Part shown: piece after piece, positions 1 through 42,742 of the stretch
Layout: the number at the start of each line of letters is the position of its first letter
Numbering within the stretch: position 1 is the first letter of the stretch
IMG/VR virus record: IMGVR_UViG_3300031673_007329
Location: 1-42,742 of that record
Length of the DNA stretch: 42,742 bases
Origin: a virus
Reading direction: 5' to 3' (one strand)
Notes under the pieces: generated by a model
What the model saw: only the letters and a program-made list of their open reading frames with translations
The model's database searches: none
What the model was told of the DNA's origin: nothing
Program-made: the position numbers and the translations under genes

Positions 1-140
1 GTAGGCAAGTTTGGGCATATCTTCAGACCGAAAATAACAGACGCAGAAGGAAAATGGGACTGGGAAGAATTAAATATAGAAAATGGGATTTTAACCATAA
101 CTATACCACAGGAGTTTTTAGATAAAGCAGTTTATCCGAT
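1..140. repeat. Left copy of the terminal direct repeat
   Basis: These 140 bases recur at 42603-42742. I found one difference, G at 127 against A at 42729. Joining the copies preserves the reading frame of the gene that runs across the junction, which is expected when a circular or terminally redundant phage genome is assembled as a linear contig. The difference changes a GCA (Ala) codon to ACA (Thr), so it could be a strain variant in the sampled population or a read error. Confidence 0.95.
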
Positions 141-660
141 AAGTAGTAAGGGAACGACTTTTGGGTATGAAGGGGCTGGGGCGACTTCGTTTTCATGTAG
201 CGCTGACTATATATATCGTACTAATAAAGCCTATACAGGAGTTTCTGGAACGGGAGTTAGTATGACTGCAAAAGTAAAAGATAGTGGTGACCGCTTTAAG
301 TTGGCTCTTTATAAGGCAAGCGATAGCACATTAGTAGAGGGAACTGAATATGGAGTGGCTGAAGCTACGGCAAGTTCCAAGACAGTGAATTTTGATTCAC
401 CTCCGACGATTGAAGCAATAGATTATTTTTTAGTTTTCCGAGTTAACAATGCGATGGTACTTTATTCTGATGATACCGACTCTGGAAATTATAAACAGGT
501 TAAAAGCACTTGGGAAGATGAGTGGCCATCTCCTATTAGTTGGTCAACAGGAGTTTTCGACCGTGAATTCTCCATCTACTGCACCTATGAAGCAGCAGCA
601 CCACCAGCAGGCCCATCAATAGTTGGTTGGAAAACATTATTAGGAGTTGGGCAAGGATAG
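1..660 (+). CDS. C-terminal part of a junction-spanning virion protein
   Basis: The frame is open from base 1 and ends with TAG at 658-660. It continues in frame from the gene that starts at 42108, because 42603 (equal to base 1) is exactly 165 codons after that start. The joined protein has 384 residues. An internal ATG at 262 is not needed as a start. The part encoded here is rich in Thr, Ser, Gly and aromatic residues and looks like a beta-sandwich of the kind used for surface or carbohydrate contact in tail proteins, ending in a short Ala/Pro-rich tail. I do not recognise the family. Its position after the repetitive fibre-like gene and before the scaffold makes a virion or tail-surface role likely. 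Confidence 0.75.
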   Translation, partial: VGKFGHIFRPKITDAEGKWDWEELNIENGILTITIPQEFLDKAVYPISSKGTTFGYEGAGATSFSCSADYIYRTNKAYTGVSGTGVSMTAKVKDSGDRFKLALYKASDSTLVEGTEYGVAEATASSKTVNFDSPPTIEAIDYFLVFRVNNAMVLYSDDTDSGNYKQVKSTWEDEWPSPISWSTGVFDREFSIYCTYEAAAPPAGPSIVGWKTLLGVGQG

Positions 661-689
661 TTGACAAACAAAGAAAAACCTGTTAATAT
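661..689 (+). promoter_or_regulatory. Promoter of the scaffold/capsid unit
   Basis: A perfect -35 box TTGACA (661-666) is followed after 17 bases by TAATAT (684-689), with the TG of an extended -10 at 681-682. It starts immediately after the stop codon of the preceding gene. The predicted transcription start is about 696, the first base of the leader RNA described next. Confidence 0.85.
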
Positions 690-695
690 CTAATC

Positions 696-756
696 AGCGG
701 ATAAAAAAAGCCGCCACATTTGGTGAATAAGAAGACCGAGAAGTCGGCCTTTTTTT
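696..756 (+). ncRNA. Two-hairpin leader RNA, copy 1
   Basis: One of four copies with the same plan. The first hairpin is GCGG (697-700) paired with CCGC (711-714) around an A-rich loop. A 15-base linker (715-729) follows, then AGAAG and a hairpin with four consecutive base pairs (736-739 with 744-747, loop GAAG), extended by further pairs beyond an A-C mismatch, then seven T. It resembles an intrinsic terminator placed in the leader of the scaffold/capsid message. It could attenuate transcription or, like the HK022 put RNA, modify RNA polymerase. The function is inferred. Confidence 0.75.
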
Positions 757-806
757 GTTGGAATGGCCGAGTTTACTGTCCTAATTGGAACAGAAAGGAG
801 GTGAAA

Positions 807-1526
807 ATGGCTGATAAAGATGAATTTTTAGAAGAAAATGTGGAAGAAAAAGTCGAGGAGAAAGAAGAAGGCGAAGCTGAGGAAGAAAAGGCTGAGGAGA
901 GAATTAAGGTTGGAGAAGAGGAGTACACGCAAGAAGAGCTTGACCGATTGGTTAAACTCGGAAAAATTGGGGTAGAAGCTGAGGAAAAATTCGATACGAA
1001 AATTGACAGAATTTGGCCTGAGTTTACAACCAAAAGCCAAAAGCTCAAGGAATTAGAAGGACAAATAAACAAGAGAGAGGAAGAAGCAACCCAAGCTAAG
1101 GTAGCTGAGGGTAAGGAACTTTCTCCTGACGAACAGAGAACTATATATCGGGATGAGGCAAGAAAGTTAGGCTTAGTTCTAGACGATGATTTTGACAAGA
1201 TGTATGCCCAAAGGCGGGCAGCCGAAAGGCTAACAGAGGATACGGAGGATACGGTTCTTGAAGCGAACGAAAAGTATGGTTTTAAAACTAACGTTAAAGA
1301 ACTTTTGGAACACATGGCTGAAACGGGGATTAGGAGTCCTGAAAAAGCTCTTAAAGACAAGTTTGAACCCCAGATTGACAAATGGAAAGAGGAAGAATTG
1401 GCAAAAAAGAAAGGAACGGGGTTGGTAACTGAAGAATCCTCAACCGCTGGAGGGAAAGAACCAAAGCCAGTGAAGATAACTAGGGATAATCTTGGGGAAC
1501 AGTTGAAAGAGGCTTTGGGGCAATAG
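807..1526 (+). CDS. Capsid scaffolding protein
   Basis: 239 residues. The ATG at 807 is chosen because GGAGGTG lies just upstream; the frame extends upstream to 720 but without a comparable site. The N-terminal 50 residues are almost entirely Glu, Lys and Ala, and the rest is highly charged and predicted helical, with no cysteine-rich or enzymatic motif. The acidic helical composition, the size and the position directly before the capsid gene are typical of phage scaffolding proteins, which guide procapsid assembly and then leave. No protease gene is visible nearby, so removal by exit rather than cleavage is more likely. Identification rests on composition and context, not on a specific motif. 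Confidence 0.8.
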   Translation: MADKDEFLEENVEEKVEEKEEGEAEEEKAEERIKVGEEEYTQEELDRLVKLGKIGVEAEEKFDTKIDRIWPEFTTKSQKLKELEGQINKREEEATQAKVAEGKELSPDEQRTIYRDEARKLGLVLDDDFDKMYAQRRAAERLTEDTEDTVLEANEKYGFKTNVKELLEHMAETGIRSPEKALKDKFEPQIDKWKEEELAKKKGTGLVTEESSTAGGKEPKPVKITRDNLGEQLKEALGQ

Positions 1527-1575
1527 GTTTGAGGTTATAAATTAGTAAAACTTTGAAAGGAGGTGAAAATTTAAT

Positions 1576-2817
1576 ATGGCTGTATTGATTTCTGATGTCT
1601 CTAATGCTTTGCAGAAAGTCATTATGCCTTATATTCGGGATAACCTGCCAAAAGAATCCATTATGCTTGACCAGGTGAAAAGGAATGCAGGAGTTACCTT
1701 TATGAATGATAAATTCTATGCTTCTATTCGTTCTGGTCGTCATGGCGGTGTGGTTAACTTGGCGGATGACGGCAACGATGTTGTTCGTTCTAAGTCAACA
1801 ATTGGACAGGCAAATATCGGGTATAAGATTGTTACTGGTGCGTTCGATATTTCCAAAGTGGCTATCGATGCGACCAAAACCACCAAAGGTGCAGTAGAAA
1901 ATATGCTGACCTTTCAGGCAGACGCTTTGGTTAACGACTTTAAGAGAAGCCTTAACAGACAGTTTTACAGCGATGGCGTAGGAGTTGTTGGTCAGGTTTT
2001 AGGCTCAGTTGCAACATCAATCGCTTCACTTCGAGCTCCTGATGCAAACCTTGACGATGGACGGTCAACCGACTGGTATGGAACCGTTAATGGCGATATT
2101 GCTTTGAACAAGTATCTTGCTGTTGGCAATATTGTTGGTCTTGGAACGGGAGGTGCTGCGGATGGAACGGTTGGGACGGTAACGGGAACGTCCATTAGTT
2201 TAAGTGGTAGCCCTGCAATTGCCGCTAGTAATGCTATTTTCCTTCAGGACGGCAATAACGAGGGGGCAGGAACTTCTGAAATTCAGGGTGTTCGTGCGGC
2301 TCTTAGTTCAAGTACTGGTACTTCTACTTATGCGGGAGTGGCTCGAACTACTGCTGGCTGGACACCCCAGTTCGGTAGTACTTCTGAAGCTTTGACTCTA
2401 GGTAGGATGGAAGACAAGTATCTTGCTGCTAGGGAGTATGGGTTTACTGGTGACCGCTATGCTATTTTTGTTAACAAGAGTCTTTATAAGAAATACGGTG
2501 ATATCCTCACCGCTATGAGGAGGACTGTTAATGAAACCGATTTACTCGGTGGCTGGACTGGTCTGGAATTTGCAGCTGGAGCAGGACGAGTTGGTGTTTT
2601 CTTGGATTACGATGTCCCAGATGGAGAGTGTTTAATTTTGAACCTCGATACCTGGACTATTTGTCAGATTTCTGACATTGACTGGATGGAAGAGCCAGGT
2701 GGTAATCTTTTGAGACTCGCTAACAAACTCCAATACCAGGCAATTATTCACTGGTTCTTGAACCTACTTTGTCTGTGTCCAGCGGCTAATGGAAGGCTGG
2801 CGCAAAAGGAAGATTAA
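1576..2817 (+). CDS. Major capsid protein, HK97-fold type
   Basis: 413 residues; AGGAGGTG at 1559-1566 sets the ATG at 1576. The N-terminal part, the region around residues 70-140 (a membrane-like or E-loop segment followed by a long helix ending in an FYSDG motif) and the C-terminal part ending in a hydrophobic LLCLCPAANG motif resemble capsid proteins of short-tailed and other HK97-fold phages. The middle, about residues 145-260, is rich in Gly, Thr and Ser and looks like an inserted surface domain. It follows the scaffold gene, as in most phages. The stop codon is itself the first part of a strong pseudoknot stem that follows the gene. Confidence 0.85.
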   Translation: MAVLISDVSNALQKVIMPYIRDNLPKESIMLDQVKRNAGVTFMNDKFYASIRSGRHGGVVNLADDGNDVVRSKSTIGQANIGYKIVTGAFDISKVAIDATKTTKGAVENMLTFQADALVNDFKRSLNRQFYSDGVGVVGQVLGSVATSIASLRAPDANLDDGRSTDWYGTVNGDIALNKYLAVGNIVGLGTGGAADGTVGTVTGTSISLSGSPAIAASNAIFLQDGNNEGAGTSEIQGVRAALSSSTGTSTYAGVARTTAGWTPQFGSTSEALTLGRMEDKYLAAREYGFTGDRYAIFVNKSLYKKYGDILTAMRRTVNETDLLGGWTGLEFAAGAGRVGVFLDYDVPDGECLILNLDTWTICQISDIDWMEEPGGNLLRLANKLQYQAIIHWFLNLLCLCPAANGRLAQKED

Positions 2818-2902
2818 GGTGTGTTTTGGTTGATTTGGCACCTATGAGAGGAAATGTTTAGCGAACAAATAAGCTAAGCAAACACCTTAAACCAAATCAA
2901 CA
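2814..2902 (+). ncRNA. H-type pseudoknot at the end of the capsid gene
   Basis: Stem 1 pairs 2814-2822 with 2882-2890 (9 bp) and contains the capsid stop codon at 2815-2817. Stem 2 pairs 2829-2838 with 2892-2901 (10 bp). The stems interleave in the order 1-2-1-2, with one base between their 3' strands, so they can stack coaxially. A small hairpin (TTAGC/GCTAA) lies in the long loop. No slippery heptamer is evident, and readthrough would add only nine residues. An mRNA-end stability or translational-coupling role is possible. The strand assignment assumes transcription with the genes. Confidence 0.7.
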
Positions 2903-2904
2903 TT

Positions 2905-2947
2905 TGGGGACAGGGTTTGGAAAAGTTCGACTCTTTTCATCCCCACC
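2905..2947 (+). ncRNA. Minihelix resembling a tRNA acceptor/T arm
   Basis: TGGGGA (2905-2910) pairs with TCCCCA (2940-2945). Inside it GAAAAG (2920-2925) pairs with CTTTTC (2933-2938) around the seven-base loop TTCGACT, which fits the T-loop consensus TTCRANY. The bases after the outer stem spell ACCA, directly joined to the ATG at 2948. No D arm or anticodon arm is present, so this is not a tRNA. It may be a tRNA mimic or simply a stable hairpin over the ribosome binding region of the next gene, which has no clear Shine-Dalgarno sequence. Confidence 0.4.
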
Positions 2948-3280
2948 ATGAAACTATCAGACAGTGAATGGGCAAAAAACTTGATGTTTTTCAATAAATA
3001 TCATGTGGCTGAAGACCCGAATTTTAATGCAAAGCGAAACAAGGCAATTATTGATGGAACGATTAGAAAGAACGAGACAATAAGAAAAAGGAGAGTAAGG
3101 GCATACAAAGAAAAGCTGGGGGAAAGAATTGATGCTGTTGGCTATTATTTTAGAAGTCAGCATGGTGGTCAGTCAAGCACGCCGATTATGAGATATTTAG
3201 GTAAGCGTTGGACGGCCAAATTAAGAGGAGAAAGAATAATGGCAAAGTTGCAAAACGCTGTAAATGTCAGGACGCAATAG
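2948..3280 (+). CDS. Small basic protein, unrecognised, in the capsid region
   Basis: 110 residues, strongly basic and predicted mostly helical, with no membrane segment. No motif is recognised. It lies between the capsid gene and the beta-helix gene, so a head-completion, decoration or assembly role is plausible but unproven. There is no purine-rich ribosome site before the ATG at 2948; instead a stable minihelix ends immediately upstream. The C-terminal 17 bases overlap the start of a still smaller basic gene at 3264. Other starts inside the frame (ATG codons at residues 13 and 81) would lose conserved-looking N-terminal sequence. Confidence 0.6.
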   Translation: MKLSDSEWAKNLMFFNKYHVAEDPNFNAKRNKAIIDGTIRKNETIRKRRVRAYKEKLGERIDAVGYYFRSQHGGQSSTPIMRYLGKRWTAKLRGERIMAKLQNAVNVRTQ

Positions 3281-3404
3281 TAAAAAAAGAAGAAGGTCTC
3301 GGTTGTCGTTTAAAAGACTTTGCGACATAGCGGGCATTTCGCCCAGAGAAAGAATACTAATGATTAGATATATGAAGAAACGTTTGAAGGAGGTGAAGAA
3401 ATAA
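3264..3404 (+). CDS. 46-residue arginine/lysine-rich protein
   Basis: A short ORF fills almost all of the gap between its neighbours. It starts with ATG at 3264, inside the end of the preceding gene, and stops with TAA at 3402-3404, two bases before the next start. The product begins MSGRNSKKRRRSR and is very basic throughout, suggesting nucleic-acid contact. Close packing and coding-like composition support it. No homologue is recognised and no start signal is obvious, so expression is uncertain. Confidence 0.5.
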   Translation: MSGRNSKKRRRSRLSFKRLCDIAGISPRERILMIRYMKKRLKEVKK

Positions 3405-3406
3405 TT

Positions 3407-4432
3407 ATGGCATTTAAAGATACTTATCCTTTCATGGCATTTGGAGGGAAAATTGACCCTGTTTCAGAAATCAGGAACGCTGGAATTGTAACCAGTGGTA
3501 ATGTTTATTGGGTTAAAGACCCATCTGATGCGGATTATATTTCCTTTAAAGATGCGGTGGGGAAAGAAAATTTCTCTGATACCATTCAAGGCGCTATTGA
3601 CAAGTGTACAGACGACCAGAACGATTACGTGATGGTTTGTCCAAAGGCTAGTAATGCTGTTTGGGCTTTGACTTCAGCTGTTGATATGAACAAAGCACGA
3701 GTTCACCTTATCAGTGTTGGTTATACGAAGGCGACTTACGGTTATACCAATGAGCTTACTGGTTTCGCAACTGATAGCACCGAAGACGAGATTATTCACG
3801 TCACCGCTGAGGGTTGTGAAATCGCTGGTTTTAGACTGCATGGAACTTGTGGAACAGGTTCAGCTGGAACAATTGACAATGGTCTTTTGTATCTGTCTGG
3901 TTCTGCCCATAACCTTTGGGTTCACGACTGTGCGATTGAAACTAGCGGTACTGCTTGGACTGCTAATTTGCCAGCTGGTGCGGTTGCTGGGGCTGCTTCT
4001 CAACACGGGGCTCGATTTGATAACTGCACGATTGGTGGATTAGTTATATCAACAGATGGAAGTCAGGTTCCAGTTACCTGCTCGGCATCTGGTAAGCGTT
4101 GGGAGTTTAACGATTGTAAATTCTTGATGCTTTCTGGTCATGTTGGCCAGAAATTTGTAGTAGCAGGAACAGGGGCAATTGACTACACCCTGCTTAATCG
4201 CTGCAAGTTTATTAATACTGACGCAACCAACGCTGTTACCTCATGTGTTTCGGGTATAGTTACCGCTGACCAGGGGCAAGTCCTAATGGATTACTGTACT
4301 GGTGTAAATGTGCTTGCTTTCGGAACGAATGCAAACACACGGGTTTCTCCGAACATCCATTCAGGGACATCGGTGTTTATTTCCAACCCCAATATTGCAC
4401 TTATTGGAACAGCGGCGCTACCTACAGTTTAA
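3407..4432 (+). CDS. Beta-helix-like virion protein, cysteine-rich
   Basis: 341 residues, with a strong AGGAGGTG site upstream. From about residue 120 the chain shows repeated short beta strands separated by Gly/Asn/Asp turns (for example IHVTAEGCEIAGFRLHG, then further rungs reading DC, NC, DCKF, RCKF). This is the pattern of a right-handed parallel beta-helix of the pectate-lyase type. About eleven cysteines fall at comparable rung positions, suggesting a stacked ladder. The N-terminal 110 residues are different and may attach it to the capsid. Such proteins occur as tailspikes and as capsid decorations; the position directly after the capsid gene favours decoration. No catalytic residues were identified. 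Confidence 0.65.
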   Translation: MAFKDTYPFMAFGGKIDPVSEIRNAGIVTSGNVYWVKDPSDADYISFKDAVGKENFSDTIQGAIDKCTDDQNDYVMVCPKASNAVWALTSAVDMNKARVHLISVGYTKATYGYTNELTGFATDSTEDEIIHVTAEGCEIAGFRLHGTCGTGSAGTIDNGLLYLSGSAHNLWVHDCAIETSGTAWTANLPAGAVAGAASQHGARFDNCTIGGLVISTDGSQVPVTCSASGKRWEFNDCKFLMLSGHVGQKFVVAGTGAIDYTLLNRCKFINTDATNAVTSCVSGIVTADQGQVLMDYCTGVNVLAFGTNANTRVSPNIHSGTSVFISNPNIALIGTAALPTV

Positions 4433-4455
4433 GGTTTTGAACTAAACTTTGGGGA

Positions 4456-4486
4456 TTGACTACTTGTTGACAGCAGGTGGTATACT
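4456..4486 (+). promoter_or_regulatory. Leaderless promoter of the glycan cassette
   Basis: An extended -10, TGGTATACT (4478-4486), follows TTGACT at 4456-4461 (19-base spacer); a second TTGACA at 4467-4472 is too close to serve. The GTG start of the first cassette gene lies at 4493, six bases past the -10, which is where transcription should begin. The message would therefore start with its initiation codon. The next in-frame Met is far inside the protein, so the GTG is needed. Confidence 0.7.
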
Positions 4487-4492
4487 GTTTTA

Positions 4493-5647
4493 GTGGGAAA
4501 AGACAAAAAACTGCTCAGAAAATGCCCGATATGTTTAAACGAAACAGGGCAAGTGTTGCATCACCAATCTTTTGAAATCCCCGAAAATTATCCTTTGCCA
4601 AGCGAATATGATGTTGTTTGCTGTTTGAGGTGCGGTTTTGTTTTTGCTGACACTTCGGCTACTCAAGAAGACCACAACCGTTTCTACAAAGACTTTTCAA
4701 AGTATGAATTTAGTTCAAGGGGACTCAAAACAACGAGCAACTGGACTTGGGACAGACTGAAGGCTATGACCAAATATCTGCCCAACAAAAATGTTTCTAT
4801 CTTGGATGTTGGTTGTGCTAACGGCGGCTTGTTAGTCTGGTTGAAGAAGTTAGGTTACAAAAATTTAAGCGGTCTTGATGTGCCAAAAAGGTGTATTGAG
4901 AACGCTAGAAAACAGGGCGCCAATGCTTTTCAAGGAAACCTCTTTTCCATTGATTCGGACATTCCCGATAAAAAGTTTGATTTCATCACTTTCACCCATG
5001 TTCTTGAACACATTTATGACTTGCGGAAAGCTGTAAACAATCTTGTTGGCAAACTGAACGAGAAGGGGATTTTGTATGTTGAAACGCCAAATGCCTCACG
5101 CTTTGCGGAATATTATTTCAGCCCTTTTAGTTACTTTGATGTTGAGCATATTAACCATTTTGATAAAAACTCCTTAAAAAACTTGTTTTTACAAAAGAAC
5201 CTTGACCTGCTTGAGTTGGTTGAAGACGAAACTCGTGTTTCAAACAAGACTTACCCAGTAATTTATGCTTCGTACCAAAAACAAGAAAGTTTTAAGACTA
5301 GGGATGTTGTCGTCTCCTACATCAAGAAATCCCGCCAGAATAATAAGTGGCCAGAGATAAACAAACTTGCTAAAACACAGGAGGAAGTAGCTATTCGGGG
5401 AATTGGGGGCTATACAATGCAACTCTTAAAAAACACCTCTCTTGGTAAATGTAACATTACCCTTCTTATCGACAGGGACAAGAACAAAGAAGGGATGAAA
5501 GTAAAAGGTATTCCCATTTCCTGTTCACTAGAGAAACTGAGAACCCATCAAGGGCCGATTGTTGTCTGTACGGCTATATGGCAGGATGACGTTTTGAAAG
5601 AGATAAAAGATATGAAACTAAATAACCGTGTCATTGTGATGAAATGA
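4493..5647 (+). CDS. Sugar C-methyltransferase (zinc-binding N-terminus)
   Basis: 384 residues. Residues 11-47 carry two cysteine pairs (CPIC and CLRC), the putative zinc-binding domain of C-methyltransferases that act on nucleotide-keto-sugars. Residues 104-112 (LDVGCANGG) are the SAM-binding motif I. The C-terminal third is a Rossmann-like domain of the C-methyltransferase C-terminal type. The order and length match TylC3/NovU-type enzymes, which add a branch methyl to a dTDP-4-keto-sugar; here the carrier may be CDP. Start is GTG, apparently leaderless. It is the first gene of the cassette, and its stop overlaps the next ATG (ATGA). Family assignment is confident; the actual substrate is not known. 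Confidence 0.85.
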   Translation: MGKDKKLLRKCPICLNETGQVLHHQSFEIPENYPLPSEYDVVCCLRCGFVFADTSATQEDHNRFYKDFSKYEFSSRGLKTTSNWTWDRLKAMTKYLPNKNVSILDVGCANGGLLVWLKKLGYKNLSGLDVPKRCIENARKQGANAFQGNLFSIDSDIPDKKFDFITFTHVLEHIYDLRKAVNNLVGKLNEKGILYVETPNASRFAEYYFSPFSYFDVEHINHFDKNSLKNLFLQKNLDLLELVEDETRVSNKTYPVIYASYQKQESFKTRDVVVSYIKKSRQNNKWPEINKLAKTQEEVAIRGIGGYTMQLLKNTSLGKCNITLLIDRDKNKEGMKVKGIPISCSLEKLRTHQGPIVVCTAIWQDDVLKEIKDMKLNNRVIVMK

Positions 5648-6720
5648 AATCCCAGGAAATTAAAAGAAGAAACAAATTAAAAGAAGAAAAACCCCTCGTT
5701 TACGCAAAGGTTGCGAGGTTCAAGGAAAAACTGGAAAAGGGTGAAAGTATCGCCATTGTCCAATTCCAGTACAACTACACCTGTAACTTCCACTGCCAGC
5801 ACTGCTCCATAAAAGGATTCCAAGGCAAAAGCAATAGGCGGCAGTTTACGATTCCTGATGTAAAAAATCTATCTCGGCAGGCTGATGAAATGGGATTGGC
5901 ACGGTTTGTGATTACTGGCGGTGAGCCATTGGTATTCAAAGACATTGATGAGTTGACAGCCGCCATTGACCCTAAAAAATTCTATATCAGTTGCGATACA
6001 AACGGATGGCTTTTAGACAAGAAAAAAGCTAAACACTTAAAGAGCATCGGCATTGATAGAGTCCAGTTAAGCATAGATAGCCTCAATCCTAAAGAACACG
6101 ATGCCTTCAGGAGAATGAACGGGGCACACGAAAGGGCTATGGAGGCAGTTGACGCCGCTTTAGACGCTGGTTTGGGTATCTTCATCCAGACTGTCGTTTG
6201 GAAAGAGAGACTTTATTCAGACGAGTTCATCAAGTTTGTCGAACATTTTAACAAGAAGGGGATAGGGGTGTTTGTCAGTTACGCCAAGCCAGTTGGTGCT
6301 TGGGAAGGTAATTTTGATGTCTTGATTGATAAAAAAGATATGAAATACTTCGAGGGGCTTGAAAAGAAACATAATGTCTTTACTCACTTGACCCCTGCCT
6401 ACGGACTTAAAATGGGTTGTATCGGAGTTAAGGGAATGTTTTCCGTTACCCAGTATGGTGATGTCCTGCCCTGCCCCTACATCCACATCTCGATTGGCAA
6501 TGTTTTTGAAGAACCGCTAAAAGACATTGTAAAAAGGGGGCTGAGCATTAAGTTTTTCGGTGAGCACGTTGATACTTGCACGGTTGCTGAGGACAGGAAT
6601 TTCATCCACAACTATTTAGAAAAGAAGGTCTATGGGAAGTCCCTGCCAGTTCACTGGTCTGAGGTGTTTACTAAAAAAGACTTTAGGAAGGAGGTGTTTA
6701 GAGATGGCACTAAAAGTTAA
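5644..6720 (+). CDS. Radical SAM protein
   Basis: 358 residues. Cys47, Cys51 and Cys54 form the CX3CX2C motif that binds the catalytic [4Fe-4S] cluster, and GGEP near residue 100 fits the SAM-binding loop. The C-terminal part has further cysteines (around residues 259, 278 and 306), suggesting a reduced SPASM or twitch-like auxiliary site, fewer than a full SPASM domain. It starts in an ATGA overlap with the methyltransferase. In glycan clusters such enzymes can dehydrate, epimerise or otherwise modify sugars. A role in peptide modification is also conceivable because a 75-residue gene follows, but nothing proves it. Reaction unknown. Confidence 0.8.
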   Translation: MKSQEIKRRNKLKEEKPLVYAKVARFKEKLEKGESIAIVQFQYNYTCNFHCQHCSIKGFQGKSNRRQFTIPDVKNLSRQADEMGLARFVITGGEPLVFKDIDELTAAIDPKKFYISCDTNGWLLDKKKAKHLKSIGIDRVQLSIDSLNPKEHDAFRRMNGAHERAMEAVDAALDAGLGIFIQTVVWKERLYSDEFIKFVEHFNKKGIGVFVSYAKPVGAWEGNFDVLIDKKDMKYFEGLEKKHNVFTHLTPAYGLKMGCIGVKGMFSVTQYGDVLPCPYIHISIGNVFEEPLKDIVKRGLSIKFFGEHVDTCTVAEDRNFIHNYLEKKVYGKSLPVHWSEVFTKKDFRKEVFRDGTKS

Positions 6721-6931
6721 AAATCCAAACCTAGATTTAAAAATAACTGATTTTAGACTAAAGATTAATTCTAAACTATTGGGTAAAAAGTCGCCTCTTA
6801 TGATAGTTAAAAAAGCAACTAATCAATTTATTAAACAATCGTCAGTAGATATTTGGAAATATACACTTGAAGGTATGGTTAGAGAAATATTAGACGAAAT
6901 TAAAAATATTACTAAAGAAAAAGGGAAATGA
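6704..6931 (+). CDS. 75-residue basic protein inside the glycan cassette
   Basis: GGAAGGAGG directly upstream sets the ATG at 6704, 17 bases before the end of the radical-SAM gene. The product is basic and looks amphipathic: a beta-strand-like N-terminus of alternating Leu and Lys/Asp, then helices. It has no cysteine. The DNA is visibly more A+T-rich than its neighbours. The gene ends in an ATGA overlap with the thiamine enzyme. It could be an accessory subunit of either neighbour, or a radical-SAM substrate peptide. I do not recognise it. Confidence 0.6.
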   Translation: MALKVKNPNLDLKITDFRLKINSKLLGKKSPLMIVKKATNQFIKQSSVDIWKYTLEGMVREILDEIKNITKEKGK

Positions 6932-7875
6932 AAGTAAGCGACTATTTAGTTAAAGAGCTAGAGAAAATTACCGACTCAATATTCCTTGTCTCGGGGGGCG
7001 GCATTATGCACTTGGTGGACTCAGTCCGAAAATCCAAGTTAAACGCTTACTGCTGCCACCACGAGCAGGCGACTACTATTGCGGCTGAAGGCTATGCTAG
7101 GATGAAGAACGATATCGGTGTTGTTTTGGTAACTACTGGCCCAGGTGGCACAAACGCCATTACTGGGGTGGCTGGGGCGTGGCTGGACAGTATTCCCATC
7201 TTGGTTATCGCTGGCCAGGTTAAAACAGATAATATCGTGCCTAAAGGTTCAGGTTTAAGAGCACTTGGTTTTCAAGAATTAAATGTCATTGATTTGATGA
7301 AGCCAATAACGAAATATGCGGTTACAGTAGAAGAACCTTATCAGATAAGGCGTGAATTAGAGAAGGCGATTCGGATAGCCAAAGAGGGCAGACCAGGGCC
7401 AGTTTTCTTAGAGATTCCCCTAGATGTTCAGGCGGCTGATTTAATCCCAATGGAGTTGATTGTTAAAAAATTGAAGGAATCTGAAAACCCGTTAATACTA
7501 ATTGGCAATGGAGTCCGTCTGGCTGGCGGGATTGACATTTTGCGAAAGGTTATTGATAAACTGAAAATTCATTTTGTGGTGGGGATGTTTACAGCTAGTG
7601 ATATTTTAGCTCCCTGGGGGGGATTTGGCGTGCAAGGAATGTGGGGAAATTTGACAGCAAACAGAGCAGTTGATAACTGCGACCTTCTTTTGGTGATTGG
7701 CGACAGGCTTGACTTAACTCAAACTTCCTATGATTACGAAAACTTCGCTACTCAAGCCTATAAAATCATGGTTGACATTGACCCAGCTGTCTTGCGTAAA
7801 AAGACTCTTAAAATAGACTTGCCTGTTTGTTGTGATGCAAAGGAGTTCCTAGATGAGTTATATAAATCCTTATAA
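6928..7875 (+). CDS. Thiamine-diphosphate enzyme, PYR and central domains
   Basis: 315 residues resembling the first two thirds of acetolactate-synthase-like enzymes. The PYR domain (about 1-170) includes the catalytic glutamate, Glu46 in HHEQATT, and the TTGPGGTN loop. The central domain (about 180-310) follows. The diphosphate-binding domain is missing and is encoded separately by the next gene, which overlaps by 23 bases in another frame. Among cluster-associated relatives, YerE of Yersinia transfers a two-carbon unit from pyruvate to C4 of a CDP-3,6-dideoxy-4-keto-hexose. The presence of RfbF, RfbG and RfbH homologues just downstream makes a YerE-like role the best guess. Other pyruvate-derived acyloin reactions are possible. 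Confidence 0.8.
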   Translation: MKVSDYLVKELEKITDSIFLVSGGGIMHLVDSVRKSKLNAYCCHHEQATTIAAEGYARMKNDIGVVLVTTGPGGTNAITGVAGAWLDSIPILVIAGQVKTDNIVPKGSGLRALGFQELNVIDLMKPITKYAVTVEEPYQIRRELEKAIRIAKEGRPGPVFLEIPLDVQAADLIPMELIVKKLKESENPLILIGNGVRLAGGIDILRKVIDKLKIHFVVGMFTASDILAPWGGFGVQGMWGNLTANRAVDNCDLLLVIGDRLDLTQTSYDYENFATQAYKIMVDIDPAVLRKKTLKIDLPVCCDAKEFLDELYKSL

Positions 7876-8407
7876 ATTCTGGGATAAATTAAATAAGTGT
7901 TCTGATTACTCTGTAGTGACTGCCAATGGTATGGCTAGTGTGACTGCCCATCAAGCACTGAGGGTTAAGAAAGGTCAGAGGCTTATCACCAACGCTGGGC
8001 TGGGTCACATGGGTTCTGGATTGCCTTTAGCGATTGGTGCTTGTATAGCCAGCAAAAAACCCATTGTTTGTGCTACTGGCGATGGTTCTATTATGTTTAA
8101 CATCCACGAACTTCAGACAATCGTTCACCACAAACTGCCTATCAAAATCTTCATCTTTAACAATGGCGGTTACTGGTCAATCCGTAACACCCACCGCAAT
8201 TACTTTGGCGAGCCATTTGCTTGTGATAAGGATACAGGCGTTAGCTTACCTGACTTCAAAAAGATAGCAAAAGCCTTTGGGATAAAATATGAACAAAATG
8301 TCAAGAAAGCTATAGATTATAAAGGGGCGGTCATTTGCGAGTTAATGATAGACCCAGACCAGAAGTTATTACCATCATGGACAGCAGGACAATACCGAAA
8401 ACTATAA
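7853..8407 (+). CDS. Thiamine-diphosphate enzyme, PP domain
   Basis: 184 residues holding the cofactor-binding PP domain: GDGS at 76-79 and NN at 103-104 are the Mg-diphosphate motif, and NAGLGHMGSGLPLAIGA is typical of acetolactate-synthase-like enzymes. The preceding gene supplies the PYR and central domains, so the pair should form one enzyme. The first residues (SYINPY) correspond to the point where one-chain relatives resume after the linker, so only about 15-20 linker residues seem lost. The 23-base overlap allows translational coupling. A recent frameshift is less likely, because the upstream frame ends at a natural domain edge and this gene has its own ATG. Confidence 0.8.
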   Translation: MSYINPYKFWDKLNKCSDYSVVTANGMASVTAHQALRVKKGQRLITNAGLGHMGSGLPLAIGACIASKKPIVCATGDGSIMFNIHELQTIVHHKLPIKIFIFNNGGYWSIRNTHRNYFGEPFACDKDTGVSLPDFKKIAKAFGIKYEQNVKKAIDYKGAVICELMIDPDQKLLPSWTAGQYRKL

Positions 8408-9084
8408 TTTTGTGCGGCGGAAAAGGAATGAGGCTAGTTGAAGAGACTGAGTTCAAGCCAAAACCGATGGTGAAGATAGGCGACGAGCCAATTTTGGGGC
8501 ATATTATGAGGATATATGCCCACTATGGCTATCGGGACTTTATTCTGGCTCTTGGCTATAAGGGGGAACAGATAGTAGACTATTTTTGGAAAGAGGATAA
8601 CTTCAACATACGATTTGCCGATACTGGTCTTGAAACTCCCCACGGCGAGAGGGTTTTAAAACTTAAAAAGTATGTTGATGAAGATTTCTTTATGGTGACT
8701 TATGGAGACGGGGTTGCTGATATAGACATCAGTAAATTGGTGGATTTCCACAAAAAGAAGGGAACAATAGCGACCATTACTGGCGTTCATACTACCTCAA
8801 GATGGGGCTTGGTAAAAACCGATGAAAACGATATCGTTACCCACTTCGGCCAAAAGCCACTTCTTGCCGAGTATATTAACGGCGGGTTTATGGTTTTCAA
8901 AAAGGATTTCTTTGGTATACTAAAAAAAGGCGATATGATAGAGGATGCCATTTTGAGATTGATTCCCAAAAAACAGGTGGCCTTATACAAACACGAAGGT
9001 TTCTGGTATGGTATGGACACTTACAAGGATTTTAAATTCTTAAACAAAGTTTGGAAGGAAGACCCAAAATGGAAAATATGGTAA
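8377..9084 (+). CDS. rfbF: Glucose-1-phosphate cytidylyltransferase
   Basis: 235 residues. Makes CDP-glucose from CTP and glucose 1-phosphate, the entry to CDP-3,6-dideoxyhexoses. The nucleotide-binding start (CGGKGMRL), the run KPKPMVKIGDEPILGHIM and the catalytic-loop motif TYGDGVAD are characteristic of RfbF/DdhA rather than RfbA-type thymidylyltransferases. HEGFW..MDT near the C-terminus also fits. I use the ATG at 8377, 14 codons inside a frame that opens with TTG at 8335. Both starts lie inside the end of the thiamine gene. It is slightly shorter than the usual 257 residues, mainly in the segment after the first 70 residues. Confidence 0.9.
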   Translation: MDSRTIPKTIILCGGKGMRLVEETEFKPKPMVKIGDEPILGHIMRIYAHYGYRDFILALGYKGEQIVDYFWKEDNFNIRFADTGLETPHGERVLKLKKYVDEDFFMVTYGDGVADIDISKLVDFHKKKGTIATITGVHTTSRWGLVKTDENDIVTHFGQKPLLAEYINGGFMVFKKDFFGILKKGDMIEDAILRLIPKKQVALYKHEGFWYGMDTYKDFKFLNKVWKEDPKWKIW

Positions 9085-9968
9085 ACAGAAACATTTTAGT
9101 TACTGGTGGCAATGGTTTTATAGGCAGTCATTTAGTTGCAGAGTTGCAGAAAGATAATGAGGTTGTGTTTTTTCCTTTTGGGAGAGATGAAGATATTAAG
9201 TCCTATTCCAAAGTTCTTAATCTTGTTACCAGATATGAGGTTGATTTCATTTTTCACCTAGCGGCTCAAACTATCGTTGGAACGGCGTACCACAATCCTT
9301 TAGAAACTCTGGCTACGAATATAATGGGGACGGCTAACATTCTCGAAGCAGCCCGCCACTATCCAAAGATAAAAGGCGTTTTAGTTGCCTCTAGTGACAA
9401 GGCTTATGGTAAAATGAGAGACAAATACACGGAAGATAATTCTCTAAAAGGAGACCATCCATACGATGTTTCCAAATCTTGTGCCGACCTCATTGCCCAG
9501 ACTTATTACAATACCTACCAGTTGCCAGTGGTGATTACTCGGTCTGCTAATACCTACGGGGCTGGCGATATTCATTTTAACAGGCTCATTCCTGGCATTT
9601 TCAAGGCGATTATTAAAAACGAAACTCTTAAAATCAGAAGCGATGGCACTTTTACCCGTGACTATATTTATGTCAAGGATGTAGTTGACGCAGACATTGC
9701 TTTAATGGAAAATATGATGAAGACAAGAGGAGAAGCCTTTAACCTTTCTTCTGGCGACCACTATTCTGTTCTTGAGTTAGTTGAGAAAATAGGGGAGATA
9801 TTAGGCAAGGAAGCCAAATGTGAAATCCTCAATACTGCTAAAAACGAGATTCCTTTTCAATCTCTTTCTTGCGAGAAGATAAAGAAAGCTATTGGTTGGC
9901 AAGCTAAATATAGTTTAGAAAAAGCCATTCCTGAAACCTTTAATTGGTATTTAGATTACTTGAAATGA
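9069..9968 (+). CDS. rfbG: CDP-glucose 4,6-dehydratase (short-chain fold)
   Basis: 299 residues. Extended short-chain dehydrogenase with GGNGFIG at 13-19 for NAD and catalytic Tyr132/Lys136 in PYDVSKS. The SSDKAYG motif around 108-114 and the DVSKSCADLIAQ segment are characteristic of RfbG/DdhB, which turns CDP-glucose into CDP-4-keto-6-deoxyglucose. GGAAGGA upstream sets the ATG at 9069, within the end of rfbF. It is about 55 residues shorter than classical RfbG (about 355), so a related 4,6-dehydratase or epimerase cannot be excluded. Location between RfbF and RfbH homologues supports the call. Confidence 0.85.
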   Translation: MENMVNRNILVTGGNGFIGSHLVAELQKDNEVVFFPFGRDEDIKSYSKVLNLVTRYEVDFIFHLAAQTIVGTAYHNPLETLATNIMGTANILEAARHYPKIKGVLVASSDKAYGKMRDKYTEDNSLKGDHPYDVSKSCADLIAQTYYNTYQLPVVITRSANTYGAGDIHFNRLIPGIFKAIIKNETLKIRSDGTFTRDYIYVKDVVDADIALMENMMKTRGEAFNLSSGDHYSVLELVEKIGEILGKEAKCEILNTAKNEIPFQSLSCEKIKKAIGWQAKYSLEKAIPETFNWYLDYLK

Positions 9969-11164
9969 AATACATTCCTGCCTCTGGCAAAGTTTACGAC
10001 CAAGAAGAAATAAACAACGCAATTAAAGTCGCCAAAGACGGTTGGTGGACAATGGGAGAATTTGCCAAGAAGTTTGAGGGCAAGTTCAGCCAGTTGTTTG
10101 GGGGTCGCCACGTTGTTTTAACTAACTCTGGTTCTTCTGCCAACCTTCTGGCTGTTAAGGCTCTTGGTTTAGAACCTGGTGATGAAGTGATTACGGCGGC
10201 AGCGGCTTTTCCAACAACAGTCAATCCGATTATCCAAAGCGGTTGTATCCCAGTTTTTGTTGATGTTGATTTAGCCACCCGCAATGTAATACCAAAGGAC
10301 ATAAAGAAGGCCGTTAGCAAAAAGACCAAAGCCATTGTTTTAGCCCACACGCTAGGTAATCCTTTCTCCCTGAAAGAGATTTGTAAAATTGCCTACAAAC
10401 ATAAGCTTTATTTAATTGAAGATTGTGCCGATGCTTTAGGCTCAGAATACGATGGCAAGTTAGTCGGCACTTTTGGGGATTTGGCTACCTTTAGCTTTTA
10501 CCCTGCTCACCAGATTACGATGGGAGAGGGTGGGGCAGTTATCACCAATAATCTCTTTTTTGCTTATTCAGTACAAAGACTCCGTGATTGGGGGCGGGAT
10601 TGCTGGTGTATGCCTGGAAAAGACAATACTTGCGGAAAACGATTCAACCAGAAATTTGGGAAACTACCCTTCGGCTATGACCACAAGTATGTTTACTCCG
10701 AGATAGGCTACAATCTTAAACCAACTGACTTTCAGCCAGCTATAGGGTTGGCTCAATTAAAAAAACTACCGCAATTTATCAAAAAAAGGCAGGAAAACTT
10801 TGTTTCCCTTCATCTGTTTTTTGAGAACTACCAGCAATTCTTTATCCTGCCCAAATGGGAAAAGGAAGCCACGCCTTGTTGGTTTGGGTTTATGGTTGTC
10901 TTACAAGATGATTGTCCTTTTACCCGCTTGGAAATAGTTAAGTTTTTGGAAGGAAAGGGAATTGGCACAAGAAACCTGTTTGCTGGCAATCTTCTTCGTC
11001 ATCCTGCCTATTTAAAGGTTGAGCATATGGGGGTTGGCAAATTGGAGAACTCAGACAAGATTATGAATGACGGCTTCTGGATAGGAGTTTGGCCAGGGAT
11101 TACCACCGATATGATAGAATACATAACAGAAACATTAGCTGGATTTCTAAAGTCTTATCTATGA
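9965..11164 (+). CDS. rfbH: CDP-4-keto-6-deoxyglucose 3-dehydrase
   Basis: 399 residues. PMP- and iron-sulfur-dependent dehydrase of the DegT fold that removes the C3 hydroxyl. The lysine that would hold PLP in aminotransferases is replaced by His182 (FYPAHQITMGEGG), the hallmark of RfbH/E1. Cys213, Cys215 and Cys223 give CX1CX7C, the distal [2Fe-2S] ligands. The first ligand looks shifted: Cys154 is 58 residues before Cys213, where the Yersinia enzyme as I recall has 57. The reductase partner (E3/DdhD) is not encoded in the window, so a host reductase would have to supply electrons. Start is an ATGA overlap with rfbG. Confidence 0.9.
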   Translation: MKYIPASGKVYDQEEINNAIKVAKDGWWTMGEFAKKFEGKFSQLFGGRHVVLTNSGSSANLLAVKALGLEPGDEVITAAAAFPTTVNPIIQSGCIPVFVDVDLATRNVIPKDIKKAVSKKTKAIVLAHTLGNPFSLKEICKIAYKHKLYLIEDCADALGSEYDGKLVGTFGDLATFSFYPAHQITMGEGGAVITNNLFFAYSVQRLRDWGRDCWCMPGKDNTCGKRFNQKFGKLPFGYDHKYVYSEIGYNLKPTDFQPAIGLAQLKKLPQFIKKRQENFVSLHLFFENYQQFFILPKWEKEATPCWFGFMVVLQDDCPFTRLEIVKFLEGKGIGTRNLFAGNLLRHPAYLKVEHMGVGKLENSDKIMNDGFWIGVWPGITTDMIEYITETLAGFLKSYL

Positions 11165-12639
11165 TAAAAAAGCCTTTGTTTATCTTTGAGATGGCCAACA
11201 ACCATATGGGGAGTGTTGAACACGGTCTGAAGATTATTCAGGAGTTTCACAAAATTACTGATGGGTTTGATTTTGACTTTGCTTTTAAGTTTCAGTTCAG
11301 GGATATACCAACATTCATTCACCCAGATTACAAAGAAAGAATGGATATCAAATATGTTAAGCGCTTTACTGAAACTGCTCTTTCTAGGGCAGAATGGGTA
11401 ACACTAATAAGAGAAATAAAAAGACTCGGCTTTATTTCTATTTGCACTCCCTTTGACGAAAAGTCAGTTGATGCGATTGAGGAATTGCATTTTGACATTA
11501 TTAAAATCGGCAGTTGCTCAATGCCAGATTGGCCGTTGCTTGAAAGAATAGTCAAAACTGACAAGCCGATTATTGCTTCCACGGCAGCGGTTACTTTTTA
11601 TGATTTAGACCAAATAGTTAATTTCTTCCAACACCGAGAGAGGGACTTTAGCCTAATGCATTGTGTCGGTGAGTATCCTACCCCAGAAGAACACCTTCAA
11701 CTTAACCGAATAGGCTTGTTTAAAAATAGATACCCAGGAGTGCCTGTTGGCTTTTCCACCCACGAAGAGCCTACTAATTTTAGTGTTGTTCAACTGGCAA
11801 TTGCCAAGGGAGCAAGAATCTTTGAAAAGCACGTTCAGATTGACAAGGTAAATGACTACTCTGCCACCCCAGAACAGGCTTTAGAGTGGCTTAGGGCCGC
11901 CCAGAGAGCATTTAAAATGTGCGGGGTTACTGATTCAAGGTCAATTTCTACAATCAAAGAACATTCTGATTTAAGACAATTCAAAAGGGGTGCTTTTGCT
12001 AAAAGGGAGATTAAAAAGGGAGAAGCTGTGGGATTGAAAGATATGTTTTTCGCTTTTCCCAATCAAGAGGGCCAAGTTTTAGCAAATGATGTATCCAGAT
12101 ACACCCATTTTTACGCCAACAAGACAATCAAGAAGAACGGGGCAGTTATTGATGTTAAAAAAGTTAACATTAGAGAAAAAGTTTATTCGATTGTAGAGAA
12201 GGCAGATAAGATTTTGAAAAAACACAGGATTCCTATTCCTTCGGGCAAGACAGATATTTCAGTTTCCTATCACTATGGCCTCGACAGATTTTACGAAGTT
12301 GGGGCGGTTCTGATTACCTGTATCAACAGGGAATATTGTAAAAAGCTGATTGTCATGTTTGCTGGGCAGGGACTTCCAATCCACCACCATAAGAAAAAAG
12401 AAGAAACATTCTACTTCCTTGCTGGTGATTGGACTATTGACCTTGAAGGAGAGAAAAAGGCTTATAAACCTGGCGACATTCTCACCGTTGAGCGTGGAGC
12501 CACTCACATCATTAAAGCAACAACAGACGGGGTTTTAGAAGAAGTTTCTTCAACCCATTATCCCAGCGATTCTTACTACGAGGATGAGAAAATCATTAAA
12601 AACAAAAACAGAAGAACTCTCTTAACTTATTGGATATGA
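11161..12639 (+). CDS. NeuB-like synthase with SAF and cupin domains
   Basis: 492 residues. The first 255 or so form a NeuB-type barrel: EMANNHMGS at the N-terminus, KFQ, CTPFDE, the IKIGSC and IASTA strands, GFSTH and FEKHV all match sialic-acid-synthase-family enzymes that condense phosphoenolpyruvate with a sugar. A SAF (antifreeze-like) domain follows at about 285-345. A C-terminal cupin (about 365-485) holds the metal motif HHH...E followed by PGD. The fusion suggests a nonulosonic-acid-type synthase coupled to a sugar isomerase or epimerase step. The ATG at 11161 is chosen for its ATGA overlap with rfbH. The substrate is unknown. Confidence 0.8.
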   Translation: MIKKPLFIFEMANNHMGSVEHGLKIIQEFHKITDGFDFDFAFKFQFRDIPTFIHPDYKERMDIKYVKRFTETALSRAEWVTLIREIKRLGFISICTPFDEKSVDAIEELHFDIIKIGSCSMPDWPLLERIVKTDKPIIASTAAVTFYDLDQIVNFFQHRERDFSLMHCVGEYPTPEEHLQLNRIGLFKNRYPGVPVGFSTHEEPTNFSVVQLAIAKGARIFEKHVQIDKVNDYSATPEQALEWLRAAQRAFKMCGVTDSRSISTIKEHSDLRQFKRGAFAKREIKKGEAVGLKDMFFAFPNQEGQVLANDVSRYTHFYANKTIKKNGAVIDVKKVNIREKVYSIVEKADKILKKHRIPIPSGKTDISVSYHYGLDRFYEVGAVLITCINREYCKKLIVMFAGQGLPIHHHKKKEETFYFLAGDWTIDLEGEKKAYKPGDILTVERGATHIIKATTDGVLEEVSSTHYPSDSYYEDEKIIKNKNRRTLLTYWI

Positions 12640-13646
12640 AGGCGACAGAAATTAGTGGTCAAGCACCAGGCGGAAAGAGAACAAAACTTGCTGATGTTCT
12701 TCCTTTGGCTACTCCTTATGTAGTCCAGATATTCCCAATTTACGCTTGTAATTTCAAGTGTAAGTATTGTATCTTTTCGATACCCAGAAACAAGCGGGGT
12801 TTTATTTCAAACAAAGTTGTTATGGATTTTGGTTTATTTAAAAAATGTATCGATGACTTAACTGAGTTTCCAGATAAGGTGAAAATGCTACGCTTTGTGG
12901 GGATGGGAGAACCGCTTTTGCACAAAAGGATAGCAGATATGGTTAAATACGCAGTCTCAAAAAAGGTTGCCGACAGGGTAGCGATTTTAACAAATGGGTC
13001 ATGTTTAACTCCAAAATTGTCAGATGCCTTGATATCAGCTGGCCTTTTAAGATTGGAGATATCTGTACAGGGAACGACAGCAGAAAAGTACAAGGAGATA
13101 AGCAATGTTGATATCGACTTTAAAGAGTTTGCTGATAATATTCAATACTTTTTCAATCATAAAACCGAAACAAAAATACATATTAAAATTGTGGATATTG
13201 CCTTAGATGATAAAAACGATGAAAGAAGATTTTATGAAATTTTTAGTGATATTTGTGACTCTATCGGGATTGAACACGCTGGTCCCATTTTCCCTGGTGT
13301 GAAATACAACAAAAACTTGAAAGACCGCCCATTAACTCAATTTGGTTTAGAAGTTTCAGAGGTTAAAGTTTGTCCGCAACCTTTCTTTCACTTACAGGTT
13401 AATCCAGATGGGAAAGCAGTTTCTTGCTATTCTGTCACTTATCCAGCTATTATGGGGGATTGTAACAAGCAAACATTATTGGAAATATGGAATGGGGATA
13501 AACTCCAACAGTTTAGAAAAAAGATGTTTGATGGCAGAAAGAATGTCTGTAAATTATGTGCTAACTGTAATATAATTAAACACAGATTGTTTCCAGAAGA
13601 TGTTTTAGATAATGATATTGAAAGATTAAGAGGGTTATACAAATGA
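12636..13646 (+). CDS. Radical SAM/SPASM protein
   Basis: 336 residues. Cys38, Cys42 and Cys45 form CX3CX2C for the radical-SAM cluster. The C-terminal quarter has a SPASM-like cysteine array (VCPQPF, SCYS, GDC, VCKLCANC), which would hold auxiliary [4Fe-4S] clusters. The GMGEPLLHK segment fits the family fold. SPASM enzymes act as peptide maturases, sulfatase activators or dehydrogenases of sugars and aminoglycosides; the glycan context favours a sugar oxidation or epimerisation. Start is an ATGA overlap with the NeuB-like gene, and the stop overlaps the next ATG. Confidence 0.8.
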   Translation: MKATEISGQAPGGKRTKLADVLPLATPYVVQIFPIYACNFKCKYCIFSIPRNKRGFISNKVVMDFGLFKKCIDDLTEFPDKVKMLRFVGMGEPLLHKRIADMVKYAVSKKVADRVAILTNGSCLTPKLSDALISAGLLRLEISVQGTTAEKYKEISNVDIDFKEFADNIQYFFNHKTETKIHIKIVDIALDDKNDERRFYEIFSDICDSIGIEHAGPIFPGVKYNKNLKDRPLTQFGLEVSEVKVCPQPFFHLQVNPDGKAVSCYSVTYPAIMGDCNKQTLLEIWNGDKLQQFRKKMFDGRKNVCKLCANCNIIKHRLFPEDVLDNDIERLRGLYK

Positions 13647-14455
13647 ACATTGGAATTTTTGGGGCGACTTCACATATTGCCCAAGGATTGATTCATAACT
13701 TTAGCAAGAATGATGACCAAACTCTTTATTACTTCGAGAGAAGTAGTTATGGTAAAAATGGCTGGTTGTATAAGGTTGATTTTGATGTCATTATCAACTG
13801 CGTGGGTGTAGGAACGAATCCAAAAGACCATACAGATTATTTTACGGTTACCGAGAAATACGACAATTTAGCGATTGATTATCTTCTTAAACACCCCAAG
13901 ACACTCTACATCAGTTTTTCAAGCGGAGTTGTACACAGGCCACTTGAGAGTGATTATGGCACTGTTAGGCTTTATACAGAGGCCAAACACCGAGCCTTTA
14001 AAGACTTAAACATTGTTGATTTGAGGCTTTATTCTTACTTCAGTCGCTTTCTCAATATGGATGACGATTACTTTATGGTTGATGTAATTAAGGCAGTCAT
14101 AGACAAAAAACTACTGGAAACCAGTATAGGAAATTTTGTCCGAGATTTCATCCATCCCAATGACCTTTTTTCTCTTATAAAGAAAATAATAAAGAGGCGT
14201 AAGATTAACCAGGTTTTTGAAGTTTGTAGTCGTGCGCCAGTAACAAAGCAACAAATTCTTGACTATTTCTCATCTGAACATGGATTAAAATACAAGGTTA
14301 CAAAATTTCGGCATTGGGTTAGTGCTACTGGTACAAAAGATTGCTATTTTCCTGATACTCTTAGACCAGAGGTATTAGGCTACGAACCAAAATACACATC
14401 TTTACAAACTATTAAGGAGGAAGCAAAATGGCTGCTAAAAAAAGACGAGATTTAA
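13643..14455 (+). CDS. Short-chain reductase/epimerase of the glycan cassette
   Basis: 270 residues. The N-terminus IGIFGATSHIAQG is a nucleotide-binding glycine motif, and Tyr111/Lys115 (YTEAK) is the catalytic pair of extended short-chain dehydrogenases. RDFIHPNDL around residue 170 is typical of nucleotide-sugar epimerases and reductases. If the thiamine enzyme makes a 4-acetyl branch, a reductase of this kind (YerF in Yersinia) would be needed to finish a yersiniose-like sugar, so this is the natural candidate. That role is inferred. The gene starts in an ATGA overlap with the SPASM gene and overlaps the glycosyltransferase by 28 bases. Confidence 0.75.
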   Translation: MNIGIFGATSHIAQGLIHNFSKNDDQTLYYFERSSYGKNGWLYKVDFDVIINCVGVGTNPKDHTDYFTVTEKYDNLAIDYLLKHPKTLYISFSSGVVHRPLESDYGTVRLYTEAKHRAFKDLNIVDLRLYSYFSRFLNMDDDYFMVDVIKAVIDKKLLETSIGNFVRDFIHPNDLFSLIKKIIKRRKINQVFEVCSRAPVTKQQILDYFSSEHGLKYKVTKFRHWVSATGTKDCYFPDTLRPEVLGYEPKYTSLQTIKEEAKWLLKKDEI

Positions 14456-15657
14456 GAATTTTATGGAGTTCAAATGGTTTTTTTACAAATTCAGGATATG
14501 GCGTGGAGACACGCGAGATTTTAGGCAGGCTTTTAGATGATGGCTGGATAGTTGGTCATATCGCTTTCTATGGTCTTGAGAGTTTCCCTCAGATGATGGA
14601 TATTCCTAGTCCAAAAGGTGGTCAGAAAATTAAAGTCTATCCAAAAATGGCCCATCCTTATGGTTCAGACGCTTTAATCAATTGCGGGATAGATTTTAAG
14701 GCTCATGTAATTTTCACCATGCAGGATGTTTGGCCTCTTGACCCCAATCATTTAAGACGAATTAAGATGTACATTCCCTATGTGCCCATTGACCAAGAGC
14801 CAGTTCCTCCAGAAGTCATAATGCGTTTAAGGTTTGCCAACCGCATTATTACTTTTTCTCGTTACGGGCAAGCGGCTTTGGAAAAAGCTGGTTTGTTTTC
14901 AGACCTAATTTTAGAGGGAACTAATGTTAATACTTTTAAACCTTTGGATAAAAAGAAAATGCGGGAAAAGTTCAAACTTCCCCAAGACATCTTCTTGTTT
15001 GGTGTTATCGGTGCTAACAAAGATAATCCACCAAGGAAAAGTTATCAGGAAATGATAGAGGCTTTTAATATCTTTCAGAAGAGACACCCAGAAGCAAGAA
15101 TGATGTTCCACACCCAGCAACACGCACCTGGTGGTTTTCCCATTATCCCTTTTGCCAAACATCTTGGTTGTAATCAGAAAATCTTTTTTATAGAACCTGT
15201 TAGGGGAACCCACTTTTTTGATTCAGAAAAAATTTGCCAAGAGATAAATGCTTTTGATGTTTGCCTCCATACTTCCCAAACAGAAGGTTTTGGATTGGTC
15301 ATTATTGAAGCCCAAGCTTGTGGCGTGCCCATAATTGTAACTAGAGGAATGTCAATGCCAGAGTTAGTGATTGAAGGTAAAACTGGTGAAATTGCTGAGG
15401 TTGCCTCTAAAAGGTTTTCTCCTGCTCAAGGATATTGGGTTGTTCCCTCAGTCCCTTCAATTGTGGAAAAGATGGAGATTCTGTACAAAAAGTTACATCA
15501 AAAGAATACAATCGCCAAAGATTGCCGAAAATGGATTGCGGATAATTATAATATTGATACCATCGTAAAAGAGAAGTGGATTCCCTATCTTGAGAAGCTC
15601 CAAAAGAAAATCTTGACACCAGTAAAAAAAAGTGATAAGGTTATATTTACTAGATAA
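14428..15657 (+). CDS. Glycosyltransferase, GT-B fold (GT4-like)
   Basis: 409 residues. N-terminal donor-independent domain begins LRILWSSNGFFTNSGYG. The C-terminal domain has the HTSQTEGFGLVIIEA segment whose two glutamates give the E-X7-E signature of retaining GT4 enzymes, followed by GVPIIVT and PELV. AGGAGG sets the ATG at 14428, inside the reductase gene. It is the last gene of the cassette and is probably the enzyme that transfers the finished sugar onto a surface glycan or virion protein. The acceptor is unknown. No membrane segment is seen. The -35 box of the next promoter lies inside its last codons. Confidence 0.85.
   Translation: MAAKKRRDLRILWSSNGFFTNSGYGVETREILGRLLDDGWIVGHIAFYGLESFPQMMDIPSPKGGQKIKVYPKMAHPYGSDALINCGIDFKAHVIFTMQDVWPLDPNHLRRIKMYIPYVPIDQEPVPPEVIMRLRFANRIITFSRYGQAALEKAGLFSDLILEGTNVNTFKPLDKKKMREKFKLPQDIFLFGVIGANKDNPPRKSYQEMIEAFNIFQKRHPEARMMFHTQQHAPGGFPIIPFAKHLGCNQKIFFIEPVRGTHFFDSEKICQEINAFDVCLHTSQTEGFGLVIIEAQACGVPIIVTRGMSMPELVIEGKTGEIAEVASKRFSPAQGYWVVPSVPSIVEKMEILYKKLHQKNTIAKDCRKWIADNYNIDTIVKEKWIPYLEKLQKKILTPVKKSDKVIFTR
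15613..15641 (+). promoter_or_regulatory. Promoter of the tail unit
   Basis: TTGACA (15613-15618), 17 bases, then TGATAAGGT, an extended -10 with a weak hexamer TAAGGT (15636-15641). The predicted start is about 15649, the first base of the leader RNA. Much of the promoter lies inside the 3' end of the glycosyltransferase gene. The weak hexamer makes this the least certain of the four related promoters; its leader supports it. Confidence 0.65.
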
Positions 15658-15708
15658 CATGGCTAGCATGATTCGTGAACTTAGAAGGCGAGGGAACTCG
15701 TCTTTTTT
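15649..15708 (+). ncRNA. Two-hairpin leader RNA, copy 2
   Basis: CTAG (15650-15653) pairs with CTAG (15663-15666) around nine bases. A 16-base linker ends in GTGAACTT. AGAAGG then begins a hairpin (15687-15692 with 15697-15702, loop GGAA) followed by six T. It shares the plan, spacing and AGAAGG motif of copies 1, 3 and 4 but has a less A-rich first loop. It heads the tail and adaptor genes. Confidence 0.7.
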
Positions 15709-15729
15709 AATTGAACGGAGGTGAAGATT

Positions 15730-16020
15730 ATGCAACCTGTTTCGGGATTTCAGTGGAAAGCAATTTCTGCGGCGGGAACTACTTTAGTCAAGGATACAAA
15801 CGCCGTTGTTGAAAGAGTTGTTATTGGCGGAACTTATGCTGGTACAGTTGAATTGCACGATGCCTCAAGCACGGCAGGAACCACCTCTACTTCTCAGGTT
15901 GTTTCAATCGGGGTACCATTAACAAACTACCCAGCATCTATTGAACTAGGGGCTGAATTTAGAAAAGGTCTTGTTTATGAAGCGACTGGGACGCCAGTAT
16001 TAACTATTATTTACAATTAA
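15730..16020 (+). CDS. Small beta-rich virion protein
   Basis: 96 residues from the ATG at 15730, nine bases after CGGAGG; the frame could also open with GTG at 15721, which overlaps the ribosome site. The sequence alternates hydrophobic and small polar residues with many Thr, Gly and Val, typical of a small beta-sandwich such as a decoration or tail-attachment protein. No catalytic motif or membrane segment. It is the first gene after the promoter of the tail unit and directly abuts the second glycosyltransferase, suggesting it may be that enzyme's substrate or simply a structural neighbour. Confidence 0.6.
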   Translation: MQPVSGFQWKAISAAGTTLVKDTNAVVERVVIGGTYAGTVELHDASSTAGTTSTSQVVSIGVPLTNYPASIELGAEFRKGLVYEATGTPVLTIIYN

Positions 16021-16785
16021 ATGGCCAAAAAGAAACCAGCGTGCTTTTTTACTGGTGCTTATAGTGATGAGTACCTTAATAACTATATCCCAATGATGAG
16101 GAATAGTTTAAAGAAATTTCATCCTGATATTCCTCACATTATTATTGGCAAAGATAAGTTTGAGGCCGCTGTAAGGGCTGACCCACTTAATAGATTAAGA
16201 ACATACGCTTTGTTTGGTGAGCCACTATCAAAAGAGTATGACCTGGTGATGGGGATTGATGCTGATTGTATCGTTACTGGTGATTTAAGCCATATTATTG
16301 ACGACAAAACTTACGATGTTGGTTGTGTCCTAAACAATAATTTGGTTGACCCTAAATTAGTGGTTTGGGATGTCAGCCCAGACTTTTATGTCAATTGCGG
16401 CTTTATGGCGATTAGAGGAGAAAGACCTTGGAGTTGGTGGAACAAACTCAATCATGGCAGTTGGTTACCCAAATATCAGTTTATAGAACAAGATATGCTT
16501 AACATTATGGTTCACTATGGCGACCTTAATTGTAAAATTTTTGACCTTTCGAACAAGTGGCACGGACTCATAAATATGGGGCAATGGAATAAGATGGTTA
16601 TGCGGGATGGGAAACTTATTCTGCCTAAAACTGGGGGTGTTTGTGAGGAAGATAAGGATATAAAGATTATTCATTGGGCTGGGGGTCCGTCAAGAAAGAA
16701 AATGAACTATCATGTCTTTTTTAACAAAGAAGTTTGTAAATATTTAGATTATTTAACCAAAGATGCCGAAAAACCTATTAGTTGA
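16021..16785 (+). CDS. Glycosyltransferase, GT-A fold (GT8-like)
   Basis: 254 residues. GIDADC near residue 80 is the DXD metal/nucleotide-sugar site; YVNCGFMAI, EQDMLN and IIHWAGG follow in the order seen in GT8-type transferases. It uses a nucleotide-sugar donor to add one residue to an acceptor. The ATG directly follows the stop of the small beta-rich gene, and the end overlaps the next gene by 23 bases, so it is translated as part of the virion operon rather than with the sugar cassette. Glycosylation of a tail protein is therefore a reasonable inference; a host glycan is the alternative. Confidence 0.85.
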   Translation: MAKKKPACFFTGAYSDEYLNNYIPMMRNSLKKFHPDIPHIIIGKDKFEAAVRADPLNRLRTYALFGEPLSKEYDLVMGIDADCIVTGDLSHIIDDKTYDVGCVLNNNLVDPKLVVWDVSPDFYVNCGFMAIRGERPWSWWNKLNHGSWLPKYQFIEQDMLNIMVHYGDLNCKIFDLSNKWHGLINMGQWNKMVMRDGKLILPKTGGVCEEDKDIKIIHWAGGPSRKKMNYHVFFNKEVCKYLDYLTKDAEKPIS

Positions 16786-17002
16786 AGACACTAAGCCGAC
16801 TGGGGGTTTGGTTGAAAACATAAAATCTAAAATGGTTGATTTAGGAAATATAGCCGATGCTGTTTGGCAAGGAGGAACAATGACTTATCGCAACCATACA
16901 CTTTACCGAAGCAATGACTATTACCGAGGTGGAAAAACAAGTAGCTCTGATATTGGTGAAACATCAGTAAGGCCTAAAATTTTATCATTGGAGGATTTAT
17001 AA
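16763..17002 (+). CDS. Small protein between glycosyltransferase and tail gene
   Basis: 79 residues, starting inside the glycosyltransferase gene (23-base overlap) and ending two bases before the next ATG. It has a tract with Arg, Asn and several Tyr (TYRNHTLYRSNDYYRGG) and no recognised domain. The packing and coding-like composition support expression. A virion or assembly role is suggested only by its position. Confidence 0.5.
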   Translation: MPKNLLVEDTKPTGGLVENIKSKMVDLGNIADAVWQGGTMTYRNHTLYRSNDYYRGGKTSSSDIGETSVRPKILSLEDL

Positions 17003-17003
17003 A

Positions 17004-17804
17004 ATGGCAAACCCAGGCACATCAACTTTTCCAGGAACAATAGATGATTTTACTGCTCCAGGCACGGGGACATACGAAGATACTTCGGGATATGAACACG
17101 ACTTACTTCATGCCCAAGAACAAGATGCGGTGGAGAAGATAGAAACTGCCATTGGAACAACCGCAGGAACTGGGGTTTTGACTAACTTTACCTCTGGAGA
17201 TTTGGCAGCAAGAATAAACAATGAAACTCTTGGAACTCCCGCTATTACAGGAGGAACAGCCAACAATATAACTCTTGGAACTCCCCTAACTGACACGATT
17301 GCCGAAAAAACAGCCGCAGCAGGAGTAACGATTGATGGACTTTTAATTAAAGATGGAGGATTAACTTTAGTAGATACTGCTTTGAATATGAATGTTAAGG
17401 CAAGAGCTTATGCTTCTGCCGCACAGAATGATATTGCCCAAGCAACTTGGACAAAAGTTGTTTTAGGAACAGAAACATATGATGTCGGAGGGGATTTTGC
17501 TTCAAGCACCTTTACTGCTCCAGTGGCGGGTTATTATCAGGTTTGTGCTAATGTTGGTTTCCAAAATGGAACTGCTGGCACAAGGGTAGGGGCATCAATT
17601 TATCTACAGGGGGTAGCTTATGCTACTGGCGAGGCTAATATTGGTGCTGATGGATATGGTGCGTGTTTCGTATCTGATATTATTTATGTTCCAGTAGGGG
17701 AAACCATTGATTTATATTGTCTTGTCATCCCGAATGCTACTACTGACCTTCTGGTTGGTAGTAGAGATTTAACCTTTATGTCAGTTCATTTATTGTCGGT
17801 TTAA
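17004..17804 (+). CDS. Tail-fibre-like protein with C1q-type domain
   Basis: 266 residues; GGAGG upstream. The N-terminal half is Gly/Thr/Ala-rich with a DLLHAQEQDAVEKIE segment common in phage fibre attachment regions. The C-terminal 125 residues read as a C1q/TNF-like jelly roll (VGGDFASSTFTAPVAGYYQV is the typical strand pair), a trimerising domain used for receptor or glycan contact. The TAATG at 17802 links it to the invading HNH gene. Receptor binding is inferred from the fold only. Confidence 0.7.
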   Translation: MANPGTSTFPGTIDDFTAPGTGTYEDTSGYEHDLLHAQEQDAVEKIETAIGTTAGTGVLTNFTSGDLAARINNETLGTPAITGGTANNITLGTPLTDTIAEKTAAAGVTIDGLLIKDGGLTLVDTALNMNVKARAYASAAQNDIAQATWTKVVLGTETYDVGGDFASSTFTAPVAGYYQVCANVGFQNGTAGTRVGASIYLQGVAYATGEANIGADGYGACFVSDIIYVPVGETIDLYCLVIPNATTDLLVGSRDLTFMSVHLLSV

Positions 17805-17893
17805 TGATTATAAAAGCCAGAAATACGCTCTCAGAAAAAGCCCAAAAAACCTATTTGACCCATACTGAGTCAGCGGGAACTAATGTTTTGCGT
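17804..17893 (+). repeat. Duplicated 5' end of the adaptor gene (copy fused to HNH)
   Basis: The first 30 codons encode a peptide identical at 25 of 30 positions to the first 30 residues of the adaptor starting at 18465, both ending in the run TESAGTNVLR. The DNA is far more different than the protein, mostly at third positions, so this is not a fresh tandem duplication. See the entries for the HNH and adaptor genes. Confidence 0.85.
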
Positions 17894-18475
17894 AATGATA
17901 AGGGACAATTTGTAAAGGGACATGAAAAACCAAAAGAAATGCTACAAAAAATGAGCAATAGCTTACAAGGCAGGACTGTTTGGAATAAAGGAAGGGAATT
18001 ACATTATGATGTTTGGAACAAGGGAATGGATAGCCGACCCAAATGTCTAGACTGTGGTAAACAACTAACTCATTATAAAACAAAAAGATGTAGAAAATGT
18101 GCCAATGAAGGAATATTAAATCCCAGTTGGAGGGGTGGAATTACAGAAGACAAAAAGCAATATAACAAAAATTATAAACAAATAAATAGAGAACGACTTA
18201 CTTTTCTTCAGCAAAAGAGAAGGGTATTAAAAAACAACGCAGTTGGAAGTCATACTTTTGAAGAATGGAAATTATTAAAAGAATTTTATGGCAATATGTG
18301 TCTTTGTTGTAAAAAACTTGAGCCAGAAATTAAATTAACAGAAGACCATATAATTCCTCTAAGTATGGATGGTTCAGACGAAATTAGCAATATTCAGCCT
18401 CTATGTATAGAATGTAATTCGATTAAAAGAACCAAAACAATAGATTATAGAGGAGAACTTATCTATGTTAATTAA
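17804..18475 (+). CDS. HNH homing endonuclease fused to an adaptor N-terminus
   Basis: 223 residues. Residues 1-30 copy the start of the downstream adaptor protein; after NVLR the sequence changes to a homing-type endonuclease. The C-terminal 70 residues hold the HNH site: CLCC, the LTEDHIIPLS strand with the catalytic His, and CIECNS for the structural zinc. The same HNH type is found at 28447. A linker with NUMOD-like GQFVKGH and WNKGR pieces precedes it. The endonuclease appears to have entered the adaptor gene after codon 30, borrowing its start, while a second copy of those codons keeps the adaptor intact. The A+T content is higher than in its neighbours. Confidence 0.85.
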   Translation: MIIKARNTLSEKAQKTYLTHTESAGTNVLRNDKGQFVKGHEKPKEMLQKMSNSLQGRTVWNKGRELHYDVWNKGMDSRPKCLDCGKQLTHYKTKRCRKCANEGILNPSWRGGITEDKKQYNKNYKQINRERLTFLQQKRRVLKNNAVGSHTFEEWKLLKEFYGNMCLCCKKLEPEIKLTEDHIIPLSMDGSDEISNIQPLCIECNSIKRTKTIDYRGELIYVN

Positions 18476-19598
18476 GGCTCGAAATACTCTTGCGGAGACA
18501 GCTGGCAAAACATTCCTGACACATACAGAAAGTGCTGGCACTAATGTTCTTAGGTGGAAAAACCCTTCTCAGTTCTCGGCGAGCTGGGCAGTCCAGGTTG
18601 GAGAAACAGGAGAAGAGCAAACAGAGATAGTTTTATTAAGTACTGCCGCAGTTTCAGGAACGGCAGGCACTTTAACCGCTAATGATTCCTACGAACATCC
18701 TGCTGATACTCCATTATACGCAATCAAATACAATCAGATAGTTTTTGAAGTTTCTACTACAGGAACAGCGGGAACGGCTCTAGCTATAGCCGCAGGGACT
18801 GTTCCCATTACCCCAGACAGTGAATATACCCAGTTTGACCATACGGCTGGCTCAACTACTTATGCTTACAAAACCGCTTTTAGGAGTTCAGTTTTAGCTG
18901 TTAATTCCACTGAATCAGATTGGATTATTGTTACAGTTCCCTTTTATTCTTTAATGTCTTTAAGGCAGAGAGTTAAAGATAAACTCTGGGATGCCACTTT
19001 TGTTACCGATGACCAGATTGATGATTGGCACAATGAGTTTCTTGATGAAATGACCAACGCCATGATTGATGTCAACGAGGATTACAATCTCGGCACAGCC
19101 AATGTCTCCTTTTCTGGAACAGTTGAATTGGGAACAATTACTGATGCTAATTTTAAACAGGTAAGGCGGGTTTGGATGACTAGCAATGATGAAGATTGGT
19201 ACAACGCAACAAAAATGGAGATGACCCAATTTCTGCCTGACCAAGAGTTTAACAGCACCAACCCTTACTTTGCGATGTATGACAACAATGTGATTTTGAG
19301 AAGGCCGAATGATGCAAGCGGGACAGCAAATGTGCTTTTCTACAAATTGACAACTAAGCTGTCTGATGATATGGATGAACTCCCAGTTCCTATGAGAGGC
19401 TATACTAAGGGTTTTGTTGATTACTCTCTTATCCAAGCCCAATACAAAGACGGCAAGATAAGCCTTTCAGAAAAGAAAATAGCTGAATCGGACTTAATAG
19501 ACAGATTTAAAAAAGAGTTAGCGCCTCGTTCAAAATCGGGTCCGACAGTCATAGATATTGTTGAAGATATTGGGCAGGGCATGGATATTGAACTATAA
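18465..19598 (+). CDS. Head-tail adaptor (connector) protein
   Basis: 377 residues. Residues 1-160 are beta-rich. From about 165 the segment SLRQRVKDKLWDATFVTDDQ, followed by a helical run with EFLDEMTNAM, resembles adaptor proteins that bind the portal and start the tail in short-tailed phages. The start at 18465 lies inside the end of the HNH gene and the stop is shared with the next start (TAATG). The first 30 residues duplicate the HNH N-terminus. Called from sequence flavour and its place before the propeller-like gene; no catalytic motif. Confidence 0.65.
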   Translation: MLIKARNTLAETAGKTFLTHTESAGTNVLRWKNPSQFSASWAVQVGETGEEQTEIVLLSTAAVSGTAGTLTANDSYEHPADTPLYAIKYNQIVFEVSTTGTAGTALAIAAGTVPITPDSEYTQFDHTAGSTTYAYKTAFRSSVLAVNSTESDWIIVTVPFYSLMSLRQRVKDKLWDATFVTDDQIDDWHNEFLDEMTNAMIDVNEDYNLGTANVSFSGTVELGTITDANFKQVRRVWMTSNDEDWYNATKMEMTQFLPDQEFNSTNPYFAMYDNNVILRRPNDASGTANVLFYKLTTKLSDDMDELPVPMRGYTKGFVDYSLIQAQYKDGKISLSEKKIAESDLIDRFKKELAPRSKSGPTVIDIVEDIGQGMDIEL

Positions 19599-21001
19599 TG
19601 GCAATCGTTCGAGTATACAATCTAGCTGGTTTAAATCTCAAAGTGTCTCCTTTTCTTCACAAAGAAGGGGATATGATTCGGTGTTTAAACACGGAAAACG
19701 ACCAGATTGGTGCTAAAAAGAAAAGACCTGGTTATGTAACTTACTTGGGAACGGCAGATGGAGTTCAAGTCAATACTCTTTTTAATTGGACGAAAAACAG
19801 TGGGACACAACTTTGGAATTATCGGGCTTCAGGAAGCATTCTTTACTATTCAACTCAAGGAACAGGAGTTTGGACAACTTGCGGGAATGGAACAATAACT
19901 GATGGCAACCATGTCGGCCACGCTGTCTTAGAAGATACTTTGATTGTTGGTGATGGGGCGGGTTCGACGAGATTTACTACTGACGGGACTTCTTTTTCAA
20001 ACGGCACGGGTGCCCCAGAGGCTGACCACTTTGCTCAATACCAAGAAAGGATTTGGTGCGGCGGGACTTCCTCTGATTTGTATTACTCAACTACTGGAAC
20101 GCCAAGCGACTGGACAAGCGATTCTTCTTCAATCAAAATTCCAGGGGCAGGAAAAATCAACGGAGTTTTCAAAGCTAACGATAGGTTGGCAATCACTAAA
20201 AACTCTGGCTTGATGTTCAGATACGATGGTTACAATTTAGTTGATATGGCCACCGATTTGGCCTTTACTTCCCCCTATTCTGTTGGTGAGGTTGAAGGTT
20301 ACAGAGTTGGGTTAAACAGATTAGGGTTCTTTGGCTACGGCGGGGACAGGCCAGAGATTGTTTCTAACCCGATAGAAAAACAAGTTTACAATGATGCGGG
20401 CGAGGGAATTGCGGGAACAGTCTTTGATAATGCTCCAGGAGTTTGCCACCGCTACGATTACTTGTGTTCGGTGGGAACGGTAACTGATGATTTGACTGAC
20501 GAAGAAGTAGCCGATTGTATTGAAAAATATGATTACCAAGCGGATGAGTGGAGCAACTGGAAGTTCGCCCATAGACCAACTGCCTGGTTGTCTTACAAAG
20601 ATGCCACTGGAAACCAAAAGTTAATTTTCGGTGACGCTAATGGCCAATGTTATACTTACGGCGGGACGGCAACAAATGATAATGGGGAAACTGTTGAAAC
20701 AGTAATGGAACTTGTCATTCACGGTGGAGTTCCTGAAACAGAGAAAAAGTGGAATTGGCTTTGGGCTTTTTTTAATCCTGGCTGTCAAGCGAAAGTCCAA
20801 GTCGCTATGGGCAATACTTTCACCAAAGGAAAGAAAAAGTGGATTGACTTGGGTGATTGTTCAAATGGTGTGGCAGAATTCAAATTCCCTCAAGGTTCAA
20901 GGTCAAGACTTTTGTTTGTGAAAATTTACGAGGCATCACGCAATACTAGGTTCAACCTATACGGGTTTTCATATGATGCTGACCCGATTGCGAGGAGATA
21001 A
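19598..21001 (+). CDS. Beta-propeller-like tail (nozzle-type) protein
   Basis: 467 residues with repeated blocks ending in W or Y and Gly/Asp turns (LFNWTK, LWNYRASGSILYYST, AVLEDTLIVGDG, FAQYQERIWCGG, GVFKANDRLAI), which read as propeller blades. Proteins of this length and pattern form the tail nozzle below the adaptor in short-tailed phages (T7 gp12 or P22 gp10-like). It starts in a TAATG overlap with the adaptor gene and is followed after its TAA by the next ATG, so the three are translated together. No enzyme motif seen. Confidence 0.65.
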   Translation: MAIVRVYNLAGLNLKVSPFLHKEGDMIRCLNTENDQIGAKKKRPGYVTYLGTADGVQVNTLFNWTKNSGTQLWNYRASGSILYYSTQGTGVWTTCGNGTITDGNHVGHAVLEDTLIVGDGAGSTRFTTDGTSFSNGTGAPEADHFAQYQERIWCGGTSSDLYYSTTGTPSDWTSDSSSIKIPGAGKINGVFKANDRLAITKNSGLMFRYDGYNLVDMATDLAFTSPYSVGEVEGYRVGLNRLGFFGYGGDRPEIVSNPIEKQVYNDAGEGIAGTVFDNAPGVCHRYDYLCSVGTVTDDLTDEEVADCIEKYDYQADEWSNWKFAHRPTAWLSYKDATGNQKLIFGDANGQCYTYGGTATNDNGETVETVMELVIHGGVPETEKKWNWLWAFFNPGCQAKVQVAMGNTFTKGKKKWIDLGDCSNGVAEFKFPQGSRSRLLFVKIYEASRNTRFNLYGFSYDADPIARR

Positions 21002-21751
21002 ATGAAGGATTATTCGGACTTAAACTTAAACAATAGACTCCAAAATGTAAACAGCCTTGCCGTAAGAAGGCGAGGTGAATCATTCAATCCTCCAACCGAT
21101 TTTGAGTCCCAAGTAGATAGAGGGGCAGTAACAAGAGGTAAATTGGGAACAATAAGCGCTGATGTTCTTAAGGGTGGAACTTTAACTTTGGGCGGAGCAA
21201 ATAATGTTAACGGGGTATTTTCTCTACAAGATGAGGGCGGGACAGAAAAAATCTCAATGGACAAAGATGGGATGACAGTTAATGATGGCGTGATAACAAT
21301 TCAAGATAGTGCTGGTTCTTCGGTTATTGATAGTTCGGGAGTAGTAAGTCTTACTACTTTTCCATCTGATAGTGTTGAACAACCCGTTGAACAAGCTACT
21401 TCTAGTGATACTTGGGCAGATATTTCTGGTGTAAGTTTAAATATTCCTAGTTTAGCAAGAGATACGAAATTTCTGTTTCTTTGGACAGCCTTACTTTATG
21501 CAGAAGATGCTACATGGGCTTCAGTAGCAGTTCGTTTAAGGGTAGATGATACTACATATAGACCTTGGATGATTTTGACTCAGGGCGACAATCCAAATGT
21601 AGATAGAGTTGATGCTCAATTAAGCACTTTTAAGTTTCTAACTCTTGGAAGTGGAACTCATACCGTTAAACTACAATTTAGAAAATGGGAAACTGGTGCT
21701 TATGGATATGCTGACCAAATAATATTAAGTTATATTCAACTAGGAAAATAA
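21002..21751 (+). CDS. Tail-fibre-like protein
   Basis: 249 residues, directly abutting the propeller gene. Residues 30-120 have Gly/Asp/Ser-rich repeats around LGTISADVLKGGTLTLGG and GVFSLQDEGG, typical of trimeric fibre shafts. The C-terminal 120 residues form a compact beta-rich domain with several Trp, possibly a carbohydrate-contact head. The promoter and leader of the next unit begin one base after its stop. Function inferred from composition and neighbours. Confidence 0.6.
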   Translation: MKDYSDLNLNNRLQNVNSLAVRRRGESFNPPTDFESQVDRGAVTRGKLGTISADVLKGGTLTLGGANNVNGVFSLQDEGGTEKISMDKDGMTVNDGVITIQDSAGSSVIDSSGVVSLTTFPSDSVEQPVEQATSSDTWADISGVSLNIPSLARDTKFLFLWTALLYAEDATWASVAVRLRVDDTTYRPWMILTQGDNPNVDRVDAQLSTFKFLTLGSGTHTVKLQFRKWETGAYGYADQIILSYIQLGK

Positions 21752-21752
21752 G

Positions 21753-21781
21753 TTGACAAAACAAATGAAACCTAGTATATT
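21753..21781 (+). promoter_or_regulatory. Promoter of the internal-protein/lysis unit
   Basis: TTGACA (21753-21758) and TATATT (21776-21781) separated by 17 bases: a near-perfect sigma70 promoter in a short gap. Predicted start about 21788, the first base of the leader RNA. Confidence 0.85.
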
Positions 21782-21787
21782 AAATCT

Positions 21788-21848
21788 ACCTGACAAAAAA
21801 CGGCAGGCAAACTTTGTGAATTAGAAGGCAGAGAAATCTGTCTTTTTT
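21788..21848 (+). ncRNA. Two-hairpin leader RNA, copy 3
   Basis: CCTG (21789-21792) pairs with CAGG (21804-21807) around an A-rich 11-base loop. A 15-base linker ends in GTGAATT. AGAAGG then begins a hairpin (21827-21832 with 21837-21842, loop GAAA) and six T. Spacing equals copies 1 and 4. It precedes the genes for internal virion proteins and lysis. Confidence 0.8.
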
Positions 21849-21869
21849 ATTGGAGAAAAGGAAAAAATT

Positions 21870-22667
21870 ATGGCAGAAAAACCAAGTTCTGAATGGGTAA
21901 AAGCAAATTATCCTGGCTACGCTGGTTGGAACGACCCAGCATCTATTGTTGCTGATTATATGGCAACAGGAGGCTCTGGAAAAGAAGGTGCTGGTGGTGC
22001 TGCTCCTGGTGGTGGTGCTGGTGTCCCCACTATGCAAGATTTTAGCGGCATTGTTTCCCAAGCCCAGAAAATGTATCAAGAGGCCGCTGCACCCCAAGCT
22101 GCCGCCCTAGAAGCCCAAAAACCAAGTATTGAACAAAGATACAAAGACCTTGTTGCTGACATTACCCAAACTGGCAGGGAAGCAAAAACAGCTGAATTTG
22201 CTCGGCGTGGTATTCCAATTTCTTCGGGGATGATGGAACAGCAACTCGGCCAGCAACTGGCTGGCCCGATTGCCCAAGCTGGTCAAGCTAGAGGCGGTGA
22301 ACTACAAAACTTAACTATGGCTCTTGCTAACTTACAAGCTGGAGGGCAAACAGGGGCGATTCAGACAGCTTTGAGTATGTTAGGGATGCAAACTGGGGCC
22401 CAACAATCTGCGGCTGAATTAGCAATGAGGCAATGGGCTGAGCAAGAGGCAACGAGAAGGGCTGGAATGGTAACACCAGCACAACAACTTGCACAACAAC
22501 AATTTGAATGGCAACAACCTTACGAAGAAAGAATGTATGAATATCAACTCGGTAAGCCTTATTACAAACCAGAAGCAGCAGCTCCGACTCCAACTCCATT
22601 TCCTACCTTTGGGGGAGCTGGCTTGTATGGATGGGGTCAAGGAGTAGAGCCTTGGAGTCCACGATGA
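21870..22667 (+). CDS. Internal virion-type protein, Gln/Ala-rich
   Basis: 265 residues; weak GGAGAAAAGG site. After a Gly-rich stretch (about 33-52) the protein is a long Ala/Gln/Glu helix (QKMYQEAAAP, QLGQQLAGP, AELAMRQWAEQEATRR), then a Pro-rich tail. The composition fits internal or ejection proteins of short-tailed phages, which have no tape measure. It ends in an ATGA overlap with the next such gene. No lytic or membrane motif. Identification is by composition only. Confidence 0.55.
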   Translation: MAEKPSSEWVKANYPGYAGWNDPASIVADYMATGGSGKEGAGGAAPGGGAGVPTMQDFSGIVSQAQKMYQEAAAPQAAALEAQKPSIEQRYKDLVADITQTGREAKTAEFARRGIPISSGMMEQQLGQQLAGPIAQAGQARGGELQNLTMALANLQAGGQTGAIQTALSMLGMQTGAQQSAAELAMRQWAEQEATRRAGMVTPAQQLAQQQFEWQQPYEERMYEYQLGKPYYKPEAAAPTPTPFPTFGGAGLYGWGQGVEPWSPR

Positions 22668-24007
22668 ATGGAACTTGGAATCAAAGTCAAGTAGACCAAT
22701 GGTATCAGCAAAACCTTGCCGCTGGAGTTAGCAAAAGCAAACTGGACGCTCTTGTCCAACAACAGCAGGCTGATTATCTTGTTAGACAGGGAGTGCCTGC
22801 AGCCGATATTGAGACTTCCCCAGTTAAACTTCGAGGGCAAGTCCAAGAAGCAGCAAAAGGGGGATACAGACCAGCTTTAACTGCCGCAGAAAAAAAAGCC
22901 ACAACACAATTTAAAACCTTAAAATCCAACATTGACATTTTAGAAAAAAACTTGGAGCAAGTAGAAGTAAGAGGGCCAGCAGCAGGTCGTTTGGGTTTTA
23001 TTTCTGGTATTACTGGAGGAAAGGTTTTTCCAGAAGTGAGAGATTACGAGGCATTGAGAAAATCAATGATTGCTCCCATAGCAAGAACAATATCTGGAGA
23101 AGTCGGGGTATTGACGGATAAAGATATCGCTAGAGCTGAAGGAATGTTACCCAAAATTTGGGAAGACCCTGGTGTTGCAAGAAGAAAATTAAGTAATATC
23201 AGAGAACTCGTTTCCGAAAGACTTGGGGAAGAACCACCAGTAAGGGGAGAAGCGGAAGTAGCGGAACCTGGAGTAACTGGACAAATACCCTCCACGCTTC
23301 AAAAAGCACTTGGTTTAATTCCTCCTGCTGCTGGTATTGCGGCTGGAATGATTCCAGGGTTAGGACAAATACCAGGAGTTAGGGGTGCTGTGGCAGGAGC
23401 AGGCTATGCTGCGGGCGGAAGAGCACAACAAGTTTTAAGGGAAGAAGCTCCACCTGAAGCCCGTCAATGGGGGTTGGCAGGAAGAGCACCAACAGGAGGA
23501 GAAATGGGGCAAATTGGTAGTGGAGCATTGATGGATTTGCTTTTAAGAGGAGCAGGGGGGCTTCTTAGAAAAGGTGGGCTAAAAGGAGTAGTTGGAAAAA
23601 CAAGAGAAAAAGTAGCCAAAGAAATAACAGAAAAAGTTTCAGCCACTAAAATAGTTAAACCTATTGAAGAATTTATAAAAAGACATCCTGAGGCTCGAAC
23701 TAAAGATGTGTTAAAAATAATTGAGGAATTAAAAAGAGATAAAACTCTTCCTGTTTCTGATATTTTACAGAGAACACAAGTATGGAATGATGCTTACAGA
23801 GCAGGGGGTGGATTAAAAGCAGGCGTAAAAAACAAAGTCTATGATTTGCTTGCTAAAGCTGGAAAAGCCGAGATTAAGAGAATTGCCCCTGAAGTCGCTA
23901 AACAAACCGCAAAACTTAGATTTTTGTATCAAGCACCAAGAACAGCCAGCAAGGCGGCTTGGCAAGCATTAAAAATTGGGGGGTTGGGGAGAATGTTAGG
24001 ATTATAA
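22664..24007 (+). CDS. Internal virion/ejection-type protein
   Basis: 447 residues. The ATG at 22664 forms an ATGA overlap with the preceding gene. Residues 1-190 are helical and charged; about 215-300 is a hydrophobic Gly/Ala/Pro/Ile-rich stretch (IPPAAGIAAGMIPGLGQIPG) that could insert in a membrane; the rest is a basic, helical region. This is the pattern of proteins ejected with the DNA that help it cross the host envelope. No catalytic motif. It also resembles tape-measure tails in its hydrophobic centre but is too short. Confidence 0.6.
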   Translation: MNGTWNQSQVDQWYQQNLAAGVSKSKLDALVQQQQADYLVRQGVPAADIETSPVKLRGQVQEAAKGGYRPALTAAEKKATTQFKTLKSNIDILEKNLEQVEVRGPAAGRLGFISGITGGKVFPEVRDYEALRKSMIAPIARTISGEVGVLTDKDIARAEGMLPKIWEDPGVARRKLSNIRELVSERLGEEPPVRGEAEVAEPGVTGQIPSTLQKALGLIPPAAGIAAGMIPGLGQIPGVRGAVAGAGYAAGGRAQQVLREEAPPEARQWGLAGRAPTGGEMGQIGSGALMDLLLRGAGGLLRKGGLKGVVGKTREKVAKEITEKVSATKIVKPIEEFIKRHPEARTKDVLKIIEELKRDKTLPVSDILQRTQVWNDAYRAGGGLKAGVKNKVYDLLAKAGKAEIKRIAPEVAKQTAKLRFLYQAPRTASKAAWQALKIGGLGRMLGL

Positions 24008-24094
24008 ATCCTCGCTTCTTCTTAATTGGTCTAAAGCGAAAATTATAAAAACAATCCAGAACCACATTATTTATATTATAACAGATGAACGCAA

Positions 24095-24667
24095 ATGGCA
24101 TTCAATATATGGAAACTTTTAGGAATAACAGACCCCAGCGAACTCACTGTTGATATGCAGCGAGTTATTCTTAATAGTATGTTAAAACAACCCACCCCCT
24201 CCCCTACTCTATCCCCTACTCCGACTGCTATCCCTACTCAGGCTCCAATGCCAGTCCCCACTCCCCCAACTTCTTTTGGGATGGGTCAAGAAGAAGCACG
24301 TGTAGAACCAGCAGTATTTGACGCTTTAAGAGCTTTAGAAGCTTCAGAAGAAGAAAGAAGAAACATTGCTGAATTAACTGGTCAAGAATCAAGCTATGGT
24401 TATGCCAAACCGCACATTACTGAAAAAGAAGAATCTTACGGCCCAGTTCACCTTAATATAAAAGCTGGCAGAATCAATCCTTTAACTGGAAAACCATTTA
24501 CCAAAGAGGAAGCAGAAGATGTCCAAAAGATTATCCAATATGCTTTAGATGAGTATAGACGAACTGGGGGGTTGGGAGCTTGGAATCCAGGCGCTTATCC
24601 TTTTTATCAAGAAGAAATACCCAAACGGGCAGAAACAAAGAAGTTTATTAGGGGGGAAAATGACTAA
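24095..24667 (+). CDS. Lysozyme/transglycosylase-like protein, Pro-rich linker
   Basis: 190 residues. A 30-residue N-terminus is followed by a Pro/Thr linker (PTPSPTLSPTPTAIPTQAP), then a helical domain with ELTGQESSYGYAKPH, GPVHLNIKAGRINPLTGKPF and GAWNPGAYPFY, which has the shape of a lysozyme-type transglycosylase: the Glu before SSYGY would be catalytic and the Gly-rich loop follows. It could be a virion peptidoglycan hydrolase or part of lysis, since the holin-like gene overlaps its end. The 87-base gap upstream (24008-24094) has no gene; it holds TATATTATA at 24073-24081 but no convincing -35. No good ribosome site is seen. Confidence 0.55.
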   Translation: MAFNIWKLLGITDPSELTVDMQRVILNSMLKQPTPSPTLSPTPTAIPTQAPMPVPTPPTSFGMGQEEARVEPAVFDALRALEASEEERRNIAELTGQESSYGYAKPHITEKEESYGPVHLNIKAGRINPLTGKPFTKEEAEDVQKIIQYALDEYRRTGGLGAWNPGAYPFYQEEIPKRAETKKFIRGEND

Positions 24668-24863
24668 TAACAAAATAACCTTGCGAGATTTATATGCCCT
24701 AAGCACATCTATGGACAAGAAATTGGACAAGATGGGGGAGAGAGTTTCTGTTTTGGAAATTTGGAAAGCCACAGTTCAGGGTAAAATCACACTTTTGGCG
24801 GGCATTTTCAGCTTGGGATTCACGATAATGTGGGAGTATTTTAAAAGCAGATTTAAAAGATGA
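24660..24863 (+). CDS. Holin-like small membrane protein
   Basis: 67 residues from the ATG at 24660 after GGGGGG. A charged coiled N-terminus (DLYALSTSMDKKLDKMGERV) is followed by one hydrophobic segment (ITLLAGIFSLGFTIMWEYF) and a basic C-terminus, the pattern of haemolysin/XhlA-type holins. It ends in an ATGA overlap with the endolysin, the classical holin-endolysin arrangement. A longer frame to 24549 overlaps the transglycosylase gene and is not needed. Confidence 0.75.
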   Translation: MTNNKITLRDLYALSTSMDKKLDKMGERVSVLEIWKATVQGKITLLAGIFSLGFTIMWEYFKSRFKR

Positions 24864-25756
24864 CCCTAAATGATTTCATCAAGAAATATGATGGTAAGGG
24901 AGTAGATTATGACAAGAATGGCAAATTTTGGTGCGTGGATATTTTCAGAGCTTATTGTAAAGAGGTGCTTGAATTTCCCCAATCGCCAGTTGTTACTGGA
25001 GCAGCCGACATTTGGGACACCTATTTAAAAGACTATTTTGACCGAATTAACAATACCCCAGAAGGAGTCCCAGACAAAGGCAGTGTTATGTTGTGGGATA
25101 AAAATGTTGGTGGGGGTTATGGCCATGTGGCACTCTTTGTTGAGGGAGATACTAATTCTTTTAAGTCTTTTGAACAGAATTGGCCGACTGGGAGCTTGTG
25201 CCACACTCAGGGGCATTATTACAAAAACATCTTGGGCTGGTTAAAACCGAGAACGGGGGTGGTGGCTGACTATTATCAGGGAATTGATTTAAACAACAAA
25301 GAGAGCATTAAGGTTTGTATAGATATTTGGAAAGCCGTCGTTGATGGCGAATATATTAAAAAGGAGGCAAACTATGAAGATGCGATTTCAGATTTGGAAG
25401 ACAAGGTTAAAGGTCTTAATGAAGCATTGGCAGAAAAATCGCTTGAGGTCAACACTCTTGGAGCAAATCTCGAAGCTCAAGAAAGAGACAATAAAGACCT
25501 CGCTGGCCAACTCAGTACAGCGGGAAGTGAACGGGATTCGTTCTCTCGCCAAGTCAAAGAAGCCGATGCGGAGTTTAAAAGGCTTGCTGAAACGATTGGC
25601 AAGCTGGAGACAGACCTAACTACTGCTGAGGAAACCCAGAACGCCCTTAAAACGCAACTGGCGGCTTCGGTTAGGGTAAAAATACGGGCAATGTCTCTGT
25701 TTGGGTTGTTAAAAGTCAAGTATTTCGATAAAGGGGGTGAAAAAAATGGCAGTTAA
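24860..25756 (+). CDS. CHAP-domain endolysin
   Basis: 298 residues. The first 130 form a CHAP amidase/peptidase: Cys25 in FWCVD, His89 in GYGHVALF and an acidic/Asn site in FEQNWP give the catalytic residues. It should cut peptidoglycan cross-bridges or the amide. The C-terminal part (about 165-270) is a long Glu/Lys/Leu coiled coil in place of a usual cell-wall-binding domain, perhaps for oligomerisation. There is no signal peptide, so export by the overlapping holin-like gene is expected. The last codons contain the ribosome site of the next gene. Confidence 0.85.
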   Translation: MTLNDFIKKYDGKGVDYDKNGKFWCVDIFRAYCKEVLEFPQSPVVTGAADIWDTYLKDYFDRINNTPEGVPDKGSVMLWDKNVGGGYGHVALFVEGDTNSFKSFEQNWPTGSLCHTQGHYYKNILGWLKPRTGVVADYYQGIDLNNKESIKVCIDIWKAVVDGEYIKKEANYEDAISDLEDKVKGLNEALAEKSLEVNTLGANLEAQERDNKDLAGQLSTAGSERDSFSRQVKEADAEFKRLAETIGKLETDLTTAEETQNALKTQLAASVRVKIRAMSLFGLLKVKYFDKGGEKNGS

Positions 25757-25961
25757 AAAAATCACTTTGTCGGAAGTTTTTAAAAAAGACCTAAAATTGG
25801 TTGGCTATTTAGTTGCTTCTGGTGGTTTGGGTTATGTTTTAGCGACTTATGTTGCCAAAGACCCGATGCTGACAGTTGTTTTTGCTCCAGCAGTTAACTA
25901 TGTTATTTACAGAATTGCTAAAGAATTGGAAAAGGAAGGGTATCGGGAAGCTTTGCGATGA
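25746..25961 (+). CDS. Second small membrane protein of the lysis unit
   Basis: 71 residues; AGGGGGTG sets the ATG at 25746, within the endolysin gene. Two hydrophobic stretches (LVGYLVASGGLGYVLATYV and LTVVFAPAVNYVIYRIA) and charged ends fit a class II holin or a holin regulator. It starts before the endolysin stop and ends in an ATGA overlap. Having two membrane proteins around one endolysin suggests a holin/antiholin pair. Confidence 0.65.
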   Translation: MAVKKITLSEVFKKDLKLVGYLVASGGLGYVLATYVAKDPMLTVVFAPAVNYVIYRIAKELEKEGYREALR

Positions 25962-26179
25962 AAGAACGAAACAGTAATTTTCAATTTGCGAAAGATGTCT
26001 TTTTTGAAACGGACAAAGACTTAAAAACGCACATTGCCCCTTCACCACCAGTAAAGGTTCGTATGCCAGTTAAGCGAGAACCTAATGTCCCGCTTTGGGA
26101 ATCGGAGTGGAAAGAAGGAGAAAAACTTTTATTCGGCAATGACAATAAAAAGTGTTCCATACCGCAAACGAGAGCGTGA
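25958..26179 (+). CDS. Unrecognised 73-residue protein
   Basis: Begins in an ATGA overlap with the membrane protein. Charged, Pro- and Lys-rich, without a membrane segment or known motif; the sequence PSPPVKVRMPVKREP is the most distinctive. The last 41 bases overlap the next gene in another frame. Transcribed with lysis genes by position; role unknown. Confidence 0.5.
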   Translation: MKERNSNFQFAKDVFFETDKDLKTHIAPSPPVKVRMPVKREPNVPLWESEWKEGEKLLFGNDNKKCSIPQTRA

Positions 26180-26300
26180 GGAGCGAAACTCAAAAATTAG
26201 GTTGTATTACAAATCTGGAAAGTATTCTTACAGTGTTTTAGCGGGAATGTTTGGGTTGTCACCTGATATGGTTGGTGAAATAATAAGGTCGCAAAAATAA
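26139..26300 (+). CDS. Small helix-turn-helix protein
   Basis: 53 residues from the ATG at 26139. A basic start (KREREERNSKIRLYYKSG) leads into YSVLAGMFGLSPDMVGEIIRS, a helix-turn-helix of the transposase/resolvase-like kind (Leu-Ala-x-x-Phe-Gly-Leu-Ser turn). Probable DNA-binding regulator or remnant of one. It is the last gene before the noncoding region. A longer frame from 26085 overlaps the neighbour without a ribosome site. Confidence 0.6.
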   Translation: MTIKSVPYRKREREERNSKIRLYYKSGKYSYSVLAGMFGLSPDMVGEIIRSQK

Positions 26301-26312
26301 AAACTGGCCTCT

Positions 26313-26340
26313 TGACAAAGTTTATTTTTATGTTATATTA
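26313..26340 (+). promoter_or_regulatory. Promoter of the pseudoknotted small RNA
   Basis: TTGACA (26313-26318), 16 bases, then TGTTATATT, an extended -10 with hexamer TATATT (26335-26340). The start is expected at about 26347, in the first paired strand of the RNA below. Confidence 0.85.
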
Positions 26341-26346
26341 AATATG

Positions 26347-26441
26347 CGGTTCAATGTTGTTAAACTAAAGACTCTCTTAGTCTTGCGGGAAGCCGCAACG
26401 AAAGTTTAACACCTTTCCGCAGGACTTGGAGAGTTTTTTTG
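26347..26441 (+). ncRNA. About 95-nt pseudoknotted RNA with terminator
   Basis: A 9-bp stem pairs 26359-26367 with 26404-26412, closed by TGCGG (26346-26350) with CCGCA (26418-26422). A terminator stem pairs ACTCTC (26372-26377) and AGTC (26380-26383) with GACT (26424-26427) and GAGAGT (26430-26435), then seven T. A GAAG-capped hairpin (26384-26389 with 26394-26399) sits inside. The terminator interleaves with the first stems, giving a pseudoknot. No ORF of note. Its own promoter and terminator make it a discrete small RNA; a ligand-sensing leader of the longer RNA is the alternative. It matches no class I can name. Confidence 0.7.
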
Positions 26442-26866
26442 TTGACAATTGAATGAAGCGGTGGCGGAAAAGGTAGACGCATCGGGTAAAGGTTATTGCT
26501 TAGTTCCTCCCCGACACGAGGATAATACTAAGTCGTATGCAAGGTGACTCATATAGTTAAACAGACAAGCTGTGCGATACGGGACTATCAAATCCTTGCC
26601 CGTTTCATTGAGTTGTTAAACTCAAGTCAGGAAGTAACCAGCAGGAAGACTTTAAATTAGCTGCGAACTAAAAACTCACCGCATACCCCTAGCGGAGGAA
26701 ATGGGGAGCAGAGGAGTTTTTAAAACTGACGGCCGTCTTTAAGTAAATTAAACCTTTCCTTGCGCAAAAAGGTTAAGGGTTTGTATTCTAAAAAATTAAA
26801 CAGATTGTGTATTACGAAGTCTAAAGCCTAGACTATCAGTAGGAGTTTCTTAGACTTCAAATAATA
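26442..26866 (+). ncRNA. Large structured noncoding RNA region
   Basis: No gene fits these 425 bases, but pairing is dense. Stems: 26500-26505/26528-26533, 26506-26510/26519-26523, 26535-26539/26578-26582, 26540-26545/26595-26600, 26609-26615/26620-26626, 26627-26631/26727-26731, 26671-26678/26715-26722, 26752-26758/26769-26775, 26817-26825/26851-26859. At least three pseudoknots appear: 26483-26487 with the loop at 26511-26515; the interleaved pair at 26535-26600; and CCGC/GCGG with CCCC/GGGG at 26680-26707. Bases 26460-26482 resemble a tRNA-Leu D arm, but no tRNA follows. Size and phage setting recall the ROOL/GOLLD type, unproven. Confidence 0.6.
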
Positions 26867-27018
26867 TGAACTTCTTTGAAGAATTAAACATCCAAAACCG
26901 ATTAGCGGAATTAAGGAAAAAGTGGTTGGCAACCAGCGACCCTATAATGAAGAAAGTAATTGAAAGACAAGGGAAATTATTGAAACTTGCTTTAAAAAAA
27001 TCGGCAAAAACGGTCTAA
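26867..27018 (+). pseudogene. Small ORF with an apparent one-base frameshift
   Basis: ATG at 26867 reads MNFFEN and stops at once. From 26881 another frame is open to TAA at 27016-27018 and encodes a charged helical peptide (ELNIQNRLAELRKKW and on). One base more near 26880 would join them as a 50-residue protein starting MNFFEELN. Either a real frameshift, a read error, or a start I do not see. A 9-bp hairpin (26817-26859) ends seven bases before the ATG. Confidence 0.4.
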
Positions 27019-27055
27019 CATATCACACTATATCAATTTTGTGCGTAATTGGTCC

Positions 27056-27083
27056 TTGACATTGTTCCCCACTATGCTATACT
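27056..27083 (+). promoter_or_regulatory. Leaderless promoter of the small-gene (early) region
   Basis: TTGACA (27056-27061), 16 bases, then TGCTATACT, an extended -10 with TATACT at 27078-27083. The ATG of the next gene is at 27092, eight bases past the -10, so transcription should start at or one or two bases before it. No Shine-Dalgarno sequence can fit. The -10 box equals that of the glycan-cassette promoter. Confidence 0.8.
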
Positions 27084-27091
27084 TTTAACTA

Positions 27092-27271
27092 ATGAAGAAG
27101 AACTACTACACCATCAAAGAATACTGCAAACTCACAGGAACTCACAAAAACACAATTTATTCTTGGATAAAAAAGGGTGACTTGGAAACAATGCAAAAGA
27201 CCAAAAGAGGTCGCCACCTTATCCCTTACTGGGAAATTCCTAGTTTTATAAGAAAGGAGAAAAATGAATAA
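27092..27271 (+). CDS. Excisionase/MerR-like helix-turn-helix protein
   Basis: 59 residues. YYTIKEYCKLTGTHKNTIYS followed by WIKKGDL and a basic tail is the winged helix-turn-helix pattern of excisionase-family proteins: a helix that reads the DNA, then a Lys/Arg wing with GRHLIP. It is the first gene after a strong promoter and is predicted to be leaderless, which suits an early regulator. The phage shows no integrase, so regulation rather than excision is more likely. Its end overlaps the next start (27264). Confidence 0.75.
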   Translation: MKKNYYTIKEYCKLTGTHKNTIYSWIKKGDLETMQKTKRGRHLIPYWEIPSFIRKEKNE

Positions 27272-27425
27272 ATATTTATATGACGATGAGCTCACCCTTC
27301 AGCTTACTTTGGAAAAGGCTGCAGAAGATGAAGTGGTTGAAACCTTCTTAGAATATTTAGACAAAAAGGGATACAACTTTTATGTTCTTAAGGGAATTAG
27401 AAGTTTGTTGGGAATGGAGAGATGA
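27264..27425 (+). CDS. 53-residue acidic protein
   Basis: GAAAGGAG precedes the ATG at 27264, inside the helix-turn-helix gene. The product (starts MNKYLYDDEL) is acidic and helical, with no known motif. It ends in an ATGA overlap with the next gene. Small size and position after the regulator suggest an early host-takeover or partner protein, without proof. Confidence 0.55.
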   Translation: MNKYLYDDELTLQLTLEKAAEDEVVETFLEYLDKKGYNFYVLKGIRSLLGMER

Positions 27426-27835
27426 AAAAGAAAGAAATAGTAATAAACGATTGTTTTGGTGGATTTGGTTTGTCAGATGAAGCATTTGAGCTTTACTTAA
27501 ACAAAAAAGGCATCAAATTTTACAAGGGTAAAAAAAAGTTTTTTGGAAATAGTTACTATACTGTTCCTGAAAAAAAGTATAAACGACTAAGCAAAAAGTG
27601 GCGTGAAGAAGATGGAGACTATGGAAGGATTAACGCAAAAAACTGGTATCTCTCTTGTAGAGATATTAAACGAGATGACCCCGTTTTAGTGGAAGTGGTT
27701 AAACTTTTGAAGAAAAAGGCCAATGGGTTTTGTGCTGGATTGAAAATAGTTAAAATACCTGCTGATGTGGATTTTGGAATAGACGAATACGATGGTTTAG
27801 AAAGTATTCACGAGATTCATAGGAGCTGGAGGTAA
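27422..27835 (+). CDS. Conserved-type phage protein, unknown function
   Basis: 137 residues. The N-terminal segment NDCFGGFGLSDEAFELYLNKKG is of a kind I have seen in many phage early regions, but with no assigned role. It is a mixed alpha/beta, Lys-rich protein without a membrane segment or catalytic motif. Near the C-terminus PVLVEVV and KIVKIP alternate with acidic runs. Translationally coupled to its neighbours by an ATGA start. Confidence 0.6.
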   Translation: MKKKEIVINDCFGGFGLSDEAFELYLNKKGIKFYKGKKKFFGNSYYTVPEKKYKRLSKKWREEDGDYGRINAKNWYLSCRDIKRDDPVLVEVVKLLKKKANGFCAGLKIVKIPADVDFGIDEYDGLESIHEIHRSWR

Positions 27836-27838
27836 AAC

Positions 27839-28276
27839 ATGGATAAAAAAACAGAAGAAGAAATAGTAGGGTCTTTAGAAGAAGGCACACCACCAGGGGT
27901 AGTGGTTATTGAGGGGCTGGATAATTTTGAGGGTGAGATTTGGCTTTCAACAGATGGCAAGTTAACCGTTAGAATGAAAGCCGAGACGCCAGAAGGTCGC
28001 TTTGCTGGGGCAAAATGGGCAAAGGATACATACGAAGCCATTGTTAAACGCTATGGCACTAAACAAGCCCAAGCAGTTCGGGAATACAAAAAACCAGAAG
28101 AGCCGATTGAAGAAGCGGTTGAAAAGGTTAAACAAGAATTACCCAGAACTAAGGTTTGTAACGAATGTGGTGGAATAAGGACTTACAAAACTGGAGTTAA
28201 AAATGGGAGGAAGTGGGCTGCTTGGTTCTGTGAGAACGACGCTTGCAAACCTGAGTGGGTAGGAACTTTGAAATGA
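27839..28276 (+). CDS. Protein with C-terminal zinc ribbon
   Basis: 145 residues; GGAGG upstream. Residues 1-60 are acidic with a beta-rich EGEIWLSTDGKLTV segment. After a Glu/Pro/Lys stretch, the last 40 residues contain CNEC and a second Cys pair (C...DAC), a zinc ribbon such as binds nucleic acid or protein. It ends in an ATGA overlap with a second, smaller zinc-ribbon gene. Function unknown. Confidence 0.6.
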   Translation: MDKKTEEEIVGSLEEGTPPGVVVIEGLDNFEGEIWLSTDGKLTVRMKAETPEGRFAGAKWAKDTYEAIVKRYGTKQAQAVREYKKPEEPIEEAVEKVKQELPRTKVCNECGGIRTYKTGVKNGRKWAAWFCENDACKPEWVGTLK

Positions 28277-28434
28277 TTTGCCAAAAGTGCCAAAGAGAAG
28301 TAAGCAAAGACGAACAGAGAGTGATGGAGAATTATCATTTTAAAAATTGCATCTTTTGTCGCAGAGATGCTCAGGTTGACCGATTAAGTTCTAAATACCG
28401 ACAGGGATTTTTAGACAGTTATAAACTTAAATAA
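28273..28434 (+). CDS. 53-residue zinc-ribbon protein
   Basis: MICQKC and CIFC give two CXXC pairs 20 residues apart, a minimal zinc finger. The C-terminus is basic. The start is an ATGA overlap with the preceding zinc-ribbon gene. Likely nucleic-acid or protein adaptor; nothing more can be said. Confidence 0.6.
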   Translation: MICQKCQREVSKDEQRVMENYHFKNCIFCRRDAQVDRLSSKYRQGFLDSYKLK

Positions 28435-28446
28435 AAAAAGAAAATT

Positions 28447-29205
28447 ATGCCAATCGGAATTTACAAGCATAAACCGCCTACCGAAAAAACAAGAAGAAAA
28501 ATAAGTCAAGCCCACAAGGGAATGAAAAAGCCATGGGCTGGTAAATATGAACATAAACCCCTTTCTGAAGAACACAAAAGAAAAATTGGCGAGGCTCTTA
28601 AGGATAAACCAAAATCCAAGGAACATAGGAAAAAATTGAGGGAGGCTCATCTGGGTAAGAAACTTTCGGAAGAGCATAAAAGGAAATTAAGCGAAGTTCA
28701 CAGGGGGCAAGTTCCTTGGAATAAGGGTAAAAAATGTCCACAAATAAGCAAGGGGCTTACGGGCAAGAGCCTTTCACCAGAGCATAGAGCAAAATGTATT
28801 AAGACTTTAAAAAATGGAAACGGTCCGAATGCAGCAGCATGGAAAGATGGAAGGTGTTGTAACGACCCAAGTGAGTATGGAAGGTTTATGCAGGCAAGAA
28901 GGAGAGTAATGAAAATGAAAAATGGAGGAACACACACTTTTCAAGAGTGGTTAGATTTAAAAACAAAATACAACTTTTTCTGTCTTTCTTGTTTGAAAAA
29001 AGAACCAGAAATAAAGCTGACCGAAGACCATATAATTCCATTGTTTAAGGGTGGTTCTGATTATATCGAGAATATCCAGCCATTGTGTAGGAGTTGTAAT
29101 AGTAAAAAAAGAGCGAAAACTATTGATTTTAGGGATATAGCAACGAAATGTTTCAATCCTGAATTTAGAAAACAATATTTAAAATCATACGTTACCGCCG
29201 AATAG
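28447..29205 (+). CDS. HNH homing endonuclease with NUMOD3 repeats
   Basis: 252 residues. The first 110 hold four or more NUMOD3-type DNA-binding repeats (SEEHKRKIGEA, SKEHRKKLREA, SEEHKRKLSEV, SPEHRAKC). The C-terminal 75 residues form the HNH site (CLSC, the LTEDHIIPLF strand, CRSCNSKK). The same HNH type occurs at 17804. Free-standing: it lies between a zinc-ribbon gene and a structured RNA, not inside a visible intron. It probably arrived as a selfish element; the low G+C content fits. Confidence 0.9.
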   Translation: MPIGIYKHKPPTEKTRRKISQAHKGMKKPWAGKYEHKPLSEEHKRKIGEALKDKPKSKEHRKKLREAHLGKKLSEEHKRKLSEVHRGQVPWNKGKKCPQISKGLTGKSLSPEHRAKCIKTLKNGNGPNAAAWKDGRCCNDPSEYGRFMQARRRVMKMKNGGTHTFQEWLDLKTKYNFFCLSCLKKEPEIKLTEDHIIPLFKGGSDYIENIQPLCRSCNSKKRAKTIDFRDIATKCFNPEFRKQYLKSYVTAE

Positions 29206-29439
29206 ACCCTAGCACGGCTGGCTGGAAAAGGACTTTTAAGTGACTAAAAGCAGGAATTCAGCCAGCTCTGCGAGGGTAAAGTTCTTTGAAAGCTGGGGTG
29301 GCTTAAGACACTAGGCAAGCTCTTAAAAGTTTAGATAGTAGACCTACGGGTGATGCACGAGGAGTCGTGACCAAACAAACTTGAAACAAACTATCGACAC
29401 TGTGACTTTAAATCTTGCCCCCAGCTTTGAGGGAATTTT
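29206..29439 (+). ncRNA. Structured intergenic RNA upstream of an XRE gene
   Basis: 234 bases without a gene but with strong pairing. A near-continuous hairpin joins 29206-29210, 29212-29214 and 29217-29224 to 29273-29277, 29269-29271 and 29259-29266. A 10-bp stem pairs 29289-29298 with 29419-29428 and encloses an H-type pseudoknot: 29327-29332 with 29377-29382 and 29334-29339 with 29390-29395, carrying a GGAG-capped hairpin (29356-29369). The outer stem ends 11 bases before the next ATG. It could be the structured leader of that gene or a relic of the HNH element. No known class recognised. Confidence 0.55.
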
Positions 29440-29721
29440 ATGAACCTAGTTGAATTTACCAGACGGTTATTGAAAAACAGGGCGTTTAAGAAAGAATTTT
29501 GTGTTCCTGATGCTAGGGAAATTTTAGTGATTAGAAGGCTAAAAGGTTTGACTCAAGAGCAATTAGCCAAGAAAGTAGGAACTAAACAACCTGCCATTTC
29601 GAGATTAGAGAATAATAGCGATAGTGTTACTTTAAAATTTGTCGGGAAAGTAGCTTACGCTCTTGGTTATCGAGCAGAGTTGAAATTTACAAGGTTAGGG
29701 AGTTATTTAAAAAAGAAATGA
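29440..29721 (+). CDS. XRE-family helix-turn-helix regulator
   Basis: 93 residues. About residues 32-75 form the HTH: LTQEQLAKKVGTKQPAISRLEN is the canonical Cro/C1 and HigA-type motif. The N-terminus (FTRRLLKNRAFKKEF) is like that of antitoxins of the HigA type, but no toxin gene lies next to it. As a possible repressor it would be one of few regulators here. GAGGG lies nine bases before the ATG. The 234-base structured region upstream may control it. Confidence 0.75.
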   Translation: MNLVEFTRRLLKNRAFKKEFCVPDAREILVIRRLKGLTQEQLAKKVGTKQPAISRLENNSDSVTLKFVGKVAYALGYRAELKFTRLGSYLKKK

Positions 29722-30020
29722 ACAAACTATCTGACCAATTTAAAACAGCAGAGAAACTTGTTGCTTTCTGTTTAAAAAAGTTCCCAGAAACTAGGGGAAA
29801 TGATAAGACTTTGAGATTGAAGGTATGGGACACCCAAGGCTTCCGCTTACCCCACAAGCTAATCCCTTTCTTTTACAAAGTATTGGATGCGGAAACGATT
29901 AGTAGGGTGAGAAGAAGAATCCAAGGTCAAGGCTTGTTTCGGGCTGATAGTTTAAAGACAGCCCAAAGGTCGCTGAGGTCAATGGAACATCGGGAACTTT
30001 TCAAGAATGGAGGAAGGTGA
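29718..30020 (+). CDS. Basic helical protein, unknown
   Basis: 100 residues, starting in an ATGA overlap with the XRE gene. Basic, helical; the segment VRRRIQGQGLFRADSLKTAQRS suggests nucleic-acid contact. It resembles small phage proteins of unknown role. It ends in an overlap with a GTG-start gene. It could be the functional partner of the XRE protein, because the two are coupled. Confidence 0.55.
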   Translation: MNKLSDQFKTAEKLVAFCLKKFPETRGNDKTLRLKVWDTQGFRLPHKLIPFFYKVLDAETISRVRRRIQGQGLFRADSLKTAQRSLRSMEHRELFKNGGR

Positions 30021-30172
30021 AAAATATCAGCATCACTTATTTAACAGACAATTTTGACTCGCCTAGAAGGTGGATGGTTATGATTCACGAGGATGGTGGC
30101 AGTAACAGCCCAATCTATTTTAAAACAAGAGAAGAGGCAGTTAAATTTAAGGAGGTTAATGAAAAAACCTAA
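30017..30172 (+). CDS. 51-residue protein, paralogue of the one at 31223
   Basis: GTG start at 30017 in a GTGA overlap, with GGAAGG before it. The core WMVMIHEDGGSNSPIYF, followed by TREEAVKF, matches WIVTIHENNGSSCPLVF and TLEEANEF in the product at 31223-31387. The fold looks like two strands and a helix. Function unknown; the two copies suggest an ancestral duplication within this region. Confidence 0.6.
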   Translation: MKNISITYLTDNFDSPRRWMVMIHEDGGSNSPIYFKTREEAVKFKEVNEKT

Positions 30173-30365
30173 CTGGGAACATATCAAAATAATCGCAATC
30201 CAATGGGTTATCTTTACTATGATTGTGAGTGCCTACGCCCTTTGGACTTTAAACAAGGAAAACCAAGAGTTGAGGCAGGAAAACGCCATATTAAAAAATA
30301 CCAATGAAGAAATAATGAAGCAGATAAATCAGGATTCGATTATTTTAAAAATGGAGAAAAAATGA
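30159..30365 (+). CDS. Membrane-anchored coiled-coil protein
   Basis: 68 residues; GGAGG sets the ATG at 30159 inside the preceding gene. A hydrophobic helix (IIAIQWVIFTMIVSAYALW) near the N-terminus is followed by a Glu/Asn/Lys coiled coil (LNKENQELRQENAILKN). The pattern is that of an inner-membrane spanin (Rz-like) or a small envelope protein. The usual lipoprotein partner is not visible, and it lies outside the lysis unit, so the role is open. Confidence 0.6.
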   Translation: MKKPNWEHIKIIAIQWVIFTMIVSAYALWTLNKENQELRQENAILKNTNEEIMKQINQDSIILKMEKK

Positions 30366-30469
30366 AGAAAAAAAAGAACAAAAACATAAAAATTAAATCT
30401 ATTAAGGTTTGGGGAAACGAGAAGGAACAACATATGCTTTGTGAATTAAAGCTGGAGCTGAAAAAATGA
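30362..30469 (+). CDS. 35-residue basic peptide
   Basis: ATGA overlap with the coiled-coil gene at its start and ATGA overlap with the next gene at its end. The product is Lys-rich at the N-terminus (MKKKKNKNIKIKS), then KVWGN and a short amphipathic end. Coupled small ORF; expression is supported only by tight packing. Confidence 0.4.
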   Translation: MKKKKNKNIKIKSIKVWGNEKEQHMLCELKLELKK

Positions 30470-30552
30470 CTTTATTCGCAGCTTTTACTTTAGGTTACTT
30501 TTTCGGAGTAATTGTTTGCCTGTTTGTTTTCAAAGAGGAGATTTTTAAGTGA
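30466..30552 (+). CDS. 28-residue membrane peptide
   Basis: Starts in an ATGA overlap and is almost entirely one hydrophobic helix (LFAAFTLGYFFGVIVCLFVF) with a charged C-terminus (KEEIFK). Such micropeptides occur as phage envelope effectors. Supported by overlap with both neighbours and by a clean transmembrane pattern. Confidence 0.45.
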   Translation: MTLFAAFTLGYFFGVIVCLFVFKEEIFK

Positions 30553-30680
30553 AGAAACAAAAGGTTTTCTTTTCAGCACCACCGCAGGATTTTAAAACAA
30601 CACTAGGCCAAACTGGCACTAAAAGAAAAACACGAAAAATGAAAATAAAATTGGCAGTAAAGGAGGTGAAAAATGGGTAA
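30549..30680 (+). CDS. 43-residue basic peptide
   Basis: GTG start in a GTGA overlap with the membrane peptide. Basic, with TKRKTRKMKIKL in the middle. Its last codons contain the AGGAGGTG ribosome site and start of the next gene (30673). Small and without a recognised motif, so confidence is limited. Confidence 0.4.
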   Translation: MKKQKVFFSAPPQDFKTTLGQTGTKRKTRKMKIKLAVKEVKNG

Positions 30681-30903
30681 ACCAGCCTTAGTAATTATTA
30701 TAAACCATAGGGCATTTATCATTGAAGGAGCGGAATACGACGACCGTTTTCAGGCAATCACACTGGCAATAAAAATGTTTGAAAATGAACAGATAGAGAT
30801 TGACAAGTTACGCCACAATGAGGATATGACATTACGAAAAGATGCTGACCCTGAGTGGTTTTCAGAAGAAATTGAAACGATTAGAATTTTTGTAGTTTGT
30901 TAG
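30673..30903 (+). CDS. Unrecognised 76-residue protein
   Basis: Excellent AGGAGGTG site. Starts with a beta strand (PALVIIINHRAFIIEG), then a charged helix and an acidic C-terminal half. No motif recognised, no membrane segment. Reading is uninterrupted with neighbours on both sides; likely early protein of unknown function. Confidence 0.6.
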   Translation: MGKPALVIIINHRAFIIEGAEYDDRFQAITLAIKMFENEQIEIDKLRHNEDMTLRKDADPEWFSEEIETIRIFVVC

Positions 30904-30911
30904 AATTTTAA

Positions 30912-31226
30912 ATGACTAAAGAACGCCAACCCAAACCACTAACCAAACGGGAAATACTTAAAAAGAACGACTGGCGAAAAAGGTTTGAGAAATTTTGGAG
31001 AGAAGGTAATTATGGATACAATCACATAGGGAAAAATACAATGCGAGACTTCATCTCCCAAGAACTCAAAAGAGAGAAGGAAGAAGCTTTAGAGGAAGCT
31101 GTAAAGTTGTCAGATGAAATTGAAGCAGGAAAAGAGACCACTTTTGAGGAATGGAAAGCGTTTAAGAGGTTTAGAAACACACTTAGGGATAGACTAAAAA
31201 ACCTAAAAGAAAGGGAGGGGAAATGA
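30912..31226 (+). CDS. Charged helical protein, unknown
   Basis: 104 residues. Highly charged, mostly helical (many Lys, Arg, Glu), with a long C-terminal coil (LKREKEEALEEAVKLSDEI). No catalytic motif. Eight bases after the preceding stop; no strong ribosome site. It ends in an ATGA overlap with the next small gene. Confidence 0.55.
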   Translation: MTKERQPKPLTKREILKKNDWRKRFEKFWREGNYGYNHIGKNTMRDFISQELKREKEEALEEAVKLSDEIEAGKETTFEEWKAFKRFRNTLRDRLKNLKEREGK

Positions 31227-31387
31227 AAAACATCGTTTCGGTCGTTTGGAATATGCTGCCCTTTGAAGAGGCTCAGTGGATAGTAACGATTCACGAAAAC
31301 AATGGAAGTTCTTGCCCACTTGTTTTCACCACGCTAGAAGAAGCTAATGAATTTAAAACTAATTACCTAAAAGAAGGGGGGAAATGA
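31223..31387 (+). CDS. 54-residue protein, paralogue of the one at 30017
   Basis: ATGA overlap with the preceding gene. The core WIVTIHENNGSSCPLVFTT and the following LEEANEF match the product at 30017. The N-terminus (MKNI) is shared as well (KNISITYL against KNIVSVVW). AGGGAGGGG upstream is a good ribosome site. Ends in an ATGA overlap with a zinc-ribbon gene. Confidence 0.6.
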   Translation: MKNIVSVVWNMLPFEEAQWIVTIHENNGSSCPLVFTTLEEANEFKTNYLKEGGK

Positions 31388-31539
31388 GCAAGCCAAAAAG
31401 AAAGTATCCTGAGCATTGGTGTTGTATTTGCGGGAAGAAAATTAAGAACGGAATTTGTTCAAGTTTTTTAAGGTTAGGATGGTGTAATGAACACAGCAAA
31501 TATTACCCGAAAGGTAAAAATGAGGAGGCATTTTGTTAA
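31384..31539 (+). CDS. 51-residue zinc-binding protein
   Basis: ATGA overlap at the start. Residues 13-16 give CCIC, then C25, C34 and the terminal C51: a minimal zinc finger (CXXC...C...C) with His at residues 11 and 37. GAGGAGG near its end serves the next gene. A host-protein adaptor or nucleic-acid-binding role is possible; unproven. Confidence 0.5.
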   Translation: MSKPKRKYPEHWCCICGKKIKNGICSSFLRLGWCNEHSKYYPKGKNEEAFC

Positions 31540-31850
31540 TCGGTTGTGACTTTGACGGAGTAATTAGAAAAATAGGGGGCTTTCCACGAAAGGCTGAATT
31601 TTGGGATGACCCACCAGTGAAGGATGCCGTTGAAGCAATTAACCACATTGTTAACGAAGGACACAAAGTCTATATCCTCACGGCAAGAAAAAAGAAATGG
31701 CATCCCCAAATCAAGAAGTGGTGTATCCGATATGGCCTCCCGCCTTTAGAAGTAACAAACATTAAAAAAGATAACACCCAGCTTATCATTGATGACCGAG
31801 CAATAAGGTTTGATAATAATTGGTTATCAATTTCTAAGTTGCTTACCTAA
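31533..31850 (+). CDS. HAD-family phosphatase
   Basis: 105 residues. LIGCDFDGVI is HAD motif I (nucleophile Asp then acid/base Asp), LTAR is motif II, and IIDDRA with the Lys before it holds motifs III-IV. It is short, without a large cap. TTG start with GAGGAGG seven bases upstream. It lies just before a GHMP sugar kinase and a nucleotidyltransferase. In heptose pathways a HAD phosphatase (GmhB) acts between kinase and nucleotidyltransferase, so this is the natural candidate. The sequence also resembles 5'-nucleotidase and polynucleotide-phosphatase HADs, which are alternative roles. Confidence 0.75.
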   Translation: MLIGCDFDGVIRKIGGFPRKAEFWDDPPVKDAVEAINHIVNEGHKVYILTARKKKWHPQIKKWCIRYGLPPLEVTNIKKDNTQLIIDDRAIRFDNNWLSISKLLT

Positions 31851-32842
31851 TGAAGATAATTGCCCACGCACCATCCCGAATTTCCCTCTTTGGAGGTGGG
31901 ACAGATTTGTCCCCATTCTGTGAAGAATACGGTGGCAAGGTTTTAAACATGGCTATCAACCTACGCCACAAATGCGTTTTAGAACCAAGCCCCATTCCTG
32001 GCCACTTGTGGTATTTAATCAGTGCTATGGGTGAAATCAGAGAAGGCAGTATTAATGATTTACCCAAGCGGGGGGTCGATAAAAAATTCGGTCTTATCTA
32101 TGAGATTATCCGTTCCTACGATTTGCCAAACGGCTTCAGGTTTGCTGATGAGTTTGACGGCATCCAGTCAGCTGGTTTGGGTTCTTCAGCCTCAGCCGCA
32201 GTTTCTATGATTGGGGCTTTTAACAGGTGGTTGGGTATTAAGCAGTCAAGACAAGAGGTTGCTGAAAAGGCTTGGCAAATGGAAATAAATCTAGGCTGGG
32301 TATCAGGAAAGCAAGACCAATACGCTTCTGCTTTTGGCGGGGTTAACTTCTTTGCTTTCAACGAAAAAGTTTACAATGACCCGATTGAAAGAGGAGCAGT
32401 GGAGAAATTTTTACCTTGGTGTCTGCTTGTTTACACAGGGGCTACAAGACACTCAGCTGAAATTCAGGCTGTCCTCAGGAAAAGAATGAAGGGTAAAAAA
32501 ACAATCAAGGCTCTTAAAAAGTTACGGGCTTTAGCCTGGGAAAGCCGAGAACATCTTAGAAGCGGTGATTACCAGAAGGTAGGCGAAATGTTGGATGAAT
32601 CGTGGGAATGGAAAAAGCAATCCAACCCAAAAGCAACCAGCCCAAGAATAGACAAGTTTTACCAAGAGGCAATGGAAGCTGGGGCGATTGGTGGCAAGGT
32701 GTTGGGGGCGGGGCAAGAAGGCCACATGTTGTTTGTGGTAGCACCACGCCAAAGAGAAGCTGTTTTAAAAGCACTTGCCCTTAAAGAGATTGATTTCAGT
32801 ATTTGTTGGAACGGCCTAGAAGTAAGAGAGGACTATCAATGA
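31850..32842 (+). CDS. GHMP sugar kinase (heptose-7-phosphate kinase-like)
   Basis: 330 residues. APSRISLFGGGTDL at the N-terminus and AGLGSSASAAV at 108-118 (the ATP loop) are GHMP-kinase motifs, and GKQDQYASAFGGVNFF is characteristic of the HddA family, which phosphorylates D-glycero-D-manno-heptose 7-phosphate at C1. The start overlaps the phosphatase stop (TAATG), and the end overlaps the nucleotidyltransferase ATG. A fucokinase or another sugar kinase of the same fold cannot be excluded. No isomerase (GmhA) gene is present, so the substrate would come from the host. Confidence 0.85.
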   Translation: MKIIAHAPSRISLFGGGTDLSPFCEEYGGKVLNMAINLRHKCVLEPSPIPGHLWYLISAMGEIREGSINDLPKRGVDKKFGLIYEIIRSYDLPNGFRFADEFDGIQSAGLGSSASAAVSMIGAFNRWLGIKQSRQEVAEKAWQMEINLGWVSGKQDQYASAFGGVNFFAFNEKVYNDPIERGAVEKFLPWCLLVYTGATRHSAEIQAVLRKRMKGKKTIKALKKLRALAWESREHLRSGDYQKVGEMLDESWEWKKQSNPKATSPRIDKFYQEAMEAGAIGGKVLGAGQEGHMLFVVAPRQREAVLKALALKEIDFSICWNGLEVREDYQ

Positions 32843-33369
32843 AAGCACTCATATTAGCGGCGGGCTTGGGGACTCGCCTACTGCCACTCACTAAAGATAC
32901 GCCTAAATGTATGATAAAGGTAGGAGGTAAGCCCGTGCTTGAGCATTTGGTTGACCATTTAAACAGCTTTGGCATTACTGAGATTATAGTAAACTTACAT
33001 CACCTACCAGAAAAGATATATCAGCACTTTGGAACAAGGTTGCTCTATTTCTATGAGCCGAAGTTGTTGGGGGAAGAAAGAACGGAAAGAGAGTTACAAA
33101 ACTGGCTGGGGGAAAGCTACATTGTAATGAATGGCGATACCCTGACAGATGTGGATATTGGAAAAATGATAGTGCTTTCTTCTAACGAAGAAGCGGAGAT
33201 TTTGTCAGTTGATGATGGAGTTTATACTGGAACAAGGGTAGGCCGTAAATGGCAAGGGAAAATCCTAAAAGTTGAGTTTGAATGTTACTGGGTTGATATC
33301 GGCACACCAGAAGGACTTAAAAAAGCAAGAGACCATTATGAAAAAAACAAACTTAATCATTTGTCCTAA
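32839..33369 (+). CDS. Sugar nucleotidyltransferase (HddC-like)
   Basis: 176 residues from the ATG at 32839 (ATGA overlap with the kinase). The signature AAGLGTRLLPLTKDTPKCMIKVGGKP, an LILAAGxGTR-type NTP-binding start, and MNGDTLTD at the metal site identify a nucleotidyltransferase. Beside a heptose kinase it would charge heptose 1-phosphate (HddC makes GDP-heptose). It is 50-60 residues shorter than typical, the part after the first 110 residues being compressed, yet the C-terminal VDIGTPEGL motif is retained. Base specificity cannot be read from sequence alone. Confidence 0.8.
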   Translation: MKALILAAGLGTRLLPLTKDTPKCMIKVGGKPVLEHLVDHLNSFGITEIIVNLHHLPEKIYQHFGTRLLYFYEPKLLGEERTERELQNWLGESYIVMNGDTLTDVDIGKMIVLSSNEEAEILSVDDGVYTGTRVGRKWQGKILKVEFECYWVDIGTPEGLKKARDHYEKNKLNHLS

Positions 33370-33604
33370 TTGTAGAAGGCAAGGTAGAATAGAGGTATTA
33401 GGCGAAGTCAACCAGTTAGGCCATCTGTTAGTGATGCGCTTTCACAAAGGGATGACAACGATAATTGGCAGTGATTTTGCTGTTGTTTGTGGTAAGTGTG
33501 GAGAGCTAACTTACATTAAAAAGAGAAAAAAGATAAACCCCTATCAGTGGCTTTTGGGTGTTTCCAGGTTCTCAAGCATAGGGACAGTGATGGGGACAGT
33601 ATAG
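33338..33604 (+). CDS. Zinc-ribbon protein, unknown
   Basis: 88 residues from the ATG at 33338, inside the end of the nucleotidyltransferase gene. CPNC near residue 9 and CGKC near residue 52 form a zinc ribbon around a beta-rich core. The C-terminus is basic. Unknown role; one of five small CXXC proteins in this region. Confidence 0.55.
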   Translation: MKKTNLIICPNCRRQGRIEVLGEVNQLGHLLVMRFHKGMTTIIGSDFAVVCGKCGELTYIKKRKKINPYQWLLGVSRFSSIGTVMGTV

Positions 33605-33615
33605 GCGGTGAGAAT

Positions 33616-33756
33616 ATGAAAAAGATATTGCCTTGTAAAAAAACAGTCAGTGGCAACCACATCTGGGTGATGGTGGACATTGGTGAAGCAAAGCTCAAGA
33701 CTTGTGCTGCCTGCGGATTGGTTGATGATAGAGCAATTGACAAAGATGACAATTGA
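33616..33756 (+). CDS. 46-residue protein with one CXXC pair
   Basis: GGCGGTGAG precedes the ATG at 33616. It reads MKKILPCKKTVSG..., has CAAC near residue 30 and an acidic C-terminus (DRAIDKDDN). The Cys at 7 may complete a metal site. It overlaps the next gene by 11 bases. No homologue recognised. Confidence 0.5.
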   Translation: MKKILPCKKTVSGNHIWVMVDIGEAKLKTCAACGLVDDRAIDKDDN

Positions 33757-34027
33757 GGAAACGATTGATTACATTACTAAAAAGAACCTCCTCAAGTGGC
33801 GGAATCAAGCCCATTATCGCAATTGGGGAGCAAAAGGCTACATTCTGGAGGTAACAACCTCCATGCTTTGGCCAACTGAGGTAATCTTAAAAACACGAGA
33901 GCTTGGAATGGAAAAGGAAATCCGCCTTCCAAAGGAGAAAGTGATTAAGAAGGTAACAGGCTCTTCTCTGGCTGAGTGTTTAAGAAAGATTAAGAAGGTA
34001 GTTGACAACGGTGTTACAATAGAGTAA
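33746..34027 (+). CDS. Unrecognised 93-residue protein, last of the early region
   Basis: ATG at 33746 inside the preceding small gene. Mixed alpha/beta, with EETIDYITKKNLLKW at the N-terminus and basic ends. The promoter of the terminase unit (34002-34030) overlaps its last codons. No motif recognised. A longer frame from 33680 runs wholly within neighbouring coding sequence. Confidence 0.55.
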   Translation: MTIEETIDYITKKNLLKWRNQAHYRNWGAKGYILEVTTSMLWPTEVILKTRELGMEKEIRLPKEKVIKKVTGSSLAECLRKIKKVVDNGVTIE

Positions 34028-34030
34028 GAT
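34002..34030 (+). promoter_or_regulatory. Promoter of the terminase/portal unit
   Basis: TTGACA (34002-34007), 17 bases, then TAAGAT (34025-34030). The -35 lies inside the last gene of the early region. Predicted start about 34037, the first base of the leader RNA. Confidence 0.8.
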
Positions 34031-34036
34031 ATGAAC

Positions 34037-34097
34037 ACCAGACAAAAAGAACTGGCAATCGTAGCAAACTAGAAGGCACGGAAATCGTGCTTTTTTT
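34037..34097 (+). ncRNA. Two-hairpin leader RNA, copy 4
   Basis: CCAG (34038-34041) pairs with CTGG (34052-34055) around an A-rich ten-base loop. A 15-base linker follows, then AGAAGG and a hairpin (34076-34080 with 34086-34090, loop GAAAT) and seven T. It precedes the terminase and portal genes. Compared with copies 1 and 3, both strands of both stems change together. Confidence 0.8.
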
Positions 34098-34178
34098 GTT
34101 GCGGTTCGACTTCGCTCACCACTTTTTGGTTGAGGGTTGGAGATTAACCTGGAGTTTGTCTCCAGCCCCCAGCTAATA

Positions 34179-34331
34179 ATGAAACTTAAATTGACAATGA
34201 ACGAGGCTTTGCTTGTAGAGATGGCTTTGATGTATCAACGCCGTTTCCGTAAGAGTAAAAAAGTGATAAAGCAAACTGATAAATTATTAGACAAAATCCA
34301 AGCAATGCTTGGTGAGGAGGATGGGGACTAG
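34179..34331 (+). CDS. 50-residue helical protein before the terminase genes
   Basis: ATG at 34179 (MKLKLTMNEALLVEM); the frame extends upstream to a TTG at 34137, and neither start has a convincing ribosome site. Amphipathic helix, basic, with KVIKQTDKLLDKIQ. Its stop sits in the palindrome GGGACTAGTCCC (34324-34335). Role unknown. As the first gene of the terminase unit it may be regulatory. Confidence 0.45.
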   Translation: MKLKLTMNEALLVEMALMYQRRFRKSKKVIKQTDKLLDKIQAMLGEEDGD

Positions 34332-34606
34332 TCCCTGGCTACGGCCTTTAAGGCGACCCAAGTAACAGTAGCACAACTAGGCTCTTTATACTTTGACAAC
34401 TCATTTATACCGAGATGATGCCTTTGACCTAGACAAGACTCTAGGGGCAGATTAGGGACACATCGGGCAAATAGATTGGAGAAGGGAAAGAGAGGATAGG
34501 ATAGGTCTCTTTAAGCTTTGGACGTAGGTACAAACGCCGAAGGCGTAATAAACTAAAGGGATAGTTATTGTTATGGCTAAAAACTTGAAAGGTTTAAATT
34601 AATATC
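34332..34606 (+). ncRNA. Structured noncoding region upstream of the small terminase
   Basis: 275 bases with no gene. Hairpins: palindrome at 34324-34335, GCCTT/AAGGC (34344-34354), CCTAGA/TCTAGG (34428-34445), AAAGAGA/TCTCTTT (34487-34512) and ACGCC/GGCGT (34534-34546). A TTGACA at 34393-34398 has no -10 at the right distance. It could be a pac-type recognition region, a packaging-related RNA, or a long leader of the terminase genes. Only the hairpins are observed. Confidence 0.45.
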
Positions 34607-34930
34607 ATGGCACACGGTCACGGTGGCAAAAGGGCAGGCTCGGGTCGCAAGAGCATAAAGACAGAATACGAGGTTAAACACGAGTTACAGAAGTATCTAG
34701 GTTTAGCCTATGAGTCTATTAGAGCCAGTCTAGAGGCAGGAAAGACCAAAGAGCAGATAAGGACTACTTCAGCATACAAGCTAATAGCTAAGTTCGTTGG
34801 TGACAGACAGGCTGTCCAAGTTACAGGGGATATAGACAAGCCAGTCGGTGTTGTTGTCTTGCCATTATTGAACAAAAAGGTAGAAGATAAGACCGATAGT
34901 GTTGAAGATAAGGCAGATGAGCACGAATGA
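34607..34930 (+). CDS. terS: Terminase small subunit
   Basis: 107 residues. The N-terminus GHGGKRAGSGRKS is the Gly/Arg-rich start seen in many small terminase subunits; a helical DNA-binding part follows and the C-terminus is acidic. It lies 172 bases before the large subunit, the usual order. It should recognise the packaging site and direct the motor. Small size and limited motif content make this a context-supported call. AAAGG lies upstream of the ATG but is weak. Confidence 0.7.
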   Translation: MAHGHGGKRAGSGRKSIKTEYEVKHELQKYLGLAYESIRASLEAGKTKEQIRTTSAYKLIAKFVGDRQAVQVTGDIDKPVGVVVLPLLNKKVEDKTDSVEDKADEHE

Positions 34931-35102
34931 TAGTCACAAATTGTATATTGTGCGACACGATAGGCACGAAAAGACAGAAAGTGCCATAGGGAAAATGAAA
35001 AAACAGAAAGTCATAAGGGTGTAGAAATGTTGTTCCATGATTATATTTTCATATAAAAGACACCCACAAAAAGGATGCTTGAAAAGAATGCTTTTTTAAA
35101 AA
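34931..35102 (+). other. Gap between terminase genes with hairpins
   Basis: 172 bases with no gene. GGCAC/GTGCC (34963-34985) and GGGTGT/ACACCC (35017-35065) can pair, and CACAA/TTGTG occurs near 34935. There is no promoter of the family seen elsewhere and no clear ribosome site before the large terminase at 35103. A gap this size between terminase subunits is uncommon; it might carry cut-site or RNA elements. Confidence 0.4.
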
Positions 35103-36551
35103 ATGGATGAAAAAATATTATGGCAACCACACCCAGGGCCCCAGACAGAAGCTTTAAGAAGAACGGAGTTTGAGATATTGTATGGAGGAGCCAGGGGTGG
35201 AGGGAAGACTGATGCGGGGATGGCTTGGTTGCTAAGGCACATTGATAATCCTAAATACAGGGCTTTGGTTATCAGAAAAAACGCTAAGGACTTATCAGAC
35301 TGGGTAATTAGGGCAAGAGATATGTACCAGGGGACTGGGGCGGCTTTTGCTTACAGACCAGTAGAAATTACTTTTCCTTCTGGAGCCATCATCAGGACTG
35401 GCCACTTAAAAGATGAAAACGCTTACGGCCAATATATTGGCCACGAATACCAGAGGGTTGTAATTGAGGAATTGAACCAAATTCCAAAGGAGGAGTTGTA
35501 CTTAAAGTTGCTTTCTTCTTGTCGGTCTACGGTTCCTGGGATTTCTACTCAAGTATTTGTAACTACTAACCCAGGGGACATTGGCCACGCTTGGGTGAAA
35601 AAGAGATTTGTGGATGTAGCTCCTGATGGTGAAACCTATATTGACCCAAAGTCTGGTTCCACCCGTGTTTTTATTCGGGCTAGAATTACTGATAACCCTA
35701 CCCTATGTGAAGCCAATCCTGAATACGTTGAGTATTTGAGGACTGGATTGCCAGAACATTTGAGGAAAATGTGGTTTGAGGGTTCTTGGGATGTAGTGGC
35801 TGGGCAAGTGTTTACGGAGTGGAGTGATATCAAACACGTGGTTAAACCCTTTGAGATTCCTAGCGATTGGGCTAGGTGGATTGGTTTGGATTACGGGGTT
35901 AACGCCCCCTCTGCTGTTGGTTGGTACACTCAGAATTACGATGGCAGGGTTTTTCTTTACAGGGAATTGTACATGACTGGTGATGAGTTTCACAAAGCAT
36001 TCGGGGCCCCCCTGACACCAAGCAGGTTGGCCAGGGTAATTATTAAAGTTACTGAAAAGAACAAGGAGGAGTACCAATATTGCGTTGCCGACCCTTCTTT
36101 GTGGAACAGAACGATTAGCGGCAGGGGGTCAAAGGCGATTGAAGGGGAAGGGGAGAGCATTGCCGAAACAATGATAGTGGTTGGTTTAAGAATGATTAAG
36201 GGGGATAACGACAGGACAAACGGTTTGGGCAGATACAGGGAGATGTTAACGACAGCTCCTGATGGCAAGCCCTGGTATCAGGTTTTTTCAAAGTGTCGGG
36301 ATACGATAAGGACGATTCCATCCTTGCCGTACGATTTGAGAAAAGAAGAGGATGTGGACACTGATGCTGAAGACCATTGCTACGACAGGGACAGATATTT
36401 TTTCATGTCTCGGCCAATGAAACCAGTAATAGAAAAAAAAGTAAAGTTAACAAGAATACAACAATCGCTTAGAAAAAAAAAGGAGGATTATGAAAGGACA
36501 AGCGAAGATGAAATTCCAGAAAAAGACTGGAAAGAATGGATGGCAGCCTAA
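35103..36551 (+). CDS. terL: Terminase large subunit
   Basis: 482 residues. The ATPase half has Walker A GGARGGGKT (28-36) and Walker B VVIEEL with catalytic Glu (121-124). The nuclease half shows GLDYG (Asp263), VADPS (Asp330) and a late Asp/His cluster (EDHCYDRDRYF), the RNase H-like metal site. It drives packaging of DNA into the procapsid and cuts the concatemer. Full length for the family. The C-terminal 60 bases overlap the next gene in another frame. Confidence 0.9.
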   Translation: MDEKILWQPHPGPQTEALRRTEFEILYGGARGGGKTDAGMAWLLRHIDNPKYRALVIRKNAKDLSDWVIRARDMYQGTGAAFAYRPVEITFPSGAIIRTGHLKDENAYGQYIGHEYQRVVIEELNQIPKEELYLKLLSSCRSTVPGISTQVFVTTNPGDIGHAWVKKRFVDVAPDGETYIDPKSGSTRVFIRARITDNPTLCEANPEYVEYLRTGLPEHLRKMWFEGSWDVVAGQVFTEWSDIKHVVKPFEIPSDWARWIGLDYGVNAPSAVGWYTQNYDGRVFLYRELYMTGDEFHKAFGAPLTPSRLARVIIKVTEKNKEEYQYCVADPSLWNRTISGRGSKAIEGEGESIAETMIVVGLRMIKGDNDRTNGLGRYREMLTTAPDGKPWYQVFSKCRDTIRTIPSLPYDLRKEEDVDTDAEDHCYDRDRYFFMSRPMKPVIEKKVKLTRIQQSLRKKKEDYERTSEDEIPEKDWKEWMAA

Positions 36552-36996
36552 GTTTGACGGCAAGTCAGGAGAATTGAAGGCGGCTCTTTATTATACCAAA
36601 GAGGTTTTCGAGGCCGCCCAAATCCCATTCTTTTGTTTAGGAGAAATGGCAAGGCAGATGCGGGACAAGGAAGAGTTGCGCCAGCTGCCAGCCATTACTG
36701 TCGGTATTTTGAAAAAACACCTGACCCAAGATACAAGAAAGACATTGGCAATGATTTTGAAAGGCAGTTCTTTGGCTCGCAGTCGGGCTGATTGGGAAAT
36801 TGGGGAAAACTTAATTTCCTTTGATTACGTGCCAGAACCAATGAAAAAGCACCCAGTCGTGCCGATTAAGGTTAAGGTGCTTAGTGTTCATCACAAGCAC
36901 TTTGACTTTCCAGACACGATTTTTTATGATTACACGGAATACAAGATGCCGAATAATTTTGAGAAATATTTTAGGATGAAAGGAATGGTTAGGTAA
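36490..36996 (+). CDS. Unrecognised 168-residue protein, head region
   Basis: AGGAGG at 36480-36485 sets the ATG at 36490, overlapping the terminase end by 62 bases. The sequence has a helical N-terminus and a C-terminal beta-rich part with DWEIGENLISFDY and VKVLSVHHKHFDFPDT. It reads like a nucleotidyltransferase-fold protein seen near some phage portals, but no catalytic motif is certain. The role is unknown. Confidence 0.5.
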   Translation: MKGQAKMKFQKKTGKNGWQPKFDGKSGELKAALYYTKEVFEAAQIPFFCLGEMARQMRDKEELRQLPAITVGILKKHLTQDTRKTLAMILKGSSLARSRADWEIGENLISFDYVPEPMKKHPVVPIKVKVLSVHHKHFDFPDTIFYDYTEYKMPNNFEKYFRMKGMVR

Positions 36997-36998
36997 AT

Positions 36999-37253
36999 AT
37001 GATTGAGATTGCGGTCATTATTATTTTATCAGCCCTCTTAGCTTGGGAGAAGTATTCTAATCGTAAAGAGAGGGAAAAGTTTATCAACGCCTTGATTGCC
37101 AAAAACGCCCAAGAACTTCAAGACCTTGATTATGTGGATAAGTTAAAACCTGCGAAAGAAGAACCAGAGATTCCACCAGATTTAATGCCGATTGATAAAA
37201 TGGAAGTAGACAGTAAAGAGTTTAAAAAAGTAATTGAAAAGGAAACAAGCTAA
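36999..37253 (+). CDS. Small membrane-anchored protein before the portal
   Basis: 84 residues: an N-terminal membrane helix (IEIAVIIILSALLAW), then a basic and acidic tail containing NALIAKNAQELQDLD and an acidic C-terminal part. Small one-helix proteins of this shape occur directly upstream of the portal in many phages; their function is not known. Its stop overlaps the portal ATG (TAATG). Confidence 0.65.
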   Translation: MIEIAVIIILSALLAWEKYSNRKEREKFINALIAKNAQELQDLDYVDKLKPAKEEPEIPPDLMPIDKMEVDSKEFKKVIEKETS

Positions 37254-39235
37254 TGGCTGAAAAAATAGACAGACTAGAGAAGTTTTCAACCTCAAAAACT
37301 GAGACTAAGAGCATGGGCGAGGTGGTTGATAACATGATGACGATGTCTAAGAACCAGCGTCAAAGTCATGAGAAGCGCTGGTATGACAACAACTTCTTTG
37401 ATGACGGTTATCACTTCAGGTTTCTTTCAAGAAGCACGGGCAAGATTGTTGATTTAAGCGCAAGGGCAAGCATTTACACTCCCTTAAGAGTTATCCCCAA
37501 AGCCTCCAAACAAATCAGGGGTGTGGTTAATTTAATTACCCAGTCTGATTTTATACCCGTCATTTTTCCAGACAGGGTAGACAAGGCCAATTATGGCGGT
37601 GATGAAAGGGCTTACGAGATGGCTAGGAAAACGGCTAAAGACAAGGCTAAAAAGGTTGGCTACTGGATATTGGACAGTTGGGATGACCACGAGATACAAG
37701 ACTGGAAAGCCCCTTTCATGGGAATTTTGACTGCCAAGCACGGTGTTAGTTATCTCCAGGTTTGGCCTGATGTTGTTGAGGAAAAAATTAAGAGCCAGGT
37801 TTACGACGCTTTTGACATTTATCTTATTGGTTCTTTGACCAGTATTTACGATTCTCCGTTCATTATCAAGGCAGTGCCGAAGTTAATCAGCCAGATAAAA
37901 GCCAACGAGAATTTTGATGAAGACCAGTTGCGGAAAGTAAACCCTGATAACAAATATGCTTCCAGTGAAATCAAAGAAGCCTACATGAGTTCTCGGTTTG
38001 GCAAAGAAACCCGACAAGATTCAGCCGCCACTTTAATTCAGAAAGAAGCCTACATCAAAGAATATCTTAACAGGGATAACATGGCTCGGATTAAAAAACA
38101 AAAGGACGGGGAAAAGATATTGAAAGGCAAAAAAGAAGGCGATCAAGTAATTCGGCAGGTTTTTGTAGCTGGCAATGTTTGGCTTCGGGATGTTTACACT
38201 GACTTGCCAGAATATCCTTTTGTTGATTTGAGATTTGAACCGGGGCCGATTTACCAAGTGCCTTTGATTGAAAGGTTCAAATCAGCGAATAAATCTTTGG
38301 ACTCCGTTATCAGCAGATTGGAAAGATACATCCACACGATGACGGTCGGAACCTGGACAAAAAGGAAAGGCGAGCAATGGAAAATGAGTAACCTGGCAGG
38401 TGGTCAAGTGATTGAATACGACGCAGTTCCGCCAACCCAAGGGAGGATGGCCAGAGTTCCCCAGCACGTTTTTTCCTTTATCTCTTTCTTAAACAGCGTC
38501 ATGGAGGAGCAGGGAGTGACGACAAGCACTTTGGGTAAAATTCCTACGGGGGTCAAAGCCCACGCCGCTATTGAATCTCTAAAGCAAAGCGAGTATTCTA
38601 GCCAAACTATCGCCTTGAAGCAAATGAAAAAAGCGATGAAGGGAATTACCAAAAAGATGTTGGAAATAGCTGACAGTTATTATCTCCGCCCCCAAGAAGT
38701 ATCTTACATGGAACAAGGCGAACCAGTCTTTTTTGATGTTATCGGCCAGCGGGGTTTGGAGGGACGGCAAGAATTGGGGATTGAAGTAGGGGAGGGGATT
38801 GTCCCACTTAAAAAAGATTTCAAGGTAAAGATTGAAATGCAGACTGGTTTGGGGTTGACAATTGAAGGCAAGCGGGAATCAATGTTTAAACTGGCTGAAT
38901 ACATGAGAGACTTGGCCAGGGAAGGCTACTTGACACCAGAGGCAACCAAGGTTGTTCTTCAGCGATTGCTTGAAACCTATGAATTTGGGGCAACGGCTGA
39001 ATTTATGGAAGGAATGGAAGATATCGCAGAGAAGATGCAAATGACCGAACAGCAGATAAACCAGATGAAACTGGCTTTGGCCGAGGTAATTAGGGACACG
39101 GGTTTGGCCAAACCAAAGGAAGAAGAAAAACGGGGTGGCGGTGGGGAACTTCAATCAACCACGACAGTGGAAACTGGCAAAGAGGGCAGGAAAACCAAGA
39201 GGGAAGTAAAAATGATTCAGAAAGAGGGTGAGTAA
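37253..39235 (+). CDS. Portal protein
   Basis: 660 residues, of the size of P22- or T7-like portals. The start is in a TAATG overlap with the upstream gene. Residues 1-200 hold a clip/wing-like mix. The central region has conserved-type segments (WLRDVYTDLPEYPFVDLRFEPGP, and SVISRLERYIHTMTVG). The C-terminal third is helical and ends in a Lys/Glu/Gly tail. It forms the dodecameric entry to the capsid, docking terminase then tail. Called by size, gene order and overall flavour. Confidence 0.75.
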   Translation: MAEKIDRLEKFSTSKTETKSMGEVVDNMMTMSKNQRQSHEKRWYDNNFFDDGYHFRFLSRSTGKIVDLSARASIYTPLRVIPKASKQIRGVVNLITQSDFIPVIFPDRVDKANYGGDERAYEMARKTAKDKAKKVGYWILDSWDDHEIQDWKAPFMGILTAKHGVSYLQVWPDVVEEKIKSQVYDAFDIYLIGSLTSIYDSPFIIKAVPKLISQIKANENFDEDQLRKVNPDNKYASSEIKEAYMSSRFGKETRQDSAATLIQKEAYIKEYLNRDNMARIKKQKDGEKILKGKKEGDQVIRQVFVAGNVWLRDVYTDLPEYPFVDLRFEPGPIYQVPLIERFKSANKSLDSVISRLERYIHTMTVGTWTKRKGEQWKMSNLAGGQVIEYDAVPPTQGRMARVPQHVFSFISFLNSVMEEQGVTTSTLGKIPTGVKAHAAIESLKQSEYSSQTIALKQMKKAMKGITKKMLEIADSYYLRPQEVSYMEQGEPVFFDVIGQRGLEGRQELGIEVGEGIVPLKKDFKVKIEMQTGLGLTIEGKRESMFKLAEYMRDLAREGYLTPEATKVVLQRLLETYEFGATAEFMEGMEDIAEKMQMTEQQINQMKLALAEVIRDTGLAKPKEEEKRGGGGELQSTTTVETGKEGRKTKREVKMIQKEGE

Positions 39236-39236
39236 T

Positions 39237-39698
39237 ATGCCAACGAAAGAAGAAATTGCTTATATTGCAGGACTATTTGATGGTGAAGGAAGCATTAATA
39301 TTAGCAAAATGTCTGGCAAACGATGGAATAAGAGAACAGATTACCGCATGATGATTAGAATTGCTAATACTAATAAGAAGCTTTTGGATTATGTGAAAGA
39401 TGTTTTGGGCTTTGGGGGTGTTTATGTTAGTAGCAAAAGTAGAAGTAATATTTGTTATTCTTGGACAACTCATGCTAAACAAGCAGAAAAATTTTTAAAG
39501 ATGGTTTTTCCATACTTAATAGATAAAAAATTGAGGGCAGAAGCAGCACTTGAATTTCGGACAACGAAAGACAATGGACATAATAGATTTTATAAAGTTC
39601 CCATATTGGTTTCTGCTCAAAGAGAGGAAATTTATCAATGTATGAAATTATTAAATAGTCGAGAACCAGAATTACAATTTTTGAAAGGGGTGAATTAA
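39237..39698 (+). CDS. LAGLIDADG homing endonuclease
   Basis: 153 residues from the ATG at 39237 (a GTG at 39228 is in frame). AYIAGLFDGEGSI at 8-20 is the LAGLIDADG helix with the catalytic Asp/Glu; one motif only, so it should dimerise. The middle has the typical TNKKLLDYVKDVLGFGG segment. It sits between the portal and two small genes, is A+T-richer than they are and is not inside an intron. Likely a selfish insertion. Confidence 0.9.
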   Translation: MPTKEEIAYIAGLFDGEGSINISKMSGKRWNKRTDYRMMIRIANTNKKLLDYVKDVLGFGGVYVSSKSRSNICYSWTTHAKQAEKFLKMVFPYLIDKKLRAEAALEFRTTKDNGHNRFYKVPILVSAQREEIYQCMKLLNSREPELQFLKGVN

Positions 39699-39699
39699 T

Positions 39700-39891
39700 A
39701 TGCCTTTAACTCCGCAGGGTAAAAAAGTTTTAGCAGGAATGCGGAAGCAGTATGGCAAACGAGCCGAAGAAGTCTTTTATAGCAGTATTCAGAAAGGCGT
39801 GGCAGGTAGCAAGAAGTGGCACGCTAAAAGCAGAAGGAAAAAAGGTAGTTATTCAAGTGGAACAGTTAAAAGAGCTTTAGCAAAACGATGA
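39700..39891 (+). CDS. Small basic protein, portal-adjacent
   Basis: 63 residues, very basic (GKKVLAGMRKQYGKR, SRRKKGSY). Short Lys/Gly/Arg proteins with the motif QYGKRAEEVFYSSI are frequent in phage head regions; function unknown. GGGGTG precedes the ATG at 39700. Ends in an ATGA overlap with the next gene. Confidence 0.6.
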   Translation: MPLTPQGKKVLAGMRKQYGKRAEEVFYSSIQKGVAGSKKWHAKSRRKKGSYSSGTVKRALAKR

Positions 39892-40223
39892 AATTAGCAT
39901 ACGCAGAATACGCTTTTATGTTTGACCCAACCAAAGTTTGGGCGAAGCTTTACGAGTTTGAAAAAGAACTCTCTAATATGCTGGCGGCGAAAGGGCTAGA
40001 GGGGATTATTTTGGACACAATGGGGGCATCGGGAAAGAAAATTGTCTATATTAGGGTAAAGGATAAAATGGACAGAACGGTTGGAGAACCCAAAAAGCCA
40101 GGGCGACCGTTATCGGTTAAAGGAAAGTTTAAAACAATGATTAAAGGAAAAGAGAGTGCTAGGACAAGAGATTTCAAAAAAGGAAAACTGCTTAAAAGAA
40201 AGGGTTATTTGAAGCGAGGATAA
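39888..40223 (+). CDS. Basic protein, unrecognised
   Basis: 111 residues. The N-terminal half is mixed and acidic, the C-terminal half strongly basic (KPGRPLSVKGKFKTMIKGKESARTRDFKKG), suggesting DNA or nucleic-acid contact. ATGA start overlap; only one base separates it from the fibre-like gene at 40225. A head-completion role is possible by position. Confidence 0.55.
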   Translation: MKLAYAEYAFMFDPTKVWAKLYEFEKELSNMLAAKGLEGIILDTMGASGKKIVYIRVKDKMDRTVGEPKKPGRPLSVKGKFKTMIKGKESARTRDFKKGKLLKRKGYLKRG

Positions 40224-40224
40224 A

Positions 40225-42108
40225 ATGGCACATCAAGAGGCTATTCAAGATAGAAACCAGTTTCCTGCGATGATTGCCCATACAGGAACTGCTGGAACAG
40301 CAGAGATAGTTAGAGTTGTTTCTGATGCTGCTGGTAATTTGGGAGTTAATATTATTACTGGTGAGGTAGTGGCTTCAATAGGAACCGTAGATTTAGTCAA
40401 AAGCGGGACAATAAAAGAGGTTACCACCGTTAATGAAATCACCAACATTGCTGGTGGTACAGTTGAAACCACAATGGGAGACATCTCAGGTGGAACAATA
40501 GACGTCTTAACTACAGGCTCTATTGTTGTCACAGCGGGAACTGTTGAGACTACTATGGGGGATTTAAGCGGGGGAACGATTGACTTGCTATCAACAATTG
40601 CCGCAGGAACACAAAACACCCTAGGAACAGTGGGGGTTCTTAATGATGGAAGTGTTGCCGTAACCGCCCTCGTTGACCTCCCTGGGGGAACAGTTGATGA
40701 GGTTTCCTTAGTAGCGGCTGGAACTCTTGGCGATGTAACTATAACTTCTTTGCCTTCAGATGGAACAGTTTCTATTACCAATGATGACCTTTTAAGCACG
40801 AATAACAGCTCGACAGACACACTAGATGCCGCTGGTACTTATTTGGGAATTGGTGATGACTTGCTTGGTTACTCTGCTGTTACTACAACAGTATATGCTG
40901 ATGCTGATTCCGCTACCGATGGGATGAAGTTCCAGTTTTCAACCGATAACACTAATTGGGATGATTCTTACGATTGGACGGTTGATACTTCTGAAATGGC
41001 TACAAGGAGATTTCAATTTCCTGTAACGGCCAGATATTATCGAGTCCAGTACATTAACGGGGCTGGTAGCCAAGGTGTTTTTAGGGTTCAGACGATTCTT
41101 CATCGACAAAATCAACTGACCTCCATTCACAGGTTGGTTGACGATGTAAGCAACGATAGATCAGCCCAGATAGTGAAATCAGCGATTATTGCTCAGGTTG
41201 GTGGTGGTGGTCCAGCAGCAGGTGACTTTGTTCCAGTCCAATCAACCACAAGTGGCAATTTAAGGATGTCGGTAGAAGAGTTCGAGACAACAGCTGTACT
41301 TGGGACGGTTAATGAGATAGGAAATTTGGTTTCTGGTACTCTAGCAACTCTAGGAACCGTAGGAGTATTAAACGATGGAACCATAAGTGATGCCACGGTA
41401 ACTGCCTTACCAGACCTCCCAGGTGGTACAGTAGACCTAGTAACTACTGTGACTACTGTTTCTAGTGTTTCAAACCTAGTTAAAGGAACGGTGACTAGCG
41501 TTGAGGCATTGCCAGACCTACCAGGAGGCACAGTGGATTTAGTTACCGCCGTGACGACAGTAACCGACGTAACCGATGTTTCTAATATCACGACTGGAAC
41601 TTTAGCAGTTGTTTCTTCAGTGACCAATTTAGCTGGAGGCACAATTGGGATACTGGCTGATGGAACGGTTGGGGTCAAGACACTTCCAGATTTACCTGGG
41701 GGAACAGTTGATGTCCTGACGGCAGGAACTATTACTTCTGTTGCTAATCTAGTGGGTGGAACAGTCCAGGTTGACCCACTTCCTGCGACTGATGTTTTGA
41801 CTGTTGGTGCTTTAGGAACGGCAGGCGCAGCAGCTTTTGGGACTCTTTCAGCCGCTTCTGGAGCAGGTACGACTCATGTAATTTCTGGGTTATCAATGGT
41901 TGTTCATTCAGGAACAGTGGATTGTTATTTGGGTTTTGGAACGGCAATTACTGGTGGTAGCGCATTAGCAAGAGGTCAATTTCCTGAAGGCGGCGGTATT
42001 GCTAGAAACTTCACTTATCCAATAAAAAGTGGAACTAATTCAGAAATTTGCTACAAATTAGGTGGCGCTGGAACAGTTTATTTCACCGCTGATTATTGGA
42101 AAGAATAA
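40225..42108 (+). CDS. Repetitive fibre-like protein
   Basis: 627 residues. Two blocks of degenerate repeats of about 20 residues with GGTV cores flank a compact middle domain (about 200-290). DLPGGTVD occurs four times (near residues 150, 395, 430 and 490), and GTVETTMGD twice near the start. Codons differ between repeats, so the protein repeat is selected rather than recently copied. The middle domain has FQFSTDNTNWDD and YYRVQY, like a carbohydrate-binding beta-sandwich. The C-terminal 100 residues end in a compact domain with VYFTADYW. A trimeric tail or head fibre for receptor contact is likely. Its stop is shared with the next start (TAATG). Confidence 0.65.
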   Translation: MAHQEAIQDRNQFPAMIAHTGTAGTAEIVRVVSDAAGNLGVNIITGEVVASIGTVDLVKSGTIKEVTTVNEITNIAGGTVETTMGDISGGTIDVLTTGSIVVTAGTVETTMGDLSGGTIDLLSTIAAGTQNTLGTVGVLNDGSVAVTALVDLPGGTVDEVSLVAAGTLGDVTITSLPSDGTVSITNDDLLSTNNSSTDTLDAAGTYLGIGDDLLGYSAVTTTVYADADSATDGMKFQFSTDNTNWDDSYDWTVDTSEMATRRFQFPVTARYYRVQYINGAGSQGVFRVQTILHRQNQLTSIHRLVDDVSNDRSAQIVKSAIIAQVGGGGPAAGDFVPVQSTTSGNLRMSVEEFETTAVLGTVNEIGNLVSGTLATLGTVGVLNDGTISDATVTALPDLPGGTVDLVTTVTTVSSVSNLVKGTVTSVEALPDLPGGTVDLVTAVTTVTDVTDVSNITTGTLAVVSSVTNLAGGTIGILADGTVGVKTLPDLPGGTVDVLTAGTITSVANLVGGTVQVDPLPATDVLTVGALGTAGAAAFGTLSAASGAGTTHVISGLSMVVHSGTVDCYLGFGTAITGGSALARGQFPEGGGIARNFTYPIKSGTNSEICYKLGGAGTVYFTADYWKE

Positions 42109-42742
42109 TGAAAGGTTATAGTTTCCAAAACAATGCCTTTACCAAGACAGTAAAAGATGCCCCTGCCGACAGGCTTGAGGTCGAGATTGGCGATTCCAAA
42201 CAACCTGATACCTTTTATCCTCAAGTAAAAATTCAAAGATGGTCAAATGAGGTTAACTGTTCAATCAGACTTCTCCACAATGAAACTAATCCTAAAATAA
42301 CTGTTGAAGGTGAAAAGATAATTTGGGCAGGAAAAAAGATTGAGGCACATTTCTATGATTTGGGAATTTCCAAGGAACACCCCGAAGGAGCGAGAGAGCT
42401 AGAAATAATCCTAAAAGAGAAACCAGCTTCAAATAAACTTGAATTTACGCTTAATACTAAGGGGTTAGACTTCTTTTACCAGCCAGAACTCACTAAAGAA
42501 GAAAAAGACAAAGGTTCATTTAGACCTGAAAATGTAGTTGGTTCTTATGCGGTTTATGCTTCGGAGAACAAAATAAACTATGTTGGCGGAAAACTTTATA
42601 GGGTAGGCAAGTTTGGGCATATCTTCAGACCGAAAATAACAGACGCAGAAGGAAAATGGGACTGGGAAGAATTAAATATAGAAAATGGGATTTTAACCAT
42701 AACTATACCACAGGAGTTTTTAGATAAAACAGTTTATCCGAT
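42108..42742 (+). CDS. N-terminal part of the junction-spanning virion protein
   Basis: Starts with ATG at 42108, in a TAATG overlap with the fibre-like gene, and is open to the end of the window. It resumes at base 1 and ends at 660 (384 residues in all). This part has a beta-rich region with RWSNEVNCSIRLLHNE, then WAGKKIEAHFYDL, and LEIILKEKPASNKLEF. No enzyme motif. Likely a structural protein that mounts the domain at the other end. Confidence 0.75.
   Translation, partial: MKGYSFQNNAFTKTVKDAPADRLEVEIGDSKQPDTFYPQVKIQRWSNEVNCSIRLLHNETNPKITVEGEKIIWAGKKIEAHFYDLGISKEHPEGARELEIILKEKPASNKLEFTLNTKGLDFFYQPELTKEEKDKGSFRPENVVGSYAVYASENKINYVGGKLYRVGKFGHIFRPKITDAEGKWDWEELNIENGILTITIPQEFLDKTVYP
42603..42742. 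repeat. Right copy of the terminal direct repeat
   Basis: Same sequence as 1-140 except A at 42729 for G at 127 (Thr instead of Ala). See the left copy. Confidence 0.95.

Follow-up and report, generated by a model that had tools for sequence, protein, structure and literature searches.

Four late operons of the phage analysed here are each headed by a short leader RNA, which is probably a default-off attenuator whose first two hairpins, P1 and P2, are held by a trans-acting factor, the likeliest being the small phage zinc-ribbon protein znr. That the leaders form an RNA switch at all is very likely. The stretch of DNA under study, called the window throughout, is a 42.7-kb virus record (IMGVR_UViG_3300031673_007329, positions 1 to 42,742). 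According to our model, a sigma70-type promoter would start the RNA, the first ~20 nt of which would fold as P1 (4-5 bp stem, AYRANWNRG loop), and the linker would then pair with the first bases of the following stem to form the antiterminator P2. Unless P2 is held, these bases would instead pair with the downstream arm to form the terminator P3, and RNA synthesis would halt after ~60 nt. By recognizing the loops of P1 and P2, a trans-acting factor, for which znr is the best candidate, would stabilize both hairpins, block P3 and thus switch on all late operons together.

Four leaders head the late operons of the window

The initial annotation had placed four copies of the leader at 696-756, 15649-15708, 21788-21848 and 34037-34097; all are positioned as claimed, and the window contains exactly four. 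Scored with a covariance model that left out the promoter, they reached 57.3, 54.9, 53.5, and 53.4 bits and the next match 12.4 bits, where the gap rather than the score is what counts because the four copies were among the model seeds. An independent promoter-terminator scan, defined by a TTGACA-like -35 (at most one mismatch), 16-18 nt, TAnnnT and then a terminator within ~110 nt, picked out exactly the same four window copies, and the reversed sequence gave no unit. All four leaders lie on the + strand, each immediately 5' of a gene (Table 1).

The architecture first ascribed to the copies needed some revision. The TTGACA of the proposed TTGACA-N17 promoters is present at all four, but copy 2 has a poor -10 at 17-nt spacing. 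Both hairpins exist, but the second is the terminator, the stem of which has an A-C mismatch in copy 1. The linker between them is likewise present, but instead of being passive it pairs with the terminator 5' arm.

The window genes include scaffold, capsid, terminase, portal, and tail-like genes and an early region at ~26.3-34.0 kb, the labels 'late' and 'early' being taken from gene content. All 4 leaders head late (virion) operons and none precedes early genes; the promoters at 26312 and 27056, which lie ahead of early genes, carry no leader of this type. The suggestion that these promoter-proximal RNAs are attenuators or antitermination leaders linking four transcription units is supported.

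Table 1. Leader elements, the operons behind them and the candidate regulator in the window
Feature	Start	End	Strand	Details
Leader 1 promoter	661	689	+	TTGACA 661-666, TAATAT 684-689
Leader 1 P1	697	714	+	GCGG 697-700, loop ATAAAAAAAG, CCGC 711-714; one base past predicted +1 A (696)
Leader 1 P2 (antiterminator hairpin)	719	740	+	UUUGGU 719-724 with ACCGAG 735-740, loop GAAUAAGAAG
Leader 1 P3 (terminator)	732	756	+	732-739 / 744-751, T run to 756; 5' arm common to P2
Operon start behind leader 1	808	2817	+	scaffold-like gene (from ATG 808), then major capsid gene 1576-2817
Leader 2 promoter	15613	15641	+	TTGACA 15613-15618, weak TAAGGT 15636-15641
Leader 2 P1	15650	15666	+	CTAG 15650-15653, loop ATAACATGG, CTAG 15663-15666
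Leader 2 P2	15672	15692	+	UUCGU 15672-15676 with GCGAG 15688-15692
Leader 2 P3 (terminator)	15685	15708	+	15685-15692 / 15697-15704, T run to 15708
Operon behind leader 2	15721	21751	+	structural genes; orthologous leader in G001 and others
Leader 3 promoter	21753	21781	+	TTGACA 21753-21758, TATATT 21776-21781
Leader 3 P1	21789	21807	+	CCTG 21789-21792, loop ACAAAAAACGG, CAGG 21804-21807
Leader 3 P2	21812	21833	+	CUUUGU 21812-21817 with GCAGAG 21828-21833
Leader 3 P3 (terminator)	21825	21848	+	21825-21832 / 21837-21844, T run to 21848
First operon genes behind leader 3	21870	24007	+	structural; orthologues behind leaders in G001, G002, G008, G010
znr	33338	33604	+	88-aa basic zinc-ribbon protein (ICPNC...CGKCGE), candidate antiterminator; at early-region end, 0.4 kb before leader 4
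Leader 4 promoter	34002	34030	+	TTGACA 34002-34007, TAAGAT 34025-34030
Leader 4 P1	34038	34055	+	CCAG 34038-34041, loop ACAAAAAGAA, CTGG 34052-34055
Leader 4 P2	34059	34081	+	UCGU 34059-34062 with ACGG 34078-34081
Leader 4 P3 (terminator)	34073	34097	+	34073-34080 / 34086-34092, T run to 34097
Operon behind leader 4	34607	39235	+	terminase small-subunit-like 34607-34930, TerL 35103-36551, portal 37253-39235

Other features of the window, all on the + strand, were recorded alongside the leaders. Frame 720-1526 is open from inside leader 1 across the terminator into the scaffold gene, which is seen at leader 1 only and is probably due to chance. A large set of sugar/nucleotide-sugar type genes lies in the capsid operon and the early region (4493-14455 and 31533-33369), among them a GHMP kinase and a nucleotidyl transferase by Pfam and NeuB-like, epimerase-like, and thiamine-pyrophosphate-enzyme-like genes by eye. 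At 26312-26441, a strong promoter precedes a 96-nt RNA that ends in T7 and is predicted to fold very stably (-37.1 kcal/mol, z -5.2), likely a separate non-coding RNA opening the early region, for which a search of the relatives gave no match. The segment 26459-26690 starts like tRNA-Leu (gcggtggcggaaaaggtagacgc), continues to caccgc ~220 nt further on and has no tRNA or Rfam match; it is perhaps an interrupted tRNA or an unknown RNA.

P1 is conserved in structure and P2 shares an arm with the terminator

Across the family, we assembled 34 unique copies, consisting of 20 seeds, picked partly for a visible hairpin, and 14 non-seeds. A perfect P1 stem of at least 4 bp starts 34-37 nt after TTGACA in all 34, as against 5.5 ± 2.2 (maximum 12) in shuffles, and its arms take 24 different sequences; these numbers are partly circular because hairpins were visible when the seeds were selected and the stem is part of the model. 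Whole-structure covariation scores 0.542; shuffling gives 0.207, and sliding the structure no more than 0.146. The initial annotation had held that pairing is kept while sequence drifts, and had named beforehand a larger alignment as the place where this could fail; with covariation above both controls and so many different arms, the claim stands. The P1 loop has 9 nt in 21 of the 34 copies, with A1, Y2, A4, and R8 invariant and G9 in 20/21 (consensus AYRANWNRG). Three further candidate features were discarded: genome-specific P1 loop signatures are not significant, a tiny start-stop reading frame at GUGAAUUAG differs among copies, and the most conserved positions of the P1 loop are at odds with a -10-like pause motif there.

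Directly after AGARG come the bases of the terminator 5' arm; the linker is complementary to them in its 3' half, and this pairing constitutes P2 (Table 1 lists the pairs for leaders 1-4). Matched linkers and arms from 59 leaders scored 9.80 vs 6.18 ± 0.45 when permuted, with none of 2,000 permutations as high; within genomes, the score was 9.76 vs 7.52 ± 0.47, with none of 20,000 as high. This test is clean because the leaders were found and aligned without P2. With 3-7 bp, the P2 stem is short (3/59 leaders show none by the rule used), and its loop, approximately GAAUUAGARG, is about 7-15 nt long. For an RNA ending before the P3 3' arm, the predicted fold is P1 plus P2 in 29/34 copies, whereas in the full-length leader P3 folds in most. 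P2 and P3 share an arm, as the antiterminator and terminator of an antitermination leader do, and are mutually exclusive. P3 would be the structure that terminates and P2 the one that prevents termination.

The leader family is conserved, reduced, or absent in related phages

Capsid relatives at 63-66% identity have one leader at the same site, 5' of the scaffold gene. Pattern scans of viral contigs added leaders amid many chance matches to tRNA ends and coding sequence; the first viral pattern was abandoned, its matches being mostly a tRNA 3' end plus a terminator, together with coding chance matches. The covariance model built from the 20 seed RNAs found 30 matches in 13/15 related records, with 2-5 in many records and five at most. 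TTGACA lies at a fixed distance of ~36 nt (35-38 nt) 5' of nearly all of these, found without the promoter in the model; the exceptions are one paralogue with TTGCAA (two near-identical records) and one with TTGACG (two records). A second model, applied to 48 capsid-clade records, yielded additional copies, the majority of which have a TTGA-type -35 at an unchanged distance. The clade was sampled via the capsid protein because znr lacks conserved blocks. In diverged phages, leaders head terminase/portal, scaffold/capsid, and tail-type operons, and the late-operon positions are conserved; across this group of uncultured phages, almost all virion gene blocks begin with such a leader. The model-free scan detected at least one promoter-terminator unit in most clade records, one across all reversed controls and none in seven leaderless relatives.

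Some genomes have departed from this layout. In leaderless G015, G033, and G040, which have no znr, the scaffold 5' UTR keeps a hairpin and the terminator is absent. G027 has four reduced leaders with one hairpin each, an invariant loop AUUUAGA and a covarying stem that overlaps the terminator. In G012, a 5' hairpin overlaps the terminator arm. The variants of G027 and G012 support the P2/P3 overlap logic. Two departures weigh against the model: P2-like leaders without P1 occur in some genomes (G043 and G048), and G012 and G031 show an overlap of another kind.

Rfam 15, searched at gathering and relaxed cut-offs, gave no family over cut-off and nothing credible for the leaders or the window. 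A loop-based pattern returned 60 matches in bacterial genomes, none of which passed the model, so that no host or prophage copy was found there. By eye, the related phages G001 and G006 apparently encode GroEL- and GroES-like proteins.

znr is co-inherited with the leaders

In the first record set, every leader genome of 23 kb or more encoded znr, and both leaderless genomes lacked it. We extended this to 59 gene families across 26 records, each 29 kb or longer, scoring G043 as leader-bearing by eye after znr had turned up there. All 19 leader genomes encode znr and none of the 7 leaderless relatives does (p=1.5e-6, kinship ignored); znr is the only one of the 59 families that follows the leader, the next best reaching p=0.048. 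The leaderless records are scattered over the capsid tree; informative independent pairs number only two, both agreeing. Four leader records have no znr, and all are fragments <29 kb. The form of znr also tracks that of the leader: with short R-T spacing, P1 leaders occur in 15/16 genomes with scan units (the exception is G047), and where znr carries a long insert (long R-T spacing), a separate P1 is found in 0/5 genomes. Wherever znr and the terminase leader were both mapped, the gene precedes that leader by about 0.3-4 kb.

The window protein is basic (14 K/R, 4 D/E) and its predicted structure is a compact ribbon. Searches of Pfam, PHROGs, PDB, fold libraries, and cultured phages gave no convincing relative or fold match, and neither znr nor the portal has a match in cultured phages. 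RNA binding by znr is a guess, because the protein has no recognizable relative or fold match. From co-inheritance, we give znr somewhat better than an even chance of being the factor that acts on the leaders. The same P1/P2/P3 attenuator could instead respond to transcription speed or to a host factor, be it a Nus factor or a different RNA-binding protein, and have nothing to do with znr; we consider this unlikely. P2/P3 exclusivity is independent of the reader, znr has no known relative, and the znr-leader association ignores shared ancestry, all of which would suit a host reader; such a reader leaves unexplained why znr alone matches the leader profile and why its form tracks that of the leader.

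The leaders differ from known antitermination systems

The initial annotation likened the leaders to the put RNAs of HK022, which also place two hairpins near a phage transcript start. put is ~70 nt long, has two long bulged stem-loops close together and no terminator, and binds the RNA polymerase beta' zinc-binding domain by itself (PMC9378689). The likeness is not supported: the leaders have a 4-5 bp stem I, hairpins 11-18 nt apart, a terminator as the second hairpin and an exclusive antiterminator that overlaps it, whereas put has longer stems and acts on the polymerase directly (PMC9378689). Searched against HK022, the leader model gave its best match in the tail region (18.2 bits at 12950) and none at the early promoters PL/PR. 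A put-like RNA that binds polymerase and confers terminator resistance with no protein, although in keeping with the 5'-proximal position, the two hairpins and the phage setting (PMC9378689), is thus extremely unlikely.

The ANTAR proteins EutV, NasR, and AmiR act on pairs of small hairpins in tandem whose loops contain conserved residues; the second hairpin overlaps an intrinsic terminator, and a multi-operon regulon is possible (PMC3369931). The leaders share the tandem hairpins and the use of terminator bases by the second. ANTAR targets have hexaloops with A1/G4; in the leaders, P1 loops are mostly 9 nt, with a 6-nt loop in 1/34, and P2 loops exceed 6 nt by the rule used. The leaders are therefore not filed as ANTAR targets, despite similar working. 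They also differ in having P1 start from about +2, in preceding phage late genes and in having a zinc ribbon as candidate regulator. An ANTAR domain was found in 0/21 records, with the control genomes equally silent.

The RAT of BglG/SacY/LicT is a single 29-30 nt element (PMC3369931). As in the leaders, the antiterminator hairpin overlaps the terminator, and in RAT it is held by protein. CAT_RBD, the domain of the RAT regulator, occurs in 0/21 phage records, with the control positive in 4 genomes and host copies outside the search.

In lambda, the Q gene is located before its late promoter. The leaders resemble the lambda Q and AlpA systems in that a promoter-proximal terminator gates expression and a regulator gene, here a candidate, precedes a late promoter, znr lying just 5' of that of the terminase operon. 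Q and AlpA load at promoter DNA (PMC6606751, PMC9371919). By analogy, a factor could bind the promoter DNA, load on paused polymerase and pass the terminator, the RNA being merely a terminator, and a promoter with a close terminator is indeed the Q/AlpA layout (PMC6606751, PMC9371919). We regard this as very improbable: the -35/-10 spacer has no strongly conserved base (at most 0.38 bits) and thus no conserved DNA element, whereas it is the RNA structure that is conserved, and the covariation of P1 and P2, like the conserved loop, requires an RNA reader.

A candidate master switch for late phage genes

The attenuator held by znr may represent an undescribed class of late-gene control, in which a zinc-ribbon protein reads dual-hairpin antiterminators before each late operon, and the regulator is gained, lost, and remodelled in step with its leaders; we see this as about an even prospect. 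A search of open-access papers turned up no such system, which gives weak support for novelty.

How late genes are controlled is not known in most uncultured phages, and the leaders provide a readable late-regulon signature (promoter plus P1/P2/P3), with znr as a named candidate regulator. Signature and znr can be tested by reporter without culture of phage or host. If znr is the reader, it would be a novel type of antiterminator that binds RNA, and a compact genetic switch. If the model is true, three things would be new: the family of RNAs, its regulator, and the reliance of a single phage regulon on several RNA switches in parallel. The leader group looks like a new master switch for late phage genes.

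Follow-up and report, generated by a model that had tools for sequence, protein, structure and literature searches.

What kind of RNA, if any, is encoded by a gene-free stretch of 425 bases (positions 26442-26866) in a viral genome, in which an earlier note had recognised a tRNA-Leu-like D arm, found no matching acceptor, anticodon and T arms, and proposed a large, pseudoknot-rich RNA of the ROOL/GOLLD type or of a new class? The window, that is, the whole 42,742-nt stretch of DNA analysed here, is a complete 42.7 kb IMG/VR record of a tailed phage, laid out as follows:

1576-2814, major head protein
4.4-15.7 kb, sugar/methyltransferase island
up to ~21.7 kb, virion and tail proteins
24860-25756, endolysin
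26312-26339, plus strand, promoter-like site TTGACA-16-TATATT with TG before the -10 (by its 11/12 consensus match only), upstream of the tRNA-like RNA described below
26366-26440, plus strand, terminator- or attenuator-like hairpin followed by 7 U (-39.4 kcal/mol, z = -5.3), between the promoter-like site and the tRNA-like RNA
27092-27268, Cox-like excisionase
35103-36551, terminase, 8.5 kb from the tRNA-like RNA
37253-39235, portal-like protein

The closest relatives of the terminase among the matches listed reached only 34-38% identity and included a TM7 phage. The island (4493-15657) lies inside the phage structural region and carries methyltransferase, epimerase, NeuB-like, radical SAM and glycosyltransferase genes, and at 32803-34027 a protein with an N-terminal match to phrog_3980 is seemingly split over several frames, by a possible frameshift or gene decay. 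The absence of genes was confirmed, since no plus-strand ORF of at least 40 aa was present in 26442-26865 (a minus-strand ORF at 26360-26482 was disregarded). The promoter-like site and the terminator-like hairpin both precede the element, so that its production may depend on read-through. Within 26312-26440, the loop of the very stable hairpin may form a pseudoknot, judging from an 8-nt complement (TGTTAAAC/GTTTAACA).

A single ornate RNA spanning all 425 nt would agree with the lack of an ORF, with the pseudoknot-capable complementarity and with the location of some relatives near tRNA genes, and ROOL and GOLLD are likewise non-coding phage RNAs often found near tRNA genes, although they are much larger and adopt other folds. 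The Rfam search that the earlier note had proposed gave no group I intron, tmRNA, ROOL or GOLLD match in the window, nor any other match at gathering score, and up to E = 5 it returned only spurious miRNA/snoRNA matches. Inspection of the window by hand for group I intron and tmRNA cores also gave no match. Folding z-scores were -1.3 for the whole 425 nt, -2.8 for 26442-26622 and -0.9 for 26609-26866; the 3' 258 nt thus folded like shuffled sequences, and the remaining ~260 nt outside the element (26607-26866), no more stable than shuffles, had no support as structured RNA. As the conserved unit turned out to be only 152 nt long, we consider a 425-nt ROOL/GOLLD-type RNA scarcely credible. What survives of that proposal is a structured non-coding RNA absent from Rfam.

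The decisive lead came from a weak relative, a small protein, which pointed to a contig (L002) carrying an intact copy: GGGGCGG-UG-GCGGAAUAGGUAAACGC-[59 nt]-GCAGGG-UGCAAAU-CCCUGC-CCGCCCC. A search for homologues by way of endolysin and terminase yielded none, and a set of 80 terminase loci searched for the D arm gave no additional match. The shared D-arm pattern occurred in at least 119 stretches of viral contigs; fitting acceptor and T stems accompanied 99 of the 118 matches examined, giving 95 distinct elements, and ARAGORN called only 7 of the pattern matches ordinary tRNA-Leu. When the T arm by itself served as the pattern, 120 stretches were found, and because acceptor and D arm were present as well in 130 of 137 matches, the conservation of the D arm does not stem from the choice of pattern. 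Altogether more than 200 relatives were found in phages, including many metaviromes, none of them annotated as this RNA. The window copy is divided as follows (all plus strand):

26455-26606, whole conserved element of 152 nt, a tRNA-like RNA with 13/13 acceptor and T-stem pairs
26442-26454 pairing with 26607-26619, acceptor-helix extension of 13 positions with one G:G mismatch
26455-26461, 5' acceptor strand GAAGCGG, pairing with CCGTTTC at 26600-26606 (7 bp, family covariation)
26462-26480, U8-G9 linker and tRNA-Leu-type D arm, GCG/CGC stem, loop GAAAAGGTAGA
26481-26538, 58-nt domain replacing anticodon and variable arms, with a conserved AU at its end (sequence inspection)
26482-26486 (TCGGG) with 26510-26514 (CCCGA), crossing 26499-26509 (CTTAG..CCTC) with 26518-26532 (GAGG..CTAAG), candidate H-type pseudoknot of the 58-nt domain, drawn by eye
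26539-26544, 5' T-stem strand GCAAGG, pairing with CCTTGC at 26594-26599 (6 bp)
26547-26588, 42-nt T-loop insertion between positions 55 and 56, UG[ACUC...CUAU]CAAAU
26594-26606, 3' T-stem strand CCTTGC and 3' acceptor strand CCGTTTC, with no CCA after

The D arm first noticed is real: 26460-26486 fits the tRNA-Leu-type consensus without mismatch (chance expectation 0.00), and 18 of 19 positions agree with the family consensus UGGCGGAAuAGGUAGACGC. Scanning 5.1 Mb of shuffled window sequence for D arm, acceptor and T arm together produced 0 matches. The anticodon arm is indeed absent, replaced by the 58-nt domain; the acceptor and T arms are present, and had seemed absent because of this 58-nt anticodon region and the 42-nt T-loop insertion. 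Once the insertion is removed, the T loop reads UGCAAAU, the canonical loop of the family. With its covarying 7-bp acceptor and 6-bp T stem, its insertion-type T loop and its D arm, 26455-26606 is a divergent member of a large family of phage tRNA-like RNAs. ARAGORN at default stringency reported no tRNA in the window, with intron options included, or in the copy stripped of its T-loop insertion.

Covariation analysis, which had also been proposed, strongly supported the acceptor and T stems of the family. In 104 aligned cores, 97.8% of the acceptor/T-stem cells were paired, compared to 72.5% in shuffles, and the nine top column pairs by APC-corrected mutual information (58 columns) were all predicted acceptor/T-stem pairs. 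All four Watson-Crick pair types occurred at the outer five acceptor positions, the D stem showed compensatory changes (GCG/CGC to GUG/CAC), and the T loop UGCAAAU was near-invariant even though it lay outside the first search pattern. The two stems stack to 7 + 6 = 13 bp; in ordinary tRNAs, this stack has 12 bp. Most relatives have 0-2 extra acceptor pairs, compared to the 13-position helix of the window copy. Expanded T loops (UGA...CAAAU) were found at 14 loci besides the window, two of which (L250 and L254) are identical in sequence; the inserts measured 36-89 nt in 11 of the 14, usually as UG-ACUAUACGAG...CUCG(U/G)-CAAAU, 9 nt in one and only 1 nt in two. Five other elements carried inserts in the D loop, placed between its two conserved Gs, and the other two of seven candidates for this form were artefacts of the search. 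The insertion sites in both loops look onto the D/T elbow contact, as would fit helices extruded from an elbow that is itself kept.

These data also bear on whether the locus could be a decayed tRNA-Leu gene or an attP remnant, as the tRNA-Leu-like D arm and the Cox-like excisionase of the window might suggest. That reading is refuted by the covarying stems, and more than 200 members, a near-invariant UGCAAAU loop unlike UUCRAAU and the clean result of the D-arm family scan in shuffles likewise leave it with next to no probability. The family does resemble class II tRNA-Leu in its D arm, U8/G9 linker, T-stem and acceptor geometry and the position of a variable-arm-like stem; it differs in having no anticodon arm or anticodon, a T loop with G at position 55, a 6-bp T stem, no encoded CCA and a free acceptor sequence, to which the window copy adds its 42-nt insertion. 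No conserved base was found at the discriminator position of the relatives. Since it lacks an anticodon, an encoded CCA and a fixed discriminator, the RNA is not a decoding tRNA.

The length of the domain between the D and T arms ranged from 8 to ~170 nt. Among 140 representatives, a variable-arm stem ending just before the T stem could be formed in 69%, compared to 16% of shuffles; a crossing helix, producing an H-type pseudoknot, was possible in 58%, compared to 13% of shuffles at the same scoring threshold. In one class of middle domains, represented by six sequences (Paenibacillus, Bacillus, Sporosarcina and two viral records), 99.1% of the cells in three helices, among them the pseudoknot, were paired, the covariation score exceeded that of all 500 shuffles, and the pseudoknot helix contained double compensatory changes. 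By inspection, positions 26481-26538 of the window can likewise be drawn as a stem plus an H-type pseudoknot; the automatic search, which needs uninterrupted stems, missed it because the window stem is interrupted. Hence, of the nine or more stems and at least three pseudoknots first suggested for the 425 nt, one H-type pseudoknot fits the family architecture, and the other pseudoknots found no support.

Comparison of two Bacillus phages revealed how the middle domain may change. Between SBSphiJ5 and SBSphiJ6, the upstream 300 nt are 96% identical and the 3' cores fully so (100%); their middles agree at only 32%, which is the level of shuffled sequence. The SBSphiJ5 middle matches its counterpart in SPP1, a phage of another type, at 76% identity, and the SBSphiJ6 middle matches that of phi3T at 61%. 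Judged from these sequences, the middle has been swapped as a cassette between sister phages within a nearly unchanged frame. In another pair, L287 and L297, nearly identical otherwise, the inner-hairpin loop of the middle domain is inverted (AAGAAACGTATGTCTT / AAGACATACGTTTCTT), and six further middles (L132, L117, L097, L184, L186 and L193) hold T arms like those of tRNA 3' halves or a nested tRNA-like sequence.

The family is apparently uncatalogued and widespread in phages. Rfam 15 gave no match to the element at 25 relatives' loci and none at cut-off; with E up to 10, only two 14-bit tmRNA (RF00023) matches appeared there, both outside the elements. No published description was found in the open-licence literature, so one may exist elsewhere. 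A strict pattern run against 84,980 bacterial and archaeal species (one genome each) retrieved just 39 stretches, most of them from Bacillota and a few from MAGs of other phyla, indicating that the element is rare in host genomes; in 299 genomes of one phylum a strict pattern retrieved the seed genome only. The element was present, not annotated as such, in the following isolated phages:

Leuconostoc phage LN34
Enterococcus phage EFDG1
Lactobacillus phage ATCC 8014-B2
Bacillus phage SPP1, between head genes 9 and 11 (scaffold)
Weissella phage WC29P3
SPG24, SBSphiJ1/5/6, 010DV004, Goe17 and BSTP3
phi3T, where one additional C separates the T stem from the acceptor
Listeria phage P100 (L366/L367), 126403-126543, minus strand, a divergent copy in an unannotated gap of a tRNA cluster

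The P100 copy has the T loop UGAAAAU and a changed D loop, and its acceptor ATACTCG is common to many viral-contig elements sharing one middle class. Two family members stand in tandem in L164, L171 and L246. Other short sequences of tRNA-like character, carrying T arms of the ordinary GGTTCRATTCC type, were noticed in the SPP1-like phages SPP1 (L260, ~950-981) and 279BB001 (L354, 1121-1563), where they adjoin the element or take its place between genes 9 and 11.

Because 75 of 93 loci had no tRNA gene, the element is not merely debris of tRNA clusters; in the other loci, tRNA genes shared the stretch with it. Neither a constant spacing nor a fixed place beside one gene was found across the loci. 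Frequent neighbours, as we read their sequences, are ArpU-like on the upstream side and small-terminase-like or HNH-like on the downstream side, and in several temperate phages the copy is presumably flanked by an ArpU-like late regulator on one side and the small terminase gene on the other. Such positions, together with the co-oriented genes flanking most copies, are what would be expected if the RNA acted in cis as punctuation of polycistronic phage transcripts, a tRNA-like signal cut by RNase P and RNase Z so as to separate or protect mRNA segments; indeed, the conserved parts (acceptor, T stem, elbow) are exactly those that RNase P reads. Nevertheless, we regard this explanation as unlikely, if the least unlikely of the alternatives: the spacing to genes is not constant, cleavage needs no elaborate, covarying and exchangeable pseudoknot domain, and the stack is one of 13 rather than 12 bp.

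The same neighbourhoods could hint at a role in the virion or in packaging, comparable to that of phi29 pRNA, since many loci have putative small terminase homologues, HNH genes and head genes nearby and the SPP1 copy lies between two head genes. In large phages, however, the element sits inside tRNA clusters far from the terminase, the window copy is 8.5 kb away from it, and exchange of cassettes between unrelated phages would be a poor fit for a motor part, all of which makes a packaging role improbable.

Other RNAs combining a tRNA-like part with further structure were compared. Known mimics of tRNAs include tmRNA, Y RNAs and the 3' ends of plant viruses. The tmRNA (RF00023) also joins a tRNA-like end to a pseudoknot domain and has no anticodon; the family, however, has neither a tag reading frame nor a tmRNA-type 5' end, and its D stem is present. 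YrlA-type Y RNAs, which partner Ro60, are non-coding, contain a tRNA-like domain and have been reported from phages (Chen et al. 2014, as cited in PMC12282133), and the long extra stem below the acceptor of the window copy is reminiscent of them. That outer stem is absent from most relatives, in which the tRNA-like part is the whole RNA, and neither the window nor its relatives gave an Rfam match. Moreover, no TROVE/Ro60 protein was encoded in any of 57 records, namely the window and 56 others (55 with a family member, T4 being the exception), and we judge membership among the Y RNAs very improbable. Membership in ROOL, GOLLD, group I introns, tmRNA or Y RNAs was in no case supported. T4 species 1 RNA (rnaC) is a further parallel, a small stable RNA of a phage tRNA cluster that closes with a canonical T arm followed by an acceptor strand fitting its own 5' end; it differs in its ordinary T loop (TTCGAAT), and by scan it lacks the family D arm. 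It lies at 1409-1547 of L249 (minus strand) and ends in CCGGGTTCGAATCCCGG-CGTTTCG, with GAAACG at the 5' side, so that a tRNA acceptor and T arm enclose an expanded middle.

The explanation we favour, with about even confidence, is that the family consists of stable RNAs acting in trans, in which a tRNA mimic serves as a scaffold presenting an exchangeable module. It is favoured by the covarying core, the pseudoknotted middle, the exchange of modules, the lack of a fixed gene neighbour and the rarity in hosts. It is weakened by the co-orientation of many copies with their neighbours and by the scarcity of simple terminator-like sites, which were found within 150 nt downstream of only 15 of 215 elements (8 of 663 random windows). 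Through its tRNA-like frame, the transcript would fold, have its ends processed and gain protection in the way a tRNA does, by RNase P and related elbow-recognising enzymes, and the pseudoknot domain would be the specificity module, binding or titrating a putative host or rival-phage factor. Regarding expression, the P100-like Listeria phage CKA15 has two unannotated regions near tRNA genes driven by strong promoters (PMC12282133). They lend circumstantial support to expression of the family and are candidates for the P100 element.

Although tRNA-like non-coding RNAs are a known kind, the phage family and its module swapping appear to be new. It adds a widespread, anticodon-less phage family, whose copies in the SBSphiJ phages and in classical laboratory phages such as SPP1 carry no annotation, and it may bear on the unexplained T4 species 1 RNA. 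The sister phages differing in a swapped RNA module, with cultivable B. subtilis hosts, offer a testable system. We tentatively suggest, with slightly less than even confidence, that these elements are undescribed, cosmopolitan phage tRNA mimics in which a conserved elbow is combined with recombinable, host-associated pseudoknot modules, and which the phages may use as effector RNAs directed at host factors or defences.
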